This document shows positions 1 through 64,000 of a stretch of 64,000 nucleotides of DNA, piece by piece. Under the pieces are notes generated by a model. The model searched no databases and had not been told where the DNA came from. It saw only the letters and a list, made by a program, of their open reading frames with translations. Origin of the DNA: Actinoalloteichus fjordicus (lineage in GTDB: Bacteria > Actinomycetota > Actinomycetes > Mycobacteriales > Pseudonocardiaceae); NCBI RefSeq assembly GCF_001941625.1, contig NZ_CP016076.1, positions 6,370,001 to 6,434,000 of the forward strand, in the 5' to 3' direction. Both the position numbers and the translations under genes were made by a program. Position 1 is the stretch's first letter, and each line of letters starts with the position of its first letter.

Positions 1-128
1 AAGGACAGTTCCTCGACGTCCTCTATCGGGACGACGGAGCGCAGCCGCCGACGCCGCTGGACCAGTTGTGCGCAGGTGCACAACGCATCGCAGAGGTGAC
101 GATTACGTCGCTGACGGCCGCCAGATGA
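1..128 (+). CDS. C-terminal fragment of an unknown protein
   Basis: An open frame enters the window and ends at a TGA at 126-128. Its 41 residues read like real protein: acidic and aromatic near the start, then a proline-rich turn, then an amphipathic helix (LCAGAQRIAEVTIT). The two other forward frames give Arg/Ser-rich low-complexity text, as expected of shadow frames. It lies 122 bases upstream of the ESX-like trio on the same strand, so it could be the end of an upstream gene of that locus. The piece is too short to assign to a family. Confidence 0.5.
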   Translation, partial: GQFLDVLYRDDGAQPPTPLDQLCAGAQRIAEVTITSLTAAR

Positions 129-250
129 ACTGTCTTCGCAGGCCAGCAGCCCCTTCACGGTGAGCTACCACGCTGCGCATGTGAACCACTCCACAGTGTC
201 ATGAATTCGGGCTAAGGTGAGTCGATCGATGCCGAGCTGGAGGTATACCC

Positions 251-637
251 ATGCCATCCACTTCCATTCCCGGCTCCGACTCGACGACGCCGGTGCCCGG
301 CGCAGGCGGTGTCGGCGCCGACCAGCTCTATGTGGAACCGGAGGCGATCCCGGACATCACTCGCTCGCTCCAGACGGCACTGGACCAACTGGGCCCGCAG
401 ATCGAACATGCCTTCAACGATCTGCGCATCGTGCCGTGGGCGGGCGACCCGGTCAGCCAGGAGGCGGCCGAGCAGTTCAACGAGTTCTCCTTCGGTGGCA
501 GCGAAGCGGCCTTCGACGCGCTCTGCGGGTATCGCGACCAGCTGCAGTCGGCGGCCGGAACCCTGGAAGAGGCAGAGGCGCAGTACCGCCGCATCGACGA
601 CGACAACGCGGACCTACTGGAAGCCAACGGATGCTGA
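251..637 (+). CDS. WXG100/PE-like small ESX-type protein
   Basis: A 128-residue protein with no signal peptide or membrane segment. After a flexible Ser/Thr/Pro/Gly N-terminus (about 1-25) it is mostly helical and acidic. A PWAGDPVS stretch (about 62-69) resembles the WxG turn between the two helices of WXG100-type proteins, and the second helix (about 85-120) is rich in Gln and Glu. The start is set by GGAGG about nine bases upstream of the ATG. It precedes a PPE-like gene and an espG-like gene, the order of ESX (type VII) substrate loci in actinomycetes, so it is probably the small partner of a secreted heterodimer. That role is inferred from context; the sequence alone does not fix the family. 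Confidence 0.65.
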   Translation: MPSTSIPGSDSTTPVPGAGGVGADQLYVEPEAIPDITRSLQTALDQLGPQIEHAFNDLRIVPWAGDPVSQEAAEQFNEFSFGGSEAAFDALCGYRDQLQSAAGTLEEAEAQYRRIDDDNADLLEANGC

Positions 638-665
638 ACACTCACGTCGGGGGTGAGCTGGAAGC

Positions 666-1766
666 ATGAGCGGGCGACACCGCTGGAACGGCTACACGCA
701 CCAGGAACTGTACGAGAAGATCAATGTGGGGCCGGGGCCGTCGGCTTCGGAGGCGTCAGCGGACCGCTGGCTGGCCGTCGCGCGCGCATTGACCGTGATC
801 AGCGCCGATGTGCAGCGCGCCATCGCCAAGTCCGGCCCTCGTTGGACGGGAGCGGCGGCCGACGGCACCAGGGCGGGTCTGCAACCGCTGGGCCAGTGGG
901 CGATCGAGGCACGCGGCAGCGCCGAGACGATGCGGGCGGCCGCGGAACGGCAGGCGGAGAACATCAGCAAGGCGCGGGCGGACATGCCCGCACCGGTCGC
1001 GGCTCCGACCGGGCAGCCGACCGAAGCGAGCGGGCTGTCCGCGTTGTTCAGCGGCCAGATCGACTTCGAGATCCGGGAGGCGCTCAGCGAGGCTGCCGAG
1101 GAACGGGCGTTCGAGGTGATGACCAACTACGAGATCAGCACCGCGGGCATCACCGGCTCGCTCACGCCGTTCACCAGACCGCCGGACGTCGTGATCGCCC
1201 CGCAGGAGATCGTGCGCGGCGACGGCGCCTACATCCCCTCGGCACGTTCCGGCACGTCCACACCGACCGGCCGAGGCACCCCTGCCACTCGGCGGGCGCC
1301 GACGAGCACCCGTGCGCCCGGTGGGCGGGCACCTGCGAGCAGGACGCCCGCGTCCGGTGCGGGATCGGAACGGCGTGCCGTGACGCGCAACGGTCCGGTG
1401 ACCGCGCCTAGGTCAGGTCACGTCGGAGCGCCCGCCCAGCACGGCGCGGCCCCGCAGGGCACGCCGTCGGGCGCAGGCTCGGCCTCCCCGCAGCAGTCGG
1501 CGCCCCGTGCCGCCCTCGTCTCGCCGACCTCGGTGTCGCTCGGCGGACCGACGGCGTCCATCGCCCCGTCGGCCGTCGTCCCGACCGGCTGGCAGGCAGG
1601 CGCAGGCGTCGCGGTGATTCCACAGGCGCGAGTGGACGATGAGCCGCCCTCGCCGAACGGCCACCCCGTCGTCGAGGCCCAGCACAGATACCTGGAGTCC
1701 ACTGGAGACATGTTCGGCGAAAGCTTCCTGGTCAGCCCGCCGGTCCTCGGCGCAGGACCGGCGTGA
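666..1766 (+). CDS. PPE-like protein with low-complexity C-terminal region
   Basis: A 366-residue protein. The N-terminal 120 or so residues form an all-helical, Ala-rich domain beginning SGRHRWNGYTHQELYEKIN, with PRWTGAAADGTRAGL near 57-72 filling the role of the WxG-like turn of PPE-type proteins. The region from about 195 to 330 is Pro, Ala, Arg, Thr and Ser rich with no visible fold, and a less biased tail follows. It sits 28 bases after the small ESX-like gene and overlaps the espG-like gene by four bases (GTGA), so the three are one operon. It would be the larger partner of a type VII substrate pair, guided by the EspG chaperone. No secretion machinery (EccA-E, MycP) is visible in the window, so the cognate system must be elsewhere. 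Confidence 0.72.
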   Translation: MSGRHRWNGYTHQELYEKINVGPGPSASEASADRWLAVARALTVISADVQRAIAKSGPRWTGAAADGTRAGLQPLGQWAIEARGSAETMRAAAERQAENISKARADMPAPVAAPTGQPTEASGLSALFSGQIDFEIREALSEAAEERAFEVMTNYEISTAGITGSLTPFTRPPDVVIAPQEIVRGDGAYIPSARSGTSTPTGRGTPATRRAPTSTRAPGGRAPASRTPASGAGSERRAVTRNGPVTAPRSGHVGAPAQHGAAPQGTPSGAGSASPQQSAPRAALVSPTSVSLGGPTASIAPSAVVPTGWQAGAGVAVIPQARVDDEPPSPNGHPVVEAQHRYLESTGDMFGESFLVSPPVLGAGPA

Positions 1767-2590
1767 CCGAAGTGGATCACGATCAGACTCCAGCGTCGAT
1801 CGATCTGACGGCGCTGGAGTTCGACGTGCTGTGGGAACACCTGCGGCCGGGTCGGATGCCGCTGGCCGTCAAGGTCCCCTCCCCCGGCCGGACGCACGAG
1901 GAGCGGACCAGACTGGCGATGGGGGTCTGGTCCTCGCTGGCCGAGCGCGCGCTGGGCAGACCGGGAGCGCTGGACGAAGCGCTGGTCGCACTGATCACCG
2001 CGCTGGGCAGACCCGATGTCGAATTGGACGGCAGGCTCTGGCTGGGCGGCCGCGAGATCCGGGTGATCGCGGCGATCTCCGGGGAGACCGGCGTGCGGGC
2101 CGTCCTCGACGGCGGGACGCTGAGCCTGACACCGGTCGTCCGAACAGGACTGACCAGGGCCGTGCTCGACGTGCTGCCCGCCCGACCGCCCGGTCTCGGC
2201 AGCTCGGTCACCCTGCGCAGCGTCGATCTCGATCACGCGGCCCGCGCGGCGGGACACGACCCGGACGCGCTGACTCGCCTGCTGACCGGAACGGACCTGC
2301 GGGCGTCCGATGCCCAGACGCTGGGGAACATGGTGCGCACCGCAGGGGATCGCGGCCAGTTCGGCTCGGCGGCCCGCAACGCGTGGGGGCGACGGCTGCG
2401 TGCACCCAGGGTGGTGGCCTTCTTCGACACACCGAGCGGCCGGTACCTCCAGTCACGCCGCGAGGCGCCCGACGGCACCGAGTGGAGCACCGTGGCACCT
2501 GCGGGCATCCGCATGCTTCATCACCAGGTCGAGGAACTGCTCACCGAGCCGGTCGAACAGCCTGCGGAGTTCCCGCTCTTCGTCTCCTGA
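1763..2590 (+). CDS. ESX secretion-associated protein EspG family
   Basis: A 275-residue cytosolic protein of about the usual EspG length. It opens with the typical pattern of an acidic N-terminus followed by LTALEFDVLWEHL, has the conserved mid-region in which beta strands alternate with a WLGGREIRVIAA-like segment (about 93-104), and ends with a helical region before PLFVS. EspG proteins bind the hydrophobic helical tip of PPE proteins and hand PE/PPE pairs to the type VII machine. The GTG start overlaps the stop of the PPE-like gene, which fits the chaperone-substrate pairing. It converges with glpD, and I see no strong terminator in the 113 bases between them. Confidence 0.8.
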   Translation: MTEVDHDQTPASIDLTALEFDVLWEHLRPGRMPLAVKVPSPGRTHEERTRLAMGVWSSLAERALGRPGALDEALVALITALGRPDVELDGRLWLGGREIRVIAAISGETGVRAVLDGGTLSLTPVVRTGLTRAVLDVLPARPPGLGSSVTLRSVDLDHAARAAGHDPDALTRLLTGTDLRASDAQTLGNMVRTAGDRGQFGSAARNAWGRRLRAPRVVAFFDTPSGRYLQSRREAPDGTEWSTVAPAGIRMLHHQVEELLTEPVEQPAEFPLFVS

Positions 2591-2703
2591 AGACCCCGGA
2601 CTCGGCACAGCACGGGCCGCTGCGAGTCACCGGGCAGGCGATCTCCGGCTGCCTGCGGCCCTCATCCGCTCCGCCTGCCAGGCCGCGATCCGCCCGGCAT
2701 TGC

Positions 2704-4485
2704 TCAGGTCGGTTCCTGGATCTCCGGTCTCGCCTCCGGCGCTGCGGAGCGCCGCGCGTCGGCGGCCTGGTCGTCGGGCTGGCTCTGCGAGTCTCGTTCC
2801 GCGTCGACCCGGGCGGTGTAGATCCGAACCTCCTCGGCCACCCTCGCGTCGTCCCAACCGAGCACCTCGCCCATCAGCCGTGCCACCGACTCGGCGCACT
2901 CGATCCCGCGATGCGGGTACTCGATAGAGATCCTCGTCCGCCGAGTGAGCACGTCCTCCAGGTGCAGCGCGCCCTCGTGCCCGGCGGCGTAGACCACCTC
3001 GACCTGGAGATAGTCCGGCGCTGAGGGAATCGGCCGCAGCAACTCCGGGCGGCCCTTGGCCTGCGCCAACACCTGGTGGATCAGCGAGCCGTAGCGATCG
3101 AGCAGGTGACGCACCCGATACGGGTGCAGGCCGTGTCGAGCGGCGAGCTGGTCGGCCTGGTTCACCAGGGCGTGGTAGCCGTCGGCCCCCAGCAGCGGGA
3201 CCTTGTCGGTGATCGACGGGGCGCTGCGACCGGGCAGGTCGACCGCCACGGCGTCGACCGCATCGGCCGCCATCACACGATAGGTGGTGTACTTGCCGCC
3301 TGCGATGGCGACCAGACCGGGCGCGACGCGGGCCACGGCGTGCTCTCGCGAGAGCTTCGAGGTGTCCTCGCTCTCCCCCGTGAGCAGCGGACGAAGCCCG
3401 GCGTAGACGCCTTCGATGTCCTCGGGCACCAGCGGCGTCGCCAGCACCCGGTTCACGTGTTCGAGGATGTAGTCGATGTCGTTCTTGGTCGCCGCCGGGT
3501 GCGCGAGGTCGAGATTCCACTCGGTGTCGGTGGTGCCGATGATCCAGTGGTTGCGCCAGGGGATGACGAAAAGCACGGACTTCTCGGTCCGCAGGATCAG
3601 CCCTGCCTCGGCCACGATGCGGTCGCGCGGGACGACGATGTGCACGCCCTTGCTGGCCTTGACCCGGAACCGACCCCGGCTGCCCGAGAGCTGCTGAAGC
3701 TCGTCGGTCCACACCCCGGTGGCGTTGACGACCACCTGCGCGGTCACGTCGACCTCATCGCCGGTCTCCACGTCGCGCACGCGCACCCCGGAGACCCGGT
3801 CCGCCTCGCGGAGGAAGCCCACCACCTGCGTCGACGTTCGTACCACCGCGCCGTAGTGCGCCGCAGTCCTGGCGACGGTCATCGTGTGCCGTGCGTCGTC
3901 GGCCTGGCTGTCGAAGTACCGGATGCCGCCGATCAAGGCGTTGCGCTTGAGCGCGGGGAACAGCCGCAGCGCTCCCGCCCTGGTCAGGTGCTTCTGACCA
4001 GGCACGGAGCGGGCGCCGCCCATCGTGTCGTAGAGGAGCAGTCCGGCGGCGGTGTAGGGACGTTCCCAGAGCCGGTGGCTCAACGGGTACAGGAACGGCA
4101 CCGGCTTGACGAGGTGGGGGGCGAGCCTGGTCAGCATCAGCTCGCGCTCGCGCAGCGCCTCGCGGACGAGGCCGAATTCAAGCTGTTCAAGGTATCGGAG
4201 GCCGCCGTGGAAGAGCTTGCTCGACCGGCTCGAGGTACCCGACGCCAGATCACGAGCCTCGACCAGCGCGACGCGCATGCCCCTGGTCGCCGCGTCGAGC
4301 GCGACGCCCGCGCCGGTCACACCACCGCCGACCACCACGACGTCGAAAGAGTCCGACCCGAGCCGGGACCAGTTTCGACGTCGTTCGGCGGGCGTGAGCG
4401 CCCCCGTCTCCATCGCGGCCTGCGCCTCCGCCGCGGCGAGTCTGCTGCTCTCGGCCGCAGGCCTCTGGTCGAACTGCTTCGCCAC
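2704..4485 (-). CDS. glpD: FAD-dependent glycerol-3-phosphate dehydrogenase
   Basis: Oxidises sn-glycerol 3-phosphate to dihydroxyacetone phosphate at the inner face of the membrane, passing electrons from FAD to quinone. The 593-residue protein shows the dinucleotide-binding motif DVVVVGGGVTGAG (about 48-60), the family stretch SSRSSKLFHGGLRYLEQ, IIGTTDTEWN in the substrate domain, GGKYTTYRVMA near the FAD fold end and a C-terminal helical DAO_C domain. I chose the GTG at 4485 because AGGGAGG lies eight bases upstream; an upstream GTG at 4521 is in frame but has no clear ribosome site. The gene is divergent from glpF-glpK across about 315 bases, so a shared promoter region is likely. It matches M. 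tuberculosis glpD2 in the conserved gene order. Confidence 0.95.
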   Translation of the reverse strand: MAKQFDQRPAAESSRLAAAEAQAAMETGALTPAERRRNWSRLGSDSFDVVVVGGGVTGAGVALDAATRGMRVALVEARDLASGTSSRSSKLFHGGLRYLEQLEFGLVREALRERELMLTRLAPHLVKPVPFLYPLSHRLWERPYTAAGLLLYDTMGGARSVPGQKHLTRAGALRLFPALKRNALIGGIRYFDSQADDARHTMTVARTAAHYGAVVRTSTQVVGFLREADRVSGVRVRDVETGDEVDVTAQVVVNATGVWTDELQQLSGSRGRFRVKASKGVHIVVPRDRIVAEAGLILRTEKSVLFVIPWRNHWIIGTTDTEWNLDLAHPAATKNDIDYILEHVNRVLATPLVPEDIEGVYAGLRPLLTGESEDTSKLSREHAVARVAPGLVAIAGGKYTTYRVMAADAVDAVAVDLPGRSAPSITDKVPLLGADGYHALVNQADQLAARHGLHPYRVRHLLDRYGSLIHQVLAQAKGRPELLRPIPSAPDYLQVEVVYAAGHEGALHLEDVLTRRTRISIEYPHRGIECAESVARLMGEVLGWDDARVAEEVRIYTARVDAERDSQSQPDDQAADARRSAAPEARPEIQEPT

Positions 4486-4800
4486 CGGGCTCGCCTCCCT
4501 GATCACGGGCCGTGCCTTCACGCCTGCGTCGTCTCGGTCGCGCTGATCATCTCGACGTCGCGGCCACCACGCTACCCGTCGGTAGGCCCCGGCGGTGGAC
4601 GGCGGACGAAGCGACGTCGTCAAGCACACCATGCGCCGCAATTCTTCGCAGGACGCGGCTGTTCGACCGTAGACAACGTCGTTACGGGCCAGTAGCGTCC
4701 GCGATCATTCCAGGTTGCCGCACCGTTGCTCGCCTGGCCTGCCCAGCGACCGCAGGTGTGTCGACCCATACTGACGGCCATAGTCGGGGAGGCCAGCGCG
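4486..4800. promoter_or_regulatory. divergent glpD / glpFK promoter region
   Basis: About 315 bases separate the chosen glpD and glpF starts. This is the only place that can hold the promoters of both units. The only symmetric element I see is a small palindrome, AACGTCGTT, near 4676-4684. I cannot place -35/-10 boxes with confidence, and no IclR/GylR- or GlpR-type regulator gene is nearby. Confidence 0.4.
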
Positions 4801-5538
4801 ATGGGTTTTGCGGAGATCTTCGTCTGGGAGATGCTCGGCACGGCCACTCTCATCCTGTTGGGTGCGGGTGTCGTGGCGAACGTCAATCTGAGGAGAACAC
4901 TGGGGTTCGGGGGCGGATGGCTCCTGATCGCCTTCGGCTGGGGCTTCGCCGTGTTCGTCGGTGCGAGCGTCGCCGATCCGAGCGGCGGGCACATCAACCC
5001 GGCGGTCACCCTCGGGCAGGCCATCGCGGGAAACACCTCGTGGAGCGCACTGCCCGCATACTGGTCGGCGCAGTTCGTCGGCGCGTTCATCGGCGCCGTC
5101 CTGTGCTGGCTCGCCTACAAGCTTCAGTTCGACACCCATGACAAGCCCCAGGACACCCTCGGGATCTTCGCGACCGGCCCGACCGTGGACAACAAGGTCT
5201 GGAACACCGTCACCGAGGTCATCGCCACGTTCGTCCTGCTGCTCTGGATTCTGCTGAGCCCGGCAGCGTCGGAGGGCCCGGACGGCACGGTGTTCGGCAA
5301 CGCCGCGCTCGGCTACGCCGGGGTGGCCTTCCTCGTGGTCGCCATCGGCTCGTCGCTCGGCGGTCCGACGGGATACGCCATCAACCCGGCTCGTGACCTG
5401 GGACCTCGGATCGCCTACGCGGTGCTGCCGATCAAGGGCAAAGGCACCCCGAACTGGGGGTACTCGTGGGTTCCGGTGGTCGGCCCGCTGATCGGCGCCG
5501 CGCTCGCGGCGCTGACCTACCTGGCACTGCCGATCTGA
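4801..5538 (+). CDS. glpF: glycerol uptake facilitator (aquaglyceroporin)
   Basis: A 245-residue six-helix channel of the MIP family that lets glycerol diffuse across the membrane. Both pore half-helix signatures are intact: HINPAVTLG (NPA at 66-68) and GYAINPARDLGPR (NPA at 195-197). The Arg-Asp after the second NPA is the pattern of glycerol facilitators rather than water-only aquaporins. I chose the ATG at 4801 because GGGGAGG stands eight bases before it and a membrane helix starts at once; the in-frame extension back to 4726 reads as untranslated leader. It is followed 58 bases later by glycerol kinase, so imported glycerol is phosphorylated as it enters. Confidence 0.95.
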   Translation: MGFAEIFVWEMLGTATLILLGAGVVANVNLRRTLGFGGGWLLIAFGWGFAVFVGASVADPSGGHINPAVTLGQAIAGNTSWSALPAYWSAQFVGAFIGAVLCWLAYKLQFDTHDKPQDTLGIFATGPTVDNKVWNTVTEVIATFVLLLWILLSPAASEGPDGTVFGNAALGYAGVAFLVVAIGSSLGGPTGYAINPARDLGPRIAYAVLPIKGKGTPNWGYSWVPVVGPLIGAALAALTYLALPI

Positions 5539-5596
5539 CCAGCGCGCGACGGCAACACTGACAGACTGACGACGTAGCAGAGAGGCGAGCATCGTC

Positions 5597-7111
5597 ATGG
5601 CGAAGTACGTGGCCGCGATCGACCAGGGCACCACCTCCACCCGGTGCATGATCTTCGATCACGCGGGCCGGGTGGTCGCGGTGGATCAGCGCGAGCACGA
5701 GCAGATCTTTCCCAAGGCGGGCTGGGTCGAGCACGACCCGGAGGAGATCTGGCGCAACACCCGTCAGGTGTGCGCGGGGGCGCTCGCCAACGGAGACCTC
5801 GTCGAGGCCGACATCGCGGCGGTGGGCATCACCAACCAGCGTGAGACCACCGTGGTCTGGGACCGCAAGACCGGGAAGCCGGTCTACAACGCGATCGTCT
5901 GGCAGGACACGAGAACCAACCGGATCATCGAGCAGCTCGGCGCCCTCGGCGGCGGCCAGGAGCGCTACCGCTCGGTGACCGGACTGCCGTTGGCGACGTA
6001 CTTCGCGGGTCCGAAGGTCAAGTGGATCCTCGACAACGTCGAGGGGGCCAGGGCACGCGCCGAGGCCGGTGATCTGCTGCTGGGCACGATGGACACCTGG
6101 GTGCTCTGGAACGCCACCGGCGGTGTCGACGGCGGGCTGCACCTCACCGATGTCACCAACGCCTCGCGCACGCTGCTGATGAACCTGGACACGCTCTCCT
6201 GGGACCCCGAGATCGCCGCCGAGATGGGCATCCCGCTCTCGATGCTGCCGGAGATCCGCTCGTCCTCGGAGGTCTACGGCCAGATCCGGGAGCGCGGCGC
6301 ACTGGCCGGGCTGCCCATCGCGGGCATCCTCGGCGACCAGCAGGCCGCCACCTTCGGGCAGGCCTGTCTGAGCCCCGGCGAGGCGAAGAACACCTACGGC
6401 ACCGGCAACTTCCTGCTGCTCAACACCGGTACCGAGAAGGTGATGAGCCAGAACGGGCTGCTCACCACCGTCTGCTACAAGATCGGCGACGCCGACACCG
6501 TCTACGCGTTGGAAGGCTCCATCGCCGTGACCGGCTCGCTGGTCCAGTGGCTGCGAGACAACCTCGGGATGATCGGCTCCGCCGCCGAGATCGAACGGCT
6601 GGCAGGCGGGGTGGAGGACAACGGCGGCGCCTACTTCGTCCCGGCGTTCTCCGGGCTGTTCGCGCCGTACTGGCGGTCCGACGCCAGAGGGGCGATCGTC
6701 GGGCTCACGCGGTTCGTCAACAAGGGGCACCTGGCCAGGGCCGTGCTGGAGGCGACGGCGTTCCAGTCCCGCGAGGTGATCGATGCGATGAACGCCGACT
6801 CCGGCGTGGCGCTCACCTCGCTGAAGGTCGACGGCGGCATGGTCGTCAACGAGCTGCTGATGCAGTTCCAGGCCGACATCCTGGGCGTCCCGGTCATCCG
6901 GCCGGTGGTCAACGAGACCACCGCGCTCGGCGCCGCCTATGCGGCGGGGCTCGCCGTCGGCTTCTGGGGAAGCGAGGACGACATCCGCCAGAACTGGGCC
7001 CAGGACAAGCAGTGGGACCCCGAGCTGGACGCGGAGAGCAGGGAGAAGCACTACAAGAGCTGGAAGAAGGCCGTCACCAAGACCTTCGACTGGGTCGACG
7101 AGGAGGACTAG
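5597..7111 (+). CDS. glpK: glycerol kinase
   Basis: ATP-dependent kinase giving sn-glycerol 3-phosphate, the substrate of the divergent glpD product. At 504 residues it has normal FGGY length. Visible motifs: [15 protein letters not shown] (phosphate-binding loop, about 6-20), [23 protein letters not shown], and [12 protein letters not shown], the family's second nucleotide-contact segment. The C-terminal region has [15 protein letters not shown] and [15 protein letters not shown], both standard for GlpK. A GAGAGGCGAG ribosome site precedes the ATG. It is the last gene of the glpF-glpK unit and ends just before a strong hairpin shared with convergent lpdA. Confidence 0.97.
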
Positions 7112-7120
7112 AGCGAACTC

Positions 7121-7152
7121 GTCGCCGACGGTCCGCCGCGGCCGTCGGCGAC
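7121..7152. terminator. bidirectional hairpin between glpK and lpdA
   Basis: A perfect 11-base-pair inverted repeat, GTCGCCGACGG at 7121-7131 and its complement at 7142-7152, with a ten-base loop. It lies ten bases after the glpK stop and about 60 bases beyond the lpdA stop. There is no U-tract, which is usual for actinomycete terminators. Confidence 0.7.
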
Positions 7153-7210
7153 GGGGCTCGTCGACTTCGACACGGTGGGCCGATCAGCATTCGCGCGGGC
7201 AGGTCCGGCG

Positions 7211-8614
7211 TCAGTCCAGGTCGTCGTGGCGCATGAGCTGTCGGCCCGCCTCGGTGATCGACCCGGTCAACGAGGGATACACCGAGAAGGTCTCCGCGAG
7301 GTGGTCGACCGTCAACTGGCTCTGCACGGCCAGAGCGATCGGCAGGATGAGTTCGCTGGCATTGCGCGCCACCACGACGCCGCCGATCACCACTCCGGTC
7401 GCCGGGCGGCAGTACAGCTTCACGAAGCCCCAGCGCAGGCCCTCCATCTTCGCGCGCGGGTTCGTCGCCAGCGGCAGGGTGATCTTGCGCGCCGGGACCT
7501 CTCCCGAGTCGATCCGCTGATGGCTGATGCCGACCGTGGCGATCTCCGGGTTGGTGAAGACGTTCGAGGCGACGGTCTTGAGCTTGATCGGGTTCACGGC
7601 CTCGCCGAGGGCGTGGTACATCGCGATCCGGCCCTGCATGGCGGCCACCGAGGCCAGCAGCAGGACGCCCGTGCAGTCACCCGCCGCGTACACCCCCGGC
7701 GCCGAGGTCCGGGAGACCCGGTCGACCGGGATGTGACCAGAAGAGTTCGGCGTGATCCCGATCCGCTCCAGGCCGAGGTCGGCGGTGTTGGGCACCGAGC
7801 CGACGGTGAGCAGCGCATGGCTGCCCTCGACCGTGCGGCCGTCCTGGAGCCGGACGAGCACGCCGTTCGCGGTGCGCTGCACCGACTCGGCCCTGGCGTG
7901 CTTGACCACCGCTGTTCCGCGATCCGCGAAGACCTCCTCCAGCACGGCGGCGGCGTCGGCGTCCTCGTGCGGCAGCACGCGGTCCCGACTGGAGACCATG
8001 GTGACCTTGACACCCATCTCGGTGTAGGCCGAGGCGAACTCCACGCCGGTGACCCCGGAGCCGATCACCACCAGGTGTTCCGGCAGTTCGGGGAGGTCGT
8101 AGATCTGCCGCCAGTCCAGGATGCGCTCGCCGTCGGGCTCGGCACCGGGCAGGATTCTCGGGTTCGCTCCGGTCGAGATCAGCACCACGTCGGCCTCCAG
8201 GACCATCGTGCTGCCGTCCGGCTGGTCCACCACGATGCGGTGCGCGGCCAGGCCGGTGACCACGTCGTCGAACCGGGCACGACCCGAGATCAGCCGGATG
8301 TTCTCGCGCCGCATCCGCGCCCGGAGGTCTGCGGACTGCGCCAGGGCAAGGCCCTTCACCCGACCGTGTACAACTGGGAGGTCGACGCCGACCTCGCCCC
8401 GCACGGTGTCGATGCCGAGCTGGCCCGCGCTGCGGGCCGTGCTGCGGGCCGACGCCGAGGCGATGAAGGTCTTGGACGGCACGCAGTCGTACAGCACGCA
8501 CGCGCCGCCGATGTTGTCCTGCTCGATGACCGTGACCTCGGCGCCATGCGGCGCCGCGACCAGCGCTGCCTCGTATCCCGCCGGGCCTCCACCCATGATC
8601 ACGATGCGCGTCAA
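7211..8614 (-). CDS. lpdA: LpdA-type NAD(P)H quinone reductase / flavoprotein disulfide reductase
   Basis: A 467-residue pyridine nucleotide-disulfide oxidoreductase: FAD motif MGGGPAGYEAAL near the N-terminus, second Rossmann motif VVIGSGVTGVEFASAY, GVYAAGDCTG, and a C-terminal dimerisation domain. It closely resembles M. tuberculosis LpdA (Rv3303c), a quinone reductase rather than a lipoamide dehydrogenase, and has the same neighbours. Here the redox motif is CVLYDC with both cysteines, whereas I recall the mycobacterial protein lacking the first. The catalytic His of true lipoamide dehydrogenases (the HPT segment near the C-terminus) is replaced by Tyr in VYPSLTGSITEA. The start is a TTG with GGAGG four bases upstream; an ATG six codons later is a weaker alternative. 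Confidence 0.88.
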   Translation of the reverse strand: MTRIVIMGGGPAGYEAALVAAPHGAEVTVIEQDNIGGACVLYDCVPSKTFIASASARSTARSAGQLGIDTVRGEVGVDLPVVHGRVKGLALAQSADLRARMRRENIRLISGRARFDDVVTGLAAHRIVVDQPDGSTMVLEADVVLISTGANPRILPGAEPDGERILDWRQIYDLPELPEHLVVIGSGVTGVEFASAYTEMGVKVTMVSSRDRVLPHEDADAAAVLEEVFADRGTAVVKHARAESVQRTANGVLVRLQDGRTVEGSHALLTVGSVPNTADLGLERIGITPNSSGHIPVDRVSRTSAPGVYAAGDCTGVLLLASVAAMQGRIAMYHALGEAVNPIKLKTVASNVFTNPEIATVGISHQRIDSGEVPARKITLPLATNPRAKMEGLRWGFVKLYCRPATGVVIGGVVVARNASELILPIALAVQSQLTVDHLAETFSVYPSLTGSITEAGRQLMRHDDLD

Positions 8615-8772
8615 CGGTCCTCCAACCGACGGGATGGTCCAGGAGTAAAGACCAGCACACCGTATCCGGGCGTCCCCATTCGGACGAGCACGGCCGGCCT
8701 ACTCCGACCGGATGAGGAGCCGATGGTCAACCTCAGCGGTCCGATGCTCGTTCTGGAGCTAGGCTGTCTCCC

Positions 8773-9225
8773 GTGCCGCTCTACGCCGCGTACGGATCGA
8801 ACATGGATCCGTGCCAGATGATGGAGCGAGCCCCGCACTCGCCGATGGCGGGCACCGGATGGCTCGCGGGATGGCGACTGACCTTCGGCGGGGAAGACCT
8901 CGGCTGGGAAGGGGCCCTGGCGACCATCGTCGAGGACCCGGACTCGCAGGTCTTCGTCGTCCTCTATGACGTCAGCGCCGAGGACGAGAAGCAGCTCGAT
9001 CGCTGGGAGGGGTCGGAGCTGTGGATGCACCGCAAGGTGAGACTCCGGGTGGACACCCTGGAGCGGTCGACGCTGGCGTGGTTCTACGTGCTGGACGCCT
9101 ATGAGGGCGGGCTGCCCTCGGCGCGATACCTCGGGGTCATCGCCGACGCGGCGGAGGCGGCGGGCGCACCCACCGAGTACCCGACCGAGCTGCGCAAGCG
9201 ACCCTGCACCGGCATCGGTCCCTGA
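8773..9225 (+). CDS. gamma-glutamylcyclotransferase-like protein
   Basis: A 150-residue cytosolic protein of the AIG2/GGCT fold. It has the signature YGSNM at 7-11, which binds the substrate carboxylate, and LDRWEG at 75-80 with Glu79 in the position of the catalytic acid. Such enzymes form 5-oxoproline from gamma-glutamyl compounds, but the substrate cannot be read from sequence. It starts at GTG and is divergent from lpdA across about 160 bases. It occupies the place of Rv3304 in the mycobacterial gene order, so it belongs to the conserved backbone. Confidence 0.75.
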   Translation: MPLYAAYGSNMDPCQMMERAPHSPMAGTGWLAGWRLTFGGEDLGWEGALATIVEDPDSQVFVVLYDVSAEDEKQLDRWEGSELWMHRKVRLRVDTLERSTLAWFYVLDAYEGGLPSARYLGVIADAAEAAGAPTEYPTELRKRPCTGIGP

Positions 9226-9954
9226 GTCGATCGCCCTGCCCGGCGACCCGATGTCGGTCTCGACCGAGACGTGTCGTCGTGGCACGGCGGGCCCTGCCGT
9301 CGGTGCCCATGGCGCGTGCTGAGCATCGTCGACTGCGACGGAGCCTGCGCCGCGCCGATGTCCCGTGCGACGTATCCCCGTCACCGATCGGGATTCCTCG
9401 ACCGGCCACCGGCGGCCAGGTTCGTGTCCGCCGGTGGCGGCGAACCGGTCGCCGACTCGACGCCGCAGGCGTGGCGGGACTGTCTCGCGACGCGGCAGGC
9501 GTGGCGGCTCCTCCGACGGACAGCGCACCAGAACGAGCCGAGACGCCACCGACCTCGGCCGGTGCCAGCCGGTGCGTGCGGCCGAGAGCCGCGAAGACAG
9601 GCTTGAGCGGGCCGGACACCGCACAAGCGCGATCGAGCGCCGACGACGTCGACAGTCGATCGACCGGCCCGACGCCCACGACTGGACACTCAGGACGAGG
9701 CCTGCGGCGCCCCTGCCGATCGGACGCCGCGACGAGGCCGGAACGAAGGCAGGCCCCGTCGACTGCGGTCGGACTCCCGACGCGCGGACTCCCGGTGTTT
9801 CGGGCTCCCCGCCGACGGCAGGGCGATACGCCCGGAATGCGGCGGACCCCGTGGAGACACCTCGACGGGCCGACGGCGCCAGGCGCCACCCGGCGACACG
9901 CGAGGCCGAGACCGGGCGCACCCGGCCGGGTCGTCCCGGCCGGGGCGGCGTGCT
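9226..9954. other. long non-coding stretch with a short direct repeat
   Basis: About 730 bases without a convincing gene. Open frames exist on both strands, but they are Arg/Ser-rich, overlap one another and lack ribosome sites. A 20-base direct repeat with one mismatch occurs at 9458-9477 and 9488-9507 (core GCAGGCGTGGCGG). The only other structure is the hairpin at its right end. It may be decayed sequence at the edge of the inserted XRE cassette. Confidence 0.5.
9922..9943 (-). terminator. hairpin after the XRE regulator gene
   Basis: A perfect nine-base-pair stem (CCGGCCGGG at 9922-9930, complement at 9935-9943) with a TCGT loop, 12 bases beyond the stop of the XRE regulator gene. It suits a GC-rich terminator without a U-tract. 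Confidence 0.6.
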
Positions 9955-10833
9955 TCAGAGCTGGCCGTCCTCGGCGCCCGCCAGGACGAACAGGTCCTCG
10001 ACGTGGCGGTTCAGGATGCGGCGAGCCGCCTCGCCCTCCACGGCCACCAGCCAGAGGCGTTCCCAGACCCGGACGTAGAGGGCCAGCTCGTCCGGATCGG
10101 TGATCTTCAGCTCGCCGGTCACCGTCTCGACCATCGCGGTCTCGTCGACGATCCAGAAACCGTGTAAAGGCACGAGGGGAAGACGTCGATTCAGCGGAAT
10201 CAGACCGAGGCGCAGATCGGGCGTGCCGATCGCGGCGACCAGTCGATGAAGCTGCCCGGCCATCACGTCCCGGGAGGCGACCGGGTGGACCAGCGCGGAT
10301 TCGGCGATGAGGATCTCGATGCGCTTGCCGGGCTCGTAGAGCACCTGCTGCCTGCGCATCCGAGCCCGGACGGCCGCCTCGATGTCGTCCGGACCGCCGT
10401 GCAGCTCCAGGCTGGTCTGTAAAACCTGCCGCGCGTAGTCGGCCGTCTGCACCAGACCGGGGATGACGTTCAATTCCATCGCCAGGATGCGATGTGCCCG
10501 CCGGTCGCGGTCGATCGGCTCCTCCTGCCGGACCAGGTGGCCGGAGCGAACCTGGTTCCGCCAGCTCAGGTACTCCTCCTGAAGCTCGGCGAGATCCTCG
10601 ACGAAGCCCGCTCGGCTCGCCTCGTCGAGCGAGACGGCCTCCAGCCAGGCAGCCAGATCCTCCTGGGTCGCGGTCTGGCGACCTCTCTCGATCTTGCTGA
10701 CCTTCGACACTGCGGACCAGCCGCAGGCCAGCGCCAGCTCCTTACCGGTCAGGCCCGCCTGCTCCCGCAGCAGACGCAGGCGTTCTCCGAGTTCCTCACG
10801 ACGTTCCTCGAAGCTGCTGCCCACACTTCTCAT
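9955..10833 (-). CDS. XRE-family regulator with DUF5753 sensor-like domain
   Basis: A 292-residue protein: helix-turn-helix at about 12-70 (LRLLREQAGLTGKELALACG, then SKVSKIERG), followed by a DUF5753 domain from about 100 to 285 recognisable by VIPGLVQTADYAR and LNRRLPLVPLHGFWIVDE. These regulators are very numerous in Streptomyces and relatives, where some (WhiJ/BldB-associated types) act in development or as antitoxin-like partners of small neighbours. It is the last gene of a three-gene unit with DUF6879 and a 73-residue protein, nine bases after the DUF6879 gene. The likely target is the AT-richer promoter region of its own unit at 11574-11766. Confidence 0.88.
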   Translation of the reverse strand: MRSVGSSFEERREELGERLRLLREQAGLTGKELALACGWSAVSKVSKIERGRQTATQEDLAAWLEAVSLDEASRAGFVEDLAELQEEYLSWRNQVRSGHLVRQEEPIDRDRRAHRILAMELNVIPGLVQTADYARQVLQTSLELHGGPDDIEAAVRARMRRQQVLYEPGKRIEILIAESALVHPVASRDVMAGQLHRLVAAIGTPDLRLGLIPLNRRLPLVPLHGFWIVDETAMVETVTGELKITDPDELALYVRVWERLWLVAVEGEAARRILNRHVEDLFVLAGAEDGQL

Positions 10834-10842
10834 CGCCTCTGG

Positions 10843-11367
10843 TCAACTGATCGTCATATGCTCGCTGAGCGGAACGGCGTGGCTCCAGGCACGGAGCCGA
10901 TGCGCACGGTACTGCTCGACCCTGGCGACGTCGGTCGTCACCTCGATGCCGGTCAGCGTGCCCGCTCCGAAGTGCATCAGTGCCAAGACCGCGTCGTCGA
11001 ACAACCAGAAATCCTGTGCGGGCAGCCGCAGTCCTCGCGCCCGCTGAGCCGCGAGGACACGGATGTCCTCACCCGCCGCCTCGTTGTCCGGCGCCACCGC
11101 CATCTCGAAGCGCTGGTAGTCGGTCGGCGGATACGCCACGACGCGCACGCGTGCGAAGCTTCGGCCCTGTCGGGTCGACGCCGTGACCGACCGCAGCCAC
11201 TCGGTCATCCAGGAACGATCCTCGCCGAGTTCGCCTGCGAGGAACCGTCGGTACGGCTCCGCCTCCGAGACCTCGCGGTACTCGGCCTGCGTTTCGAACC
11301 GCCAGGCAGATCGCGTGAAGCGGGCGAACAGCCTGGCGAGTTCAGCTCCGTCTAGGAGACGGCGCAC
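10843..11367 (-). CDS. DUF6879 family protein
   Basis: A 174-residue soluble protein matching the DUF6879 pattern: an early FETQAEYREVSEAEPYRRFLAGE segment, WLRSVTASTRQGRSFARVRVV, then YPPTDYQRFEMAV and a late FWLFDDAVLALMHF motif. Members are regularly encoded beside XRE/DUF5753 regulators in actinomycetes, as here, but no biochemical role is established that I know of. The GTG start lies inside the end of the upstream small gene (16-base overlap), which implies coupled translation. A ligand-binding or partner role for the regulator is only an inference from gene order. Confidence 0.82.
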   Translation of the reverse strand: MRRLLDGAELARLFARFTRSAWRFETQAEYREVSEAEPYRRFLAGELGEDRSWMTEWLRSVTASTRQGRSFARVRVVAYPPTDYQRFEMAVAPDNEAAGEDIRVLAAQRARGLRLPAQDFWLFDDAVLALMHFGAGTLTGIEVTTDVARVEQYRAHRLRAWSHAVPLSEHMTIS

Positions 11368-11573
11368 GGTACTTCCTTCGAGGCGAATCCCAGCAACTCC
11401 GTCGGAATCTCGACTGCTCCCTCGTTGATCGGCAGGCCGCGTTCCCGCAAGACGCGCAGCGCCTCCGGGTCGACGACCCTGGTGCCCTGGACGACGTAGG
11501 TTCCGCGGTCGGTCAGGTACAGGTTCGGACAGTTTCCGGTCGTGGACGTGGTGCCCAGGAACGTCAACTCCAC
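11352..11573 (-). CDS. small conserved actinomycete protein of the XRE/DUF6879 cassette
   Basis: A 73-residue protein whose central segment CPNLYLTDRGTYVVQG followed by a V-D-PEAL motif recurs in small actinomycete proteins found upstream of DUF6879 genes. I place the start at the GTG at 11573 because GGAGG is exactly eight bases upstream; a TTG five codons earlier overlaps that ribosome site. No signal peptide or membrane segment is present. It is the first gene of the unit and overlaps the DUF6879 gene. By analogy with DUF397 partners of other XRE/DUF5753 regulators it may be a regulatory or toxin-like partner, which is not shown by the sequence. Confidence 0.7.
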   Translation of the reverse strand: MELTFLGTTSTTGNCPNLYLTDRGTYVVQGTRVVDPEALRVLRERGLPINEGAVEIPTELLGFASKEVPCAVS

Positions 11574-11766
11574 GATGACATCCTCCAAGTCGTGCAGGTT
11601 CTCATCGTATTCTCGCAGGCTTCCCCGGTTTGATCATCATTCTTCCGCACATGTTCGTCCGAACGAGTGACGGCTTCGAGCATGTTCTCGAATTTTCTTG
11701 CCATTTTCTCACTCGATTGGGGAAACTACCTACACAGAAGAAGGTGCCGCGATCGAGGGAACGGCC
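11574..11766. promoter_or_regulatory. AT-richer divergent promoter region with palindrome
   Basis: This stretch is clearly richer in A/T than its surroundings, as expected of promoters. It holds a palindrome GTTCG-TC-CGAAC at 11654-11665, preceded by CATGTTCG, and a second CATGTTCTCG block near 11682-11691, giving two related sites about 28 bases apart. They are candidate binding sites for the XRE regulator of the cassette. Confidence 0.45.
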
Positions 11767-12069
11767 ATGCTGAACCTGTCATCGACCTTGGTGTCACTGA
11801 GTGCCGCGCTGCTCATGGGCGGTCCGCTGGTGATCTTGAGCCTCTTCGCGCACCGCACTGCGACGCATCGGTCTCCCCGGCAGTCCGCCCCGGAACCGCC
11901 TCGCTGCGAGCCGACCCGGGCAGTCCGCCTCGGGACTTCGGCGTTCTCCACTCCGAGACGATCGCCCACCGCGAGCAGGAGCAGGAATGAACGGCATCGG
12001 CGCCCTCGATCAACGGCCCACCGGGCCTCGGCTTCTGCTCGTCCGCTATCTGCCGGGCCTCGTCGGTGA
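11767..12069 (+). CDS. possible small single-pass membrane protein
   Basis: The ATG at 11767 has GAGGGA six bases upstream and opens 100 codons. Residues 1-28 (starting MLNLSSTLVSLSAALL) form a convincing membrane helix; the rest is Arg/Ser/Pro-rich and loses protein character toward the end, where the frame runs 83 bases into the next gene. It could be a real short protein with a disordered tail, or an N-terminal fragment whose natural stop was lost. Low confidence. Confidence 0.35.
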   Translation: MLNLSSTLVSLSAALLMGGPLVILSLFAHRTATHRSPRQSAPEPPRCEPTRAVRLGTSAFSTPRRSPTASRSRNERHRRPRSTAHRASASARPLSAGPRR

Positions 12070-12232
12070 GACCGCGCGCCTGGTGCACGTCTGTCCCGCG
12101 CCGCAGACGGTCGAGAGCATCCCCGACGTGCTCACCGCCTACTGCTCGGAGCGATTCGAGCGCGAGGACGTGGAGCTGTTGGAGGGCATGAGCGGAATGC
12201 CGTGTACCTGGTGCCTGCTCCGGTCGCCGTGA
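11987..12232 (+). CDS. small hypothetical protein with C-terminal GMPCTWC motif
   Basis: An 81-residue soluble protein, preceded by AGGAG five bases before the ATG. The composition is that of a genuine protein: VRYLPGLVGETARLVHVC, an acidic helix, then a GMPCTWCLL end. Together with Cys36 and Cys54 it has four cysteines, so metal binding is possible but unproven. Similar small proteins accompany XRE/DUF5753 loci, and it is divergent from that cassette here. No function is known to me. It converges with the amidohydrolase gene that follows. Confidence 0.6.
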   Translation: MNGIGALDQRPTGPRLLLVRYLPGLVGETARLVHVCPAPQTVESIPDVLTAYCSERFEREDVELLEGMSGMPCTWCLLRSP

Positions 12233-12311
12233 GGACCGGGCGGTCGCCGAGCCGCCGCAGCGGCCGGGCGACCCCTACGACGCCGCCCCTGTCTGTCGTG
12301 ACCCCGACCCG

Positions 12312-13712
12312 TCAGGCAGGGGCGGTACCCACTTCCGCCGCACCGGCGCCGCCGGCCTCGGCCGTCAGCGAGGCCAAGGCCGTGTGCGTCAGCACCCGGA
12401 TGCCGGTCAGCAGCGCACGCTCGTCCAGGTCGAAGGAAGGCTGATGGAGATCACGCTGTCTGCCGGTCCCCGACCACACCCCGAGTCTGGCGAAGGCGCC
12501 GGGCACCTGCTCCAGGTACCAGCCGAAGTCCTCGCCGCCGGAGGACTGCTCGGTGTCCACGACGGCGTTCTCGCCGAGGGCCGCCGTGACGCCCGCCTGG
12601 ATCAACGCCGTGCTCGCAGGCTCGTTCACCAGCGGCGGCACGCCGCGTTGATGCCACAGCTCGTAGGAGACGCCGGTCGGGGCCAGCAGCGCGGCCACCA
12701 GCTCCTTGATGAGCGGCTCGAGCTTGGCCCACGTCTCCCGGTCCCCGGTCCGCAGCGTGCCGCGCAGGACGCCGTCCTGCGGGATCGCGTTGGGCGCCTC
12801 GCCCGCATGCACCGCACCCCAGACCAGCACCGTCGAGGAACGCGGGTCGACCCGCCGGGACAGCAGCGTTGGCAGCCCGGTGATCACCGTGCCCATCGCG
12901 TGGACGAGGTCCCCGGTGAGGTGGGGGCGCGAGGTGTGCCCGCCCGGCGAGGTGAACCTGATCTCCATCAGATCACTGGCTGAGGTGATGGGTCCCACCC
13001 GCGTGCCCACCCTGCCGACCTCGAGGCGCGGATCGCAGTGCAGACCGAACACCCGGTCGACGCCGTCGAGACCGCCTGCGGCGATCACGTCCAGCGCACC
13101 GCGCATGACCTCCTCGGCGGGCTGGAAGAGCAGTCGGACCCGGCCGGGCAGCGACGGCGCGGCGGCCAGGGCCAGCGCCGTGCCCAGCAGTACGGTGGCG
13201 TGCGCGTCATGCCCGCAGGCGTGCGTGACGCCCGGCACGGTGGAGGCGTAGAGCGCCCCGGTCGACTCCGTCAGCGGCAGCGCGTCGATGTCCCCGCGCA
13301 GTGCCACGCAGCCGGGTCCCGAGCCGACGTCGCAGATCAGCCCCGTTCCACCGGGAAGCACCCTCGGCCGCAGACCTGCGGCGGTGAGCTGCTCGGACAG
13401 GTAGGCGGTGGTGCCGTACTCCTGGAGCGACAGCTCCGGGTGGGCGTGGAGATGCCTGCGCCACCGGAGGACGTCGGAGCCGTGCTCGGCGAGCCAGGCG
13501 TCCAGCCAGGACGGCCCGTGACCCGCGCCGATGTCCTCCACTCCCGCCATGGTCGGGGCTGCCACTCCCGCCGGGGCGGAAGGTACTGAGGTGACATCGC
13601 CGAGTAGCGCCTTGGCGCCGCTCACCCCTGCAGGCAGGGCAGAGGCGAACTCGGGGTCCGAGTCGACGTCGGTATGGATCTGAGTGTCGTAGCGCGAGTC
13701 CAACACGGTCAT
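12312..13712 (-). CDS. amiA1: M20 family amidohydrolase (AmiA1-like)
   Basis: A 466-residue metal-dependent N-acyl amino acid or indole-acetyl-type amidohydrolase of peptidase family M20D. Motifs in order: HLHAHPELSLQEYGT, the ligand-bearing ACGHDAHATVLLG, LLFQPAEEVMRGA with the catalytic Glu pair, VFGLHCDP, and a small dimerisation domain starting near SPGGHTSRPH. The N-terminal 65 or so residues are an extra flexible extension. AGGAGG precedes the ATG by six bases. It overlaps the upstream amiB1-like gene by ATGA, and both match Rv3305c/Rv3306c in order and strand. The natural substrate is not known; likely amidated amino acid or peptidoglycan-derived compounds. Confidence 0.85.
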   Translation of the reverse strand: MTVLDSRYDTQIHTDVDSDPEFASALPAGVSGAKALLGDVTSVPSAPAGVAAPTMAGVEDIGAGHGPSWLDAWLAEHGSDVLRWRRHLHAHPELSLQEYGTTAYLSEQLTAAGLRPRVLPGGTGLICDVGSGPGCVALRGDIDALPLTESTGALYASTVPGVTHACGHDAHATVLLGTALALAAAPSLPGRVRLLFQPAEEVMRGALDVIAAGGLDGVDRVFGLHCDPRLEVGRVGTRVGPITSASDLMEIRFTSPGGHTSRPHLTGDLVHAMGTVITGLPTLLSRRVDPRSSTVLVWGAVHAGEAPNAIPQDGVLRGTLRTGDRETWAKLEPLIKELVAALLAPTGVSYELWHQRGVPPLVNEPASTALIQAGVTAALGENAVVDTEQSSGGEDFGWYLEQVPGAFARLGVWSGTGRQRDLHQPSFDLDERALLTGIRVLTHTALASLTAEAGGAGAAEVGTAPA

Positions 13713-14935
13713 GCCGCACCTCCTGTCGCGGCGGACTTTCCACTAGTGGCGAGCCTGCGAGCCGCGCCCGCAAGTAATTCGGCCCGCAATCCCTCGTTCG
13801 TGGCGGCGGAGACCACCGTCCACGCCATGGCCGTGGCACCGTCGAGGACGGCGCGATCGGCCGATTCGGTGCTGCACGCCGCCGCGAACTCCGGCTGGTG
13901 TGGCACCGCGTCACCGCAGTCGATCGAGATCGTGGGATGGATTCCCGGGATCAGGCGGGTGACGTTACCCATGTCGGTGCTGCCGACGACCCTGCTCGCC
14001 TCTTCATCCCGACCATCGGGAGTACGACCGAGTTTCACGATCGCCTCGCGGTAGGCCTCCACGAGGCGGGGCTCGGCACGCAGCTCGGCGTAGTCCGGGG
14101 AGATCGCGGCGGCCTCCCAGTCGGCACCGGTGGCGACGGCTCCCGCTTCGAGACAACACCGGATCCGGTGTTCGAGTCGACGGAGCGAGTCGATCTCGGC
14201 AGCGCGTAGGTTGAACATCGCCGAGGTGTGCGCGGGCACGATGTTGGGCGCGGCCCCGCCATGAGTCACGATACCGTGCACCTGCTGGCCCGGTTCGAAG
14301 TGCTGTCGCGCCAGCCCGATGGCCACCTGCGCGACGGTCAGCGCGTCGGCGGCGTTCACTCCCAGCTCAGGGGCGGCTGCGGCGTGTGACGCCCGCCCCC
14401 GGTAATGCACTTCGAGGTCGGCGATCGCCTTCGATCGAGGCTCGCACATCTCGTACGGCGAGGGGTGCACCATCATCGCCATCGCGGCGCCGTCGAAGAC
14501 ACCCCGTTCGAGCAGCAGGACCTTTCCGCCGCCCACCTCCTCGGCGGGCGTGCCGATCAGCCGTACGGTGATGCCCAGTTCGTCCGCGACGGCGCTCAAC
14601 GCCAGGGCCGCCCCGACCGAGGCGGCGGCGATGATGTTGTGTCCGCACGCGTGGCCGATCTCGGGAAGCGCGTCGTACTCGGCGCAGACGGCGACGACCA
14701 GCTCTCCCCCGCCCGCCGTGCCGACCATCGCGGTGTCGAGTCCGCCGACGCCCCGCTCCACCTCGAAGCCGTGGTCCGCGACCAGCTCGGCGACGGCAGC
14801 CATGCTCTGATGCTCGGCGAAGGCGAGCTCGGGATGGGCGTGAATCCGATGGGAGAGGTCGATCAGCTCCTCGGCATGCCGTACGACCGTCTCAGCGCAG
14901 ATGTCCCGGAGCGAGGGCTCGCGATCGGGTGTCAT
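13709..14935 (-). CDS. amiB1: M20 family amidohydrolase (AmiB1/AbgB-like)
   Basis: A 408-residue paralogue of its downstream neighbour in the same family but closer to the AbgB branch (p-aminobenzoyl-glutamate hydrolase subunit). Motifs: HRIHAHPELAFAEHQ, AEYDALPEIGHACGHNII, LIGTPAEEVGGGK and MVHPSPYE, then a dimerisation domain with YRGRASHAAAAPELGVNAADA. The late segment STDMGNVTRLIPGIHPTISID carries the C-terminal metal-site region. It is first of a two-gene unit, with four bases of overlap with amiA1. AbgA/AbgB work as a heterodimer, so the two products here may do the same; that is inference. The ribosome site is weak. Confidence 0.85.
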   Translation of the reverse strand: MTPDREPSLRDICAETVVRHAEELIDLSHRIHAHPELAFAEHQSMAAVAELVADHGFEVERGVGGLDTAMVGTAGGGELVVAVCAEYDALPEIGHACGHNIIAAASVGAALALSAVADELGITVRLIGTPAEEVGGGKVLLLERGVFDGAAMAMMVHPSPYEMCEPRSKAIADLEVHYRGRASHAAAAPELGVNAADALTVAQVAIGLARQHFEPGQQVHGIVTHGGAAPNIVPAHTSAMFNLRAAEIDSLRRLEHRIRCCLEAGAVATGADWEAAAISPDYAELRAEPRLVEAYREAIVKLGRTPDGRDEEASRVVGSTDMGNVTRLIPGIHPTISIDCGDAVPHQPEFAAACSTESADRAVLDGATAMAWTVVSAATNEGLRAELLAGAARRLATSGKSAATGGAA

Positions 14936-15263
14936 GCCAACCCATCTTGCCCCATCACCGCCCTCGTATCGCCCGAACGGAGGTACCCATACCGACCGAC
15001 GGTGGGATTCCTGCGGCAGGTGGGGCTGATGATACTGCTGGGACGAAGTCTCGCGACGTCACGACCGACCGAGCACGGGTCGCCCCGAGGCGGCTCCCAG
15101 CGCAGGGGACGGCGTGGTGCGGGTGGTGCTTCGGCGACCACGACCGGCCGCTGCCGGCAGGCATGGAGGACAGGCGCCGGGCTCGGCAGGCGACCACGGC
15201 CGGTGGAGAACCGGATCTTCGCGACCGGCGGGGCGAATCTACCTCGACGAAGGACAGAACCGG
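14936..15263. other. intergenic region at the left edge of the inserted block
   Basis: About 330 bases upstream of amiB1, holding its promoter. I see no gene: the open frames here have shadow composition and no ribosome site. Because amiB1 and the purine phosphorylase gene are neighbours in mycobacteria, this is where the 47-kb block begins, but no direct repeat, tRNA or integrase marks the junction. Confidence 0.45.
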
Positions 15264-15310
15264 GACGGGGCGTCCCCCGTGCTCACCACGAGCACCGGGG
15301 ACGCCCCGTC
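15264..15310 (-). terminator. long hairpin ending the sugar isomerase unit
   Basis: A 21-base inverted repeat with one mismatch, left arm 15264-15284 beginning GACGGGGCGTCCCCC and right arm 15290-15310, loop ACCAC. It lies 53 bases beyond the stop of the Tat-signal TIM-barrel gene and is one of the strongest terminators in the window. Confidence 0.8.
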
Positions 15311-15362
15311 CGTCTGCCGCCGCCCACGCTGCGGCCGGACCTTCTAGTCGGTGGAGTTCGAC

Positions 15363-16253
15363 TCAGAAGCGCAGGTCGGTCAGGTACTGATAGCCCACCC
15401 GCGCCGTCTCCAACGGATCGGTCGGGTTGTCGTGCTCGACCACGTACTCCCGGACCCCGGTGAGCCAGGTCTTGCGGAAGATCTTCCCGAAGTCCACCGT
15501 CCCGGTTCCGAGGTCGGCCCACGTGCCGTCCTCGGCACGGTCCTTGACGTGGAACTGCTTCACGCGACCGAAGTTCTTCCACACGAACGCGCTGGGGTCG
15601 ACCTCGGCGTCGATCACCCAGAACAGGTCCAGCTCGAGGTAGACGTTCCAGGACCGGGCCTGCCGGGTGATGATGTCGATCGGCCGCTGCCTGCCCTGCA
15701 CCGGCTCGAACTCGTGGGCGTGATTGTGGTAACCGAACTGGAGGCCCGCCCGCCTGGCCTGCTCCCCGGCGTCGTCGAGCTGCCTGGCGAAGTCCCGCCA
15801 CTCCTGCGCGGTCTCGAAGTCCGCGTACGGCACGGCCAGGTACTGCTGGCCGAGAATGCGCGCGTCCTCCAGCGTCTTGCCGAAGTCACCGTCGATCCCC
15901 GAGTGGCTGGAGGTCGCCCGCAGGCCGAAGCGGTCGAGCAGCGCCCGGAACTCGGTCGCCGTGCGGCCGTAGGTGCCTGCCAGCTCCACCTTGCGGTAGC
16001 CGATGGCCGCCAGTTCCCGCAGGGTGCCCTCGGTGTCCTCCTCTAACAGCGACCGCAGCGTGTAGAGCTGGATGCTGATGGCGTCCTTGGGCACTCGGAG
16101 CCGCCCCAGCGCCGCCGTGCTCGCGGACGCGGCGTCGGCCGTCGTGCTCGCCGCAGCGGTGCCGCCCAGTGCGACCGCGGCGCCGAGGCCGAGCGCGGCA
16201 CCCGCCGCGCCTCGGAGCATCGACCGTCTGGTGAACGAACCGTCGTGTGTCAT
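15363..16253 (-). CDS. exported (Tat) sugar phosphate isomerase/epimerase-like TIM barrel
   Basis: A 296-residue protein with a twin-arginine signal (TRRSMLRG, Arg9-Arg10, then an Ala/Gly-rich hydrophobic stretch to about residue 36), so it is folded before export. The mature part is an AP endonuclease 2/xylose isomerase-like TIM barrel: ISIQLYTLRSLLEEDTEG, FGYHNHAHEFEP, YLELDLFWVIDA and VVEHDNPTDPLE supply the usual His/Glu/Asp metal ligands. Related exported proteins act on sugars or oxidised (3-keto) sugars, but the substrate is unknown. The start has GAAGG nine bases upstream; the open frame extends far upstream but without protein character. It is last in a three-gene unit, 50 bases after a second TIM-barrel gene. 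Confidence 0.82.
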   Translation of the reverse strand: MTHDGSFTRRSMLRGAAGAALGLGAAVALGGTAAASTTADAASASTAALGRLRVPKDAISIQLYTLRSLLEEDTEGTLRELAAIGYRKVELAGTYGRTATEFRALLDRFGLRATSSHSGIDGDFGKTLEDARILGQQYLAVPYADFETAQEWRDFARQLDDAGEQARRAGLQFGYHNHAHEFEPVQGRQRPIDIITRQARSWNVYLELDLFWVIDAEVDPSAFVWKNFGRVKQFHVKDRAEDGTWADLGTGTVDFGKIFRKTWLTGVREYVVEHDNPTDPLETARVGYQYLTDLRF

Positions 16254-16303
16254 CGTTGACCTTCCCTCATCACGATCCCCCGACCCCCGGGTCTGTGGTG
16301 TGT

Positions 16304-17308
16304 TCAGCTCTTGGAGCTGAACGCGGCGTCGAAGGCGGCGTTCGGCTTGTCGAAGAGCAGCCCCTTGATGAAGCCGACCGCCTCGGCGGCGCCGCGAAGC
16401 CGGTCCATGCCCGCGTCCTCCCACTCCACCGAGATCGGTCCCTGGTAGCCGATGTGGTTGAGGGCGCGGAAGGACTCCTCCCAGTTCACGTCGCCGTGAC
16501 CGGTGGAGACGAAGTCCCAGCCCCGGCGGGCATGCGCCCAGGCCAGGTGAGAGCCGAGCCTGCCGTTGCGACCGTCGAACCGCTTCTTCGTGTCCTTGCA
16601 GTCCACGTGGTAGATGCGGTCCGCGAAGTCGAGGATGAAGCCCACGGGGTCCAGGTCCTGCCACACGAAGTGCGAGGGGTCCCAGTTCAGGCCGAAGGCC
16701 GGTCGCCTGCCGATCGCCTCCAGCGTGCGCTCGGTAGTCCAGTAGTCGTAGGCGATCTCCGAGGGATGGACCTCGTGGGCGAAGCGGACGCCGACCTCGT
16801 CGAAGACGTCGAGGATCGGGTTCCACCGGTCGGCGAAGTCCTGGTAGCCGTCGTCGATGACCTCCTGCGACACCGGCGGAAACATCGCGACGTACTTCCA
16901 GATCTTCGATCCGGTGAAGCCGACGACCGTGTCCACGCCGAGCTTCGCCGCCGCCCGCGCCGTGTCGGCCATCTCGGCGGCGGCCCGCTGCCGGACGCCT
17001 TCCGGCTCGCCGTCGCCCCAGATCCTGGCGGGCAGGATGTTCTGATGGCGGTGGTCGATCGGGTCGTCGCACACGGCCTGGCCGACGAGGTGGTTCGAAA
17101 TCGTCCAGACCTTCAGGCCGTGCCGGGCCAGGATGTCGAGTCTGCCCTGGACGTAGTCGTCCTCCGCGAGGGCACGATCCACCTCGAAGTGGTCGCCGGA
17201 GCAGGCGATCTCCAGGCCGTCGTATCCCCATTCGGACGCGAGTCGACAGACCTCCTCGAACGGGAGGTCGGCCCACTGTCCGGTGAACAGCGTGATGGGT
17301 CGGGTCAT
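16304..17308 (-). CDS. sugar phosphate isomerase/epimerase (TIM barrel)
   Basis: A 334-residue cytosolic member of the xylose isomerase-like TIM-barrel superfamily. It shows [56 protein letters not shown] and [12 protein letters not shown], giving the full set of Glu, Asp and His metal ligands around the barrel. Such proteins are often IolE/IolI-like or inosose-type isomerases or partners of Gfo/Idh/MocA dehydrogenases. I chose the ATG at 17308 with GAAGGG eight bases upstream over one nine codons earlier. It precedes the Tat-exported barrel by 50 bases, suggesting a pathway split between cytosol and cell surface. Confidence 0.85.
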
Positions 17309-17387
17309 CGCGGATTCCCTTCGGTGTGTCGTCACCAGGTGTCGGTTGTGTCGGGTGTGGTGGGGCGGCGGGCCTCCCGCCGGGCGC

Positions 17388-17723
17388 TCAGCCGCCGCGC
17401 GCCTTCTTCCTGATCCGTCGGCCGTAGAAGACGAGGGCGAACAGTGCCGCGGCGACGAGCAGGGCGATCACCTGTCCGCCCGCCTCACCGCTGAACAGCG
17501 AGCCGTCGCTCCCGGTCCCGTCGCCGGGCGCCGAGGTCTCCGTTGCGGGCGCCGTCGTGTCTTCAGCGCCCGAGGCGTGCAGCACCGGCGTGCCTGCGAC
17601 GGGAGATGCCGCAGGTCCTGCGGGCGTCGCCGATCCGACGGCGGCCGTCGCGACACCGACCGGGATTAACATGAGCAGCAGCCACAGGGCGGCGGCCAGC
17701 AGGGATCGAGGCGCTGTGCGCAT
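17388..17723 (-). CDS. small secreted, membrane-anchored protein
   Basis: A 111-residue protein with an N-terminal signal (about 1-28: basic start, then [16 protein letters not shown]), a Ser/Thr/Pro/Ala-rich extracellular spacer (about 30-80), one membrane helix (about 82-101) and a basic tail [10 protein letters not shown]. This is the layout of a surface-anchored linker-type protein and resembles sortase-like anchors without an LPxTG motif. GGAGG lies five bases before the ATG. No homologous family is recognised. It is the first gene of the unit with the two TIM-barrel genes and starts 136 bases after the end of the ebo-type operon. Confidence 0.62.
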
Positions 17724-17859
17724 CGCGTCCTCCTGTCTTCGAGTCCAAGCAGGGCATCTCGACACACCGAATGAGAGATCCGACGGTGTCGAGTCTGCCC
17801 GGCCCCACGGCTCATGGTCATCCGACTTCGGGTTTGATCTGCGAGCTGTCGACGAGCGG

Positions 17860-19257
17860 TCAGGACACCTGCCCGTCCAGCCCCTGCAGCCGCAGCAGCA
17901 GATCGCGGACGTCCGTCGCGGCCAGCCGCCCGTCTCGTTCCACCTGCTGCGGGACCTGCTGGTCCGAGCAGAGCAGCACCGGACCGTCCTGTGGGGAGTC
18001 CGGAAGTCGCCCATGCGATCCGCGTACCGGCGACGGGTCGAGCGGAACCACGTTCATCGCGTACCGCAGGCCGACCTTCTTGCGTACCAGGTTCGTCGCC
18101 GCCTTGGCCTTGACCATCGGGTCCGCCGGGTCGAAGAACAGCTCCGCCGGGTCGTAGCCGGGCTTGCGGTGGATCTCGACGCCCTTGGCGAAGTCGGGCG
18201 CGGAGGCATCGTCCAGCCAGTAGTAGTAGGTGAACCAGGCACGCGGCTCGGCCACCGCGACGAGTTCCCCGGCGCGCTCGTGGTCGATGCCGTAGCGGGC
18301 CTGCTGTTCCCGGTCGAGGACCTCGTCGACGCCGGGCAGTCCCGCGACGATGTCCCGCACCCTGGGCAGGTCGGCCGGGTCGGCGACGTAGACGTGGGCG
18401 ACCTGGTGGTCGGCCACGGCGAAGGCCCTGGAGGCCCAGGGGTCGAGGTACTCCATGCCCGCCTGGCGGTAGACCTCCAGCAGTCCCTCGCGACGCAGCG
18501 CGCGGTTGACGTCCACCGGCTGGTCCGCCGAGGTGATGCCGTACTCGCTCAACGCCACGACGGAGGCCTGCTGCCTGCGCGCCTCCAGCAGCAGCGGCGC
18601 CAGCTCGGCGTCCACGGCGCGGGCGGCGGCGATTGCCTGCGGCGAGTCGGGTCCGAACCGCTGAAGGTCGTAGTCGAGGTGCGGCACGTAGACCATCAAC
18701 AGCTCGGGCCGGTGTCGTTCCAGGACGCGGGTCGCCGCCTGGGCGATCCATCGACTGGAGGCGATCGACGCCGTCGGGCCCCAATACTGGAAGAGCGGGA
18801 ACTCGCCGAGCTCGGTGGTGAGCTCGTCGTGGAGCGTCACGGGGCGCGTGTAGCAGTCGGGCGACTTGCGGCCGTCGGCGTGGTAGATCGGCCGGGGCGT
18901 GACCAGCATGTCCGTGGAGGCGCCCATCGCGTACCACCAGCAGATGTTGGCGGCCCGATAGCCGGGGTGGGCCGCGCGGGCGGTCTCCCACACCTTCTCG
19001 CCCTGGACCAGCCGATTGTGCTGCCGCCACAGGTAGACCTCGCCGAGGTCCCGGAAGTACCAGCCGTTGCCGACGATGCCGTGCTGCGCGGGCATCCGGC
19101 CCGTGAGGAACGTCGACTGGACGCTGCAGGTGACTGCGGGCAGCACGGTGCCGAGTTCGGCCTGCCAGCCCGTCTTGCCGAGCGCGGCCAGGTTGGGCAT
19201 GTGCGCCAGCAGCCGGGGGGTCATCCCGACCACGTCGAGCAGCACCAGTGGCTTCAT
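17860..19257 (-). CDS. eboF: EboF-like alkaline phosphatase-fold phosphodiesterase
   Basis: A 465-residue type I phosphodiesterase/nucleotide pyrophosphatase-like protein. Metal ligand Asp8 (LLDVVGMTP), a Thr/Ser nucleophile region AVTCSVQSTFLTGR (about 41-54) and AQHGIVGNGW (about 58-66) are intact, as is a later SEYGITSADQPVDVN segment. No signal peptide, so it acts in the cytosol unless exported by other means. It is the last gene of the ebo-type cluster, overlapping eboE by ATGA, with AGGAGG upstream. In ebo clusters the EboF-type protein is thought to release or modify a phosphate- or nucleotide-linked intermediate; the actual substrate is unknown. The identification rests on motifs plus the four typical partners upstream. 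Confidence 0.85.
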   Translation of the reverse strand: MKPLVLLDVVGMTPRLLAHMPNLAALGKTGWQAELGTVLPAVTCSVQSTFLTGRMPAQHGIVGNGWYFRDLGEVYLWRQHNRLVQGEKVWETARAAHPGYRAANICWWYAMGASTDMLVTPRPIYHADGRKSPDCYTRPVTLHDELTTELGEFPLFQYWGPTASIASSRWIAQAATRVLERHRPELLMVYVPHLDYDLQRFGPDSPQAIAAARAVDAELAPLLLEARRQQASVVALSEYGITSADQPVDVNRALRREGLLEVYRQAGMEYLDPWASRAFAVADHQVAHVYVADPADLPRVRDIVAGLPGVDEVLDREQQARYGIDHERAGELVAVAEPRAWFTYYYWLDDASAPDFAKGVEIHRKPGYDPAELFFDPADPMVKAKAATNLVRKKVGLRYAMNVVPLDPSPVRGSHGRLPDSPQDGPVLLCSDQQVPQQVERDGRLAATDVRDLLLRLQGLDGQVS

Positions 19258-20423
19258 CCTCGTACCTCCTCCACGTCGCTGATCAGGTTCTCGGCCGCCC
19301 AGGTGAGCTCGGCGGCGATGCCGTCGACGAGTTCCGCGTCGGAGCGTGGCGTCGTCTCCGTCGTCTCGGCCGCCGCCTGACTGGTGCCTGCTCTGGGCAG
19401 CACGCTCCAGGTGTAGGTCTCCACCTCCACGTGCGGCCGGAACTCCTGAGCGTGTCGCAGTGCCGTCACCGCCTCCCGCAGCACCCAGGTCGTCGAGCGC
19501 AGCGGCGCGACGGGCTGGGCGTGCAGCGGGACGTGGAAGTGCACCCGCCACGGCCCGAGACCGGGCAGTTCGCTCGCCGCCTGCGGCAGGTCGTCGACGG
19601 CGCGGATCTGCTGGTCCGAACCGAGTTCTCGCACCTGATGCAGGTAACGCGGCTCGTCGAAGTGGGCCAGCGCCGCCTTGGTCGCGGGGCTCTGGGGACG
19701 GTCGACCTGGAGGGCGGCCGAGGCCTGCACCTTCACCACCTCGAGTCCGGCCGCCTTGATCGAGGCGATGGTCTCGGTCGGGTCAGCGAAGGACACCGCG
19801 AGATGACAGGTGTCCAGGCAGAGCCCGATGTAGGCCGGGTCGACGCGACCGGACAGCCAGCCCACGGCGTCGGCGACCGTGTCCAGCACGCAGCCAGGCT
19901 CCGGTTCGACGGCCAGTCGGATCGGGCGGCCGATCCGACGATGCAGCTCGCGCAGGCCCAGGGTCAGCTCGTCGATGGCGCCCAGCGCGAGCATCTCGTC
20001 GGCGATGCTCCACGGCAGGCGCCAGCCCAGCGGCAGCGTGGAGATGCTGCCGTGGTCGGCGTCGGCGGGCAGCAGATCGGCGAGGACGGTCGCACAGTCC
20101 AGCGTGTACTTGAGTCGGGAACGCTCCGTCCACCTCGGCTGATAGACCGCGTGCTTCACCACCTGCTGGTGGAAACCGCCGTAGGGGAAGGCGTTGAGGG
20201 TGTGCACCTCCAGGCCCCTGGCCCGCAGTTCCGAGGCGAGCCTGGCGCGCGCGTCGGCGTCCTCGGCCAGACCGGCGGCCACGTCGGCGGCCAGCCACAG
20301 TCCGACGCCGAGCCGATCGGCGCCCAGCCTGCGGCGCACCGGCTCGGCGTAGTCGTCGAGCTGGGCGAGGATGCCCGACAGGTCCTCCGCCGGGTGCACG
20401 TTGGTGCAGTAGGAGAGCGTCAT
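19254..20423 (-). CDS. eboE: metabolite traffic protein EboE (TIM barrel)
   Basis: A 389-residue xylose isomerase-like TIM barrel. It opens with the EboE-typical LSYCTNVHPAEDL and has AFPYGGFHQQVVK, AVEPEPG (Glu173/Glu175), LCLDTCHLAVSF (Asp204, His207), VKVQASAALQV, and late HFHVPL and VEVETYTW segments, so a divalent metal site is likely. In cyanobacterial ebo clusters EboE is needed for correct movement of a scytonemin precursor to the periplasm, and NCBI names the family metabolite traffic protein. The gene overlaps eboB upstream and eboF downstream by ATGA each. The reaction is not established in any organism that I know of. Confidence 0.92.
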   Translation of the reverse strand: MTLSYCTNVHPAEDLSGILAQLDDYAEPVRRRLGADRLGVGLWLAADVAAGLAEDADARARLASELRARGLEVHTLNAFPYGGFHQQVVKHAVYQPRWTERSRLKYTLDCATVLADLLPADADHGSISTLPLGWRLPWSIADEMLALGAIDELTLGLRELHRRIGRPIRLAVEPEPGCVLDTVADAVGWLSGRVDPAYIGLCLDTCHLAVSFADPTETIASIKAAGLEVVKVQASAALQVDRPQSPATKAALAHFDEPRYLHQVRELGSDQQIRAVDDLPQAASELPGLGPWRVHFHVPLHAQPVAPLRSTTWVLREAVTALRHAQEFRPHVEVETYTWSVLPRAGTSQAAAETTETTPRSDAELVDGIAAELTWAAENLISDVEEVRG

Positions 20424-21403
20424 CTCGCACCGCCTGAATCGGCGCCTTCCGCCGGACTCGGGCGGACAGCAGACCCTGCCGGACTCGGGCGGACAGCAGA
20501 CCCCGCCGTCCCGCCGAACGTGGCCGGGTCAGGACAGGCGCCGCGCAGCACGGAGTTGCCCTCGAAGGTCCCCGACGCCGTGTCCGCCGACGCACCGAAG
20601 CCGGGCAGTTCGGACAGCTCTAACCTGCCGCTCTGCCCGTAGAACTGCACCGGGTTGTGCCACAGGACGGTGTCCACCTGGTCTTCGGAGAAGCCTGCGG
20701 CGAGCATCGCCTGGCCGGTCTTGTACGTCTTCAGCGGATCGGATCGGCCCCAGTCGGCGGCCGAGTTCACCAGGACTCGCTCGGTGCCGTACTCCTTGAG
20801 CAGCGCGACCATCCGGTGCTCGTCCATCTTGGTGTCCGGATAGATCGAGAAGCCCATCCAGCAGCCCGCGTCGAGGACGGCTTCGATGGTGACCTCGTTG
20901 AGGTGATCGACCAGGACGTGCTCCGCGGGCAGCCCGGACTCGGCCACCACGTCCAGCGTCCGCCGGGTCCCCTTGAGCTTGTCCCGGTGCGGGGTGTGCA
21001 CCATCACGGGCAGCTCGTGTTCGCCGGCGAGTTCGAGCTGCCGGGCGAAGACCCGGTCCTCCTCGGGAGTCATCGAGTCGTAGCCGACCTCGCCGACCGC
21101 GACCACGCCGTCCTTGGCCAGATACCGAGGCAGGACGTCGAGCACGTCGACGCAGCGCGGATCGTTGGCCTCCTTCGGATTGAGCGCGATCGTGCAGTGA
21201 TGGCGGATGCCGAACTGCGCGGCGCGGAATCGCTCCCAGCCGATCAGCGCGTCGAAGTAGTCGGTGAAGGAGGCGACGCTGGTCCTGGGCTGGCCGAGCC
21301 AGAACGCCGGTTCCACCAGGGCACGGACGCCTGCGGCGTACATCGCCTCGTAGTCGTCGGTGGTGCGCGAGGTCATGTGGATGTGCGGGTCGAAGATGCG
21401 CAT
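20420..21403 (-). CDS. eboB: EboB-like TatD family hydrolase
   Basis: A 327-residue metal-dependent hydrolase of the TatD/amidohydrolase superfamily. Metal residues are in FDPHIHM (His7, His9), VAVGEVGYD, LPVMVHTPH, EHVLVDHLNE and NSAADWG. The catalytic core ends near residue 285; the rest is a Gly/Ser/Pro/Ala tail with a 9-residue duplication (GSAVRPSPA twice) encoded by a 27-base tandem repeat. GGGGAGG precedes the ATG, which shares one base with the eboA stop (TGATG). EboB-type proteins are a constant member of ebo/edb clusters. The substrate is unknown. Confidence 0.9.
   Translation of the reverse strand: MRIFDPHIHMTSRTTDDYEAMYAAGVRALVEPAFWLGQPRTSVASFTDYFDALIGWERFRAAQFGIRHHCTIALNPKEANDPRCVDVLDVLPRYLAKDGVVAVGEVGYDSMTPEEDRVFARQLELAGEHELPVMVHTPHRDKLKGTRRTLDVVAESGLPAEHVLVDHLNEVTIEAVLDAGCWMGFSIYPDTKMDEHRMVALLKEYGTERVLVNSAADWGRSDPLKTYKTGQAMLAAGFSEDQVDTVLWHNPVQFYGQSGRLELSELPGFGASADTASGTFEGNSVLRGACPDPATFGGTAGSAVRPSPAGSAVRPSPAEGADSGGAR
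20451..20502. repeat. 27-base tandem duplication in the eboB tail
   Basis: Two perfect 25-base copies (20451-20475 and 20478-20502, core GGACTCGGGCGGACAGCAG) with a period of 27 bases, so the reading frame is kept. It encodes two GSAVRPSPA units in the unstructured C-terminal tail of the EboB-like protein and looks like a recent slippage or duplication event. Confidence 0.85.
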
Positions 21404-22119
21404 CAGTGCTGCCTCCCCTGGTCCTGCGTCGGCTCGCTCGGCTGGTCGGTGTGGGGACCGCTCGGCCGGTCGGCGGGCTCGGGTCCGGGTCCGCCGATCA
21501 GGTCCAGTGCGTCGGCGGGCACCTCGCGGCCCGCCGCGCGACGCTCGGCCGCGTAGTCCTCGATCATGCGCAGCAGTTCGGCGTCGGTTCGCTCGGCCAG
21601 CGCGGCGACCGCCGCCAGAGGAACCCCGGTGAACAGGCACTTCAGCACGCCGTGCCGCCAGGTGTGCGCATCGAGATGTCGGCCTGCGAACGGGCCCATC
21701 GCGGCGGCGACCAGCCGGACGTCGTTGGCCCGGAGTGCATCGCGGACCAGGATCAGCGCAGCGTCGACGAGCCGGTCCCGCTCCTCGCCGGGCTCCTGGA
21801 CGGAGGTGAGGACGTCCAGGCCGCGCAGGACGCCTCGGCGTTCGGCGTCGTCGCCGTAGCGGTAGAGGTCCGCGATCTCGGTGGCCAGCCGCGTCGGCGA
21901 GCAGACCGAGGCGAGGACGCCGAGCAGGCCGATGCGGGTCAGATCGTCCTCGGTCCCGTGCACGAGACCCTGCGGGTCGGAGTCCGGCCGCAGCACCGCC
22001 CGGCCGACCTTGCGCCCCACCGCGGGGAACAAGGTGCGGATGGCGGCGGGATCGGTGGTGATCCGCTGGGCGGCCTCGGCCTCCCACGGTGTCAACGAGT
22101 GGGTCTGATGCTCGCTCAC
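21403..22119 (-). CDS. eboA: EboA domain protein
   Basis: A 238-residue helical protein. The EboA-type domain spans about 12-195: repeated amphipathic helices, a VLRGLDVL segment, and the motif DAHTWRHGVLKCLFTGVPLAAVAAL that marks this family. The last 45 residues are Gly/Pro/Asp-rich and disordered. It starts at GTG, overlapping the preceding TIM-barrel gene by GTGA, with GGGAGG six bases upstream. EboA has no known fold or reaction, but it is the diagnostic gene of ebo clusters. It may be a scaffold or carrier for the pathway; that is conjecture. Confidence 0.88.
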   Translation of the reverse strand: MSEHQTHSLTPWEAEAAQRITTDPAAIRTLFPAVGRKVGRAVLRPDSDPQGLVHGTEDDLTRIGLLGVLASVCSPTRLATEIADLYRYGDDAERRGVLRGLDVLTSVQEPGEERDRLVDAALILVRDALRANDVRLVAAAMGPFAGRHLDAHTWRHGVLKCLFTGVPLAAVAALAERTDAELLRMIEDYAAERRAAGREVPADALDLIGGPGPEPADRPSGPHTDQPSEPTQDQGRQH

Positions 22120-23273
22120 CTGCTGCCTCCCGAACTCCGAGGGTGCGCCGTCTGTTGGGGCGTCGAGTCCGCCGATGCGGTGATGCTCGACCGGGCCGAG
22201 GCGATGGCGCTCGGCCCGGTCGAGGACAGGGGAGCCGCCGGGGCCGTCACGACAGCGGAAGTCCGGGCCGTGGTCCCGGCAGCGCGAGCCTGTGTCATGG
22301 TCCCGGACCGCGCGGCGGGGACGTCGTGCGCGGCCGATGCGGCCTGCGCGCCCGTCTCGGCCGTCGCCTGGCCCCGCCGACCGGCGGGCAGCGCGGCCCG
22401 CAGCGCGGCCAGCGAACGCCGGGCGACGGTGGGCGCGGCATGACTGTGCCTGGGCAGCTCGACGGCGGCCAGGCCTCGATAGTCGATCTCGTGCAGGGCG
22501 GCCAGCGTCGCGGCCAGGTCGAGTTCGCCCGTGCCGAACTCCAGGTGCTCGTGGACGCCCGGCATCATGTCGTCGAGCTGAACGTTCACCAGCAGCCCGC
22601 CCGCCAGCCGGATGCACTCGGCGGCATCGACCGGTTCCACGGCGACACAGTGCCCGACGTCGAGCGTCAGCCGCAGCGAGTCCGGCTCGCCGAGGTCGGC
22701 GCGCAGCGTCAACGCCTGATCGAGGCGCTCGATGACATGACCGGGCTCCGGCTCCAGGCCCAGCGGCACTCCGACACGGTCGGCCTCCGCCAGCACCGGT
22801 TCGAGTCCCTGCCTCAGACGTCGCCAGGTCAGCTCGGCACCGCTGCCGTCCTCGTCGACGCCCGACCAGCAGGAGACGCAGTCCGCGCCGAGGTCGGCGG
22901 CCACCCGCAGTGCCCTGGTGAGGAAGTCGATCCGGGGGGCCTGGTCGTCGCAGACGAGCGTCGGATGGTGCTTGCGTGTCGGATCCAGCAGATATCGGGC
23001 GCCGGTCTCCACCACGACGCGCAGTCCGAGCTCGGCCAGCCGAGTCGCCACCCGGTCGGTCTCGTCCCGCAGATCGGCGGCGAAGGGGTCGAGATGGGCG
23101 TGGTCGAGGGTGAGGGCGACTCCGGTGTAACCGAGGTCGGCGATCACGGCCAGTGCGTCGAGCAGCCGATGGTTGGCGAAGCCGTTGGTGCCGTAGCCGA
23201 GGTCGAAGCCCGGCCCGGTCGGTCCCGAGTCGGGCCGGGACGTCGCGGCGGCGTGGGTCGTCACATCGGTCAT
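22116..23273 (-). CDS. TIM-barrel sugar isomerase/epimerase, extra member of the ebo-type cluster
   Basis: A 385-residue protein whose first 295 residues form a xylose isomerase-like TIM barrel: YGTNGFANHRLLDAL, LGLEPEPGHV (Glu174/Glu176), LTLDVGHCVAVEP (Asp205, His208), VNVQLDDMMPG and LAAVELPRHSH supply the metal ligands. It is related in layout to EboE but lacks the YCTNVHP start. The remaining 90 residues are an Ala/Ser/Thr-rich disordered tail. The ATG at 23273 has GGAGGG eight bases upstream. I do not recall this gene from the six-gene cyanobacterial and Pseudomonas clusters. It lies between the EboC and EboA genes, so it probably works on the same sugar or cyclitol intermediate. Confidence 0.85.
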   Translation of the reverse strand: MTDVTTHAAATSRPDSGPTGPGFDLGYGTNGFANHRLLDALAVIADLGYTGVALTLDHAHLDPFAADLRDETDRVATRLAELGLRVVVETGARYLLDPTRKHHPTLVCDDQAPRIDFLTRALRVAADLGADCVSCWSGVDEDGSGAELTWRRLRQGLEPVLAEADRVGVPLGLEPEPGHVIERLDQALTLRADLGEPDSLRLTLDVGHCVAVEPVDAAECIRLAGGLLVNVQLDDMMPGVHEHLEFGTGELDLAATLAALHEIDYRGLAAVELPRHSHAAPTVARRSLAALRAALPAGRRGQATAETGAQAASAAHDVPAARSGTMTQARAAGTTARTSAVVTAPAAPLSSTGPSAIASARSSITASADSTPQQTAHPRSSGGSR

Positions 23274-23361
23274 CCCCGCGTCCCTCCCCGAATTCCGTGC
23301 CAACCGGTCGGTACGGCGGCGACGGTCCCCGTCCGCCGTCGCCCGTTCCGCACGGCCGCCG

Positions 23362-24234
23362 TCACGTGGGGCTCACCTTGCGGGCCAGCGCCCGCGCGGC
23401 GGGGAGCACGCCGACGATCAACGCGGCGGCCTTCGCCGCACCGCGCCGCGCCGCGATGCCCGCCTGCAACGGCACCATCCCGTGGATGCCCGCGACGGTG
23501 GCGGCCCGGACCCGTTCGGCGGAGGGAGTCCGCGCGGCGGCGAGCTGTGCCCGGCCGACGAGGCGTCCATAGCCGACGCCTGCGGCAGCGCCGAGCACTC
23601 GATGCAGCGGAGACTTCGCCGGGCCCAGCACCGTGGCCGAGGCGGCGACGCCGGTCGCGGCCAGTGCGGCCCTGGCGGTGCTTGTCGAACCGCCGTGCAC
23701 CTCACCCGCCGACAACGCGGTGATCCCCGCAGCGTGACAGGCCATCGCCCCCGCCGCCGGGAGCGCGCCTCGCAGGTTGCCGGGGGCCGCGCCCAACAGG
23801 ACGTCGAGTCCTCGACACAACGCCATGCCCAGCGGCGCCGCCGAGGTCGGCTTCAGCACGGTGTCGTACGCCCAGATCGCCGAGGAGAGCGCGACCGCCA
23901 CCCGCGCGCTGTCCCGCCCGCCCGCCAGTGCCGACAGACCGATTCCGGTACCGGCCAGGCCCGCGGCGACGGCCAGGGCGCCCGACGGGGAGATCCGTCC
24001 GGAGGGGATGGGCCGCTCCGGTCGCTCCACGGCGTCCAGTTCGCGATCCGCCCAGTCGTTGAGGGCCATCCCCGACCAGTACAGGGCGACCGACGCCAGC
24101 GGCAGCAGCAGCCGACGACCGCGCAGCGGCGTCCCGGAGGCCGCCGCGCCCGCGATGGTGTCGCCGAGCACGGACAGCCCGGCGGGCGCCCGCACCAGTT
24201 CGACGAGCGTCTTGGTCCGGTCGGCGACGCTCAT
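23362..24234 (-). CDS. eboC: EboC-like UbiA-family prenyltransferase
   Basis: A 290-residue polytopic membrane protein of the UbiA superfamily, with about eight predicted helices. The first Asp-rich motif is NDWADRELDAVERPERPIP (Asn59, Asp60, Asp63, Asp67), which binds the prenyl diphosphate through magnesium. The second motif is reduced to YDTVLKPT, as in other EboC proteins where the second Asp cluster is degenerate. It should transfer a prenyl group to, or act on, a polar acceptor at the membrane. It overlaps the inositol-phosphate-synthase-like gene by ATGA and is followed after 88 bases by the extra TIM-barrel gene. Confidence 0.88.
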   Translation of the reverse strand: MSVADRTKTLVELVRAPAGLSVLGDTIAGAAASGTPLRGRRLLLPLASVALYWSGMALNDWADRELDAVERPERPIPSGRISPSGALAVAAGLAGTGIGLSALAGGRDSARVAVALSSAIWAYDTVLKPTSAAPLGMALCRGLDVLLGAAPGNLRGALPAAGAMACHAAGITALSAGEVHGGSTSTARAALAATGVAASATVLGPAKSPLHRVLGAAAGVGYGRLVGRAQLAAARTPSAERVRAATVAGIHGMVPLQAGIAARRGAAKAAALIVGVLPAARALARKVSPT

Positions 24235-25478
24235 GCCTGCGCCCCGGCCTCGGGATTCGCTGAGCCTGTCGCGGAACCGGGCAGGCCGTCGGCGTCGCCT
24301 GTCAGGCTCACCCGCAGCTCGTCGACCCAGTGCGCCAGTTCCCTGGTCTGCTCGGCGAACCGGTGCTCGTCGCTACCCAGCGGGTCCTTGAAGAAGAAGG
24401 CCAGCGCGCCCAGCGGCCCCGACCGGCCCGCCGCATGGGCGGCCGAGGTCAGGCGGGCCAGGTCGAGGACCAGCGGTGCGGCCAGGGAGGAGTCGTAGCC
24501 GGTCCAGGTGAACTGCAAGGTCATCCTGGCGCCGAGGAAGCCCTCGAAGGAGACGTGATCCCAGGCCGTCTTGACGTCGCCCATGTCGGGGACGTTGTCG
24601 ATGTGCAGCGGCGCCGTGACGTCGGAGCCCAGGAGTGCGGCGAGCCCGCGTGCCTTGGACTCGAGCTTGCTGGCGGCGAACTCTGGATCGCCGAGGGTCG
24701 CGCCGTCGCCGCCGCCCAGCAGATTGGTGCCCGCCCAGGAGCGGACCTTCAGCGCCCTGGCGGTGAACATCGGGGCGAGGACGGTGCGCAGCAGCGTCTC
24801 GCCGGTCTTGCCGTCGCGTCCCGCGTAGGGCAGGCCCTTGAGGTCGGCCAGCTCACGCAGCGCGGGCAGGGTGATCCCCGTGGAGGGGGTGAAGTCGACA
24901 TAGGGGCAGCCCGCGCGCAGTGCCGCGTACGCGGCCAGCGAACTGGGCGGCAGCACCGTCCGCGTCGGGTCGGCCAGTGCCTGTTCGAGCGCGGCGAGGT
25001 CCTGGTGTTCCGCGACCAGCGGAACCGGCGGCTCGGTGGAGGCGAGGTTGACGACGACCACCCGGCGTAGACCGTGCCGTTCCCGGAAGGAGACGAGGTC
25101 GCCGATGAGCGTCTCGGCCGCCTCGGCCTGCGAGCCCGTGTGCAGGGTGGGGTGATAGCCGCAGCGGATGTCGGAGTCGACGACCCGCAGTCCCTCGGCG
25201 ATGCCGCGCAGCACCGAGGCAGGCACGAGACCTGCCGCGCTGAGCTGCTCGGCGCGCTTGTCCAGGGCGGTGTCGACGATGTCGTGGCCGCCGATCACCA
25301 GTTCATCCCAGGCAGGCAGCGGAGCGACGTCGAAGGGAGCGCGCTCGGTGACGCACCCGATCGGCTCGACCAGGCCTGCGCGTAGGGCCAGCAGACCGCT
25401 GATCACGGTGGTGGCCACCGACCCTCGGGCTCCGATCAGCCAGAGACCGGTCGGCCCCACACCATGGGGACTGTTCAT
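24231..25478 (-). CDS. inositol-3-phosphate synthase-like protein, first gene of the ebo-type operon
   Basis: A 415-residue NAD-dependent protein of the myo-inositol-1-phosphate synthase family. NAD motif LWLIGARGSVATT (about 12-24), YVDFTPSTGITLPAL, AGRDGKTGETLLRTVLAPM, and the catalytic-domain stretch SWAGTNLLGGGDG followed by SKLESKARGL with the paired lysines. It would cyclise glucose 6-phosphate or a related sugar phosphate. It occupies the cyclase slot that in other ebo clusters is filled by the dehydroquinate-synthase-like EboD. I prefer the ATG at 25478 with AGGTGG eight bases upstream; a GTG at 25490 is also possible. It leads seven coupled genes. It is probably not the housekeeping Ino1, judged by context only. 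Confidence 0.85.
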   Translation of the reverse strand: MNSPHGVGPTGLWLIGARGSVATTVISGLLALRAGLVEPIGCVTERAPFDVAPLPAWDELVIGGHDIVDTALDKRAEQLSAAGLVPASVLRGIAEGLRVVDSDIRCGYHPTLHTGSQAEAAETLIGDLVSFRERHGLRRVVVVNLASTEPPVPLVAEHQDLAALEQALADPTRTVLPPSSLAAYAALRAGCPYVDFTPSTGITLPALRELADLKGLPYAGRDGKTGETLLRTVLAPMFTARALKVRSWAGTNLLGGGDGATLGDPEFAASKLESKARGLAALLGSDVTAPLHIDNVPDMGDVKTAWDHVSFEGFLGARMTLQFTWTGYDSSLAAPLVLDLARLTSAAHAAGRSGPLGALAFFFKDPLGSDEHRFAEQTRELAHWVDELRVSLTGDADGLPGSATGSANPEAGAQA

Positions 25479-25538
25479 GTCGTGTGCCACCTTTCTTCCC
25501 CCTCACGTGCCCCGCCGTCGGGTCGCACGTCGGACTGC

Positions 25539-25584
25539 CGGGCGGGAGCACGCCCCGAGGAGAACTCGGGACGCGCCCCGCCCG
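25539..25584. terminator. imperfect long hairpin between the multidomain gene and the ebo-type operon
   Basis: Arms 25539-25559 (beginning CGGGCGGGAGCACG) and 25565-25584 pair along about 20 bases with three mismatches and one bulge; the loop is GAGAA. It lies 59 bases downstream of the multidomain gene's stop and upstream of the ebo-type leader, so it probably ends the former. A second small stem (TCACCGC/GCGGTGA) occurs at 25605-25630. Confidence 0.6.
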
Positions 25585-25642
25585 ACAGCGAACGGTGCGC
25601 CTGCTCACCGCAGGCCGTGACCCGCGGTGAACAGGCAGTTCC

Positions 25643-28600
25643 TCACTCGGCGTTGACCGACTTCGTCAGCACCGCGACGCCCTCGATCGAGGCGATCACG
25701 GCCTCGGCGTCGCGGACCAGCACCGTGCGGACGTCGGCGTCGGTGACCAGCGTGGTGTCCCCGGCCAGTGCGGCGAAGGACGCCAGGCCCTCGATCGCCC
25801 CCAGGTCGTCCCCGGTCGCCTCGGCCAACCGGGCAGCGGCGAGCTGCTCGGTCAGATCCCGATGCGCGTACAGGGACAGCCTGTTGGTGGCGCGGAACCG
25901 GTCGACGAGCTGACCGATGTCGCGCAGCGAGGTGGTGGTGGCGAAGGTGACCGACTGCTCGGCCGTGTTGCCCGCCCGGTCGACGGCGCTCACCGAGATG
26001 TCGTGAGTGCCGAAGGGAAGCTGGTAGAGCGGGACGAGCCTGCCGGAGCGGATCTCCTCACCGTTGAGGGTGCCGATGACCGAGTCCACTCCGGAGGTCG
26101 AGTCGTCGACCTCCCAGGACACGAACAGGTCCGTGGCATCGCCGTAGACCCTGCCCTCGGCGACCCCGGCCAGCAGCAGCGTCGGAGCGGTCGCGTCCAG
26201 CAGCACGGTGGCCGCCTTCTCCGCCTCGACGTTGCCCGCCGTGTCGACGGCGCGGTAGAGCAGCGTGTGCTCACCATCGCCGCTGATCTGCACGGCGGAC
26301 TCGTACTCGGTCCACTCCCCGTCGTTCAGGCTCCATTCGAGCCGGGCGACGCCGGAGGCCTCGTCGGACGCGGACAGCTCGACGGCGACGTCACCGTCGT
26401 GCCAGCCGTTCTCGTTCGGCGCATCGGCCAGGACCGCTTCGGTCAGCGGCTCGGTCGCGTCGATCCGCAGCTCCGTGGACTGCGTCTCCTCCACGTTGCC
26501 CGCGACGTCGGTGGAGCGGTACTCCACCGTGTGGATGCCGTCCCCGGCAACCGCGAACGGCTCCGAGTACTCGGTCCACTCGCCCTCGTCGATCCGGTAT
26601 TCGGTGCTCGCCACTCCGCTGCCCTCGTCGGCGGCCGACAGGCTCACCGACAGGGGCGTGGAGGTGAACCAGCCCTCGGCACCGTCGGCCTCGGCCGGGT
26701 CGGTGCTCAGGGTGGTGACGGGGGCGGCCTCGTCCGCGATGTCGGCGACCTGGATGTCGCGGAAGTAGACGTCGTCGCCGTCGCCGTGGTTCTGGATGCC
26801 GACGTATCCGTTGGTGAGGTCGCGGTTCTCGTCGGTGCTGACGAAGTCGTTGATCAGCACGTCGTTGAGGTAGACCTTGATGGTCTGGCCCTCGACCACG
26901 ATCTCGTAGGAGTTCCACTCGCCGGGCGGGTTGAGCGCGGCGTCGCGGGCCTCGAGGTCGGCGCCCTGGAACGTGTAGATCGCACCGGTCGTGCGGTCGT
27001 CGGCGTCCGTCGCGTCGATCTGAATCTCGTAGCCCTCGTCGACGGCCACCCACGGGTCGTCACCGGGGTCCGGGAATCCGACGAAGACGCCCGAGTTGTC
27101 GTCGCCCGTCATCATCCAGTCGGCCTTGAAACTGTAGGAGCCCAGCTCCTCGCCGTGCCAGAGCAGGCCCATGCCGCCGGTCGAGAGGATGGTGCAGTCG
27201 TCCTGCAGGACGAACTCACCCGGTCCGGCCTGGTTCCAGCCGTCCAGCGACGCCTGCGTGCCGTCGAAGAGACTGCGGTAGCCCTCCTCAGGGGTGCCCG
27301 GCTCACAGCCCGGCTCGCCGGGATCGTTGCCGCCCGGCTCGGTCACACCCGGACCGTCGAAGCGGATGACGTCCAGGTCGAACAGGGCGCCTTCGCCCCC
27401 GACGAACACGAAGAACAGCTCGTGCGAGCCGCCAGGGTCGGTGACCGGCGTCGGGTCGATGTCGACGTGGGTGTTCCAGTCGCCGGTGTTGGCGACCTCG
27501 ACCGTCTGGAGCAGCTCGCCGTCCGGTGCGCCGGAGCGGACCTCGATGGACCCGCCCGAACCGCCGGAGGCGACGCGGTAACCGATGCCGTCGACACCGT
27601 GCAGGTTCACCGGGTCGAAGGAGATCCAGTCACCGTTCTCGATGTTGCCGACCTGGCCGCCGCCCGAGGCGCCCGCGTGGGAGTCGATGACGTCGACGCC
27701 CTCGCTGTTGTGGAAGAACTCCGCCTCCTTCGACTTCGTGTGCAGGATGTTCTGGTCGGAGCCCTCCAGGGCGGGCACGCCCTCGGCGCCGTCATCGGTG
27801 TAACTGGCGTCGATGACGCCGAAGATGTTGGCGTCCGCACCGTGTCCGTCGTCGGCGACGGTGGTGATGGTGCCCTCACAACCGGTCTCCCGGCTGAGCG
27901 GGTGGCCGTGGTTGTCATGGCCGAGGATGTACTCGACGACGACGCGTGAGCAGTCGATCTCGCCGTCCTCGGGGTCGGTCACCGTCACCTGGAAGGGAAC
28001 CTGGTCGCCGAAGGCGAAGACGCCGCCGTCGACGGGGAACTCCAGCTCCACGGTCGGTGCCGTGTTGCCTGCCGTGATGGTCACCGTCGCCGCGCCGGTC
28101 AGGCCGTCGGTGTCGGTCACCGCCAGTCGAGCCTGGAACTGGCCTGCCTCGGTGTAGGTGTGGCTGACCGGGCCGGCCTCGGTGGAGTCAGTCGTTCCGT
28201 CGCCGTCGAAGTCCCACTCGTAGGTGAGCTCCTGGTCGTCCGGGTCGACGGTGCCGGTCGGGTCGAACTCCACGGTGAGCGGAGCCGGACCGTTGGTGAC
28301 GTCGGCCGACAGCGCGACGCTCGGCGTCCGGCCGCCCTGGGTGTAGTCGATCCGGTAGACCGCCGAGTCCGGGGCCCCGCCGAAGTAGCCGCTGCCGTAG
28401 TCCAGCACGTACAGCGATCCGTCCGGGCCGAACTCGATGTTCATCGGCCTGGTCAGTTCCATCGAGTCGAAGAACGGGGCGATCGTGCCCGGTTCGCCGT
28501 TCTCGCCGACGTCGATGGTCTTGATCCAGCCCCGGTCCCACTCGTAGGCGAAGTTCTTGCCGTCGTAGTACTCCGGGAACTTCGTGTCGACGGCCAGCTC

Positions 28601-30706
28601 AGGGTCGAACCGGTAGACCGGGCCGCCCATCGGGGACTCGCCGCCGTTGCCGAACTCCGGAACCGAGTTGCCGTCGTAGGGAATCCACGCGGGGTCGGCG
28701 GGCGGCAGCTCGGTCAGCCCGGTGTTGTTCGGGCTGGTGTTCTGCGGTGCCGCGCAGTCGAAGGCCTCGCCGGAGGTGCTGGTGGCGAAGTCGTAGTCGA
28801 TGAACGGCTCGTTGTCGCCGACACAGTAAGGCCAGCCGAGGTTGCTCGGCTCGGTGATCAGGTTGAACTCGACCAAGCCGCCCGGGCCTCGGTCCGGGTT
28901 GGCAGAACCGGCATCCGGGCCGTACTCGCCGAGGTAGATCCAGTCGGTGACCGGGTCGACCGCGAATCGGAACGGGTTGCGCAGGCCCATCGCATAGACC
29001 TCGGGCCGGGTCAGCTCGGTGCCTTCCGGGAAGAGGTTGCCCTCCGGGATGGTGTAAGAGCCGTCCTCCTCCACCGTGATCCGCAGGACCTTGCCCCGCA
29101 GGTCGTTGGTGTTGGCGGAGCTGCGCTGCGCGTCGAAGGCCGGGTTGCGGTCGGCCCGCTCGTCGATGGGCGTGTAGCCGGAGGACTCGAACGGGTTGGT
29201 GTCGTCGCCGGTGGACAGCAGCAGGTTGCCCTGGCTGTCAAAGTCGATCTCACCGCCCGCGTGGCAGCAGATGCCCCGGTCCGCGGGGACCTGGAGGATC
29301 TCCTGCTCACTGTCGATGTCCAGCGTGCCGTCGTCGAGGAGCTTGAACCGGGAGAGTTGGTTGTGACCCTCGAACGGTACGAAGTCCTCGGCCGTGCCCG
29401 TCAGAGGCGCATCGCCGGTCGGGGTGTCCAGAACCGGTGCGTAGTACAGGTACACCCACTGGTTCTCTTCGAAGTTCGGGTCGATCGCGACGCCTTGGAG
29501 GCCGTCCTCGTCGTTGTTGTAGACGGGGATCTGGCCTGCCAGCGTGGTGGTGGCCTCCGGCGTCGTCAGGAAGATCTCGCCGTACCGCGAGGTGTGCAGC
29601 ACGCGCCGGTCGGGGAGCACCGCGAGTCCGATGGGCTCACCGGTGACGCCGTCGCCCTGGGCCAGGGTGATCTGGTCGAAGTCCTCGTCGGCCGGGGCCT
29701 CGGGGTCGGGGTCGTGGCCGCCGTGGTCACCGCCGCAGTTCGCGTCCACCGCGCCTGCCGCGCTCTGGATGCCGCCCGCGAGGTGCTGGCGGAACTCCGG
29801 CTCCGAGAAGGACTCGATGGTGTGGCCGCCGCCGGTGTACCAGGACCGGCCGCCGTCGATCTCGTGGCACCAGGCGATCGGGTGATCGCCCATCGCGCCC
29901 GAGCCTGCGTCGTACGAGGACTCGTCCAGCGCGGCGAGGACGTGGACGTCCTCCCGAGGATTCTCCTGGTAGTTGTACCACTCGTCGGTGCGCACCCACT
30001 CCTCCGGCAGATGTGCGCTGGACGGGTGGTCGTGGTCCTCGACGTGAACCGTGGCCTCTTGGATGTGCGGGTGAGAGTCGAAGTAGGCACCCACCAGGTC
30101 GCCGTACCAGGGCCAGTCGTACTCGGTGTCCGAGGCCGCGTGGACGCCCGCGTAACCGCCGCCGCCCTGGATGTAGCGCTCGAAGGCGCCCTGCTGCTCG
30201 TCGTTAAGCACGTCCCCGGTGGTCGACAGCCAGACGACGACCTCGTACTGGGCGAGGTTGTCGTCGGTGAAGTCCTCGGCGTCCTCCGTCGCGGTGACGG
30301 TGAAGCCGTGCTCCTCGCCGAGCTCCTCGATCGCCGCGATGCCCGCCGGGATCGAGTCGTGCCGGAACCCGGCGGTCTTGGAGAAGACGAGCGCGTCGAA
30401 CTCCTGGTCACCGCCGTGGTCCGGCGGGTGATCGTGATCGTCGCCTGGATCGTGTCCCTCGTGGGCGGCCTCCGGTGCCTGCGAGATCGGGTCGAGCCGG
30501 TTCTGTCGGTCGGAGACGTCCGGCCGTGCGCCCAGTCCTGCGGTCGGGAGGGCGGACGCCGTGCCGCTCACTCCCAGTGCGGTCAGCAGGGAGAGCGTCA
30601 CGATTCCTGCCCGCCGCGCCAGCCTGCCGCGTCGCCCGGTGTGCGCGCGCGGTCTCTGGCTTAACACATACTTATCGGAGTTGCTTTCCAGTCTGCTCCG
30701 TTGCAC
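25643..30706 (-). CDS. secreted ThuA / sugar dehydrogenase / PKD / CBM6 / DUF1080 multidomain protein
   Basis: A 1,687-residue secreted protein. Signal region to about 55 (basic run, then GIVTLSLLTALGVSGTASA). ThuA-like trehalose-utilisation domain about 103-320 (FDALVFSKTAGFRHDS, GGGGYAGVHAASDTEYDW). Sorbosone/glucose dehydrogenase beta-propeller about 345-800 (DGLQGVAIDPNF, CCHAGGEIDFDSQG, GLRNPFRFAVD). PKD domain about 805-890 (LTYEWDFDGDG). A CBM6-like lectin domain about 1000-1120. DUF1080 (3-keto-disaccharide hydrolase fold) about 1145-1335. Two repeats ending SVDxAGN-type, as in OmpL47 beta domains, then a helical C-terminus. The second GTG is taken as start because AAGGAG lies ten bases upstream. 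It probably degrades oxidised oligosaccharides outside the cell. Confidence 0.85.
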   Translation of the reverse strand: MQRSRLESNSDKYVLSQRPRAHTGRRGRLARRAGIVTLSLLTALGVSGTASALPTAGLGARPDVSDRQNRLDPISQAPEAAHEGHDPGDDHDHPPDHGGDQEFDALVFSKTAGFRHDSIPAGIAAIEELGEEHGFTVTATEDAEDFTDDNLAQYEVVVWLSTTGDVLNDEQQGAFERYIQGGGGYAGVHAASDTEYDWPWYGDLVGAYFDSHPHIQEATVHVEDHDHPSSAHLPEEWVRTDEWYNYQENPREDVHVLAALDESSYDAGSGAMGDHPIAWCHEIDGGRSWYTGGGHTIESFSEPEFRQHLAGGIQSAAGAVDANCGGDHGGHDPDPEAPADEDFDQITLAQGDGVTGEPIGLAVLPDRRVLHTSRYGEIFLTTPEATTTLAGQIPVYNNDEDGLQGVAIDPNFEENQWVYLYYAPVLDTPTGDAPLTGTAEDFVPFEGHNQLSRFKLLDDGTLDIDSEQEILQVPADRGICCHAGGEIDFDSQGNLLLSTGDDTNPFESSGYTPIDERADRNPAFDAQRSSANTNDLRGKVLRITVEEDGSYTIPEGNLFPEGTELTRPEVYAMGLRNPFRFAVDPVTDWIYLGEYGPDAGSANPDRGPGGLVEFNLITEPSNLGWPYCVGDNEPFIDYDFATSTSGEAFDCAAPQNTSPNNTGLTELPPADPAWIPYDGNSVPEFGNGGESPMGGPVYRFDPELAVDTKFPEYYDGKNFAYEWDRGWIKTIDVGENGEPGTIAPFFDSMELTRPMNIEFGPDGSLYVLDYGSGYFGGAPDSAVYRIDYTQGGRTPSVALSADVTNGPAPLTVEFDPTGTVDPDDQELTYEWDFDGDGTTDSTEAGPVSHTYTEAGQFQARLAVTDTDGLTGAATVTITAGNTAPTVELEFPVDGGVFAFGDQVPFQVTVTDPEDGEIDCSRVVVEYILGHDNHGHPLSRETGCEGTITTVADDGHGADANIFGVIDASYTDDGAEGVPALEGSDQNILHTKSKEAEFFHNSEGVDVIDSHAGASGGGQVGNIENGDWISFDPVNLHGVDGIGYRVASGGSGGSIEVRSGAPDGELLQTVEVANTGDWNTHVDIDPTPVTDPGGSHELFFVFVGGEGALFDLDVIRFDGPGVTEPGGNDPGEPGCEPGTPEEGYRSLFDGTQASLDGWNQAGPGEFVLQDDCTILSTGGMGLLWHGEELGSYSFKADWMMTGDDNSGVFVGFPDPGDDPWVAVDEGYEIQIDATDADDRTTGAIYTFQGADLEARDAALNPPGEWNSYEIVVEGQTIKVYLNDVLINDFVSTDENRDLTNGYVGIQNHGDGDDVYFRDIQVADIADEAAPVTTLSTDPAEADGAEGWFTSTPLSVSLSAADEGSGVASTEYRIDEGEWTEYSEPFAVAGDGIHTVEYRSTDVAGNVEETQSTELRIDATEPLTEAVLADAPNENGWHDGDVAVELSASDEASGVARLEWSLNDGEWTEYESAVQISGDGEHTLLYRAVDTAGNVEAEKAATVLLDATAPTLLLAGVAEGRVYGDATDLFVSWEVDDSTSGVDSVIGTLNGEEIRSGRLVPLYQLPFGTHDISVSAVDRAGNTAEQSVTFATTTSLRDIGQLVDRFRATNRLSLYAHRDLTEQLAAARLAEATGDDLGAIEGLASFAALAGDTTLVTDADVRTVLVRDAEAVIASIEGVAVLTKSVNAE

Positions 30707-30822
30707 TGGTATTTTTCTCCTTGTTGTCACCGGATCTCGCCGATCTGCGACCGAGGTCGTGGTCGGCGAGTTGGGGCTGTCGCTAGCGGCTGGTGCCTCC
30801 TTCGAATCAGACCGGTGAAACA

Positions 30823-30850
30823 GCCTGCCTCGGCCGCCACCGAGGCAGGC
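30823..30850. terminator. perfect hairpin after xylA
   Basis: GCCTGCCTCGG at 30823-30833 and its exact complement at 30840-30850 with a six-base loop. On the minus strand the stem follows the xylA stop by 33 bases; on the plus strand it is followed by TTTT. It separates xylA from the multidomain gene, which therefore needs its own promoter in the 117 bases upstream of its start. Confidence 0.82.
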
Positions 30851-30883
30851 TTTTCCCTTCTTCGCAGAACCCCCCCGTGCGCC

Positions 30884-32074
30884 TTATCCTCGGGCGCCGA
30901 ACAGGTGTTCCAAGGCCAATTGGTCGAGTCGCTCGTAATGGAGTCCGCGCTGACCGGCCTCGACCGGGTCGAACTCCTCATCACGAAGGTCGGACAGGGT
31001 CTCACCAGGAGCGAGAGTCGGGACGGCGAGCGAACCGAGTCGCGAGGCGCTCATCGCCTCGGCCACCTCGGGGTCCGCGCGAAACGCCCTGGCCCGCTCG
31101 GCGAGGATCAGGTAATTGCGCATACAACCCGCCGCCGAGACCCAGACGCCCTCGTCGTCCTCGGTGCGCGGCGGCTTGAAGTCGAAATGCCTCGGGCCCT
31201 CGTAACCGCCGTGTTCCAGCAGGTCCACCAGGAAGAACGCGCTTTTCACGTCGCCGTTGCCGAAGCGCAGGTCCTGGTCGTACCTCGGCCCGTTCTGTCC
31301 ATTGAGGTCGATGTGGAACAGCTTGTCCTGCCACAGCGCCTGGGCGACGCCGTGCACCATCGACATTCCCGCCATCTGCTCGTGGCCGACCTCGGGATTC
31401 ACCCCCACCATCTCGGGGTGTTCGAGAGTGCTGATGAACGCGATGGCGTGGCCGATGGTGGGCAGCAGCAGGTCGCCGCGCGGCTCGTTCGGCTTGGGCT
31501 CCAGCGCCAGCCGCATCGAGTAGCCGCGCTCCCTGATGTAGGCACACACCAGGTCGAGGGACTCCTTGTAGCGGTCGAGCGCCACCCGGATGTCCTTGGC
31601 GGCAGCCGACTCGGCGCCCTCGCGGCCACCCCAGACGACATAGGTGCTCGCACCCAGTTCGGCGGCGAGGTCGATGTTGCGCAGCATCTTGCGCAGTGCG
31701 TACCGACGGATGTCCCGGTCGTTGGCGGTGAGCGCACCGTCCTTGAACACCGGCTGGCCGAACAGGTTCGTCGTCGCCATCGGGACGACCAGCCCCGTCG
31801 AGGCCAGCGCGCCCTTGAACGCGGCGATGATCTTCTCGCGTTCGCTCTCGCTGGACCCGAAGGGAATCAGGTCGTCGTCGTGGAAGGTGATGCCCCATGC
31901 GCCCAGCTCGGCCAGCTTCTCGACGGCGCGCACCGGGTCCAGCGGCGGACGGACTGCCACGCCGAACGGGTCGACGCCCTGCCAGCCGATGGTCCACAGT
32001 CCGAAGCTGAACTTGTGCTCCGGACGCGGCTGGTACGGATCGATCCCGTCGGTCACTGCTGCTGACGTCGTCAT
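30884..32074 (-). CDS. xylA: xylose isomerase
   Basis: Converts D-xylose to D-xylulose (and glucose to fructose) with two divalent metals. The 396-residue protein is a class I actinomycete-type enzyme: [13 protein letters not shown] contains the catalytic His65 and Asp68, YVVWGGREG is next, and [13 protein letters not shown] holds Glu192, Lys194 and Glu197. [35 protein letters not shown] completes the metal site in outline. GAAGGG lies six bases before the ATG, which overlaps the oxidoreductase gene by ATGA. It ends a unit that begins with a Gfo/Idh/MocA gene and follows a full sugar importer, so pentose uptake and entry to the pentose phosphate route are linked. Confidence 0.96.
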
Positions 32075-33279
32075 ACGTCACCCTTCGAGTCGGCGATCGT
32101 GGTCCAGGAGGAGGACTCGGCGGCACTGCGCTCGACAGCGTGCAGGACACGCTGTACCTGAGCACCGTCGGCGAAACTCGGCGTCGGGTCCACCCCGTTG
32201 CCGATGTCGGTCAGGAAGTCGGCCACCTCGTGAGTGAAGGTGTGCTCGTAGCCGAGCCCGTGACCGGGCGGCCACCACGCCGCGAGGTAGGGATGGGTCG
32301 GCTCGGTGACCACGATGCGTCGGAAGCCGCCCTCGGCGGCGTCCACCGTCTCGTCGTGGAACCACAACTCGTTCATCGACTCGAAGTCGAAGGACAGGCT
32401 GCCCGCCGAGCCGTTGATCTCCACCCGCATCGCGTTCTTGCGACCGGTGGCGAAGCGGGTCGCCTCGAAGGTGGCGATCGCCCCGCCGGAGAACCGCGCG
32501 AGGAACAGCGCGGCGTCGTCGACGGTGACCTCGCCGTACTCCACCGGCTTGGACGAGTCCACGGCGCCCGCGGTGAGGCCGCCCGCCGCCTCGACGGGCA
32601 GCGGCCGCTGCTTCACGAAGGTCTCGGTCAGCGCCGAGACCCCGGTGATCGTCTGTCCGGTGATGAACTGAGTTGCGTCGATGATGTGGGCGCCGATGTC
32701 GCCGAGCGCCCCGGAGCCCGCCTTCTCCTTGCGCAGTCGCCAGGCCAGCGGGGCGTTCTCGTCCGACAGCCAGTCCTGGAGGTATACGGCGCGGACGTGC
32801 CGGATCGTGCCCAGCCGCCCGTCGGCGATCATCTTCCTGGCCAGCGCCAGCGCGGGCACCCGGCGGTAGTTGAACGCCACCATGGAGCGCACGCCCCTGG
32901 TGGCGGCCTCGGCTGCCGCACGCACCATCTCGTCGGCCTCGGCGACCGTGTTGGCCAGCGGCTTCTCGCAGATGACGTGTTTGCCCGCGGCGAGCGCCGC
33001 GATGGCGATCTCGGCGTGGGTGTCACCCGGAGTGCAGATGTCGACGATCCCGACGTCGTCGCGGGCGATCAGCGCCCGCCAGTCGGTCTCGACGGACTCC
33101 CAGCCCATCCGGGTGGCCGCCGCCTGCGTCTTGGTCACGTCCCTGCCGCCGAGCACCGCAAGTCTCGGGGCGAGCGGGACGTCGAAGAAACGGTGCACGC
33201 TCCGCCAGGCCTGGGAGTGGACCGCCCCCATGAAGGAGTAGCCCACCATTCCCACGCCGATGCCGTCGCTGCCTGCCAT
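32071..33279 (-). CDS. Gfo/Idh/MocA family oxidoreductase
   Basis: A 402-residue NAD(P)-dependent sugar dehydrogenase-type protein. It has an N-terminal Rossmann fold ([18 protein letters not shown]), [17 protein letters not shown], the family motif CEKPLANT with the catalytic Lys, and the C-terminal barrel with [21 protein letters not shown], where a His/Asp pair normally sits near the substrate. GAGGAACGCGC precedes the ATG. It is coupled to xylA by ATGA and follows the importer genes. Such enzymes oxidise or epimerise sugars through keto intermediates, which fits the nearby DUF1080 domain and TIM-barrel isomerases. The precise sugar is unknown. Confidence 0.9.
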
Positions 33280-33368
33280 GCGCGTTCCTCACCTTCTCGA
33301 TGCGTAATGGCACGGCGAGGACGGCGGGCAGGCAGGCCCGACCTTAGGTGCCCTCGCCGTACGGTTGA

Positions 33369-34436
33369 TCAGGACTCGAAGCCCACGTCGCGGTAGTCGG
33401 CCACATTGTCCGCTGTGACCACGGCGGAGTAGGTGGTCAGCGAGGCGGGAATCTCGTGCTCCGCGAGATCGCCCATGCCCTTGCTCTGGCCGAGCAGCCG
33501 GGCCATCGACACCGCCGAGGAGCACATCGAGGGGCTGTAGAGGACGGTCGCGGCGACCACGCTCTCCGGGTCCTCGATGTAGTTCATCATGTTGATCGAG
33601 CCTGCACCGCCGACCACGAACAGCTCGTCTGGGTTGTTGCGGCCCGCGCTGTCGATCGCGGCGAGCACGCCGATGCCCTGGTCGTCGTCGTGGTTCCACA
33701 GCGCGTCGATCCGGGGCGCCGCCTGGAGCAGGTTGGCCGTCTCCGACTCGCCGGTCTCGACGGTGAACTCGGCCGCGACCCGGTTGGTGACGCTGAAGCC
33801 GTGCCGCTCCAACGCGTCGGCGAAGCCCTGGCTGCGCTCCTGGGTCAGCGGCAGCGAGTCGATGCCCGCGACCTCGGCGATCACCGGGTCGTCGACACCG
33901 TCGGCGATCAGCCGCTCGCCGATGTAGTTGCCCGCGTTGACGCCCATCCGGTAGTTGTCGCCGCCGATCCACATCCGGTAGGCCAGCGGGCTGTCGAAGA
34001 TCCGGTCGACGTTGATGACCGGGATGCCTGCGTCCATCGCCTGCTGGCCCGCCGAGGTCAGCGCGGCGCCGTCGTGCGGGAGGATGATCAGCACGCCGAC
34101 ACCGGAGTTGATCAGCGTCTCGACCTGGGCGATCTGCTGGTTGACGTCGTTGGTGCCCTCGGTGGCGTTAAACACGACGTCGGAGTAGATCTCGGCCTGG
34201 GCCTGGGCGTTCCGCGTCATCGCGGCCATCCAGCCGTGGTCGGCGGCCGGTGCGGAGAAGCCGATCGTGACCTCCTCGCCCGGCTCGGCGTTGTCACCGC
34301 CGCCCTGCGCGACGGGCTGCGATCTGTCGCTCGCCGGCGCGGCGTTCGACGTACAGGCGCTCAGCAGGACTCCTGCGCCGATGGCAGTGCCACCCAACAG
34401 GAACCGACGGCGAGCGAACAGCGGGTTCTCGGACAT
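33369..34436 (-). CDS. xylF: sugar ABC transporter substrate-binding lipoprotein
   Basis: A 355-residue periplasmic-binding-protein type 1 lipoprotein. It has a twin-arginine motif (RRRFLLGG, about 9-16) and a lipobox LLSAC with Cys28 as the lipid anchor, then a spacer and two Rossmann-like lobes: GFSAPAADHGWMAAM, INSGVGVLIILPHDGAAL, INVDRIFDSPLAYRMWIGGDN and ALWNHDDDQGIGVLAAI. These are typical of ribose/xylose/galactose-type binding proteins. It lies 125 bases after the permease gene in the same direction, so one importer is encoded. Xylose is the probable ligand by context with xylA, but other aldoses cannot be excluded, hence the symbol is tentative. Confidence 0.85.
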   Translation of the reverse strand: MSENPLFARRRFLLGGTAIGAGVLLSACTSNAAPASDRSQPVAQGGGDNAEPGEEVTIGFSAPAADHGWMAAMTRNAQAQAEIYSDVVFNATEGTNDVNQQIAQVETLINSGVGVLIILPHDGAALTSAGQQAMDAGIPVINVDRIFDSPLAYRMWIGGDNYRMGVNAGNYIGERLIADGVDDPVIAEVAGIDSLPLTQERSQGFADALERHGFSVTNRVAAEFTVETGESETANLLQAAPRIDALWNHDDDQGIGVLAAIDSAGRNNPDELFVVGGAGSINMMNYIEDPESVVAATVLYSPSMCSSAVSMARLLGQSKGMGDLAEHEIPASLTTYSAVVTADNVADYRDVGFES

Positions 34437-34561
34437 GTGTTCTCCATTGAACGTGTCGACGGGACTGTGTGGCAGGCAGTGCTGACGGTCCTTGCGTTCT
34501 CGGTGCTGCGCTGACCGCCGTTCTCGCGGCGGGTTCGGACGTGGGTAGCCGTCCCCCGCCG

Positions 34562-35641
34562 CTATGTGGTCCGGTTGGTGTTCAGCGTGCGGTACTGGAG
34601 CAGCACCGCGATCACGATGATCACGCCCTTGGCGATGTTCTGGATGTCGGTCTCCAGGTTGTTCAGCGTGAAGATGTTGCCGAGCACCGTGAAGATCAGG
34701 ACGCCGATCAGCGTGCCGAACATCGAGGCGCGGCCGCCGCTGAGCAGCGTGCCGCCGATGACCACCGCGGCGATCGCGTCGAGTTCGTAGAGCAGTCCGT
34801 TGCTCGCCGCCCCCGAGGTGGTCCGCGCCACGACCATGATCGCGGCGATGCCGCAGCACAGCCCGGCGAGTCCGTAGACCATCGCGAGGTGCCGCTTCAC
34901 GTTGATACCCGCCAGCCGGGAGGCCTCGGGGTTGCCGCCGACGGCGAGGGTCCGCCTGCCGAAGGTGGTGCGGTTGAGCAGTACCCAGCCGACCGCGAAG
35001 ACGACGGCGAAGATCCAGATCAGCACCGGGATGCCGAGGAAGTCGCCCCGGAAGAAGCTCAGGAAGTCCTGCTCGGTGACGACCTGGGTCTGCCTGCCGC
35101 TGATCCGCTCCGCGAGTCCGCGCGCCGAGGCCATCATCGCCAGCGTCGCGATGAAGGGCACGACCTTGCCGTAGGAGACCAGGATTCCGTTGATGAGACC
35201 GGCGGCGAGTCCGACGACCAGACCGCAGACCACCATCATCCCGAAGCCGAAGGACTGCGTGGCCACGGTCGTCATCCACACGCTCGACAAGGCCACCATC
35301 GAGCCGACCGAGAGGTCGATGCCCCCGGTGGCGATGACGAAGGTCATGCCGATGCTGACCACGCCGATGGCGGCGGAGAGCCGCAGCACCGTCGAGATGT
35401 TGCCCTCGGTGAGGAAGAGGCCGTCGGAGGTCAGGTAGCCGACCACGCACAGCAGGAGCAGCACCCCGAGCAGCCCGAGGATGCGCACGTCTGGTCGCAG
35501 CCCACCGCCCATGGCGGCGAAACGGGCGGTGGGCTGCGGTACGGACGACTCGGGCGAAGGCGCCTGCCCCGAGCCGGTCTTCGTAGAGTCGTCCGTAGTC
35601 TTGTCGTCGGAGCCGAGGACCGAATTAGGCTTGTCGGTCAC
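34562..35641 (-). CDS. xylH: sugar ABC transporter permease
   Basis: A 359-residue membrane protein of the branched-type permease family 2, as found in ribose, xylose and galactose importers. After a polar 45-residue cytosolic extension there are eight to ten hydrophobic segments. Family marks: GMTFVIATGGIDLSVGSMVAL, LINGILVSYGKVVPFIATL, FGRRTLAVGGNPEASRLAGI (the cytosolic coupling loop) and LDAIAAVVIGGTLLSGGRASM. The GTG start overlaps the ATPase stop by GTGA, with GGGAG upstream. It should form a homodimer with the tandem ATPase. Substrate assignment to xylose rests on gene context. Confidence 0.88.
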   Translation of the reverse strand: MTDKPNSVLGSDDKTTDDSTKTGSGQAPSPESSVPQPTARFAAMGGGLRPDVRILGLLGVLLLLCVVGYLTSDGLFLTEGNISTVLRLSAAIGVVSIGMTFVIATGGIDLSVGSMVALSSVWMTTVATQSFGFGMMVVCGLVVGLAAGLINGILVSYGKVVPFIATLAMMASARGLAERISGRQTQVVTEQDFLSFFRGDFLGIPVLIWIFAVVFAVGWVLLNRTTFGRRTLAVGGNPEASRLAGINVKRHLAMVYGLAGLCCGIAAIMVVARTTSGAASNGLLYELDAIAAVVIGGTLLSGGRASMFGTLIGVLIFTVLGNIFTLNNLETDIQNIAKGVIIVIAVLLQYRTLNTNRTT

Positions 35642-37257
35642 GCTGCACTCCCTTCCATCACCATGTCCAGCACGTCGGCCTCGGTCAGCTCTCCGGCTGC
35701 CGCCTCGCGCACCAGATGCCCCTCGCGGAGCACCAGCACCCGATCGGCGAGCCCGAGAACCTCCGGCACCTCACTGGAGACCAGGACCACCGCGACACCG
35801 CTGGCGGCCAGTTCACGAATGAGCCGATACAGCTCGGCACGGGCTCCCACGTCGACGCCCCGGGTGGGCTCGTCCAGCAGCAGCACTCGCGTGCCGTGCA
35901 CCAGCCACCGCGCGACGACGGCCTTCTGCTGGTTGCCACCGGACAAGGTGCGGATCATCCGACGCGGGTCGGCGGGCCGCAGATCCAGTTCCTTCAGCTT
36001 CTCCTCCGAGTCCGCCAGCTCCCTGGCCCGCTCCGAGAAGCCGAACCTGCTGTACCGGCCGAGGCTGGCCAGCGTCACGTTGTGTGCCACCGACATGTCG
36101 AGCAGCAGAGCCTGACTCTTGCGCTCCTCGGGTGCGAGGCCGACGCCTGCCGACACCGCCGAGGGCACGCTGCCCGGCCGCAGCCTGCGTCCGTCCACCG
36201 AGACGTGCCCGGTGGTCGGCTTCCTGGCGCCCGCGATGGTCTCCAGGATCTCGCTGCGGCCCGCGCCGACGAGCCCGGCCAGACCGAGCACCTCGCCTTC
36301 GCGGACGGTGAAGTCGATGGGCTCGAATTCGCCAGTGCGGCTCAGGTTCTCCACCCGCAGCACCTCGGCGGCGTCAGGTGCGACGTGTTCGGGGCGGCTT
36401 GGGAAGGCGGCGTCCCACTCCTTGCCGGTCATCAGGGCGACCAGCTCCGAGGTGGACGTACCCTGTGCGTCGAGGTCCCGCGCGACGGTCCGGCCGTCCT
36501 TGAGGACGGTGACCCGATCGCCGATCCGACGGATCTCCTCCATGCGGTGGGAGATGTAGACGACGGCGACCCCGTCTGCGGTCAGCTCCTCAACGATGCG
36601 GAACAGGTTGTCCACCTCGTCGGCGGCCAGCGCGGCGGTCGGCTCGTCCATCACGATCAGTCGGGCGTTGTGGGCGAGCGCCCTGGCCATCGAGACGAGC
36701 TGCTGGCCTGCCGCCGAGAGCCCGCCGACCTCGCGGCCGGGCCGGATCTCCGGGTGGCCGAGCCTGCGCATCAGCTCGGCGGCGGCCTTGTTCGCCGCCC
36801 GTCTCCGGGTGAAGCCCGCCGAGGCGAGTTCGTGGCCGAGGAAGATGTTCTCCGCCACCGACAGGCCGGGGACCAGGTCCAACTCCTGGTACATGGTCGC
36901 CACGCCGAGGCGCAGGGCGGCCACCGGGGAGCTGAGCTTGGCGACCTCGCCGCGCCAGCGGATCTCGCCCTCGTCGGGCTGGTGGGCCCCGGCCAGGGTC
37001 TTGATCAGGGTGGACTTCCCGGCGCCGTTCTGGCCGAGCAGGCAGTGCACCTCACCAGCCCGGACACCCAGGTTCACACCGTCCAACGCCCGCACGCCGG
37101 GGAAGATCTTGACGATGCCGGACATCTCCAGCAGCACCTCGGCCGTGGAGTCCCTGTCTGGGGAGTCCTGGCCTAAGGAGTCCGGGCCCGAGGCGTCGGG
37201 CCCCGAGGAGTCCGGCCCCGTCGGGGTCGACTCCGTCGTGGAGTCCTTGTCTGTCAT
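35638..37257 (-). CDS. xylG: sugar ABC transporter ATP-binding protein (two ATPase domains)
   Basis: A 539-residue protein with two ABC domains, the layout of MglA/RbsA/XylG. The first has Walker A GQNGAGKSTL, signature LSAAGQQLVSMARAL and Walker B LIVMDEPTAAL. The second has the usual degenerate P-loop GLVGAGRSEI, LSGGNQQKAVVARWL and VLLLDEPTRGVD. The N-terminal 40 residues are a Ser/Pro/Asp/Gly-rich extension of near repeats (GPDSSGPDASGPDS), absent from most relatives. GGAGG stands seven bases before the ATG, and both neighbouring genes overlap by four bases, so regulator, ATPase and permease are translated together. Confidence 0.92.
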   Translation of the reverse strand: MTDKDSTTESTPTGPDSSGPDASGPDSLGQDSPDRDSTAEVLLEMSGIVKIFPGVRALDGVNLGVRAGEVHCLLGQNGAGKSTLIKTLAGAHQPDEGEIRWRGEVAKLSSPVAALRLGVATMYQELDLVPGLSVAENIFLGHELASAGFTRRRAANKAAAELMRRLGHPEIRPGREVGGLSAAGQQLVSMARALAHNARLIVMDEPTAALAADEVDNLFRIVEELTADGVAVVYISHRMEEIRRIGDRVTVLKDGRTVARDLDAQGTSTSELVALMTGKEWDAAFPSRPEHVAPDAAEVLRVENLSRTGEFEPIDFTVREGEVLGLAGLVGAGRSEILETIAGARKPTTGHVSVDGRRLRPGSVPSAVSAGVGLAPEERKSQALLLDMSVAHNVTLASLGRYSRFGFSERARELADSEEKLKELDLRPADPRRMIRTLSGGNQQKAVVARWLVHGTRVLLLDEPTRGVDVGARAELYRLIRELAASGVAVVLVSSEVPEVLGLADRVLVLREGHLVREAAAGELTEADVLDMVMEGSAA

Positions 37258-38507
37258 GCCGGAGCCTCCGTCGCTTCCGCTGCCTGAACCGGGGCCAAGG
37301 TGGGGTCGTCGAGCACTCGCTGCATCGCCGCGTAGGCGCCGCCGCGACTGGCCGCGTTGAAGGCGAGGCCGGACGGGACCAGCCGAGCGCCTGCGGCATC
37401 CGGGCCGAGCACCCTGGCGGCGACCTCGCGCCGAGCGGGCTCGACCAGCCATTCCTGGAGTGTCGCGAAGTAACCGCCCAGCACCACCACCGCCGGGTTC
37501 AGCACGTTGACCAGGATCGAGATGCCGATGCCCAGTGCCGAGCCGATCTGCTGCAAGGCGTCCAGAGTGCGGCGGTCGCCGCGCTCGGCACGCGCTCGGA
37601 TGATCGTCAGTCGTTGTTCGAGGTCCAGCGCGGGATCGCGCACCGGGTCCTCATGGGTCGAGACGGCTCGGAGCAGGGCGATCAGCCCCACCTGCGTCTC
37701 CCAGCAGCCACGCGAGCCGCATGAGCAGTAGGGACCCATCGGGTCCATCGCCATGTGTCCGACCTCGCCCGCCGAGCCGAACGCGCCGCGCAGCGGAATT
37801 CCGTCGGCGATGATCCCGGCGCCGATGCCGGAGGCACCGGTGAGGTAGAGGAGGTCCTTGACGCCGACCACGTTGCCCGAGGTCTGCTCCGCCAGCGCCG
37901 AGAGGTTCGCGTCGTTGTCCACGGTGATCCGGGCCAGCGAGTAGCCGATCCGGCCTGCGAGGCCGTCGGCCATCGGCACCTTGCGCCAGCGCAGATTCGG
38001 GGCGAGCTGGACGACTCCGGTCGCAGGGTCGATCAGGCCGGGCACGGCCACCGTGATCCCGGCGGTCCACGCGCCCTCGGCGTCGACGGCGGCCAGCACC
38101 TTCCTCGCCAGCTCGGCGAGCTGGTCGAGCAGCCGTTCCGGTCCGAGTGCGATCACGTCGCCGGGGACTCGACATTCGAAGATGGCCTCGCCGGTCAGGT
38201 CGATCGCGGTGGCGGCGAGGTAGTCGACGTTCACCTCGAGCCCGATCCCCGACACCGTCTTGGGCTGCACCTCGACGAGCATCCCCGGCCTGCCCTGGCG
38301 GCCCGCGACGATCCCGGCGGGGCGGACGAGGTCCCGCACCTCGAGTTCCGCGACGAGATTCGACACCGTCGCCTTGCTCAGGCCGCTGAGTCCCGCGAGC
38401 TGTGCGCGCGACTGCTGACCGTGGCCACGAAGCAGATCGAGGATCAGCGCAAGGTTCGCCTTGCGCAGCCCGGCCTGATCGACCGGGCGATCCTGCTTGC
38501 CTCGCAC
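37254..38507 (-). CDS. ROK-family repressor (XylR-like)
   Basis: A 417-residue regulator: winged helix at about 20-75 (RAQLAGLSGLSKATVSNLV), then a ROK sugar-kinase-like domain with the zinc motif CSCGSRGCWE and the ligand-pocket stretch GSAGEVGHMAMDP. The kinase-like part binds a sugar to release DNA rather than phosphorylate it. It begins the operon ROK-ATPase-permease, so it most likely controls its own unit and, through it, sugar import with xylA as a further target. It starts at GTG with GAGG upstream and a promoter at 38537-38565. Confidence 0.88.
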   Translation of the reverse strand: MRGKQDRPVDQAGLRKANLALILDLLRGHGQQSRAQLAGLSGLSKATVSNLVAELEVRDLVRPAGIVAGRQGRPGMLVEVQPKTVSGIGLEVNVDYLAATAIDLTGEAIFECRVPGDVIALGPERLLDQLAELARKVLAAVDAEGAWTAGITVAVPGLIDPATGVVQLAPNLRWRKVPMADGLAGRIGYSLARITVDNDANLSALAEQTSGNVVGVKDLLYLTGASGIGAGIIADGIPLRGAFGSAGEVGHMAMDPMGPYCSCGSRGCWETQVGLIALLRAVSTHEDPVRDPALDLEQRLTIIRARAERGDRRTLDALQQIGSALGIGISILVNVLNPAVVVLGGYFATLQEWLVEPARREVAARVLGPDAAGARLVPSGLAFNAASRGGAYAAMQRVLDDPTLAPVQAAEATEAPA

Positions 38508-38536
38508 CAGAACCTCGCTTCGTTGGGTGGTTCATC

Positions 38537-38565
38537 AAACTAAGGTGGCCCAGCTCACTCGTCAA
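38537..38565 (-). promoter_or_regulatory. sigma-70-type promoter of the ROK/importer operon
   Basis: On the minus strand TTGACG (38565-38560) and TAGTTT (38542-38537) are separated by exactly 17 bases, placing the transcript start about 23 bases before the GTG. The -10 region runs into AGTTTGATGAACC, a sequence that resembles half of the TTAGTTTG-type operators bound by actinomycete ROK repressors, so self-repression at this site is plausible. Confidence 0.65.
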
Positions 38566-39588
38566 GGTGAAGTACCAGGAACTTCCATCCGAGCCACTCG
38601 ATCAGAGCAACACATCCGGGCACACTTGTGAACTATCCCAACGAAAGTATGCTCAGTTGAGACCTTAAGTTCGTCGACGATCCGTGAGCCGAAAGCGGTT
38701 GCCACCACGACGAGTGACCGGTTCGGGCCGAGTCGATCAGTTGGCGCCGCCCCTCGCTTCGGGCCCGCGAGGGGCGCTGCGGGGGCACGGTCGCGGCGCA
38801 CGAAGCGGGGACACGGAAACGACTCGGGCCGACGTCGCGTTCGACGCCGTTCGACGAGATTCGACGCATTCGACGCCGAGCGGCACGACGACGGAAGATC
38901 CGCGCGCCACCGCCCGCGGCAGGCAGGGCGGCGAGGGCGGAGTGCGCGCGACATCCGCACGATCGGCGACGAGTCAGAGTCGCGGGAGCCGGGCGCCCTG
39001 CGGTGGACCGGATCGGCCTCACCAGGCTTGGAACTGGGCGAATCGACTTGGAACGAGCACACGAGAGTCCGCGAATCCGGTGAGGAGCGTGCAAGGAGAG
39101 GCGCTCAGCGTGGTGATCTTCCGCCCCGGAGAAACGGGCCGCAGGCCCAGCTGGCGTAGCAGGACTGGGAGCGCTCCCAGATGACGTGCACGTTCGTCCA
39201 CTGCGGTTGCCGTTGCGCCGACTCGAGATCGCGAGGACGGCGCATCCGGGCAGAACGCAGCCAGGGCATCGGAAGGCGTCGGGTCGCGCCGATGGCGAGG
39301 ACCTAGTGCGGAAGGGCCGGGCGCGGTCCGCCTGCCGGGCTGAGCGCAGAGTGACGACGACACAAGGGACTGCATGGCACCGACGAGCGTTGCGATCAGG
39401 AGCACATGGCGCTCGCACCCGCCCGGCACGCACCCTTCAACGCGCGGCTCACCCCGCCACCTCCTCGCGGCGCCCGCCCCGGTCTCCGCTGCGTGACCTG
39501 CCACTCAGCCCCCCTCCGCCGATGGCCGATCACGCCGGCCTCGCGGCCCGGGCCGGATCGCTTCGGCCCGAATCACCGGCCATCCGGA
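38566..39588. other. one-kilobase non-coding stretch with spaced TTCGACG repeats
   Basis: More than 1 kb without a supportable gene between two divergent units. Open frames on both strands are Arg/Ser-rich and lack ribosome sites. The main structure is four TTCGACG heptamers starting at 38840, 38850, 38860 and 38869, spaced by about one helical turn. I see no tRNA, no strong hairpin and no conserved protein remnant. Confidence 0.5.
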
Positions 39589-39637
39589 TTGCCAACCGGA
39601 CCATTGGTCCGTATCGTCTAAGCGGACCAGCGGTCCT
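39589..39637 (+). promoter_or_regulatory. promoter with two TetR-type operators
   Basis: TTGCCA (39589-39594) and TATCGT (39612-39617) with a 17-base spacer form a sigma-70-like promoter. Operator 1, CGGACC-ATT-GGTCCG (39597-39611), fills the spacer exactly; operator 2, CGGACC-AGC-GGTCCT (39623-39637), lies just past the start point, 26 bases centre to centre. This is a textbook layout for repression by the TetR-family regulator encoded downstream. Confidence 0.8.
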
Positions 39638-39659
39638 ATTGAGGCAATCAGGAGGATTC

Positions 39660-40973
39660 ATGACCACTCCTTCCGCTCTCGACGTCTTCAGACAGGCGCT
39701 GACCTCGCTCCAGACCGGCGAGGTCCAGGCCTGGCTGGATCTGTGCACCGAGGACGTCGTCTTCGAGTTCCCCTTCGCCCGCCCAGGACAGCCGCGCAGC
39801 GTCGAAGGCAGGCAGGCGCTCGGCGAGTACCTCACGGGCGTCATGTCGCGCACCCATGTCGACGGGTTGAGCAGCCTGGAGACGCACCAGACCCTGAACC
39901 CCGACGTCGCGATCATCGAGATGACCGCGACCGGCACGGTCGCAGGCACCGGGGAGCCCTACCAGATGTCCTACGTGGTCGTGCTGACCGTGCGGGACGG
40001 GTTGATCGCGCGCTACCGCGACTATTGGAATCCCCTCGACGCTCCAGACCAGGACGTCGTAGACCACGACGCGGCGGACCAGCACCCGGCAGGCCAGGAG
40101 GGCGGCAGGACCGAGGCGATGCGAGCTGACCAACTGTCCGGGCGTGTTCTCGTCACCGGCGCGAGCGGCACCACCGGGAGCCGGGTGGCAGCCAGGCTGG
40201 CGGCGCGCGGGCTCGAGGTGATCTCGGCCAACCGCGCCGGAATCGGACCGGCCGGGACGGTCGGCACCCGGTTCGACTGGCACGACGCGAGCACTCACCC
40301 CGACGCGCTCGTCGGCGTCGACCGGATGTATCTCGTGGCACCCGGCGACGACGGCGACCCGCAGGCAGTGATGCTGCCCTTCCTGAAACTCGCGCGTGAC
40401 GCGGGCGTCCGCCGGGTCGTCCTGCTCAGCACCTCCGTCGTGGCCGCCGGGGGCCCCGGCCCTGGCATCGTGCACGAGGCCGTCGCGGAGATCTTCGACG
40501 AATGGGCGGTCCTCCGCCCGAGCTGGTTCATGCAGAACGTCCTCGGTGACCACGTGCACGCCCAGAGCATTCGCGCGGACTCCGTCATCACCACGGCGGC
40601 CGGGAACGGGCGGGTCGGCTTCATCGACGCCGACGACATCGCCCGCGTCGGCGTCGAGGCGCTGCTGTCGCCGACCCCGCTGAACACGGATCTGATCCTG
40701 ACCGGGCCTGCGGCGCTGAGCTATGACGACGTCGCCGCCATCCTGACCGAGGTCAGCGGCCTGCCGATCACTCACGTGACCGATGATGCGGACAAGCTGC
40801 GAGTCCGCTTCGAGGCGGTCGGGGTGAACCCGATGATCGCCACGTTCCTGGCGCAGCTCGACGTCGCGATCGCAGGCGGGATCGAGGACCGCACAACGGA
40901 TACCGTGTTGCGGGTGACCGGCACGGCACCTCGCTCCTTCCGCGAGTTCGCCGCCGCCGAATTCCGGCTGTAA
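39660..40973 (+). CDS. SnoaL-like / NmrA-like fusion oxidoreductase
   Basis: A 437-residue protein in two parts. Residues 1-130 are a SnoaL-like cone fold (ALDVFRQALTSLQTGEVQAW, TEDVVFEFPFARPGQPR, RDGLIARYRDYWNPLD). After a 25-residue Asp/His/Gln-rich linker, residues 158-437 are an NmrA/atypical short-chain dehydrogenase with the dinucleotide motif VLVTGASGTTGSR (Gly167 onward), RRVVLLSTSVVA and a late ITHVTDD segment. The two halves are usually separate genes. AGGAGG is four bases before the ATG. It is driven by a promoter with two TetR operators. It probably handles a small aromatic or reactive compound, but the substrate is unknown. The TAA stop belongs to the target duplication of the adjoining MITE-like element. 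Confidence 0.82.
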   Translation: MTTPSALDVFRQALTSLQTGEVQAWLDLCTEDVVFEFPFARPGQPRSVEGRQALGEYLTGVMSRTHVDGLSSLETHQTLNPDVAIIEMTATGTVAGTGEPYQMSYVVVLTVRDGLIARYRDYWNPLDAPDQDVVDHDAADQHPAGQEGGRTEAMRADQLSGRVLVTGASGTTGSRVAARLAARGLEVISANRAGIGPAGTVGTRFDWHDASTHPDALVGVDRMYLVAPGDDGDPQAVMLPFLKLARDAGVRRVVLLSTSVVAAGGPGPGIVHEAVAEIFDEWAVLRPSWFMQNVLGDHVHAQSIRADSVITTAAGNGRVGFIDADDIARVGVEALLSPTPLNTDLILTGPAALSYDDVAAILTEVSGLPITHVTDDADKLRVRFEAVGVNPMIATFLAQLDVAIAGGIEDRTTDTVLRVTGTAPRSFREFAAAEFRL

Positions 40974-41136
40974 GAGCCTGTCTTCGATCCCGCTGGAGTC
41001 GTGAGCGGGGGTCGGCGTGGCTGAGCTGCCAGGCGGAGAAGGGAGCCTTTGCGGAGCTATGGTGACCGAGAGACAACGCCGCAGATCGCCACGCCTGCCC
41101 CCGCACAACACGAAAGCGGGGACCGAGGACAGGCTC
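40974..41136 (-). mobile_element. MITE-like element, copy A
   Basis: A 163-base element with terminal inverted repeats of about 22 bases (GAGCCTGTCTTCGATCCCGC at the left; the right end is its complement with two or three differences). TAA is present on both sides (40971-40973 and 41137-41139), as a target duplication would give. The interior matches copies B and C near 62 kb in reverse orientation. It encodes no transposase, so it depends on an element elsewhere; the GAGCCTGTC ends resemble those of IS5-group elements. Confidence 0.8.
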
Positions 41137-41155
41137 TAAGACGTGAGGAGTGGCC

Positions 41156-41743
41156 GTGGCCGGCAGGGAACGAGCGGATGCGGCGCGCAACCGGCAGGCG
41201 ATCCTCGACGCCGCGGCCACGCTCCTGGAGACCTCCGCCGATCCCCTGTCGATCACGATGAACGACATCGCGGCCGAGGCGGGCGTGGGAAAGGGCACGT
41301 TGTTCCGTCGCTTCGGCGACCGGGGCGGGTTGCTGACCGCGGTCTTCGAGGCTCGCATCGCTGCGTTGACCTCGGCCATCCAGGAGGGCCCTCCGCCGCT
41401 GGGTCCTGGCACGCCTGCACCGGAGCGGATCATCGCGGTCTTGGACGCCCTCGTCGAGTTCAAGCTGAACAACCGGCAGATCACCCTCGCGATGGAACAC
41501 CTCGAGCCGGGTTCCGCAGGCAGCGGGTGCTTCGACACCCCGAACTATCGCATCGCGCATGCCCTGTTCACCGAGCTGCTCGTGGACATCGTCGGCGCCG
41601 ACCAGGCGGACTGGATCGCCTTCGCGCTGCTCTCCTACACGCGGATCGACGTCCTCGACCACCTGGTCAGCTCGAAAGGGTGGACCGGTACTCGTATCCG
41701 TCGCCAGATCGGCGACCTCGCAGGCCGGCTCATCGCGCCCTGA
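41156..41743 (+). CDS. TetR-family transcriptional regulator
   Basis: A 195-residue regulator. The N-terminal helix-turn-helix (about 12-58: RQAILDAAATLL, ITMNDIAAEAGVGKGTLFRRFGDRGGL) is typical, and the C-terminal ligand domain follows with no known class. I chose the GTG at 41156 because AGGAG is five bases upstream. It lies downstream of the SnoaL/NmrA gene, now separated from it by the MITE-like element. It is the likely repressor acting at the paired CGGACC-N3-GGTCCG sites before that gene. The MITE insertion between them may have changed coupling between the two genes. Confidence 0.85.
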   Translation: MAGRERADAARNRQAILDAAATLLETSADPLSITMNDIAAEAGVGKGTLFRRFGDRGGLLTAVFEARIAALTSAIQEGPPPLGPGTPAPERIIAVLDALVEFKLNNRQITLAMEHLEPGSAGSGCFDTPNYRIAHALFTELLVDIVGADQADWIAFALLSYTRIDVLDHLVSSKGWTGTRIRRQIGDLAGRLIAP

Positions 41744-41783
41744 GCGCGAACGGCCGGGCCGCCTCGGCCACCGATGACGGGGT

Positions 41784-42428
41784 TCACCGCAGGATTCCCT
41801 GGTGCAGTGCGCGCAGGACCGCATTGGTCCGGTCGCGCGCGCCGAGCTTCACGAGGATGGTCGAGACGTGGTTCTTCACCGTCCCCTCGGCCAGGAACAG
41901 GGCCTCGGCGATCTCACGATTGCTGTAGCCCTCCGCCATGAGTCGCAACACCTCCCGTTCGCGTTCGGTCAGTTCCTGGATCTGGTGCGTGCCTGCGCCG
42001 TCCGGCGTCGGGCCGGACCGGATCGCCCGCAGCATGCGGTCGGTGATGGACGGCGCGATGAGGGTTCCGCCGTCGGCCAGCGTGTGCACGGCGCGGGTGA
42101 GCTGCTCGACGGTGACGTCCTTGAGCAGGTAACCGCGCGCCCCGGCCCGCAGGGCGTCCAGGACGAGCGAATCGTCGTCGAAGGTGGTGAGCACGAGGAC
42201 CGGGATCTCGATCCCGCGCTCGGCCAGCTCCCGAAGGGTCCAGATGCCGTCAAAGCGGGGCATCCGCAGATCCAGCAGGATCACCTCGGGCGTAGTCGCC
42301 GCGATGACCTCCAGCGCCGACCGGCCGTCGTCGGCCTCGCCGACCACGTCGACGTCGGCGATGTCCAGCAGGGTGCGGATGCCGTGCCGTACGAGGGTCT
42401 GGTCGTCGACCACCACCACCCGGATCAT
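41784..42428 (-). CDS. LuxR-type response regulator
   Basis: A 214-residue NarL/FixJ regulator. Receiver domain 1-120 with acidic pocket Asp8-Asp9, phospho-acceptor Asp53 (LLDLRMP), Thr81 and Lys103 (GYLLKDV). LuxR helix-turn-helix at about 148-205 (ELTEREREVLRLMAEGYSNREIAEAL, GTVKNHVSTIL). It overlaps its histidine kinase gene by ATGA. The adjacent divergent ABC exporter pair is the most likely target, as in many actinomycete drug- or lipid-efflux modules. Confidence 0.93.
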   Translation of the reverse strand: MIRVVVVDDQTLVRHGIRTLLDIADVDVVGEADDGRSALEVIAATTPEVILLDLRMPRFDGIWTLRELAERGIEIPVLVLTTFDDDSLVLDALRAGARGYLLKDVTVEQLTRAVHTLADGGTLIAPSITDRMLRAIRSGPTPDGAGTHQIQELTEREREVLRLMAEGYSNREIAEALFLAEGTVKNHVSTILVKLGARDRTNAVLRALHQGILR

Positions 42429-43522
42429 GTCGGCATCAGCGCGGTGACCTTGAAGCCCCGGCTGCCGTCGAAGGTCACGTCGCCGCCGAAGGCCGTGAAC
42501 CGCTCGGTGAGCCCGCGAAGCCCGTTACCCGCCATCGGTTCAGTGTCGCCCCGTCCATCGTCCACCGCCGTCAGAACAGTGCCCGCCGAATCGGCCGACA
42601 CCTCGATCCACAGTTCTCGTGCCTCGGCGTGCCGGATGGTGTTGGTGACGATCTCCTGCACGGCCCGCACGAACACCGCCGTCCGCTCCTCGTCGAGCCG
42701 TACCTCGGGGTCGACGTCGATCGACACCTCCAGGCCGGGCAGGCCGCGTCCGACCTGGCGCAGCAGTTCGGTGAGGTCCGCAGGCTCGACGCGCAGTTCG
42801 CCCACCGTGGCCCGGACGTCGGCCAGCAGGTCACGGGCCACCCGGTCGGCGCGGTCGACGTGCTCGCGGGCCCGCTCGCCCTCGCGATGCCGGGCCGCCT
42901 CAAGCTCCAGGGTGAGGACGGTCAGCTGGTGGCCGATGACGTCGTGCAGCTCGCGCGAGATCCGCAGTCGCTCGGCAGTGCGGGCGGACTCCGACAGCAG
43001 TGCCGACGCGGCCCGAAGGTCGATGTGCGCCGTGGTCAGCTCGCGGCGCATCTGCTGTTCGCGGATGAGCGTGAGGGAGCTCAACATCGTGGCCAGCTGG
43101 ATGGCGATGTAGAAGCCCACGATCGTCATCGACTCGGTGGGCGAGGCGTTCACCAGCATCATCAGTACGACGAGCACCACGGTGTTGAGCCCGATGACCG
43201 TCAGCCCCACCGGCGGCGGCACGGCGTAGACGCTCACCGCCACGGTGACGACCAGCAGGATCGGCAGCAGGCCCATGTCCGGCGCGGTCAGCACCACCGC
43301 CCAGGACGACACGACGGACACGGCGAACATCGCGTACCTGACCCTGCGCGGCCTTTCGTCCGCCGCGATCAGCAGGGTCCCGAGGAACACCACGAACAGG
43401 GCGAGCCACCAGCCCCTCGGGATGATCAGTGGAGTCGTGCCGATCAGCACCATCCCGCCCACCCCGACCGAGACGACGAGCATCGCCAGCCCAGACCACT
43501 GATCCAAGCTCAACCGCCGCAT
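42425..43522 (-). CDS. sensor histidine kinase (DUF-type 5 TM, NarX/DesK-like)
   Basis: A 365-residue membrane kinase. Four to six hydrophobic segments fill residues 10-155 with little extracellular sequence, so it probably senses a signal in or at the membrane. The dimerisation helix has the phospho-acceptor His193 in ISRELHDVIGHQLT (HisKA_3 type), and the ATPase domain has NTIRHAEA (N box), DDGRGD and GNGLRGLTER (G boxes). It pairs with the LuxR regulator downstream and is divergent from the ABC exporter genes over 113 bases. Confidence 0.92.
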   Translation of the reverse strand: MRRLSLDQWSGLAMLVVSVGVGGMVLIGTTPLIIPRGWWLALFVVFLGTLLIAADERPRRVRYAMFAVSVVSSWAVVLTAPDMGLLPILLVVTVAVSVYAVPPPVGLTVIGLNTVVLVVLMMLVNASPTESMTIVGFYIAIQLATMLSSLTLIREQQMRRELTTAHIDLRAASALLSESARTAERLRISRELHDVIGHQLTVLTLELEAARHREGERAREHVDRADRVARDLLADVRATVGELRVEPADLTELLRQVGRGLPGLEVSIDVDPEVRLDEERTAVFVRAVQEIVTNTIRHAEARELWIEVSADSAGTVLTAVDDGRGDTEPMAGNGLRGLTERFTAFGGDVTFDGSRGFKVTALMPT

Positions 43523-43635
43523 CAGGCCACCCTAGAAGACGCCCCGGCACCCCCGCCCGTGCCGAAAGTCATGGCCGGAGTTCCTGACTTCCGGCACAGG
43601 CGCGGCACCGGTCCGACTGCCTAGCGTCTGACGGC

Positions 43636-44373
43636 ATGACAGCACCGGAACCGGCAGTTCACGCCGAGGCCCTGCATAAACGCTATGGCGACAAGATCGC
43701 GGTCGACGACGTGAGCCTGCGTGTCCAGACCGGTGAGGTGCTCGGCATCCTCGGCACCAACGGTGCGGGCAAGACCACCACGGTCGAGATGATCGCCGGG
43801 CTGCGCAAGCCGGACAACGGGCGCGTCCGCATCCTGGGCCTAGACCCGCAGCGCGACCGCGCCAAGGTCCGGCAGCTCCTCGGCGTCCAGTTGCAGCAGG
43901 CCACGCTGCACGGGGCGTTGACGGTCGCCGAACTCATCGGCCTCTACCGCAGCTTCTACCCGAACCCTCGGCCCGCAGACGAGCTGCTCGACCTGGTCGG
44001 TCTCCAGGAGCAGCGCCGCGTCCGCTTCGAGAAGCTCTCCGGCGGTCAGCAGCAACGACTGTCCATCGCCCTGGCCCTCGCGGGCAGGCCCCGCGTGGTG
44101 ATCCTCGACGAACTCACCACCGGTCTCGACCCACGGGCCCGGCGGCAGATGTGGAAGACGATCGATCGCCTCCGCACCGAGGACGTCACCATCCTGCTCG
44201 TCAGTCACGCGATGGAGGAGGTCGAACGCCTCTGCGACCGCGTCGCGCTCATCGACGCGGGGCGCGTGATCGCCCTGGACACCCCCGCGGGCCTGGTCGC
44301 GGGCGCGGGCGCGGAGAACCTCGACGACGCGTTCCTCGCACTCACCGGAAAGGAACTGGAGGACTCCGAATGA
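43636..44373 (+). CDS. ABC exporter ATP-binding protein
   Basis: A 245-residue single ATPase domain. Walker A ILGTNGAGKTT (about 38-48), Q-loop VQLQQATLHGAL, signature LSGGQQQRLSIALAL, Walker B VVILDELTTGLD and switch His in LLVSHAMEE. The Asp-Glu-Leu variant of the Walker B end and the DDAFLALTGKE tail are usual in DrrA/NatA-like drug and lipid exporters. The next gene starts within its stop (ATGA), giving a two-component ABC-2 exporter. It is likely controlled by the divergent two-component system. Confidence 0.93.
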   Translation: MTAPEPAVHAEALHKRYGDKIAVDDVSLRVQTGEVLGILGTNGAGKTTTVEMIAGLRKPDNGRVRILGLDPQRDRAKVRQLLGVQLQQATLHGALTVAELIGLYRSFYPNPRPADELLDLVGLQEQRRVRFEKLSGGQQQRLSIALALAGRPRVVILDELTTGLDPRARRQMWKTIDRLRTEDVTILLVSHAMEEVERLCDRVALIDAGRVIALDTPAGLVAGAGAENLDDAFLALTGKELEDSE

Positions 44374-45137
44374 GCACCGCGATCGAAGCCCGTAGGCCGG
44401 GTATGAAGGCGTGGCTGACGCTGATCAGGTGCGAGGCCAAGATGGTCGCGCGGGACACGGCGGGCCTCGTCGTCCCGATCGGGCTTCCGCTGCTGATCCT
44501 GGTGATGAGCGCCTCCTCGGCGGGCGACGAGGTCGTGAGCAACGGGCGGACGGCGCTGGATCTCTTCGTCCTCCCGCTGGTGCTGACCATGGTCATCGCC
44601 ACCGTCGGCATCATCAACATGCCCAGTTTCCTGGCCTACTACCGCCGCACCGGCATTCTGCGCAGGCTCTCGGTCACGCCCGCCTCCCCGAGCATGGTCC
44701 TGATCGCCCAGGTCATCGTGAGCGTCATCCAGACCGTGATCGGGCTGACCGTCGCGGTCGCCGTGGCGTTCCTCGGCTTCGGCGCCAACCTGCCCGCACA
44801 CCTCGGCACGGCCGTCGGCGTCTACCTGCTGGCCATGGCGGCGATGTACGCCGTCGGCATGATCGTCGCCGCCATTGCGCCGACGCCCAATTCGGCGGTC
44901 GCGATCGGCCTCGTCACGTTCTTCGCCTTCGGTGCCCTCGGCGGCATGTTCGGCGGGCCGGATTCACTTCCGGACGTGCTGGCGAGCATCGGGGAATGGC
45001 TGCCCTTCGGCGCGGCGGTCGACGCCCTCGCCGCCGCCTGGGTCGGAGCCGCTGTCGAGGCGTCCCAGTTGATCAGCCTCGGTGCGACCACCGTCCTCGG
45101 CGCGGTCATCGCGGCCGTGTTCTTCCGCTGGGACTGA
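44370..45137 (+). CDS. ABC-2 type exporter permease
   Basis: A 255-residue membrane protein with six predicted helices and the ABC-2 pattern: a basic N-terminal cytosolic helix, LVVPIGLPLLILVMS, a short re-entrant loop region MPSFLAYYRRTGILRRLSVTPASP, and the late WLPFGAAVDAL segment. GGAGG lies seven bases before the ATG. It pairs with the preceding ATPase. The substrate is not evident from sequence. It ends before two hairpins that also serve the convergent ROK gene. Confidence 0.9.
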   Translation: MSTAIEARRPGMKAWLTLIRCEAKMVARDTAGLVVPIGLPLLILVMSASSAGDEVVSNGRTALDLFVLPLVLTMVIATVGIINMPSFLAYYRRTGILRRLSVTPASPSMVLIAQVIVSVIQTVIGLTVAVAVAFLGFGANLPAHLGTAVGVYLLAMAAMYAVGMIVAAIAPTPNSAVAIGLVTFFAFGALGGMFGGPDSLPDVLASIGEWLPFGAAVDALAAAWVGAAVEASQLISLGATTVLGAVIAAVFFRWD

Positions 45138-45311
45138 GCAGGGCACGCGCCAGACGCGGGGCTCGCCGACGCGCCGCAGGTCGTCGCGGGGATCCACCGG
45201 AGGCCGGGCGGACCGGCGAGCTGCACGCCCGAACCTCGCCCGCTCGGGGCAGGGACTAAGACGCGGTCTCGGCCCTGGCGCAGGCCCCGTCGCGAGATCC
45301 GCACCGAGTCG

Positions 45312-45340
45312 AGGCAGCCGGTCCGCCCGACCGGCTGCCT
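45312..45340. terminator. perfect 12-bp hairpin downstream of the exporter
   Basis: AGGCAGCCGGTC at 45312-45323 pairs exactly with 45329-45340 around a CGCCC loop. It lies between convergent genes and can serve both strands. Confidence 0.75.
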
Positions 45341-45403
45341 GGGCGGCGAACATCCCGCTGCGCGCAGCGAGAATCGGAACGACTCGGCGGCGACCGACGG
45401 GGC

Positions 45404-45425
45404 GGGCTGCCTACGGAGGCAGCCC
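45404..45425. terminator. second hairpin before the ROK gene end
   Basis: GGGCTGCCT at 45404-45412 pairs with 45417-45425 around ACGG. It is 53 bases beyond the ROK gene stop on the minus strand and shares the AGGCAGCC core with the first hairpin. Confidence 0.65.
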
Positions 45426-45478
45426 CCCGACGCGTCGACGCCGCGACCCGCAGGCACGCCTGCCGACCACAGGGTCGC

Positions 45479-46690
45479 TCAGGTCGTGACGGCGAAGGCC
45501 CGTTCGCTCGCGGTCCACGCGGCACCGATGACGCCTGCGAGATCGCCCAGCTCCGAGAGCACGATCGGCAGGTTGCCCGTGGCCAGCGGCATCGACCGGC
45601 GATACACCGAGCTGCGGACCTCCGCGAGCAGCTGGTGACCGAGCCTGGCGACGCCGCCGCCGATCACGACCATGCCGGGGTTGATGAAGCTCACCAGCGA
45701 GGCCACCACCTGGCCGAGTCGCCGCCCGCCCTCCCGCACCAGGTTGACCGCCGCGAAGTCGCCCGCGCCCGTCGCCAGTGCGACGTCCCGCGCGGACAGC
45801 TCGCCGTGCCGGGACAACGACTCGGCCAGGAACTCCGAGCGACCGCTGCGGGCCAGCGTCAGGGCGTCCCTGGCCAGCGCCGCACCGCCGAAGTAGGCCT
45901 CCAGGCAGCCGGACTCCCCGCAGGCGCAGGCCGGGCCGAAGTCATCGAGCCGGATGTGCCCGATGTCGCCCGCCGTCCCCGCGACGCCGCGATAGACGCG
46001 GCCGCCGAGCAGGATGCCGCAGCCGATGCCGGTGCCGACCTTGACGAAGATCAGGTCGTCGAGCGAGCGGGCGACGCCCGCATGCCGTTCTCCCAGCGCC
46101 ATCGCGTTCACGTCGTTGTCCACGGTGACCGGGCAGCCCCACTGCGACGCGAGCCGATCGCGCACCGGGAAGCGGTCCCAGCCGGGCATGATCGGCGGCG
46201 CCACCGGCATGCCCTCCCGGAAGCTCACCGGCCCGGGCAGGCCGATGCCCGCCGCCAGCAGCCGACCCGGCACCTTGGCCAGCGCCAGGGTCGACAGCGC
46301 CACCGCCCGGTCCAGCACGGCGACCGGGCCGGAGCGGACCTCGCACTCCTCCACGAGGTGTTCCAGCACCTCGCAGTACGGGTCGGTGACGGCGACGCCG
46401 ACCGAGGTCGCGCCGATGTCGACCGCCAGCAGGCGCAGCGAACTCGACAGGCCGACCAGGGTCGACCGCCTGCCGCCCCGGCTGGCCGCAGGCCCGCCGG
46501 ACTCCACCAGCCCCAGCTCGGCCAGCCGGTTGACCTCGGCCGCCAACCGCGCGCGCGGCAGGCCCAGTCGTTCGCCCAGTTCGACGCGCGACATCGGCCC
46601 CTCGTCGCGCATCAGTGTCAGCAGTCGCGACTGGTCGTGCGTCTCCACCCGAGGTGGCTTGTCACCGATCGGCTGTCTCGGTGCTTCCAT
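45479..46690 (-). CDS. ROK-family transcriptional regulator
   Basis: A 403-residue protein with a winged helix at about 15-65 (MSRVELGERLGLPRARLAAEVNRL) and a ROK domain: LLAVDIGATSVGVAV, VKVGTGIGCGILL, zinc motif CACGESGCLEAYFGG and FINPGMVVIGGGVARLG. The intact GTGIGCG phosphate-binding segment is usual for this class and does not prove kinase activity. The start lies within the end of xylB (29-base overlap; an ATG at 46711 is equally possible), so the two are coupled. It probably controls xylB. It is a different subfamily from the ROK protein at 37254, so xylose use here may be controlled by two regulators. Confidence 0.85.
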   Translation of the reverse strand: MEAPRQPIGDKPPRVETHDQSRLLTLMRDEGPMSRVELGERLGLPRARLAAEVNRLAELGLVESGGPAASRGGRRSTLVGLSSSLRLLAVDIGATSVGVAVTDPYCEVLEHLVEECEVRSGPVAVLDRAVALSTLALAKVPGRLLAAGIGLPGPVSFREGMPVAPPIMPGWDRFPVRDRLASQWGCPVTVDNDVNAMALGERHAGVARSLDDLIFVKVGTGIGCGILLGGRVYRGVAGTAGDIGHIRLDDFGPACACGESGCLEAYFGGAALARDALTLARSGRSEFLAESLSRHGELSARDVALATGAGDFAAVNLVREGGRRLGQVVASLVSFINPGMVVIGGGVARLGHQLLAEVRSSVYRRSMPLATGNLPIVLSELGDLAGVIGAAWTASERAFAVTT

Positions 46691-48101
46691 CGGTGGACTG
46701 AATCCGTCCATGTACTGTCCGTCGCGCCTGCGCGTGTGCTTCCCACACGGCCGAACCCGACCCCTCCTCCGCTTCGAAGCGTACGGATTCCACGGGCCAT
46801 GCCGGTGGGTGCTCCCCGCCTGCGAGCGCCCACGCCGCCTGCCTGGCCGCACCGAGCGCGACGTACTCGCCGGGCTCCGGCACCTCCACCGGCACGCCGA
46901 ACAGCTCGGGAGCGACCTTCTGGACGGCGGCGGATCGGGCGGCGCCGCCGACCAGCAGCACCCGCCGCACCGCGACGCCCAGGTCACGCAGGGCGACGAG
47001 CCCTTCGGCCAGGCCGCAGAGCATTCCCTCGACGGCCGCCCGCGCCAGGTTCTCCGGCGTCATGTTGTCCCGGCGCAGCCCCATCAGAGTGCCGGTCGCA
47101 TCCGGCAGATTGGGGGTGCGCTCCCCGTCGAGGTAGGGCAGCAGGGTCAGCCCGCCCGCACCGGGCTCGGCGCGCAGGGCGAGTGCGTCCAGTCCTGCGA
47201 GGTCGGTGTCCAGCATCGCGGCGGCGGCCGTCAGCACCCTGGCGGCGTTCAGCGTGCAGACCAGCGGAAGGAATCGGCCGGTGGCGTCGCAGAAGCCCGC
47301 GACGATGCCGGTGGGGTCCTCGGTCGCGTCCTCGGTGACCGCGAAGACGGTCCCGGACGTGCCCAGCGAGATCACCACGTCGCCGGGGCCTGCCGCCAGG
47401 CCCAGGCCGGCAGCCATGTTGTCGCCGGTGCCGGCGCCGAGGACCGCGCCGCCGGGCCCTCGGCCCGCCGTCTCCACCGGTCCCAACACCCTGGGCAGCC
47501 GGGGCTGCCTGCCGCCGAAGGCCTCGCCGAGCACGTCGGGCAGCCAGACGCCCTCGCGGCCGGAGAAGTATCCGGTGCCGGAGGCGTCGCCCCGGTCCGT
47601 GCAGGCCTCCGCCGTGCCGCCGCCCGCGAGACGCCAGGTCAGCCAGTCGTGCGGTAGCAGGACGGAGTCGACCCGATCGGCGTTGTCCGGCTCGTGGGCG
47701 GCCAGCCAGGCGAGCTTGGTGACGGTGAAGCTCGCCACCGGCACCAGCCCGGTGCGGCGCGCCCACGTCTGCGGCCCGTCGGCGGCGACCAGTTCGGCGG
47801 CCTGCGGCGCGGATCGGGTGTCGTTCCACAGCAGTGCGGGCCGCACCGCCTCGCCCGCCGCGTCCACGGTGACCATGCCGTGCTGTTGTCCCGCCACCGA
47901 GATCGCCGCCACCGGCTCGGACAGCCCGTCGACGACCTCGGCCATCGCCTGGTTGCAGGCGGTCCACCAGTGTTCGGCGTCCACCTCGGTGCCGTCGGGA
48001 TGCGCGGCGCGGGCCTGGCCGAGAATGCGGCCACTGTCCGCGTCCACCGCCAGCACCTTCGTCGACTGGGTTGAACTATCGATTCCGAGCACCACGGTCA
48101 T
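46662..48101 (-). CDS. xylB: xylulokinase
   Basis: Phosphorylates D-xylulose, the product of xylA, to xylulose 5-phosphate. At 479 residues it has the usual FGGY length. Motifs: GIDSSTQSTKVLAVD (phosphate loop), ISVAGQQHGMVTVD, LLWNDTRSAPQA (substrate Asp), GAGTGDNMAAGLGLAAGPGD, and LLVGGAARSAAVQ. The ATG at 48101 begins the conserved MTVVLGIDSS; the upstream open extension has no protein character. It lies 14 kb from xylA, separated by unrelated regulators and exporter genes, which is unusual because the two are often adjacent. Confidence 0.95.
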   Translation of the reverse strand: MTVVLGIDSSTQSTKVLAVDADSGRILGQARAAHPDGTEVDAEHWWTACNQAMAEVVDGLSEPVAAISVAGQQHGMVTVDAAGEAVRPALLWNDTRSAPQAAELVAADGPQTWARRTGLVPVASFTVTKLAWLAAHEPDNADRVDSVLLPHDWLTWRLAGGGTAEACTDRGDASGTGYFSGREGVWLPDVLGEAFGGRQPRLPRVLGPVETAGRGPGGAVLGAGTGDNMAAGLGLAAGPGDVVISLGTSGTVFAVTEDATEDPTGIVAGFCDATGRFLPLVCTLNAARVLTAAAAMLDTDLAGLDALALRAEPGAGGLTLLPYLDGERTPNLPDATGTLMGLRRDNMTPENLARAAVEGMLCGLAEGLVALRDLGVAVRRVLLVGGAARSAAVQKVAPELFGVPVEVPEPGEYVALGAARQAAWALAGGEHPPAWPVESVRFEAEEGSGSAVWEAHAQARRTVHGRIQSTDGSTETADR

Positions 48102-48442
48102 GACTGCTGATTCAACCTCACGATGGCGGTCAGGCGACAGGGACGAGCGACTGATCCTCTGCGGAGACCGCCCGACGCGGCGGCCGAGCCTGACAGACGC
48201 CTGACGGCGTCGCGTCGCCGTCGTCATCGGGCCAGACGCGGTGAGCAGCGCCGACACCGCAGGATGTGGCGGGCCTCCGACGTCAGTCGACGACAGGCGC
48301 CGGGATTCGCGGGACACGGTCGGCGACTGCCGGCCGGGCGACCGGACCGGGTCAGGTCAGGTCGAGTCCGGCGGCGGGGGTGCCCCGTCGGCCGCCGGAC
48401 CAGGCAGGCCCGCCTCGTTCTGCACGGCGGTCGCGGATCGAC
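48102..48442. other. intergenic region upstream of xylB
   Basis: About 340 bases between the xylB start and the TetR gene end. It must hold the xylB promoter and a terminator for the TetR gene, but I find no confident boxes, no perfect hairpin and no gene. Confidence 0.4.
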
Positions 48443-49072
48443 TCACTCGGTCGGCGCGGTGTCGTCATCCGGTGCCGCACCGACCGGCACCCCGCGGAGG
48501 AGGGCCAGCGCCGTGTCGAGCCCGCGCGTCGCCGCCGCCACCGAGCCGTCGCGACCGGCGAGCAGGGACAGTGTCATTCCCTCCGACAGCAGCCGGAGCA
48601 GCCGGGCCGCCCCCTCCAGGTCATGGCCTGCCGGGATCTGGCCGATCTGCTCGGCCGCCTGCAGAAGAGCGAGCATGTCTCGATAGGACTGCGCGTCGTC
48701 CTCCGCAATCATCTCGGCGATCTCGGGACGGCTGCCGAAGCGTTCACCGAAGGCGATGATGAACCGCCAGTCCGCGCGCCGCTCCTCGTCCATCGGCAGC
48801 GCGGCCCGCAGCAGGATGAGAAACGGCTGTTGCTGCCGCTGTTCCACCGCCTCGGTGATCCGGCGGGCCATCGCGTCGATGCACGCGCGATAGGTGAACA
48901 GCAGCAGCTCGTCCTTCGTCTCGAAGAGCCGCTGGACCATCCCCAGCGAAACCCCTGCCTCGGTGGCCACCGCCCGCATCGAGGCCGCGTCCATGCCCTC
49001 CGATACGACGACGCGCAGCAGCCCCGCCGCGATCTGCCGCCGTCGCTCCGCCCGATTCGCGGTGCTCGCCAC
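48443..49072 (-). CDS. TetR-family transcriptional regulator
   Basis: A 209-residue regulator with a standard N-terminal helix-turn-helix (IAAGLLRVVVSEGMDAASMRAVATEAGVSLGMVQRLFETKDELL, about 14-57) and a C-terminal domain of the BetI/TetR_C_6 kind. The GTG start has GGAGG nine bases upstream. It is divergent from the two PH-domain genes, and the space between carries twin CGATAC-N4-GTATCG palindromes, its probable binding sites, so it should control itself and the PH-domain operon. Confidence 0.9.
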   Translation of the reverse strand: MASTANRAERRRQIAAGLLRVVVSEGMDAASMRAVATEAGVSLGMVQRLFETKDELLLFTYRACIDAMARRITEAVEQRQQQPFLILLRAALPMDEERRADWRFIIAFGERFGSRPEIAEMIAEDDAQSYRDMLALLQAAEQIGQIPAGHDLEGAARLLRLLSEGMTLSLLAGRDGSVAAATRGLDTALALLRGVPVGAAPDDDTAPTE

Positions 49073-49100
49073 CTGGTGAAACCTCCAGTCTCCCCATCAT

Positions 49101-49138
49101 CGATACAGGCGTATCGATTTACCGATACAATCGTATCG
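49101..49138. promoter_or_regulatory. paired TetR operators
   Basis: Two palindromes, CGATAC-AGGC-GTATCG (49101-49116) and CGATAC-AATC-GTATCG (49123-49138), have identical arms and centres 22 bases apart, two helical turns. The second contains TACAAT (49126-49131), a possible -10 box for the plus-strand gene 33 bases on. They sit between the divergent TetR and PH-domain genes. Confidence 0.85.
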
Positions 49139-49170
49139 ATCTTACCGCCGTTCCAGGAAGAGGCGACGCC

Positions 49171-49680
49171 ATGGCCGCCGCACGACCGTTCCGCCTACGA
49201 CCGCCCCGACACCGGCTCGACCGCCGAGCAGTCGGGTGGTGGTCCGCCAGGGCGGTCCTGCTCGCGCTCCCGCCCGTGCTGCTCCTCGCCCTGCTGGCCT
49301 GGCTCATCGAACCCGCGAGGTTCTGGCTGGCCATGCCCGCCTGCGTCCTCGCCGTGCCGGGACTGGCGTATCTGCTGGTGATGCCGCATTGGCGGTACCG
49401 CGTGCACCGCTGGGAGACCACGGAGATCGCCGTCTACACCCGCAGCGGGTGGTTCTGGGAACAGTCGCGGATCGCCCCGCTGGCGAGGATTCAGACCGTG
49501 GACACCCTGCGCGGCCCGCTGGAGCGGATGTTCGGGCTCGCGACGGTCACCGTCACCACCGCCTCGGCGCGCGGCGCACTCACCATCGCGGGTTTGGATC
49601 ACACCCTGGCGGAGGAGATCGCCGAGCGGCTCACCGAGCAGACCCAGGCCGCCGAGGACGTGACGGGAGACGCGACATGA
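49171..49680 (+). CDS. bacterial PH domain protein (YdbS-like)
   Basis: A 169-residue membrane protein. A basic N-terminus is followed by two membrane helices (about 27-46 and 52-70, VLLALPPVLLLALLAWL) and a bPH2 (DUF304) domain (about 75-155: YRVHRWETTEIAVYTRSGWFW, PLARIQTVDTLRGPLERMFGLATVTV). In Bacillus the YdbS/YdbT pair is linked to resistance to membrane-active peptides; that role is only a guide here. It overlaps the next gene by ATGA and is divergent from a TetR regulator with two operators between them. Confidence 0.85.
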   Translation: MAAARPFRLRPPRHRLDRRAVGWWSARAVLLALPPVLLLALLAWLIEPARFWLAMPACVLAVPGLAYLLVMPHWRYRVHRWETTEIAVYTRSGWFWEQSRIAPLARIQTVDTLRGPLERMFGLATVTVTTASARGALTIAGLDHTLAEEIAERLTEQTQAAEDVTGDAT

Positions 49681-51152
49681 CCGCCGCCGACGAGCGCTGG
49701 CATCGCATCGACCCACGCACCCCCGTGGTGAGCTGCGGCTACCTCTTCGCACTCGTCCTACCCGTGACCGCGCTGCTGATCTATCGGGGCGTACCGGGCT
49801 GGATCATCTGGCTGAGCGTGGCGCCGCCGACGATCCTGATTCCGCTGTACGAGGTGCTGCGGGCACGGATGACCCGGTATCGCGTGGCGGACGGCCGCTT
49901 CGAACTGCGCAAGGGCGTCGTCTTCCGCAGCAGGCGCAGCGTGTCCCTCGATCGGGTACGCAGCGTGGACGCCACCGCCGAGCCGCTCGGCAGGCTGCTC
50001 GGGGTGACCAGCGTCCGCATCGGCACCGGGGAGAACGTCACCGACGAGGACTCGGCGCTGCGCGTCTTCGCGCTCGGGCGGTCGGTGGCTCACGAGCTCC
50101 GGGCAGCGCTGCTTCCTCGGCAGGCGACCGAGCGGCAGACCGTCGTGCTGGCCCGCTGGGAGATCGCCTGGCTGCGGTTCGCGCCCTTCTCCTTCGTGAA
50201 CCCGCTGCTCGGGCTCGCCGCGTTCGGCGGCGGCTACGAACTGCTCGACATGCTCGGCGTCGACGTGGACGGCACGGTGATCCCGGCGGCGTTCGCGACG
50301 CTCGCGGAGTTTCCGCTGTGGCTGAGCATCGGCGGGCTGGTCCTGCTCGCGCTGGCGATCGGGACGGTGGCCGCCGTCGCGCTCTACGTCGAGTCGTGGT
50401 GGCGGCATCGGCTCACCCTGTCGCCCGCTGCGATCCAGGTGCGGCGCGGCCTGCTTACCACCCGGAACATCACCCTCGAACGCAGCCGCCTGATCGGCGT
50501 GCAGCTCCGGGAGCCGCTGTCGCTGCGCTGGGCGGGCGCCGCCTCGGTTCGAGCCGTCGCCACCGGACTCGGCCGCGACGACGACGAGCAGAGCAAGGAC
50601 CGCAGCACCCTGCTCCCCCCGGTGCGCTGGTCGCCTGCGCGGCAGGTCGCGGCTCGGATCATCGGGCGCGAGGCCTTCCCCGTCGACGCGGTTGATCTGC
50701 GGCCCCATCCTCGAGCGGCCCGACGACGCCGGATCGGCTGGGCGCTGGCCGGGGTGGCGGCACCGCTCGCCGTGCTGCTCCTGCTCGGCGTGCTGCTCAC
50801 CGACGTCCTGCTGCACATCGGCTGGTGGTTCGCCGGATTCGCACTGCCCGTCGCCCTGCTGCTGGCCCTGGACGCCTACCGCAGTCTCGGCCACGCCCAC
50901 GACGCCGAGTTCCTGGTGTCCAGGAAGGGGTCGGTGAGCCGGTGCACGACGGCCCTGCGGCGCACCGACGTCATCGGCGTGACGATCAGCCGGTCCCCGT
51001 TCCAACGCCGCAGCAGTCTGATCAACCTGACGGCCACCATCGCGGGCGGCAACGGCGCGTACCGGGTGCCCGACACCGATCAGGACGAGGGGCTGGAGTT
51101 CGCCCGGCACGCCGTCGGCGGACTCATCACGCCGTTCCTGATCCGCGACTGA
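49677..51152 (+). CDS. bacterial PH domain protein (YdbT-like, tandem domains)
   Basis: A 491-residue membrane protein with three bPH2/DUF304 domains, each next to a pair of hydrophobic helices. Domain 1 is near 62-140 (YRVADGRFELRKGVVFRSRRSVSLDRVRSVD), domain 2 near 240-310 (RLTLSPAAIQVRRGLLTTRNITLERSRLIGVQ) and domain 3 near 405-475 (EFLVSRKGSVSRCTTALRRTDVIGVTI). The ATG lies in the stop of the YdbS-like gene, with GGGAG upstream. The two proteins probably form one membrane complex. No terminator is clear in the 220 bases before the convergent mnhG. Confidence 0.87.
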   Translation: MTAADERWHRIDPRTPVVSCGYLFALVLPVTALLIYRGVPGWIIWLSVAPPTILIPLYEVLRARMTRYRVADGRFELRKGVVFRSRRSVSLDRVRSVDATAEPLGRLLGVTSVRIGTGENVTDEDSALRVFALGRSVAHELRAALLPRQATERQTVVLARWEIAWLRFAPFSFVNPLLGLAAFGGGYELLDMLGVDVDGTVIPAAFATLAEFPLWLSIGGLVLLALAIGTVAAVALYVESWWRHRLTLSPAAIQVRRGLLTTRNITLERSRLIGVQLREPLSLRWAGAASVRAVATGLGRDDDEQSKDRSTLLPPVRWSPARQVAARIIGREAFPVDAVDLRPHPRAARRRRIGWALAGVAAPLAVLLLLGVLLTDVLLHIGWWFAGFALPVALLLALDAYRSLGHAHDAEFLVSRKGSVSRCTTALRRTDVIGVTISRSPFQRRSSLINLTATIAGGNGAYRVPDTDQDEGLEFARHAVGGLITPFLIRD

Positions 51153-51373
51153 CGTCGAGGGCGTCGCCGCGATCCGACGTCGCCGGGCGGGACGGCGCCG
51201 GACGGCGGGACACCGGCGGAAGCGCACCCCCGTGGCGATCGACGACGGATCGATCGGCGCACAGCCCGAGGTGGGAAGGCGCCCACCAAGCCGGTCGGGG
51301 CGGCAAGGCCGCCGATGCCCACCGCCTCGGCGGCGACCCGCGCCGCCCCGGCCGAGGGCCGCCGCGCCCGACC

Positions 51374-51736
51374 TCAGCCCACCGAGCCGCTCTCCCCGCG
51401 CTTCTCCTTGGCCAGTCGTTCACCCAGCTCGTCGATCACCAGCGACTCCGACCGGATCGCACCGGAGCGGTAGGCCGCCCGCCCCACCATCTGCGACAAC
51501 ACCGGCGCGGTGATCATCTGGAACAGGCCGACCAGGATCAGCCCGGAGGCGTAGATGAACTCCAGCTGGATCGCGGTGCCGATCAACAGCAGCAGCAGGC
51601 CGAGAGTCTGCGGCTTGGTGGCGGCCTGGAGCCGGGAGGTGACGTCGGGGAACCACAACACACCGAGGGCACCGAGGACGCAGAACATCGCGCCCCCGAT
51701 GAGGCAGATCGAGGACACCACATCCGCGAGGCTCAT
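51374..51736 (-). CDS. mnhG: Na+/H+ antiporter subunit G
   Basis: A 120-residue subunit with three membrane helices and the PhaG/MnhG pattern (SSICLIGGAMFCVLGALGVLWFPDV, SRLQAATKPQTLGLLLLL). It belongs to the seven-subunit Mrp/Mnh complex, which exchanges sodium for protons and supports pH and salt tolerance. It is the last gene of the operon and overlaps mnhF by ATGA. Confidence 0.93.
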   Translation of the reverse strand: MSLADVVSSICLIGGAMFCVLGALGVLWFPDVTSRLQAATKPQTLGLLLLLIGTAIQLEFIYASGLILVGLFQMITAPVLSQMVGRAAYRSGAIRSESLVIDELGERLAKEKRGESGSVG

Positions 51737-51999
51737 CGATGCGTCCCCTTCCGCTCGACCATTCGCACGGCCGTCATCGAGCCGACGAAGCCCAGCAGCG
51801 TCACCGCGACGAGCAGGGCGATGTTGGAGCCGTCGGCCTGGACGGCCATGCCCACCGCCGTGCCGCCGACGATCAGGATCACGAACACGTCCACCGCCAC
51901 GATGCGGTCGAGCGTCGTCGGCCCCCGCACCAGCCGGACCACGATGATCAGGCCTGCCACACAGAGCAGCGCCAACGTGATCGCGAAGACGATCTCCAT
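51733..51999 (-). CDS. mnhF: Na+/H+ antiporter subunit F
   Basis: An 88-residue subunit with three helices: LALLCVAGLIIVVRLVRGPTTLDRIVAVD, the family's best-conserved stretch, then two more hydrophobic segments. The ATG at 51999 has GAGG nine bases upstream and is one base after the mnhE stop. The usual length for MnhF is about 90 residues, so an upstream-extended reading is not needed. Confidence 0.93.
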   Translation of the reverse strand: MEIVFAITLALLCVAGLIIVVRLVRGPTTLDRIVAVDVFVILIVGGTAVGMAVQADGSNIALLVAVTLLGFVGSMTAVRMVERKGTHR

Positions 52000-52000
52000 C

Positions 52001-52621
52001 TCAGCCGTCCTCTCTGCCGGTGGAGCCCCCGGCCCGATCGCCGAGTGCTTCCGGGGTGTCCGCCGACTTCGGCGGCACCAGGTGGTCCAGGGCCAGGACG
52101 TCCTCGTCCGATCCGATGGCGAGCACCACCAGGCGCTGCAACCCCAGGACCTCACGCCGGACCCGGTCCGCGTGGGCGCTGTCTCGGAGTCCGACGGCAT
52201 AGACGTAGAAGACCCTCTGCGATCGATCGATCTGCAGGACGAACTTGCCGGGACCCAGCGAGACGAGGTTGGCCGCGGCGACCACCACGTGATCGATGTC
52301 GGAGGGCACCGGCACCGCGATGATGCCCGCCTTGGTGCGCGGGCCGTACCGGATCGACTCCCAGGCGACCTGCAGGGCCGAGGTGAACAGGTCCACCAGC
52401 AGCCAGACCAGCAGGTACAGCAGCCGCAGCGGGCGGACCCGCAGGCGAGTCGCGATCGCGGGCATGGGGAAGGTCATCACCACCCCGATCGCGATGATCA
52501 GCCCCGCCAGCGCGGTCGGGACGTCGAGCGTGCCCCAGAGCAGCACCCACACCACGGTGAGCCAGAGGATCAGCGGCAACCGCAGCCAGGCGTGGCGACG
52601 AGCCTTGCGTGTCATGGTCAT
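52001..52621 (-). CDS. mnhE: Na+/H+ antiporter subunit E
   Basis: A 206-residue subunit. After a basic start, two or three membrane helices fill 14-95 (LPLILWLTVVWVLLWGTLDVP, LRLLYLLVWLLVDLFTSALQVA), then a cytosolic domain with SLGPGKFVLQIDR, the MnhE signature region. The C-terminal 45 residues exceed the family norm and are acidic and disordered. The ATG overlaps the mnhD stop by four bases. Confidence 0.92.
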   Translation of the reverse strand: MTMTRKARRHAWLRLPLILWLTVVWVLLWGTLDVPTALAGLIIAIGVVMTFPMPAIATRLRVRPLRLLYLLVWLLVDLFTSALQVAWESIRYGPRTKAGIIAVPVPSDIDHVVVAAANLVSLGPGKFVLQIDRSQRVFYVYAVGLRDSAHADRVRREVLGLQRLVVLAIGSDEDVLALDHLVPPKSADTPEALGDRAGGSTGREDG

Positions 52622-54150
52622 CCCGCGTCCTCTCCCAGCACAGCGGTCACGTAGGGGCCGCCGTCGAGCAGGTCGGTGGCGGCGCGGGCGCTGATCTCGG
52701 ACAACGGTCCGGCGAACACCGCGATGAGCACGCCGAAGACGACCAGCGACCCGGTGGCGACGACCATCGACTTCGACGTCGAGCCGGTGCCGATGATCAG
52801 CTCGTCGGTCGGGTCCGGGTCGGCGTGCGGCGCGCGCGCCTTGCCCCAGAACGCCAGGACCCAGATCCGCGCCATGGCGTACAGGGTGAGGAAGCTGGTC
52901 AGCACGGCGGCGGCCGTCGCGACGTAGGCCGTCGTCGTCCCGACACCGACGCCGCCCTGGAGCAGCACCAGCTTCGCCACGAAGCCCGAGAACGGCGGGA
53001 TGCCCGCCAGGCTCAGCGCAGGCAGCGCGAACAACACCGCGACCAGCGGGTACGCCTTCGCGATGCCGCCCATCCTGCGCAGCGCCACCGTGCCGGTATG
53101 TCGGGTGAGCAGACCACTGACCAGGAACAGCCCGGCCTGGACGGTGATGTGGTGCACCACGTAGAGGATCACGCCCGCCAGGCCGATCACGTCGTAGAGC
53201 CCCAGGCCGAACAACATGTACCCGATGTGGCTGACCAGCAGGAACGACAGCAGCCGGTTGATGTCGTTCTGCGCTATCGCGCCCAGTGCACCGATGATCA
53301 TCGTCACCAGGGCGATGATCAGCATCAGCGTCCAGCTCTGCTGATGGTCGAAGACCAGGGTCTGGGTTCGGATCAACGCGTAGACGCCGACCTTGGTCAG
53401 CAGCCCGGCGAAGATGGCCGTGATGGGCGCGGGAGCGGTCGGATAGCTGTCGGGCAGCCAGAAGTGCAGCGGCACCATCGCCGCCTTGATGCCGAACACC
53501 ACGACCATCATCAGCGCCAGCGCGGTCTGGATTCCGGGCGGCAGGTCACCGACCCGACCCGCCAGGTCGGCGAGGTTCACCGTTCCCGTCGCGGCGTAGA
53601 CCAGGCCGATCATGGTGATGAACAGCAGCGACGAGGTCAGGCTGACGATGATGTAGGTCATCCCGGCACGTATCCGGGTGGCCGTGGTGCGCCGGACGAT
53701 CAACACGTAGGACGCGGCGAGCATGATCTCGAACGCGACGAACAGGTTGAACAGGTCGCCCGTCAGGTAGGCGAGGGCGACGCCCGCACACAGCACCAGG
53801 TACATCGGGTGGAACGCAGTGCTGGAGGTGTCCCGACCGTAGTCGGTGATCCGCTGGCCGATCGAGAAGATCAGCACCGCGAGCATGACGACCGCCGAGA
53901 CGAGCAGCAGCAGGGCGGCCAGCCGGTCGGCGATCAGCGTGATACCGAACGGCGCGGCCCAGCCGCCCATCTGGAGCACGACCGGCCCGTCCCGGTCGGC
54001 TATGTACAGCAGGAAGCCCGCGTTCACGGCGATGAAGGTCAGTACCAGCACCCCGAGCATCCGCTGCAGATTCGCGAAGCTGCCCAGGACCAGCGAGAGG
54101 GCCGCCGCCAGCAGGGGGAGCAGTACCGGCAGCGCTACGAGCACGTTCAC
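52618..54150 (-). CDS. mnhD: Na+/H+ antiporter subunit D
   Basis: A 510-residue subunit with about fourteen helices, homologous to the NuoM/NuoN proton-pumping subunits of complex I. It carries the conserved lysines and histidines of the ion path, for example FGIKAAMVPLHFWLPDSYPTAP, ALVTMIIGALGAIAQNDINRLLSF and IPPFSGFVAKLVLL. The GTG start has GGAGG seven bases upstream and overlaps mnhC by GTGA. Confidence 0.95.
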   Translation of the reverse strand: MNVLVALPVLLPLLAAALSLVLGSFANLQRMLGVLVLTFIAVNAGFLLYIADRDGPVVLQMGGWAAPFGITLIADRLAALLLLVSAVVMLAVLIFSIGQRITDYGRDTSSTAFHPMYLVLCAGVALAYLTGDLFNLFVAFEIMLAASYVLIVRRTTATRIRAGMTYIIVSLTSSLLFITMIGLVYAATGTVNLADLAGRVGDLPPGIQTALALMMVVVFGIKAAMVPLHFWLPDSYPTAPAPITAIFAGLLTKVGVYALIRTQTLVFDHQQSWTLMLIIALVTMIIGALGAIAQNDINRLLSFLLVSHIGYMLFGLGLYDVIGLAGVILYVVHHITVQAGLFLVSGLLTRHTGTVALRRMGGIAKAYPLVAVLFALPALSLAGIPPFSGFVAKLVLLQGGVGVGTTTAYVATAAAVLTSFLTLYAMARIWVLAFWGKARAPHADPDPTDELIIGTGSTSKSMVVATGSLVVFGVLIAVFAGPLSEISARAATDLLDGGPYVTAVLGEDAG

Positions 54151-54578
54151 CGAACGGCCTCCTGTTGGTCGTCGGTCTCGGAGTCGTCGTCGTCCTCGTC
54201 TTCGGAGAGCCGCTGTTGGAGACGTCGAATTCGTCGGTCCTCGACGTCGTCGCGTACCTCGTCATGGCCGAGCAGCACCGAGGAGCGATAGGCAAGAGCG
54301 AGAAGGAAGGTCGACAGGGCGAAGGTGATCACGATGGCGGTCAGGGCCATCGCCTGCGGCAACGGGTCGGTCATCTCCTCGACGGGGACCCCGTTGATGA
54401 TCGGCGCCCTGCCGGGCGGCCCACCCGCCGCCTGGAGGAACAGGTTCGCCCCGTGGCCGATGATGACGGTGCCGATGACGATCCGCATCAGCGACCGCTG
54501 AAGAATCAGATAGAAGCCGACCGAGTACAGGACGCCCAGCGTGAGCGCCAAGACGAGGTTGATCGAGCCCCCCGTCAT
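54147..54578 (-). CDS. mnhC: Na+/H+ antiporter subunit C
   Basis: A 143-residue NuoK-like subunit with three helices (LVLALTLGVLYSVGFYLILQ, IGTVIIGHGANLFLQAAGG, AMALTAIVITFALSTFLLAL). The conserved Gly-rich HGANLFL segment is intact. The C-terminal 35 residues are strongly acidic (EDEDDDDSETDDQQ), a feature beyond the normal domain. It overlaps both neighbours by four bases. Confidence 0.93.
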   Translation of the reverse strand: MTGGSINLVLALTLGVLYSVGFYLILQRSLMRIVIGTVIIGHGANLFLQAAGGPPGRAPIINGVPVEEMTDPLPQAMALTAIVITFALSTFLLALAYRSSVLLGHDEVRDDVEDRRIRRLQQRLSEDEDDDDSETDDQQEAVR

Positions 54579-55120
54579 CGCGCCACCCTCCGCGTTCGCA
54601 CGAGCTGTTCCTCGATTCCCGCGCCGAGGGTCCGCAACAGGTCGATGACCACCCCGACGATCAGCACGTACACCCCGATGTCCAGCAACAGGCTGGTCAC
54701 GAACGTGACCTCGCCCAGGACCGGCAGGGTGGCCTGAAAATAGGTGGTCTCCAGCACGACACCGCCGAAGAACGTGGGCACCAGCCCCGAGAGGACCGCG
54801 AGGCTCAACCCGAGCCCGATGATCACCGGCGGCCGGAGCCGGACGGCCTCGCGCATCTCCAACGGCCCGCCCGCGACGTAACGCAGGACGAAGGCCTGGC
54901 CCGCGACCAGTCCGCCGGAGAAGCCGCCGCCCGCGCGGTTGTGCCCGGCGAAGAGCAGGTAGAGGGAGAGCACCAGGACCGTCGGGAAGAGGAGCCGCAC
55001 CGCGACCTCGAGGAGCACCGAACGCTCCCGACCGTCCCGCGCGTCGCCTGCGAGCAGCCAGGCCTCTCGCGGCGTGTCCCAGTCCTCCCAGGACAGCCGC
55101 CGCGCCATGGAACCGGTCAT
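54575..55120 (-). CDS. mnhB: Na+/H+ antiporter subunit B
   Basis: A 181-residue subunit with four membrane helices and the MnhB core (LFPTVLVLSLYLLFAGHNRAGGGFSGGL, DIGVYVLIVGVVIDLLRTLG). The HNRAGGGFSGG stretch is strongly conserved in the family. The N-terminal 30 residues are a hydrophilic extension with several Trp. It overlaps mnhA by ATGA. Confidence 0.93.
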   Translation of the reverse strand: MTGSMARRLSWEDWDTPREAWLLAGDARDGRERSVLLEVAVRLLFPTVLVLSLYLLFAGHNRAGGGFSGGLVAGQAFVLRYVAGGPLEMREAVRLRPPVIIGLGLSLAVLSGLVPTFFGGVVLETTYFQATLPVLGEVTFVTSLLLDIGVYVLIVGVVIDLLRTLGAGIEEQLVRTRRVAR

Positions 55121-57651
55121 CGTCGTCCCTCCTCGTCGTTCGTCGGCCTCGAGTCCGGGGACTCCGACCCGTCCGCAGCGGATGAGGCGTCTTGTCGGCC
55201 CGCCTCGGTGGGGCCGTTCGCCGAGTCCCGTGCGATGGCCTGTGCCGCCGGGCTGTCACCGACCTCGAACGCGGCGTCCTCCCCCGCCGCGCCGCCGCTG
55301 GCGCCTGCGCCGCCCGGCGTCGCCAGCACGGCCTGATCGTCGGTCTCGGGCAGCGACGGCGTCCTGGTCCGGCGGACGGCGAGGATCAGGCTCGCCACCC
55401 CGGTGGCCGCCACCGCGAGCACGGTGATCTCACCGACGGTGTCGAAGGCTCGGAAGTCGACCAGGATCGCGTTGACCACGTTGGTGGCGTGTGCACCCTC
55501 CGGCGCGTTGGCGATGTACTCCTCGCTGGAGGTGGGCGGCGCCTGCCGCGCACCGGAGAAGATCACCGTGGAGATCGCCACGAAGCCGCCCGCCGCCACC
55601 GCGATCACCACCTTCGGCCACCGCAGCCGCTTGGCCGACTCGATCTGGGTGAACCGCGCGGGCAGCTTCCGCAGCACGAACACGAAGGCCACCAGGGTCA
55701 GCGTCTCGACGAGGAACTGAGCCAGCGCCAGGTCCGGGCCTCCGTCGACGATGAAGAACGCGCCGATCGCGTAGCCGATCGCACCGGTCAGCAGCACCGC
55801 CGTCATGCGATGTCGCACCATCGTCAGGGCGATGGCCGCGATGCACACCAACACGGCGAGCGGGACCTGCACCGCGGAGTGCCAGAGCTGCTGCTCCCCG
55901 AGGAACGTGGTGCCGGTCAGCACCGCCGTGCCGGGGATGAACAACATCGTGAGCAGGATGATGCCGAGGTAGGTGGGCAGCGAACCCACCTGGAGTCGGC
56001 CGGTCACGCCGTAGGAGATCACCTCCAGCGAGAGGACCGAGCGGTCGTAGAGCGTCTGCGCCTGCAGGAAGTGCGGGATCTGCGGCCCGCTCTCGGCGCT
56101 GGACCGCTCACGGAGCCGGTAGAGCAGCACGCCCAGCACCACGACTACCACCGACAGCAGCAGCGGCAGGTTGAATCCATGCCACAGCGCCAGGTAATAG
56201 CTCTCGCCTCCGGAGCGGAACGCCTCGGCGTAGGGCGTCACCAGCCCGTAGACCGGGGCCGACCACAGCCCCAGCACCAGGCCGGCGAGCGCCGGGATCG
56301 CGGCGGGAAGCACGAGTCCCAGGGCCGGGGAGGGAGCGGCGATCGGCTCGACGCCGGGCTTGTCGCCGAAGGCGCCCCAGACGAGCCGGATGCTGTAGGC
56401 GACGGTCAGCACCGAACCGACGACCAGTCCCGCCAGCACCAGCAGATCGACGGTGCCCCCGCTCTCCAGGAGCGCCTGGAAGGCCGCCTCCTTGCCGAGG
56501 AAACCGAGCATCGGCGGCAGCCCGGCCATCGAGCCCGCCGCGAGCACGGCCAGGACGGCCAGGCCGGGGAATCGTCTGCCGAGCCCGGACAGCTTCCGGA
56601 TGTCCCGGGTCCCCGTCTGGTGATCGATGATCCCGACGATCAGGAACAGCGCCGCCTTGAAGAGCCCGTGCGCCAGCAGCATCGTCGCGCCCGCGATGGC
56701 GCCGATATAGGTGCCGGTCCCCGTCAACACCATGAGGAAGCCGAGCTGACTCACCGTTCCGTAGGCCAGCATGGTCTTCAGATCGTGTTGGAACAGGGCG
56801 CGGACGCCGCCGATCAGCATCGTCCAGATGCCGATCACCGCCACCGGCAGCCACCACGCGGTCTGATCGGCGAAGGCAGGTGCCAGCCGCGCGACCAGGT
56901 AGACGCCTGCCTTGACCATGGAAGCCGCGTGCAGGTAGGCGCTGACCGGCGTCGGCGCGACCATGGCACCGGGCAGCCACGGGTGGAACGGGACCTGCGC
57001 CGACTTCGTGAAGGCGCCGATCAGGACGAGCACCACGGCGATCGTGACGCCCCCGCCTGCGGGCGGATCGGCGACGATCTCCGAGATGCGGAAGGTGCCT
57101 GCGGCGTGGCCGAGCATGATGATGCCCATCAGCATCGTCAGCCCGCCGAACACGGTCACCAACAGGGCCTGCACCGACGAGCGGCGCATCTTCTTGCCGG
57201 TCCCGTCCTGTCCGACCAGGAGGAAGGAGCAGACCGTCGTCAATTCCCAGAAGACGTAGAGGCTGATGAGGTCGTCGGCGACGACGAGACCGAACATCGC
57301 GCCCGCGAAGGCGAGCAGCAGCGAGGAGGTCCGTCCGATGCCCTCACCGTGCGAGCCGAAGTAATAGACGCAGTAGACGAGGATGAGCGCGCCGAGCCCC
57401 GAGACCAGAAAGATCATCAACATCGAGAGCGCGTCGAGACGCAGCGCCACTTCCAGACCGATGCTCGGCGCCCAGGCGAAGGTCTCGACGGGCGCCTCTC
57501 CCCCCAACACGGCGGAGAGCCTGCCGAGAGACCACAGCAGTGTGGCGGCCGGGACGATCGCGGCCAGCGCGAAGGCCCAGCGGCCTATCCTGCGCACAAG
57601 CATGGGCAACAGGCCCGCAAGCAGCAGGTGAGCCGTCACAAGCAGAAGCAC
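55117..57651 (-). CDS. mnhA: Na+/H+ antiporter subunit A
   Basis: The 844-residue core subunit, homologous to NuoL. It has about twenty helices: an antiporter domain (about 1-520, with FFHPWLPGAMVAPTPVSAYLHAASMVKAGVYL and LKTMLAYGTVSQLGFLMV), a MnhA C-terminal module (about 600-770, DGGPDLALAQFLVETLTLVAFVFVLRKLP), and a 90-residue disordered Ala/Ser/Asp tail. I chose the GTG at 57651 with AGGAGG five bases upstream. It leads the seven-gene operon mnhABCDEFG, every junction of which overlaps or nearly so. Confidence 0.94.
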   Translation of the reverse strand: MLLLVTAHLLLAGLLPMLVRRIGRWAFALAAIVPAATLLWSLGRLSAVLGGEAPVETFAWAPSIGLEVALRLDALSMLMIFLVSGLGALILVYCVYYFGSHGEGIGRTSSLLLAFAGAMFGLVVADDLISLYVFWELTTVCSFLLVGQDGTGKKMRRSSVQALLVTVFGGLTMLMGIIMLGHAAGTFRISEIVADPPAGGGVTIAVVLVLIGAFTKSAQVPFHPWLPGAMVAPTPVSAYLHAASMVKAGVYLVARLAPAFADQTAWWLPVAVIGIWTMLIGGVRALFQHDLKTMLAYGTVSQLGFLMVLTGTGTYIGAIAGATMLLAHGLFKAALFLIVGIIDHQTGTRDIRKLSGLGRRFPGLAVLAVLAAGSMAGLPPMLGFLGKEAAFQALLESGGTVDLLVLAGLVVGSVLTVAYSIRLVWGAFGDKPGVEPIAAPSPALGLVLPAAIPALAGLVLGLWSAPVYGLVTPYAEAFRSGGESYYLALWHGFNLPLLLSVVVVVLGVLLYRLRERSSAESGPQIPHFLQAQTLYDRSVLSLEVISYGVTGRLQVGSLPTYLGIILLTMLFIPGTAVLTGTTFLGEQQLWHSAVQVPLAVLVCIAAIALTMVRHRMTAVLLTGAIGYAIGAFFIVDGGPDLALAQFLVETLTLVAFVFVLRKLPARFTQIESAKRLRWPKVVIAVAAGGFVAISTVIFSGARQAPPTSSEEYIANAPEGAHATNVVNAILVDFRAFDTVGEITVLAVAATGVASLILAVRRTRTPSLPETDDQAVLATPGGAGASGGAAGEDAAFEVGDSPAAQAIARDSANGPTEAGRQDASSAADGSESPDSRPTNDEEGRR

Positions 57652-57991
57652 GCGAACCTCCTCCCGCACGGCTCCGCCGCCTGGTCGAGTTCGCTCATCG
57701 CTCCTCCGTGACTCGGGTGGATCGCCTGGTCACGACCCACGCAGGCACGTGGCATGGCGGACTGTCAGGTCCGTCGGGCACTGCGCGGGACAAGGGAAAT
57801 CCTACGGTCGCTTAACCGGGCTTCTTGCATCGGCACAGCCGATCGCCGCCGTTCTCGAGGATCGAGAGCGCGTGAGACTGGTGTGAGGGCAGCGCGGAAA
57901 GCGGCGTCGAGCCCGCTCTCACGGTCGACGTCGCCCACTGGGCGCAGGCTTGCGACCTGCACCGATACCGGGTTTGACCCTCTTGCGTCCG
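57652..57991. promoter_or_regulatory. mnh operon promoter region
   Basis: About 340 bases between the mnhA start and the mutase stop. It should hold the mnh promoter and the mutase terminator. I cannot identify a convincing -35/-10 pair or a strong hairpin, and there is no gene. Confidence 0.4.
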
Positions 57992-59584
<1,593 letters not shown>

Positions 59585-59706
59585 GGAAGCCTTCCTGTGC
59601 TGTGGTCGTCGGTGAACCCTCCGTGGCGCCCACGGTCGATAGATCCACGGTCAAGGGTCCCGTGACGTACAACGTAGAGGTCCCGAATTGAGGGGAGAAC
59701 TAATCC

Positions 59707-61605
59707 GTGCCCACCAGAAGCACTCCGTCGCCGGATGGTGACCGCCTGATCGCCGGGCGGTATCGCCTGCATCAGCTCCTGGGCAGAGGCGCGATGGGCA
59801 CGGTCTGGGCCGCCTATGACGAGTTCCTGCATCGTCAGGTGGCGGTCAAGGAGGTCCTGCTGCCGGTGGGCATCCCGTCGGCGGAGGCCGACGAGCTGCG
59901 CGAACGCACCATGCGGGAGGCACGGGCCAACGCCGTCCTCTCCCACCCGAACGTCGTCACGCTCTTCGACGTCGCCCGTCACGACGGCGAGCCGTTCGTC
60001 GTCATGGAGCTGGTGCCCTCCAACAGCCTCGCTGAAGTCCTGCTCCGACACGGCTCGCTCGCCAGGCAGGAGGCCGCGCTGGTCGCCGACTCGCTCGCCG
60101 CCGCGCTGGAGGCCGCGCACCGGGCCGGAATCACCCATCGCGACGTGAAGCCGGGCAACGTGCTGGTCGGGCGCGACGGACAGATCAAGCTCACCGACTT
60201 CGGCATCGCCCGCAACGTCGCGGAGACCACGCTGACCGCGACGGGGCTCATGCTGGGCACCCCGAGCTACATCGCCCCGGAGGTCGCCTCCGGTGGCGCG
60301 GTCACGCCCGCCGCCGACCTGTGGGCGCTGGGGGCGACGCTCTTCGCCGCCGTCGAGGGACAGCCGCCGTACTCCTCGGGAGCGGACCCGGTGGCGACCG
60401 TGTTCGAGGTGGTGCACGGCGCCGTCCCGCAGCCGACCTGCGGCGGCCCGCTGGCCCCGTTGATCAGCGGACTGATGGTCAAGGATGCCGCACTGCGCCT
60501 GCCGTTGGCCGAGGTGCGCCGCCGACTCCAGCCGTTACTGCCGGACTCGACGGCGGGCGTCTCGGCGCTGCTCGACGCCGAGGACGAGCACGCGGAGGAC
60601 GAGTACGCCGAGGAGGAGTACGCCGAGGACGGGGAGTCCGACGAGGAGCAGGCCTGCGCCCGGCCGGTGCAGCACGACCAGCCGCCGACGCGCCCCGAGG
60701 AGCCGGGTCACACCGAGGAGGTGCCCCGGGTCGAGGACGACGCCGCCGACTCCGACACGGTGATCATCCGGCGACCCGCCCCCACGGCGGTTCCGCACAC
60801 GCCGCTGGCCAGTGATCCAGGACCGCTGCCCTTCACCGCGCCCCAGCAGGCGCCGCCACGCACCCGGTCCGCCGCGTTCCGCGCACCGCCGCAGGATCGG
60901 ACCTCGGCCCACCGGCCCCGACGCGGCCGCAGGCTCACGACGCTGCTGCTGGCGACCGTGCTGTTCCTGTCCGCCGCAGCGGGCGGCTTCGCCATCACCA
61001 GGACGCTGGCAGGCGAGACCGCGCTGCCGTCGAGCGGTCGGGACGCGGACGGCACCCGAGGCCCCGGCACGCCCGAGCCCCGATACGAGCGACGCACCGA
61101 CACCGCAACGGGCGGCGATGACTCGGCCGGTTCGACGGCCGGGCGGTACACGGTGGACGTGCCCGCGGACTGGCTCACCTTCTACGAGCACCGAGACGGC
61201 GAGCTCGGCGCGAGCGTCCTGCACCGCTATCTCTCTCCGGACGGCAGCCGGATGATCTCCGTTCAGCGCTTCGTCGGGCTCTACCCCGACGCCGACGTCG
61301 CGGGCTACCTCGCATACCTCGGGAACACGTCGACCAGCAGTACCGGCGAGGTGCTGATGCAGAGCGACACGACCCTGGGGACTCACCAGGACGGCGACGA
61401 GCCGGATCGGGCGATCAGTTATCGGATGGTGGACCGAGGGCTGACGAGCAATGCCCACCAAGGCGAACTGCGGCGCAGCACCTTCGCCAGTCTGCGGCCG
61501 AGGAACGAGGATCTGTGGGTGCTGTCGGTGACGGTGCCCACGGACACGGAGGGGGCGGGCAGCCGCATCTTCGAGCACGTCTCGGACGGCTTCATCCTCC
61601 GCTGA
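59707..61605 (+). CDS. membrane Ser/Thr protein kinase (Pkn type)
   Basis: A 632-residue kinase. Catalytic domain about 17-285 with GRGAMG (26-31), Lys48 in VAVKEV, HRDVKPGN (144-151), DFG (164-166) and GTPSYIAPE. A juxtamembrane region follows with acidic near-repeats (AEDEYAEEEYAED, about 297-309) and a Pro-rich part, one membrane helix (410-431), and an extracellular domain of about 200 residues resembling a Mog1/PsbP-like fold (GRYTVDVPADWLTF onward). GTG start with GGGGAGA upstream. The outer domain may sense a ligand; no PASTA repeats are present. It is the last gene before the MITE-like pair. Confidence 0.92.
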   Translation: MPTRSTPSPDGDRLIAGRYRLHQLLGRGAMGTVWAAYDEFLHRQVAVKEVLLPVGIPSAEADELRERTMREARANAVLSHPNVVTLFDVARHDGEPFVVMELVPSNSLAEVLLRHGSLARQEAALVADSLAAALEAAHRAGITHRDVKPGNVLVGRDGQIKLTDFGIARNVAETTLTATGLMLGTPSYIAPEVASGGAVTPAADLWALGATLFAAVEGQPPYSSGADPVATVFEVVHGAVPQPTCGGPLAPLISGLMVKDAALRLPLAEVRRRLQPLLPDSTAGVSALLDAEDEHAEDEYAEEEYAEDGESDEEQACARPVQHDQPPTRPEEPGHTEEVPRVEDDAADSDTVIIRRPAPTAVPHTPLASDPGPLPFTAPQQAPPRTRSAAFRAPPQDRTSAHRPRRGRRLTTLLLATVLFLSAAAGGFAITRTLAGETALPSSGRDADGTRGPGTPEPRYERRTDTATGGDDSAGSTAGRYTVDVPADWLTFYEHRDGELGASVLHRYLSPDGSRMISVQRFVGLYPDADVAGYLAYLGNTSTSSTGEVLMQSDTTLGTHQDGDEPDRAISYRMVDRGLTSNAHQGELRRSTFASLRPRNEDLWVLSVTVPTDTEGAGSRIFEHVSDGFILR

Positions 61606-61756
61606 GGGCGGAGGCCGAGCCGTGTCACTCGCCACGCCGCCGTCGTCGGACGGAGCCGCGCCAGACCGTGTCCGGCGACATCCGCCCCGCCCACCGCGCG
61701 GCGCTACCAGGCTGATCCAGCGCACATCGACGAGACGGGCGACCGACAGCCTCTGA

Positions 61757-61915
61757 GAGCCTGTCTTCAATCCCCACTTTCCTGTTGCGCGGGGCCGGCG
61801 CGGCGACCTGCGGCGTTGTCGTCAGTCACCATGACTCCGCCATCGCTCCCTCCTCCGCCTGGCAGCTCATCCACGCCGATCCCTGCTCACGACTCCAGAG
61901 GGATCGAAGACAGGC
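61757..61915 (+). mobile_element. MITE-like element, copy B
   Basis: About 159 bases, near-identical to copy C and inverted relative to copy A. The left end GAGCCTGTCTTC is preceded by TGA, which fits a TNA-type target. The right end stops at GAAGACAGGC, lacking the last two bases, and runs after three bases into copy C. The interior shares the string CCTGTTGCGCGGGGCCGG with copy C. The encoded open frames are Ser/Pro-rich shadows, not genes. Confidence 0.8.
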
Positions 61916-61918
61916 CGA

Positions 61919-62078
61919 GAGCCTCTCTTCGACCCCTCTTTCCTGTTGCGCGGGGCCGGCGCGGCGACCTGCGGCGTTGTCGTCGGTCACCATGACTCCG
62001 CCATGGCTCCCTCCTCCGCCTGGCAGCTCATCCACGCCGATCCCCGCTCACGACGGGAGAGGGACCGAAGACAGGCTC
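61919..62078 (+). mobile_element. MITE-like element, copy C
   Basis: 160 bases in tandem with copy B. Left end GAGCCTCTCTTCGACC, right end complement of GAGCCTGTCTTCGGTCC, followed by TAA (62079-62081). It ends 13 bases before the purine phosphorylase start codon, so the native upstream region of that gene has been displaced. Differences from copy B are scattered substitutions, which suggests an old duplication. Confidence 0.8.
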
Positions 62079-62091
62079 TAAGCTCCAGGAC

Positions 62092-62982
62092 GTGACCGGC
62101 AATGACGCTGTACCTCCCGTGACGACCGTCCCCGCCGCAGGCTCGGCAGTGCCCGAGGTCTCGCCTGCGCCGCCGACCGCGACCAGGAACGTCGACCCGT
62201 CCGCCGTGGCCAGCGCGGCGGCGGCGATGCTGGCCGAGTTGACCGGACAGCTCCACCACGAGATCGCCATCGTGCTGGGCTCCGGGTGGCGGCCCGCCGC
62301 CGACGTGCTCGGCGAGCCGAGCGCCGAGATCTCGATGAACGAGCTGCCGGGCTTCATCGCGCCCAGCGTCGCCGGTCACGGCGGCACCGTGCGCTCCGTC
62401 GAGGTCGAGGGCAGGCACGTCCTGGTGCTCCTCGGCCGCATCCACCTGTACGAGGGCATGGGCGTCGCCCCGGTCGTGCACGGTGTGCGCACCGCGACCG
62501 CCGCAGGCTGTCAGACGGTGTTGTTGACCAACGCCGCAGGCGGACTGCGTGCGGGCATGCACGTCGGCCAGCCGGTGCTGATCGGCGACCACCTGAACAT
62601 GACGGCCGCCTCGCCGTTGACCGGGCCGCGATTCGTCGACTGCACCGACCTCTACTCGCCGAGGCTTCGGGCGCTGGCCGCCACGATCGATCCCGCCCTC
62701 ACCGAGGGCGTCTACGCCGGAATGCCGGGGCCGCAGTACGAGACGCCCGCCGAGATCAGGATGCTGCGCACGCTGGGCGCCGACCTGGTCGGCATGTCCA
62801 CGGTGCTGGAGGCGATCGCGGCCAGGGCGGCAGGCGCGGAGGTCTTCGGGCTCTCCCTGGTCACCAACCTCGCCGCAGGCCTCTCTGGCGAGGCCCTCAA
62901 CCACGAAGAGGTCGTCGAGGCAGGCCGACAGGCCGCGTCCGAACTGGGCGGCCTGCTGCGCGAGCTGGTGATCCGGCTGTGA
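62092..62982 (+). CDS. punA: purine-nucleoside phosphorylase
   Basis: Cleaves inosine and guanosine to base and ribose 1-phosphate. The 296-residue protein is of the trimeric class II type: [17 protein letters not shown] (phosphate loop), [67 protein letters not shown] and [13 protein letters not shown]. It closely matches M. tuberculosis DeoD (Rv3307). The N-terminal 35 residues are a Pro/Ala/Thr-rich extension. The GTG start is uncertain: the only ribosome-like bases (CCAGGA) are very close, and the MITE-like element ends 13 bases upstream. It overlaps the phosphomannomutase gene by GTGA. Confidence 0.93.
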
Positions 62983-64000
62983 GCCCGCTGTCGCCGAAGC
63001 TGCGCGACGCGGCCTTCCGCTGGATGGCCGACGACGTCGATCCCGAGGCACGCACCGAACTCCAGCGACTTCTCGCAAGCTCGATGGGCGGTGACGAGGC
63101 AGCGCACCGGGAGCTGACCGACCGGATGTCGGCGACGCTGACCTTCGGCACGGCCGGGCTGCGCGGGCCGCTGCGGGCCGGGCCGAACGGGATGAACCGC
63201 TCCGTCGTCGTGCGGGCCACCGCAGGGCTGGCGGAGTGGCTGACCCGGCAGGGCCACGGCGGCGGGATCGTCGTGGTCGGCCGCGACGCCCGGCACGGCT
63301 CGGCCGAGTTCGCCGAGGACGCCGCCGGGGTCCTCGCCTCGGCAGGCTTCGACGCCAGGGTGCTGCCCCGGCCGTTGCCGACGCCCGTGCTCGCGTACGC
63401 GGTGCGCGCGTTGCGGGCCGTCGCAGGCGTGCAGATCACCGCGTCGCACAATCCGCCGCAGGACAACGGCTACAAGGTGTATCTCGGCGACGGCACGCAG
63501 ATCGTGCCGCCCGCCGACCGGCAGATCGAGGCGGCGATCGAGGCGGCCCCCGCCGCGATCTCCGTCCCGCGCGGACGGCCCAGCGGGGTCGTCGACGACT
63601 CGATCGTGCAGGACTACCTGGCCGCCGCCTCGGCCGTGACCAGGCCCGCTCCGCCACGTGCGCTCTCGCCGGGCACGACGACGCGAACAACCAACGAACC
63701 GGGCACAACAACACCAACAACCAACGAACCGGGCACAACGACACCAACAACCAACGAACCGGGCACAACGACACAGGCGCCCGGCGGGCCGGGCGCCGTC
63801 GACCGCGAGGGCCTGCGGATCGCGGCCACCCCCCTACACGGCGTCGGCGGCGAGTCGCTGGTGGCGGCGCTGCGGTCGGCGGGATTCACCGACGTCCGCG
63901 TGGTCGCCGAACAGGCGGTGCCCGATCCCGACTTCCCCACCGTGAGCTTCCCGAACCCGGAGGAGCCGGGGACCGTGGACGCGCTGCTGGCCCTGGCCGA
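62979..64000 (+). CDS. pmmB: phosphomannomutase / phosphoglucomutase (PmmB-like), 3' end outside window
   Basis: An alpha-D-phosphohexomutase, probably interconverting ribose or hexose 1- and 6-phosphates; beside the purine phosphorylase a ribose-phosphate role is attractive. Visible motifs: [41 protein letters not shown] (catalytic Ser156), and [18 protein letters not shown]. Residues 231-265 are an insert of 10-residue repeats ([10 protein letters not shown]) between domains 1 and 2. The GTG start overlaps the upstream stop. About 340 residues are present and the gene continues beyond the window; the order matches Rv3308. Confidence 0.92.
63669..63773. repeat. 30-bp coding minisatellite in pmmB
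   Basis: Three and a half tandem units of 30 bases (63669-63698, 63699-63728, 63729-63758, partial 63759-63773), frame-preserving. Each encodes PGTTTxTTNE. Unit 1 differs at three or four bases; units 2 and 3 are nearly identical. Unit GC is about 53 percent, well below the flanking coding sequence, with many ACA/ACC codons, so the repeat is compositionally foreign to the gene. Confidence 0.92.

Follow-up and report, generated by a model that had tools for sequence, protein, structure and literature searches.

The window, i.e., the whole 64,000-nucleotide stretch of Actinoalloteichus fjordicus DNA that was analysed, carries on its minus strand, from 25478 to 17860, an operon of seven genes in which a cyclase of the inositol-phosphate-synthase (MIPS) family accompanies the ebo genes and EboD is missing. 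The gene content, the conserved order, the absence of EboD, the ancestry of the cyclase apart from Ino1, its intact catalytic residues and the neighbourhood were established computationally, and this MIPS-for-EboD swap is the form present at nearly all the actinobacterial loci sampled, not one peculiar to A. fjordicus. Probably, albeit by no means surely, EboD has given way to a non-orthologous cyclase in a pathway leading to a prenylated cyclitol that acts at or beyond the membrane. The seven genes are:

24231..25478, minus strand: MIPS-family cyclase, 415 aa (PF07994, 172 bits; PF01658, 103.8 bits)
23362..24234, minus strand: SCO3242-family UbiA prenyltransferase, EboC counterpart (SCO3242_trans, 347 bits)
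22116..23273, minus strand: xylose-isomerase-like TIM barrel, extra beyond EboA-F (AP_endonuc_2, 126 bits)
21403..22119, minus strand: EboA (NF035938 EboA_domain, 150.8 bits, cut-off 50)
20420..21403, minus strand: EboB, TatD-like metal-dependent hydrolase (PF01026, 55.7 bits; 62% identity with Azospirillum EboB)
19254..20423, minus strand: EboE TIM barrel (NF035939, 433 bits, cut-off 250)
17860..19257, minus strand: EboF, type I phosphodiesterase/nucleotide pyrophosphatase family (PF01663, 224 bits; 55% identity with Azospirillum EboF)

The order is thus MIPS-UbiA-TIM-A-B-E-F and, as the first-pass annotation had claimed for the ebo counterparts, a single strand holds them all. The coupling it proposed for six of the seven genes was borne out at five of the six junctions, overlapping by 4, 4, 1, 4 and 4 nt, and not between UbiA and the TIM barrel, where the only gap (88 nt) divides the operon into blocks of two and five genes. 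The ebo assignment itself was confirmed, EboA and EboE scoring above their curated cut-offs and EboB and EboF being recognised by their identity with three (53-62%) and two (51-55%) proteobacterial homologues, respectively, with no dedicated model matched by either. In the narrower EboA_family model (cut-off 320) both the window EboA (52.7 bits) and the Azospirillum EboA (107.6 bits) remain below threshold, and no match to EboE was retrieved among solved structures up to E = 1. For the extra TIM barrel the top NCBIfam scores belong to isomerases and epimerases, all below cut-off, the best being hydroxypyruvate isomerase (48.5 bits vs 353). Overall, six of the seven proteins match enzyme families in Pfam and EboA matches none; neither a transporter family nor an oxidase or aromatase family was found among the seven by this search.

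The UbiA protein scores above the SCO3242_trans cut-off of NCBIfam (347 bits vs 260), EboC being the second-best family, at 147 bits against a cut-off of 250, and archaeal geranylgeranylglycerol-phosphate prenyltransferase the third, at 53 bits. The EboC cut-off is a strict one, given that an Azospirillum EboC from an EboD-bearing cluster reaches only 89 bits; that no protein of the 246 class genomes exceeds it is weak evidence, as the proteobacterial EboC fails it too. The motifs NDxxDxxxD (residues 59-67) and RGLD (141-144) are present, and the three matches among solved structures are digeranylgeranylglyceryl phosphate synthase and two chlorophyll synthases.

In agreement with the reported lack of EboD, Pfam detected no dehydroquinate-synthase (DHQS) family among the seven operon proteins. 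Two DHQS-family genes occur elsewhere in the A. fjordicus genome, at 2.73 and 4.99 Mb, and both (180 and 202 bits) fall below the cut-off (333) of the model matched by one proteobacterial EboD; a profile search of 19.5 kb around the 4.99-Mb gene revealed no other ebo gene. An EboD linked to ebo genes in another part of the genome, which would have spoken against the first-pass annotation, was accordingly discarded. The same model found no protein above cut-off in 296 phylum genomes, whereas three proteobacterial plasmid ebo clusters possess a DHQS-family EboD and no MIPS.

The distribution of the cluster was evaluated in Actinomycetota genomes and plasmid records. Because a set of the best 80 of 142 relatives had been picked by similarity of the MIPS, the main count was made on 62 other loci retrieved through the SCO3242-type prenyltransferase among the 246 class genomes, window excluded, in fetched stretches of 9.8 to 19.5 kb; one of them (G217) is interrupted by a contig end, and the first cluster of G087 has a true end after EboB inside a 9.8-kb contig. 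The co-occurrence that the first-pass annotation proposed to count was found to be nearly constant: MIPS is present at 60 of the 62 loci (in one case no more than an 88-bit piece) and missing at two, the EboD profile matches at none (0/62), and all seven genes recur in identical order, on one strand, at 55, which argues that the cluster is not due to chance. A MIPS occupies the EboD position also in some haloarchaeal clusters and in one of Gemmatimonadota.

As to the cyclase, its first-pass placement in the MIPS family was upheld by NAD_binding_5 and Inos-1-P_synth domains, both above the Pfam cut-off, and by the alignment of its catalytic residues. Translation could start at ATG 25478 (415 aa) or, alternatively, at GTG 25490. 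The closest solved structure is A. fulgidus Ino1 (1u1i, E 1.9e-61, nearly full length), to which N252, K271, K275, K303, K364 and D329 of the cyclase correspond as N255, K274, K278, K306, K367 and D332. The aligned Asn and Lys positions, which we take to be the catalytic ones, are thus common to both proteins, and three of these five are those altered in PDB 3qvw, 3qvx and 3qw2. What sets the cluster enzymes apart from A. fulgidus Ino1 is a glycine at positions 259-260 of the latter, found in all 41 rows of the ebo clade: at G256 of the window cyclase the other aligned rows have N or D, and the equivalent residue is Gly in 41/41 ebo-clade members. Position 259 (yeast Asn354) is presumably one that touches the substrate, an assumption to which our literature search gave no support. 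The same catalytic residues occur in Ari2 (PDB 6k96), a MIPS relative with a different product by name (five-membered-cyclitol-phosphate synthase), and therefore do not settle the substrate of the cyclase.

In the tree proposed as a check by the first-pass annotation, in which long branches were flagged by the program, the actinobacterial cluster MIPS form one clade (41 rows, support 100/99) far from housekeeping Ino1, whereas Ari2 sits, on a long branch, with housekeeping-type Ino1. The MIPS from the clusters of haloarchaea and Gemmatirosa are placed outside this clade, so that the tree does not establish one origin of the exchange. With the TIGR03450 model of actinobacterial housekeeping Ino1 the window cyclase scores 20.8 bits (cut-off 638), and a typical Ino1, branching apart from it, is encoded at 7.04 Mb of the A. 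fjordicus genome; the cluster gene is hence not the sole housekeeping Ino1; had it been so, the earlier interpretation would have been undermined.

Directly upstream of the operon, and on the same strand, genes for sugar oxidation and uptake were identified:

25643..30730, minus strand: 1695-aa open frame with ThuA, GSDH, CBM6, PKD and 3-keto-disaccharide-hydrolase domains (Pfam)
30884..32074, minus strand: xylose isomerase (TIGR02631, 638 bits, cut-off 447)
32071..33279, minus strand: Gfo/Idh/MocA oxidoreductase, levoglucosan-dehydrogenase-like (Pfam; NF052479, 375 bits, below the cut-off of 650)
33369..37452, minus strand: sugar ABC transporter, with binding-protein frame 33369-35450, permease 34562-35641 and ATPase 35638-37452 (open-frame bounds; Pfam, NCBIfam)

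The first of these, the immediate neighbour of the operon, is often common to its relatives. Using the window's own proteins as queries and 22 regions from ebo-bearing genomes as controls, homologues of GSDH (sorbosone-dehydrogenase-type), ThuA and Gfo/Idh were detected at 39, 29 and 34 of the 62 loci, respectively, and at none of the controls; at least one of them lies in the fetched stretch at 46/62 loci vs 0/22 controls, a comparison for which Fisher p values overstate certainty since related genomes are not independent, and all three are missing at 16. This recurrent sugar-oxidation neighbourhood is a new observation of the present analysis. Xylose isomerase was rejected as a part of the module, its homologue being near none of the 62 loci (6/141 in the larger MIPS-chosen set), and so was ScyD/ScyE as a general neighbour (1/62 loci vs 2/22 controls); the latter adjoin MIPS in two Streptomyces plasmids.

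With the EboA-EboF cluster of eustigmatophyte plastids, Bacteroidetes and cyanobacteria, as far as described in the portions of PMC5133447 and PMC6282210 available to us, the window shares EboA, EboB, EboE, EboF and an EboC-like UbiA; it differs in having no EboD, a MIPS cyclase, an extra TIM barrel and a UbiA below the EboC cut-off. The word inositol is absent from the main text of both papers, and in the literature accessible to our search we found no description of a MIPS within an ebo cluster, nor any product, activity or phenotype for the MIPS-type cluster. The closest annotations are those of Streptomyces coelicolor SCO3242, namesake of the family of the window UbiA, and SCO3243, genes of the CDA cluster with adjacent locus numbers listed as putative transferase and myo-inositol phosphate synthase in the part of PMC3610822 at hand. 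The Ubi-297 operon likewise has an EboC-type prenyltransferase within an ebo operon, and the available text of PMC9235831 compares Saccharomonospora loci; unlike in the window, EboD is counted there as a cluster member, and its main text is without the word inositol.

A prenylated or lipid-linked cyclitol was proposed in 2016 for the EboD-type ebo (PMC5133447, available portion), and an unrelated cyclitol-forming family at the EboD position lends independent support to a cyclitol step in ebo. Judging from the enzyme families, the MIPS-family cyclase would cyclise a sugar phosphate to give a cyclitol phosphate, and the SCO3242/EboC-type membrane prenyltransferase would add an isoprenoid to the cyclitol or to a compound derived from it, giving such a product here too; the TIM barrels, EboB and EboF could provide isomerisation, hydrolysis and phosphate removal, and EboA perhaps a scaffold. 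The product may be active within the membrane or outside the cytoplasm, given how often sugar oxidation and uptake genes adjoin the cluster.

A less likely explanation, yet one to be taken seriously, is that the operon serves to transport other molecules across the membrane or to anchor them, as proposed for scytonemin precursors in Nostoc, the cyclitol part merely supplying a carrier. Ebo genes are reported to help export scytonemin intermediates into the periplasm (PMC6282210, portion available), and the cluster lies beside unrelated pathways, such as type II polyketide genes at L223, an NRPS-type gene with a condensation domain at L311 and the sugar genes. On the other hand, neighbours so varied would require one carrier to be very general, and the seven proteins comprise enzyme families and no Pfam transporter.

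It is also conceivable, but unlikely, that the cyclitol is dehydrated with the TIM barrels to a polyhydroxybenzene, which UbiA then prenylates to a hydroquinone or similar compound. UbiA enzymes commonly prenylate aromatics. Ubi-297, of the EboC type, farnesylates quinoline acids in vitro, not a cyclitol (PMC9235831, available text), which also speaks against the main reading. In the ebo region of Ketogulonicigenium, a TIM protein shows a resemblance to myo-inosose-2 dehydratase, at 29 bits vs a cut-off of 290. Against this are the lack of an oxidase or aromatase family among the seven proteins and the window TIM barrel itself, nearest, below cut-off, to isomerases and epimerases.

A second housekeeping supply of inositol for mycothiol or phosphatidylinositol, located in the ebo operon by accident, is very improbable: the catalytic residues do match those of inositol-phosphate synthases, and in two of 20 ebo genomes (G117 and G239) the cluster MIPS is the sole PF01658 match, making a housekeeping role possible there, but the other 18 have at least one additional PF01658 gene, and the TIGR03450 score, the separate clade and the near-constant linkage to ebo all oppose it. 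Equally hard to credit is a sugar or cyclitol catabolic operon that continues the ABC transporter, xylose isomerase and Gfo/Idh genes lying upstream, despite their common strand and the markers at 46 loci, as MIPS is a biosynthetic step, a UbiA prenyltransferase has to our knowledge no usual role in sugar catabolism, 16 loci lack every marker and some clusters adjoin polyketide or NRPS-type genes.

Returning to the displacement of EboD by MIPS, EboD-type enzymes release phosphate on cyclising and MIPS retains it, so the two cyclases may not yield the same compound. As a rather speculative alternative, the ebo-clade MIPS might have changed substrate via its Gly-Gly, e.g., to the seven-carbon sugar phosphate proposed for EboD, unrelated cyclases thereby converging on one cyclitol, whose prenylated product might be a membrane-bound helper or cofactor for extracytoplasmic oxidative enzymes, such as those of the sorbosone-dehydrogenase type or of scytonemin. 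The well-understood chemistry of the MIPS family offers a handle for testing what ebo clusters make, and the sugar-oxidation link, not found in the available portions of the cited cyanobacterial and flavobacterial ebo papers, a physiological lead. Finally, three Streptomyces records contain EboE alone or only EboB-E-F, suggesting that ebo proteins may act without a cyclase.

The seven genes of the operon, and the giant open frame next to it, lie on the same strand of the window:

Window 25478 to 17860, - strand: seven-gene operon coding for an inositol-phosphate-synthase-family (MIPS) cyclase, a UbiA prenyltransferase, a TIM barrel protein, EboA, EboB, EboE and EboF
Window 25643-30730, - strand: 1695-aa open frame with ThuA, GSDH, CBM6, PKD and 3-keto-disaccharide-hydrolase domains

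The coupling by overlapping stops and starts described in the first-pass annotation holds at five junctions (overlaps of 4, 4, 1, 4 and 4 nt), but its wording was corrected at the UbiA gene, which is followed on its 3' side by the single gap, of 88 nt. EboA and EboE matched curated models; no dedicated model was matched by EboB or EboF, which share 53-62% and 51-55% identity, respectively, with proteobacterial ebo-cluster proteins. UbiA exceeded the cut-off of the SCO3242-family model and missed that of EboC, its next best family and far above the remaining ones; the EboC of an EboD-bearing Azospirillum cluster missed the EboC cut-off too.

No DHQS-family gene, the family of the usual EboD, was found among the seven genes. 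Two are present in the A. fjordicus genome, both distant from the operon and both below the cut-off of the model fitting the Azospirillum EboD, which was exceeded in none of the 296 sampled phylum genomes. The second of them (G000:C1:4988963-4990048) fell below the cut-off of every NCBIfam model matched and may be a secondary-metabolite sugar-phosphate cyclase; in the 19.5 kb around it, ebo profiles recognised no other ebo genes.

The same arrangement recurs widely. Matches above the SCO3242 cut-off came from 60 of the 246 class genomes and mark 63 loci including the window. Within stretches of 9.8 to 19.5 kb, the 62 non-window loci contained MIPS in 60 cases (one as an 88-bit piece only), EboA in 61, EboB in 61, EboE in 60, EboF in 60, the extra TIM barrel in 57 and EboD in none. 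MIPS was missing from genome G028 and from one of the two clusters of G057. The complete set was found at 55/62 loci, always on one strand and in identical order (55/55). In a second set, taken from the best 80 of 142 cyclase relatives, 69 loci had at least 6.5 kb downstream, and 63 of them had all seven genes and none EboD. The other loci had the cyclase without the other six genes (L083, L134), with TIM barrel and EboA only (L097) or with UbiA and EboB only (L109), or missed EboB (L071) or the TIM barrel (L125).

Of the 296 phylum genomes, 13 had an EboE match above the cut-off, and the full MIPS-type cluster was present in four of these 13, all outside the class; a fourteenth (G500), with EboE matches below cut-off, had ebo genes without an adjoining MIPS. 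Among the matches listed (40 of 48), 31 actinobacterial plasmid records carried EboE, 28 of them also recovered in the MIPS search; in the remaining three, profiles found EboE alone or EboB-E-F. Two Streptomyces loci (L309, L310) had EboB, EboE and EboF close together, and within the 19 kb covered the profiles detected no MIPS, UbiA or EboA.

Outside Actinomycetota, MIPS occurred with UbiA, TatD, TIM and EboF genes on three haloarchaeal plasmids (L214, L216, L222) and in Gemmatirosa (L215). Profiles found neither EboA nor EboD in these four, and EboE in Gemmatirosa but not on the plasmids. A fourth haloarchaeal plasmid (L221) had MIPS without ebo genes.

The 41 actinobacterial MIPS of the cluster type grouped as a single clade (100/99) in a tree of 67 rows selected by us; 38 of them come from ebo clusters, and at the other three loci the cyclase stands alone or almost alone. 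Nine housekeeping Ino1, including that of A. fjordicus, lay across a long branch together with the five-membered-cyclitol-phosphate synthase Ari2, and the haloarchaeal and Gemmatirosa cluster proteins fell outside the clade. An additional PF01658 gene was present in 18 of 20 ebo genomes and absent in two. The five catalytic Asn/Lys positions of the archaeal enzyme were conserved in all rows compared. Two adjacent positions were Gly-Gly in 41/41 clade members and in 0/25 other rows; the first, presumably a substrate contact, is Asn or Asp in those 25. A separate clade of five rows (98/93; L218, L205/L271, L206/L269, L210/L270, L217) had a TIM1-like gene and no ebo genes found nearby, and its loci possibly direct an inositol-derived modified product; that of Roseomonas (L218, 6971-15167) also contains methyltransferase, Gfo/Idh, MBL-fold, YcaO and glycosyltransferase genes.

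A cyclitol-making step was proposed for EboD by Yurchenko and colleagues (PMC5133447), who also describe a fusion between EboA and a xylose-isomerase-like protein in actinobacteria. The regular replacement of EboD by MIPS within a conserved operon is as expected of a step that makes a cyclitol; the remaining steps are suggested by family chemistry. The operon parts are already named in public annotation, but no description of the exchange itself was found in the literature searched.

Upstream of the operon, on the same strand, lie genes for a ROK regulator, a sugar ABC transporter, a Gfo/Idh oxidoreductase and a xylose isomerase, besides the 1695-aa frame; a 2551-aa frame resembling the latter occurs at L304. 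GSDH, Gfo/Idh and ThuA homologues were near 39, 34 and 29 of the 62 loci; at least one of the three was near 46 loci and none near the other 16. The 22 controls, regions surrounding Ino1 or DHQS genes in ebo-bearing genomes, had none of the three. Two of the three haloarchaeal clusters were likewise confirmed to have a GSDH or ThuA domain in their vicinity. At L216, a protein with GSDH and plastocyanin-type copper domains (11568-14231) adjoins the cluster. This association with sugar-oxidation genes, whose enzymes are putatively secreted, would suit a product acting in or outside the membrane, in agreement with the scytonemin work (PMC6282210). Some other Streptomyces clusters adjoin polyketide or NRPS-type genes. 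Two type II polyketide loci of Streptomyces that resemble each other (L223, 8968-16152; L308, 8965-10143) differ in that the former carries a whole MIPS-type ebo cluster and the latter, in the same place, EboE only.
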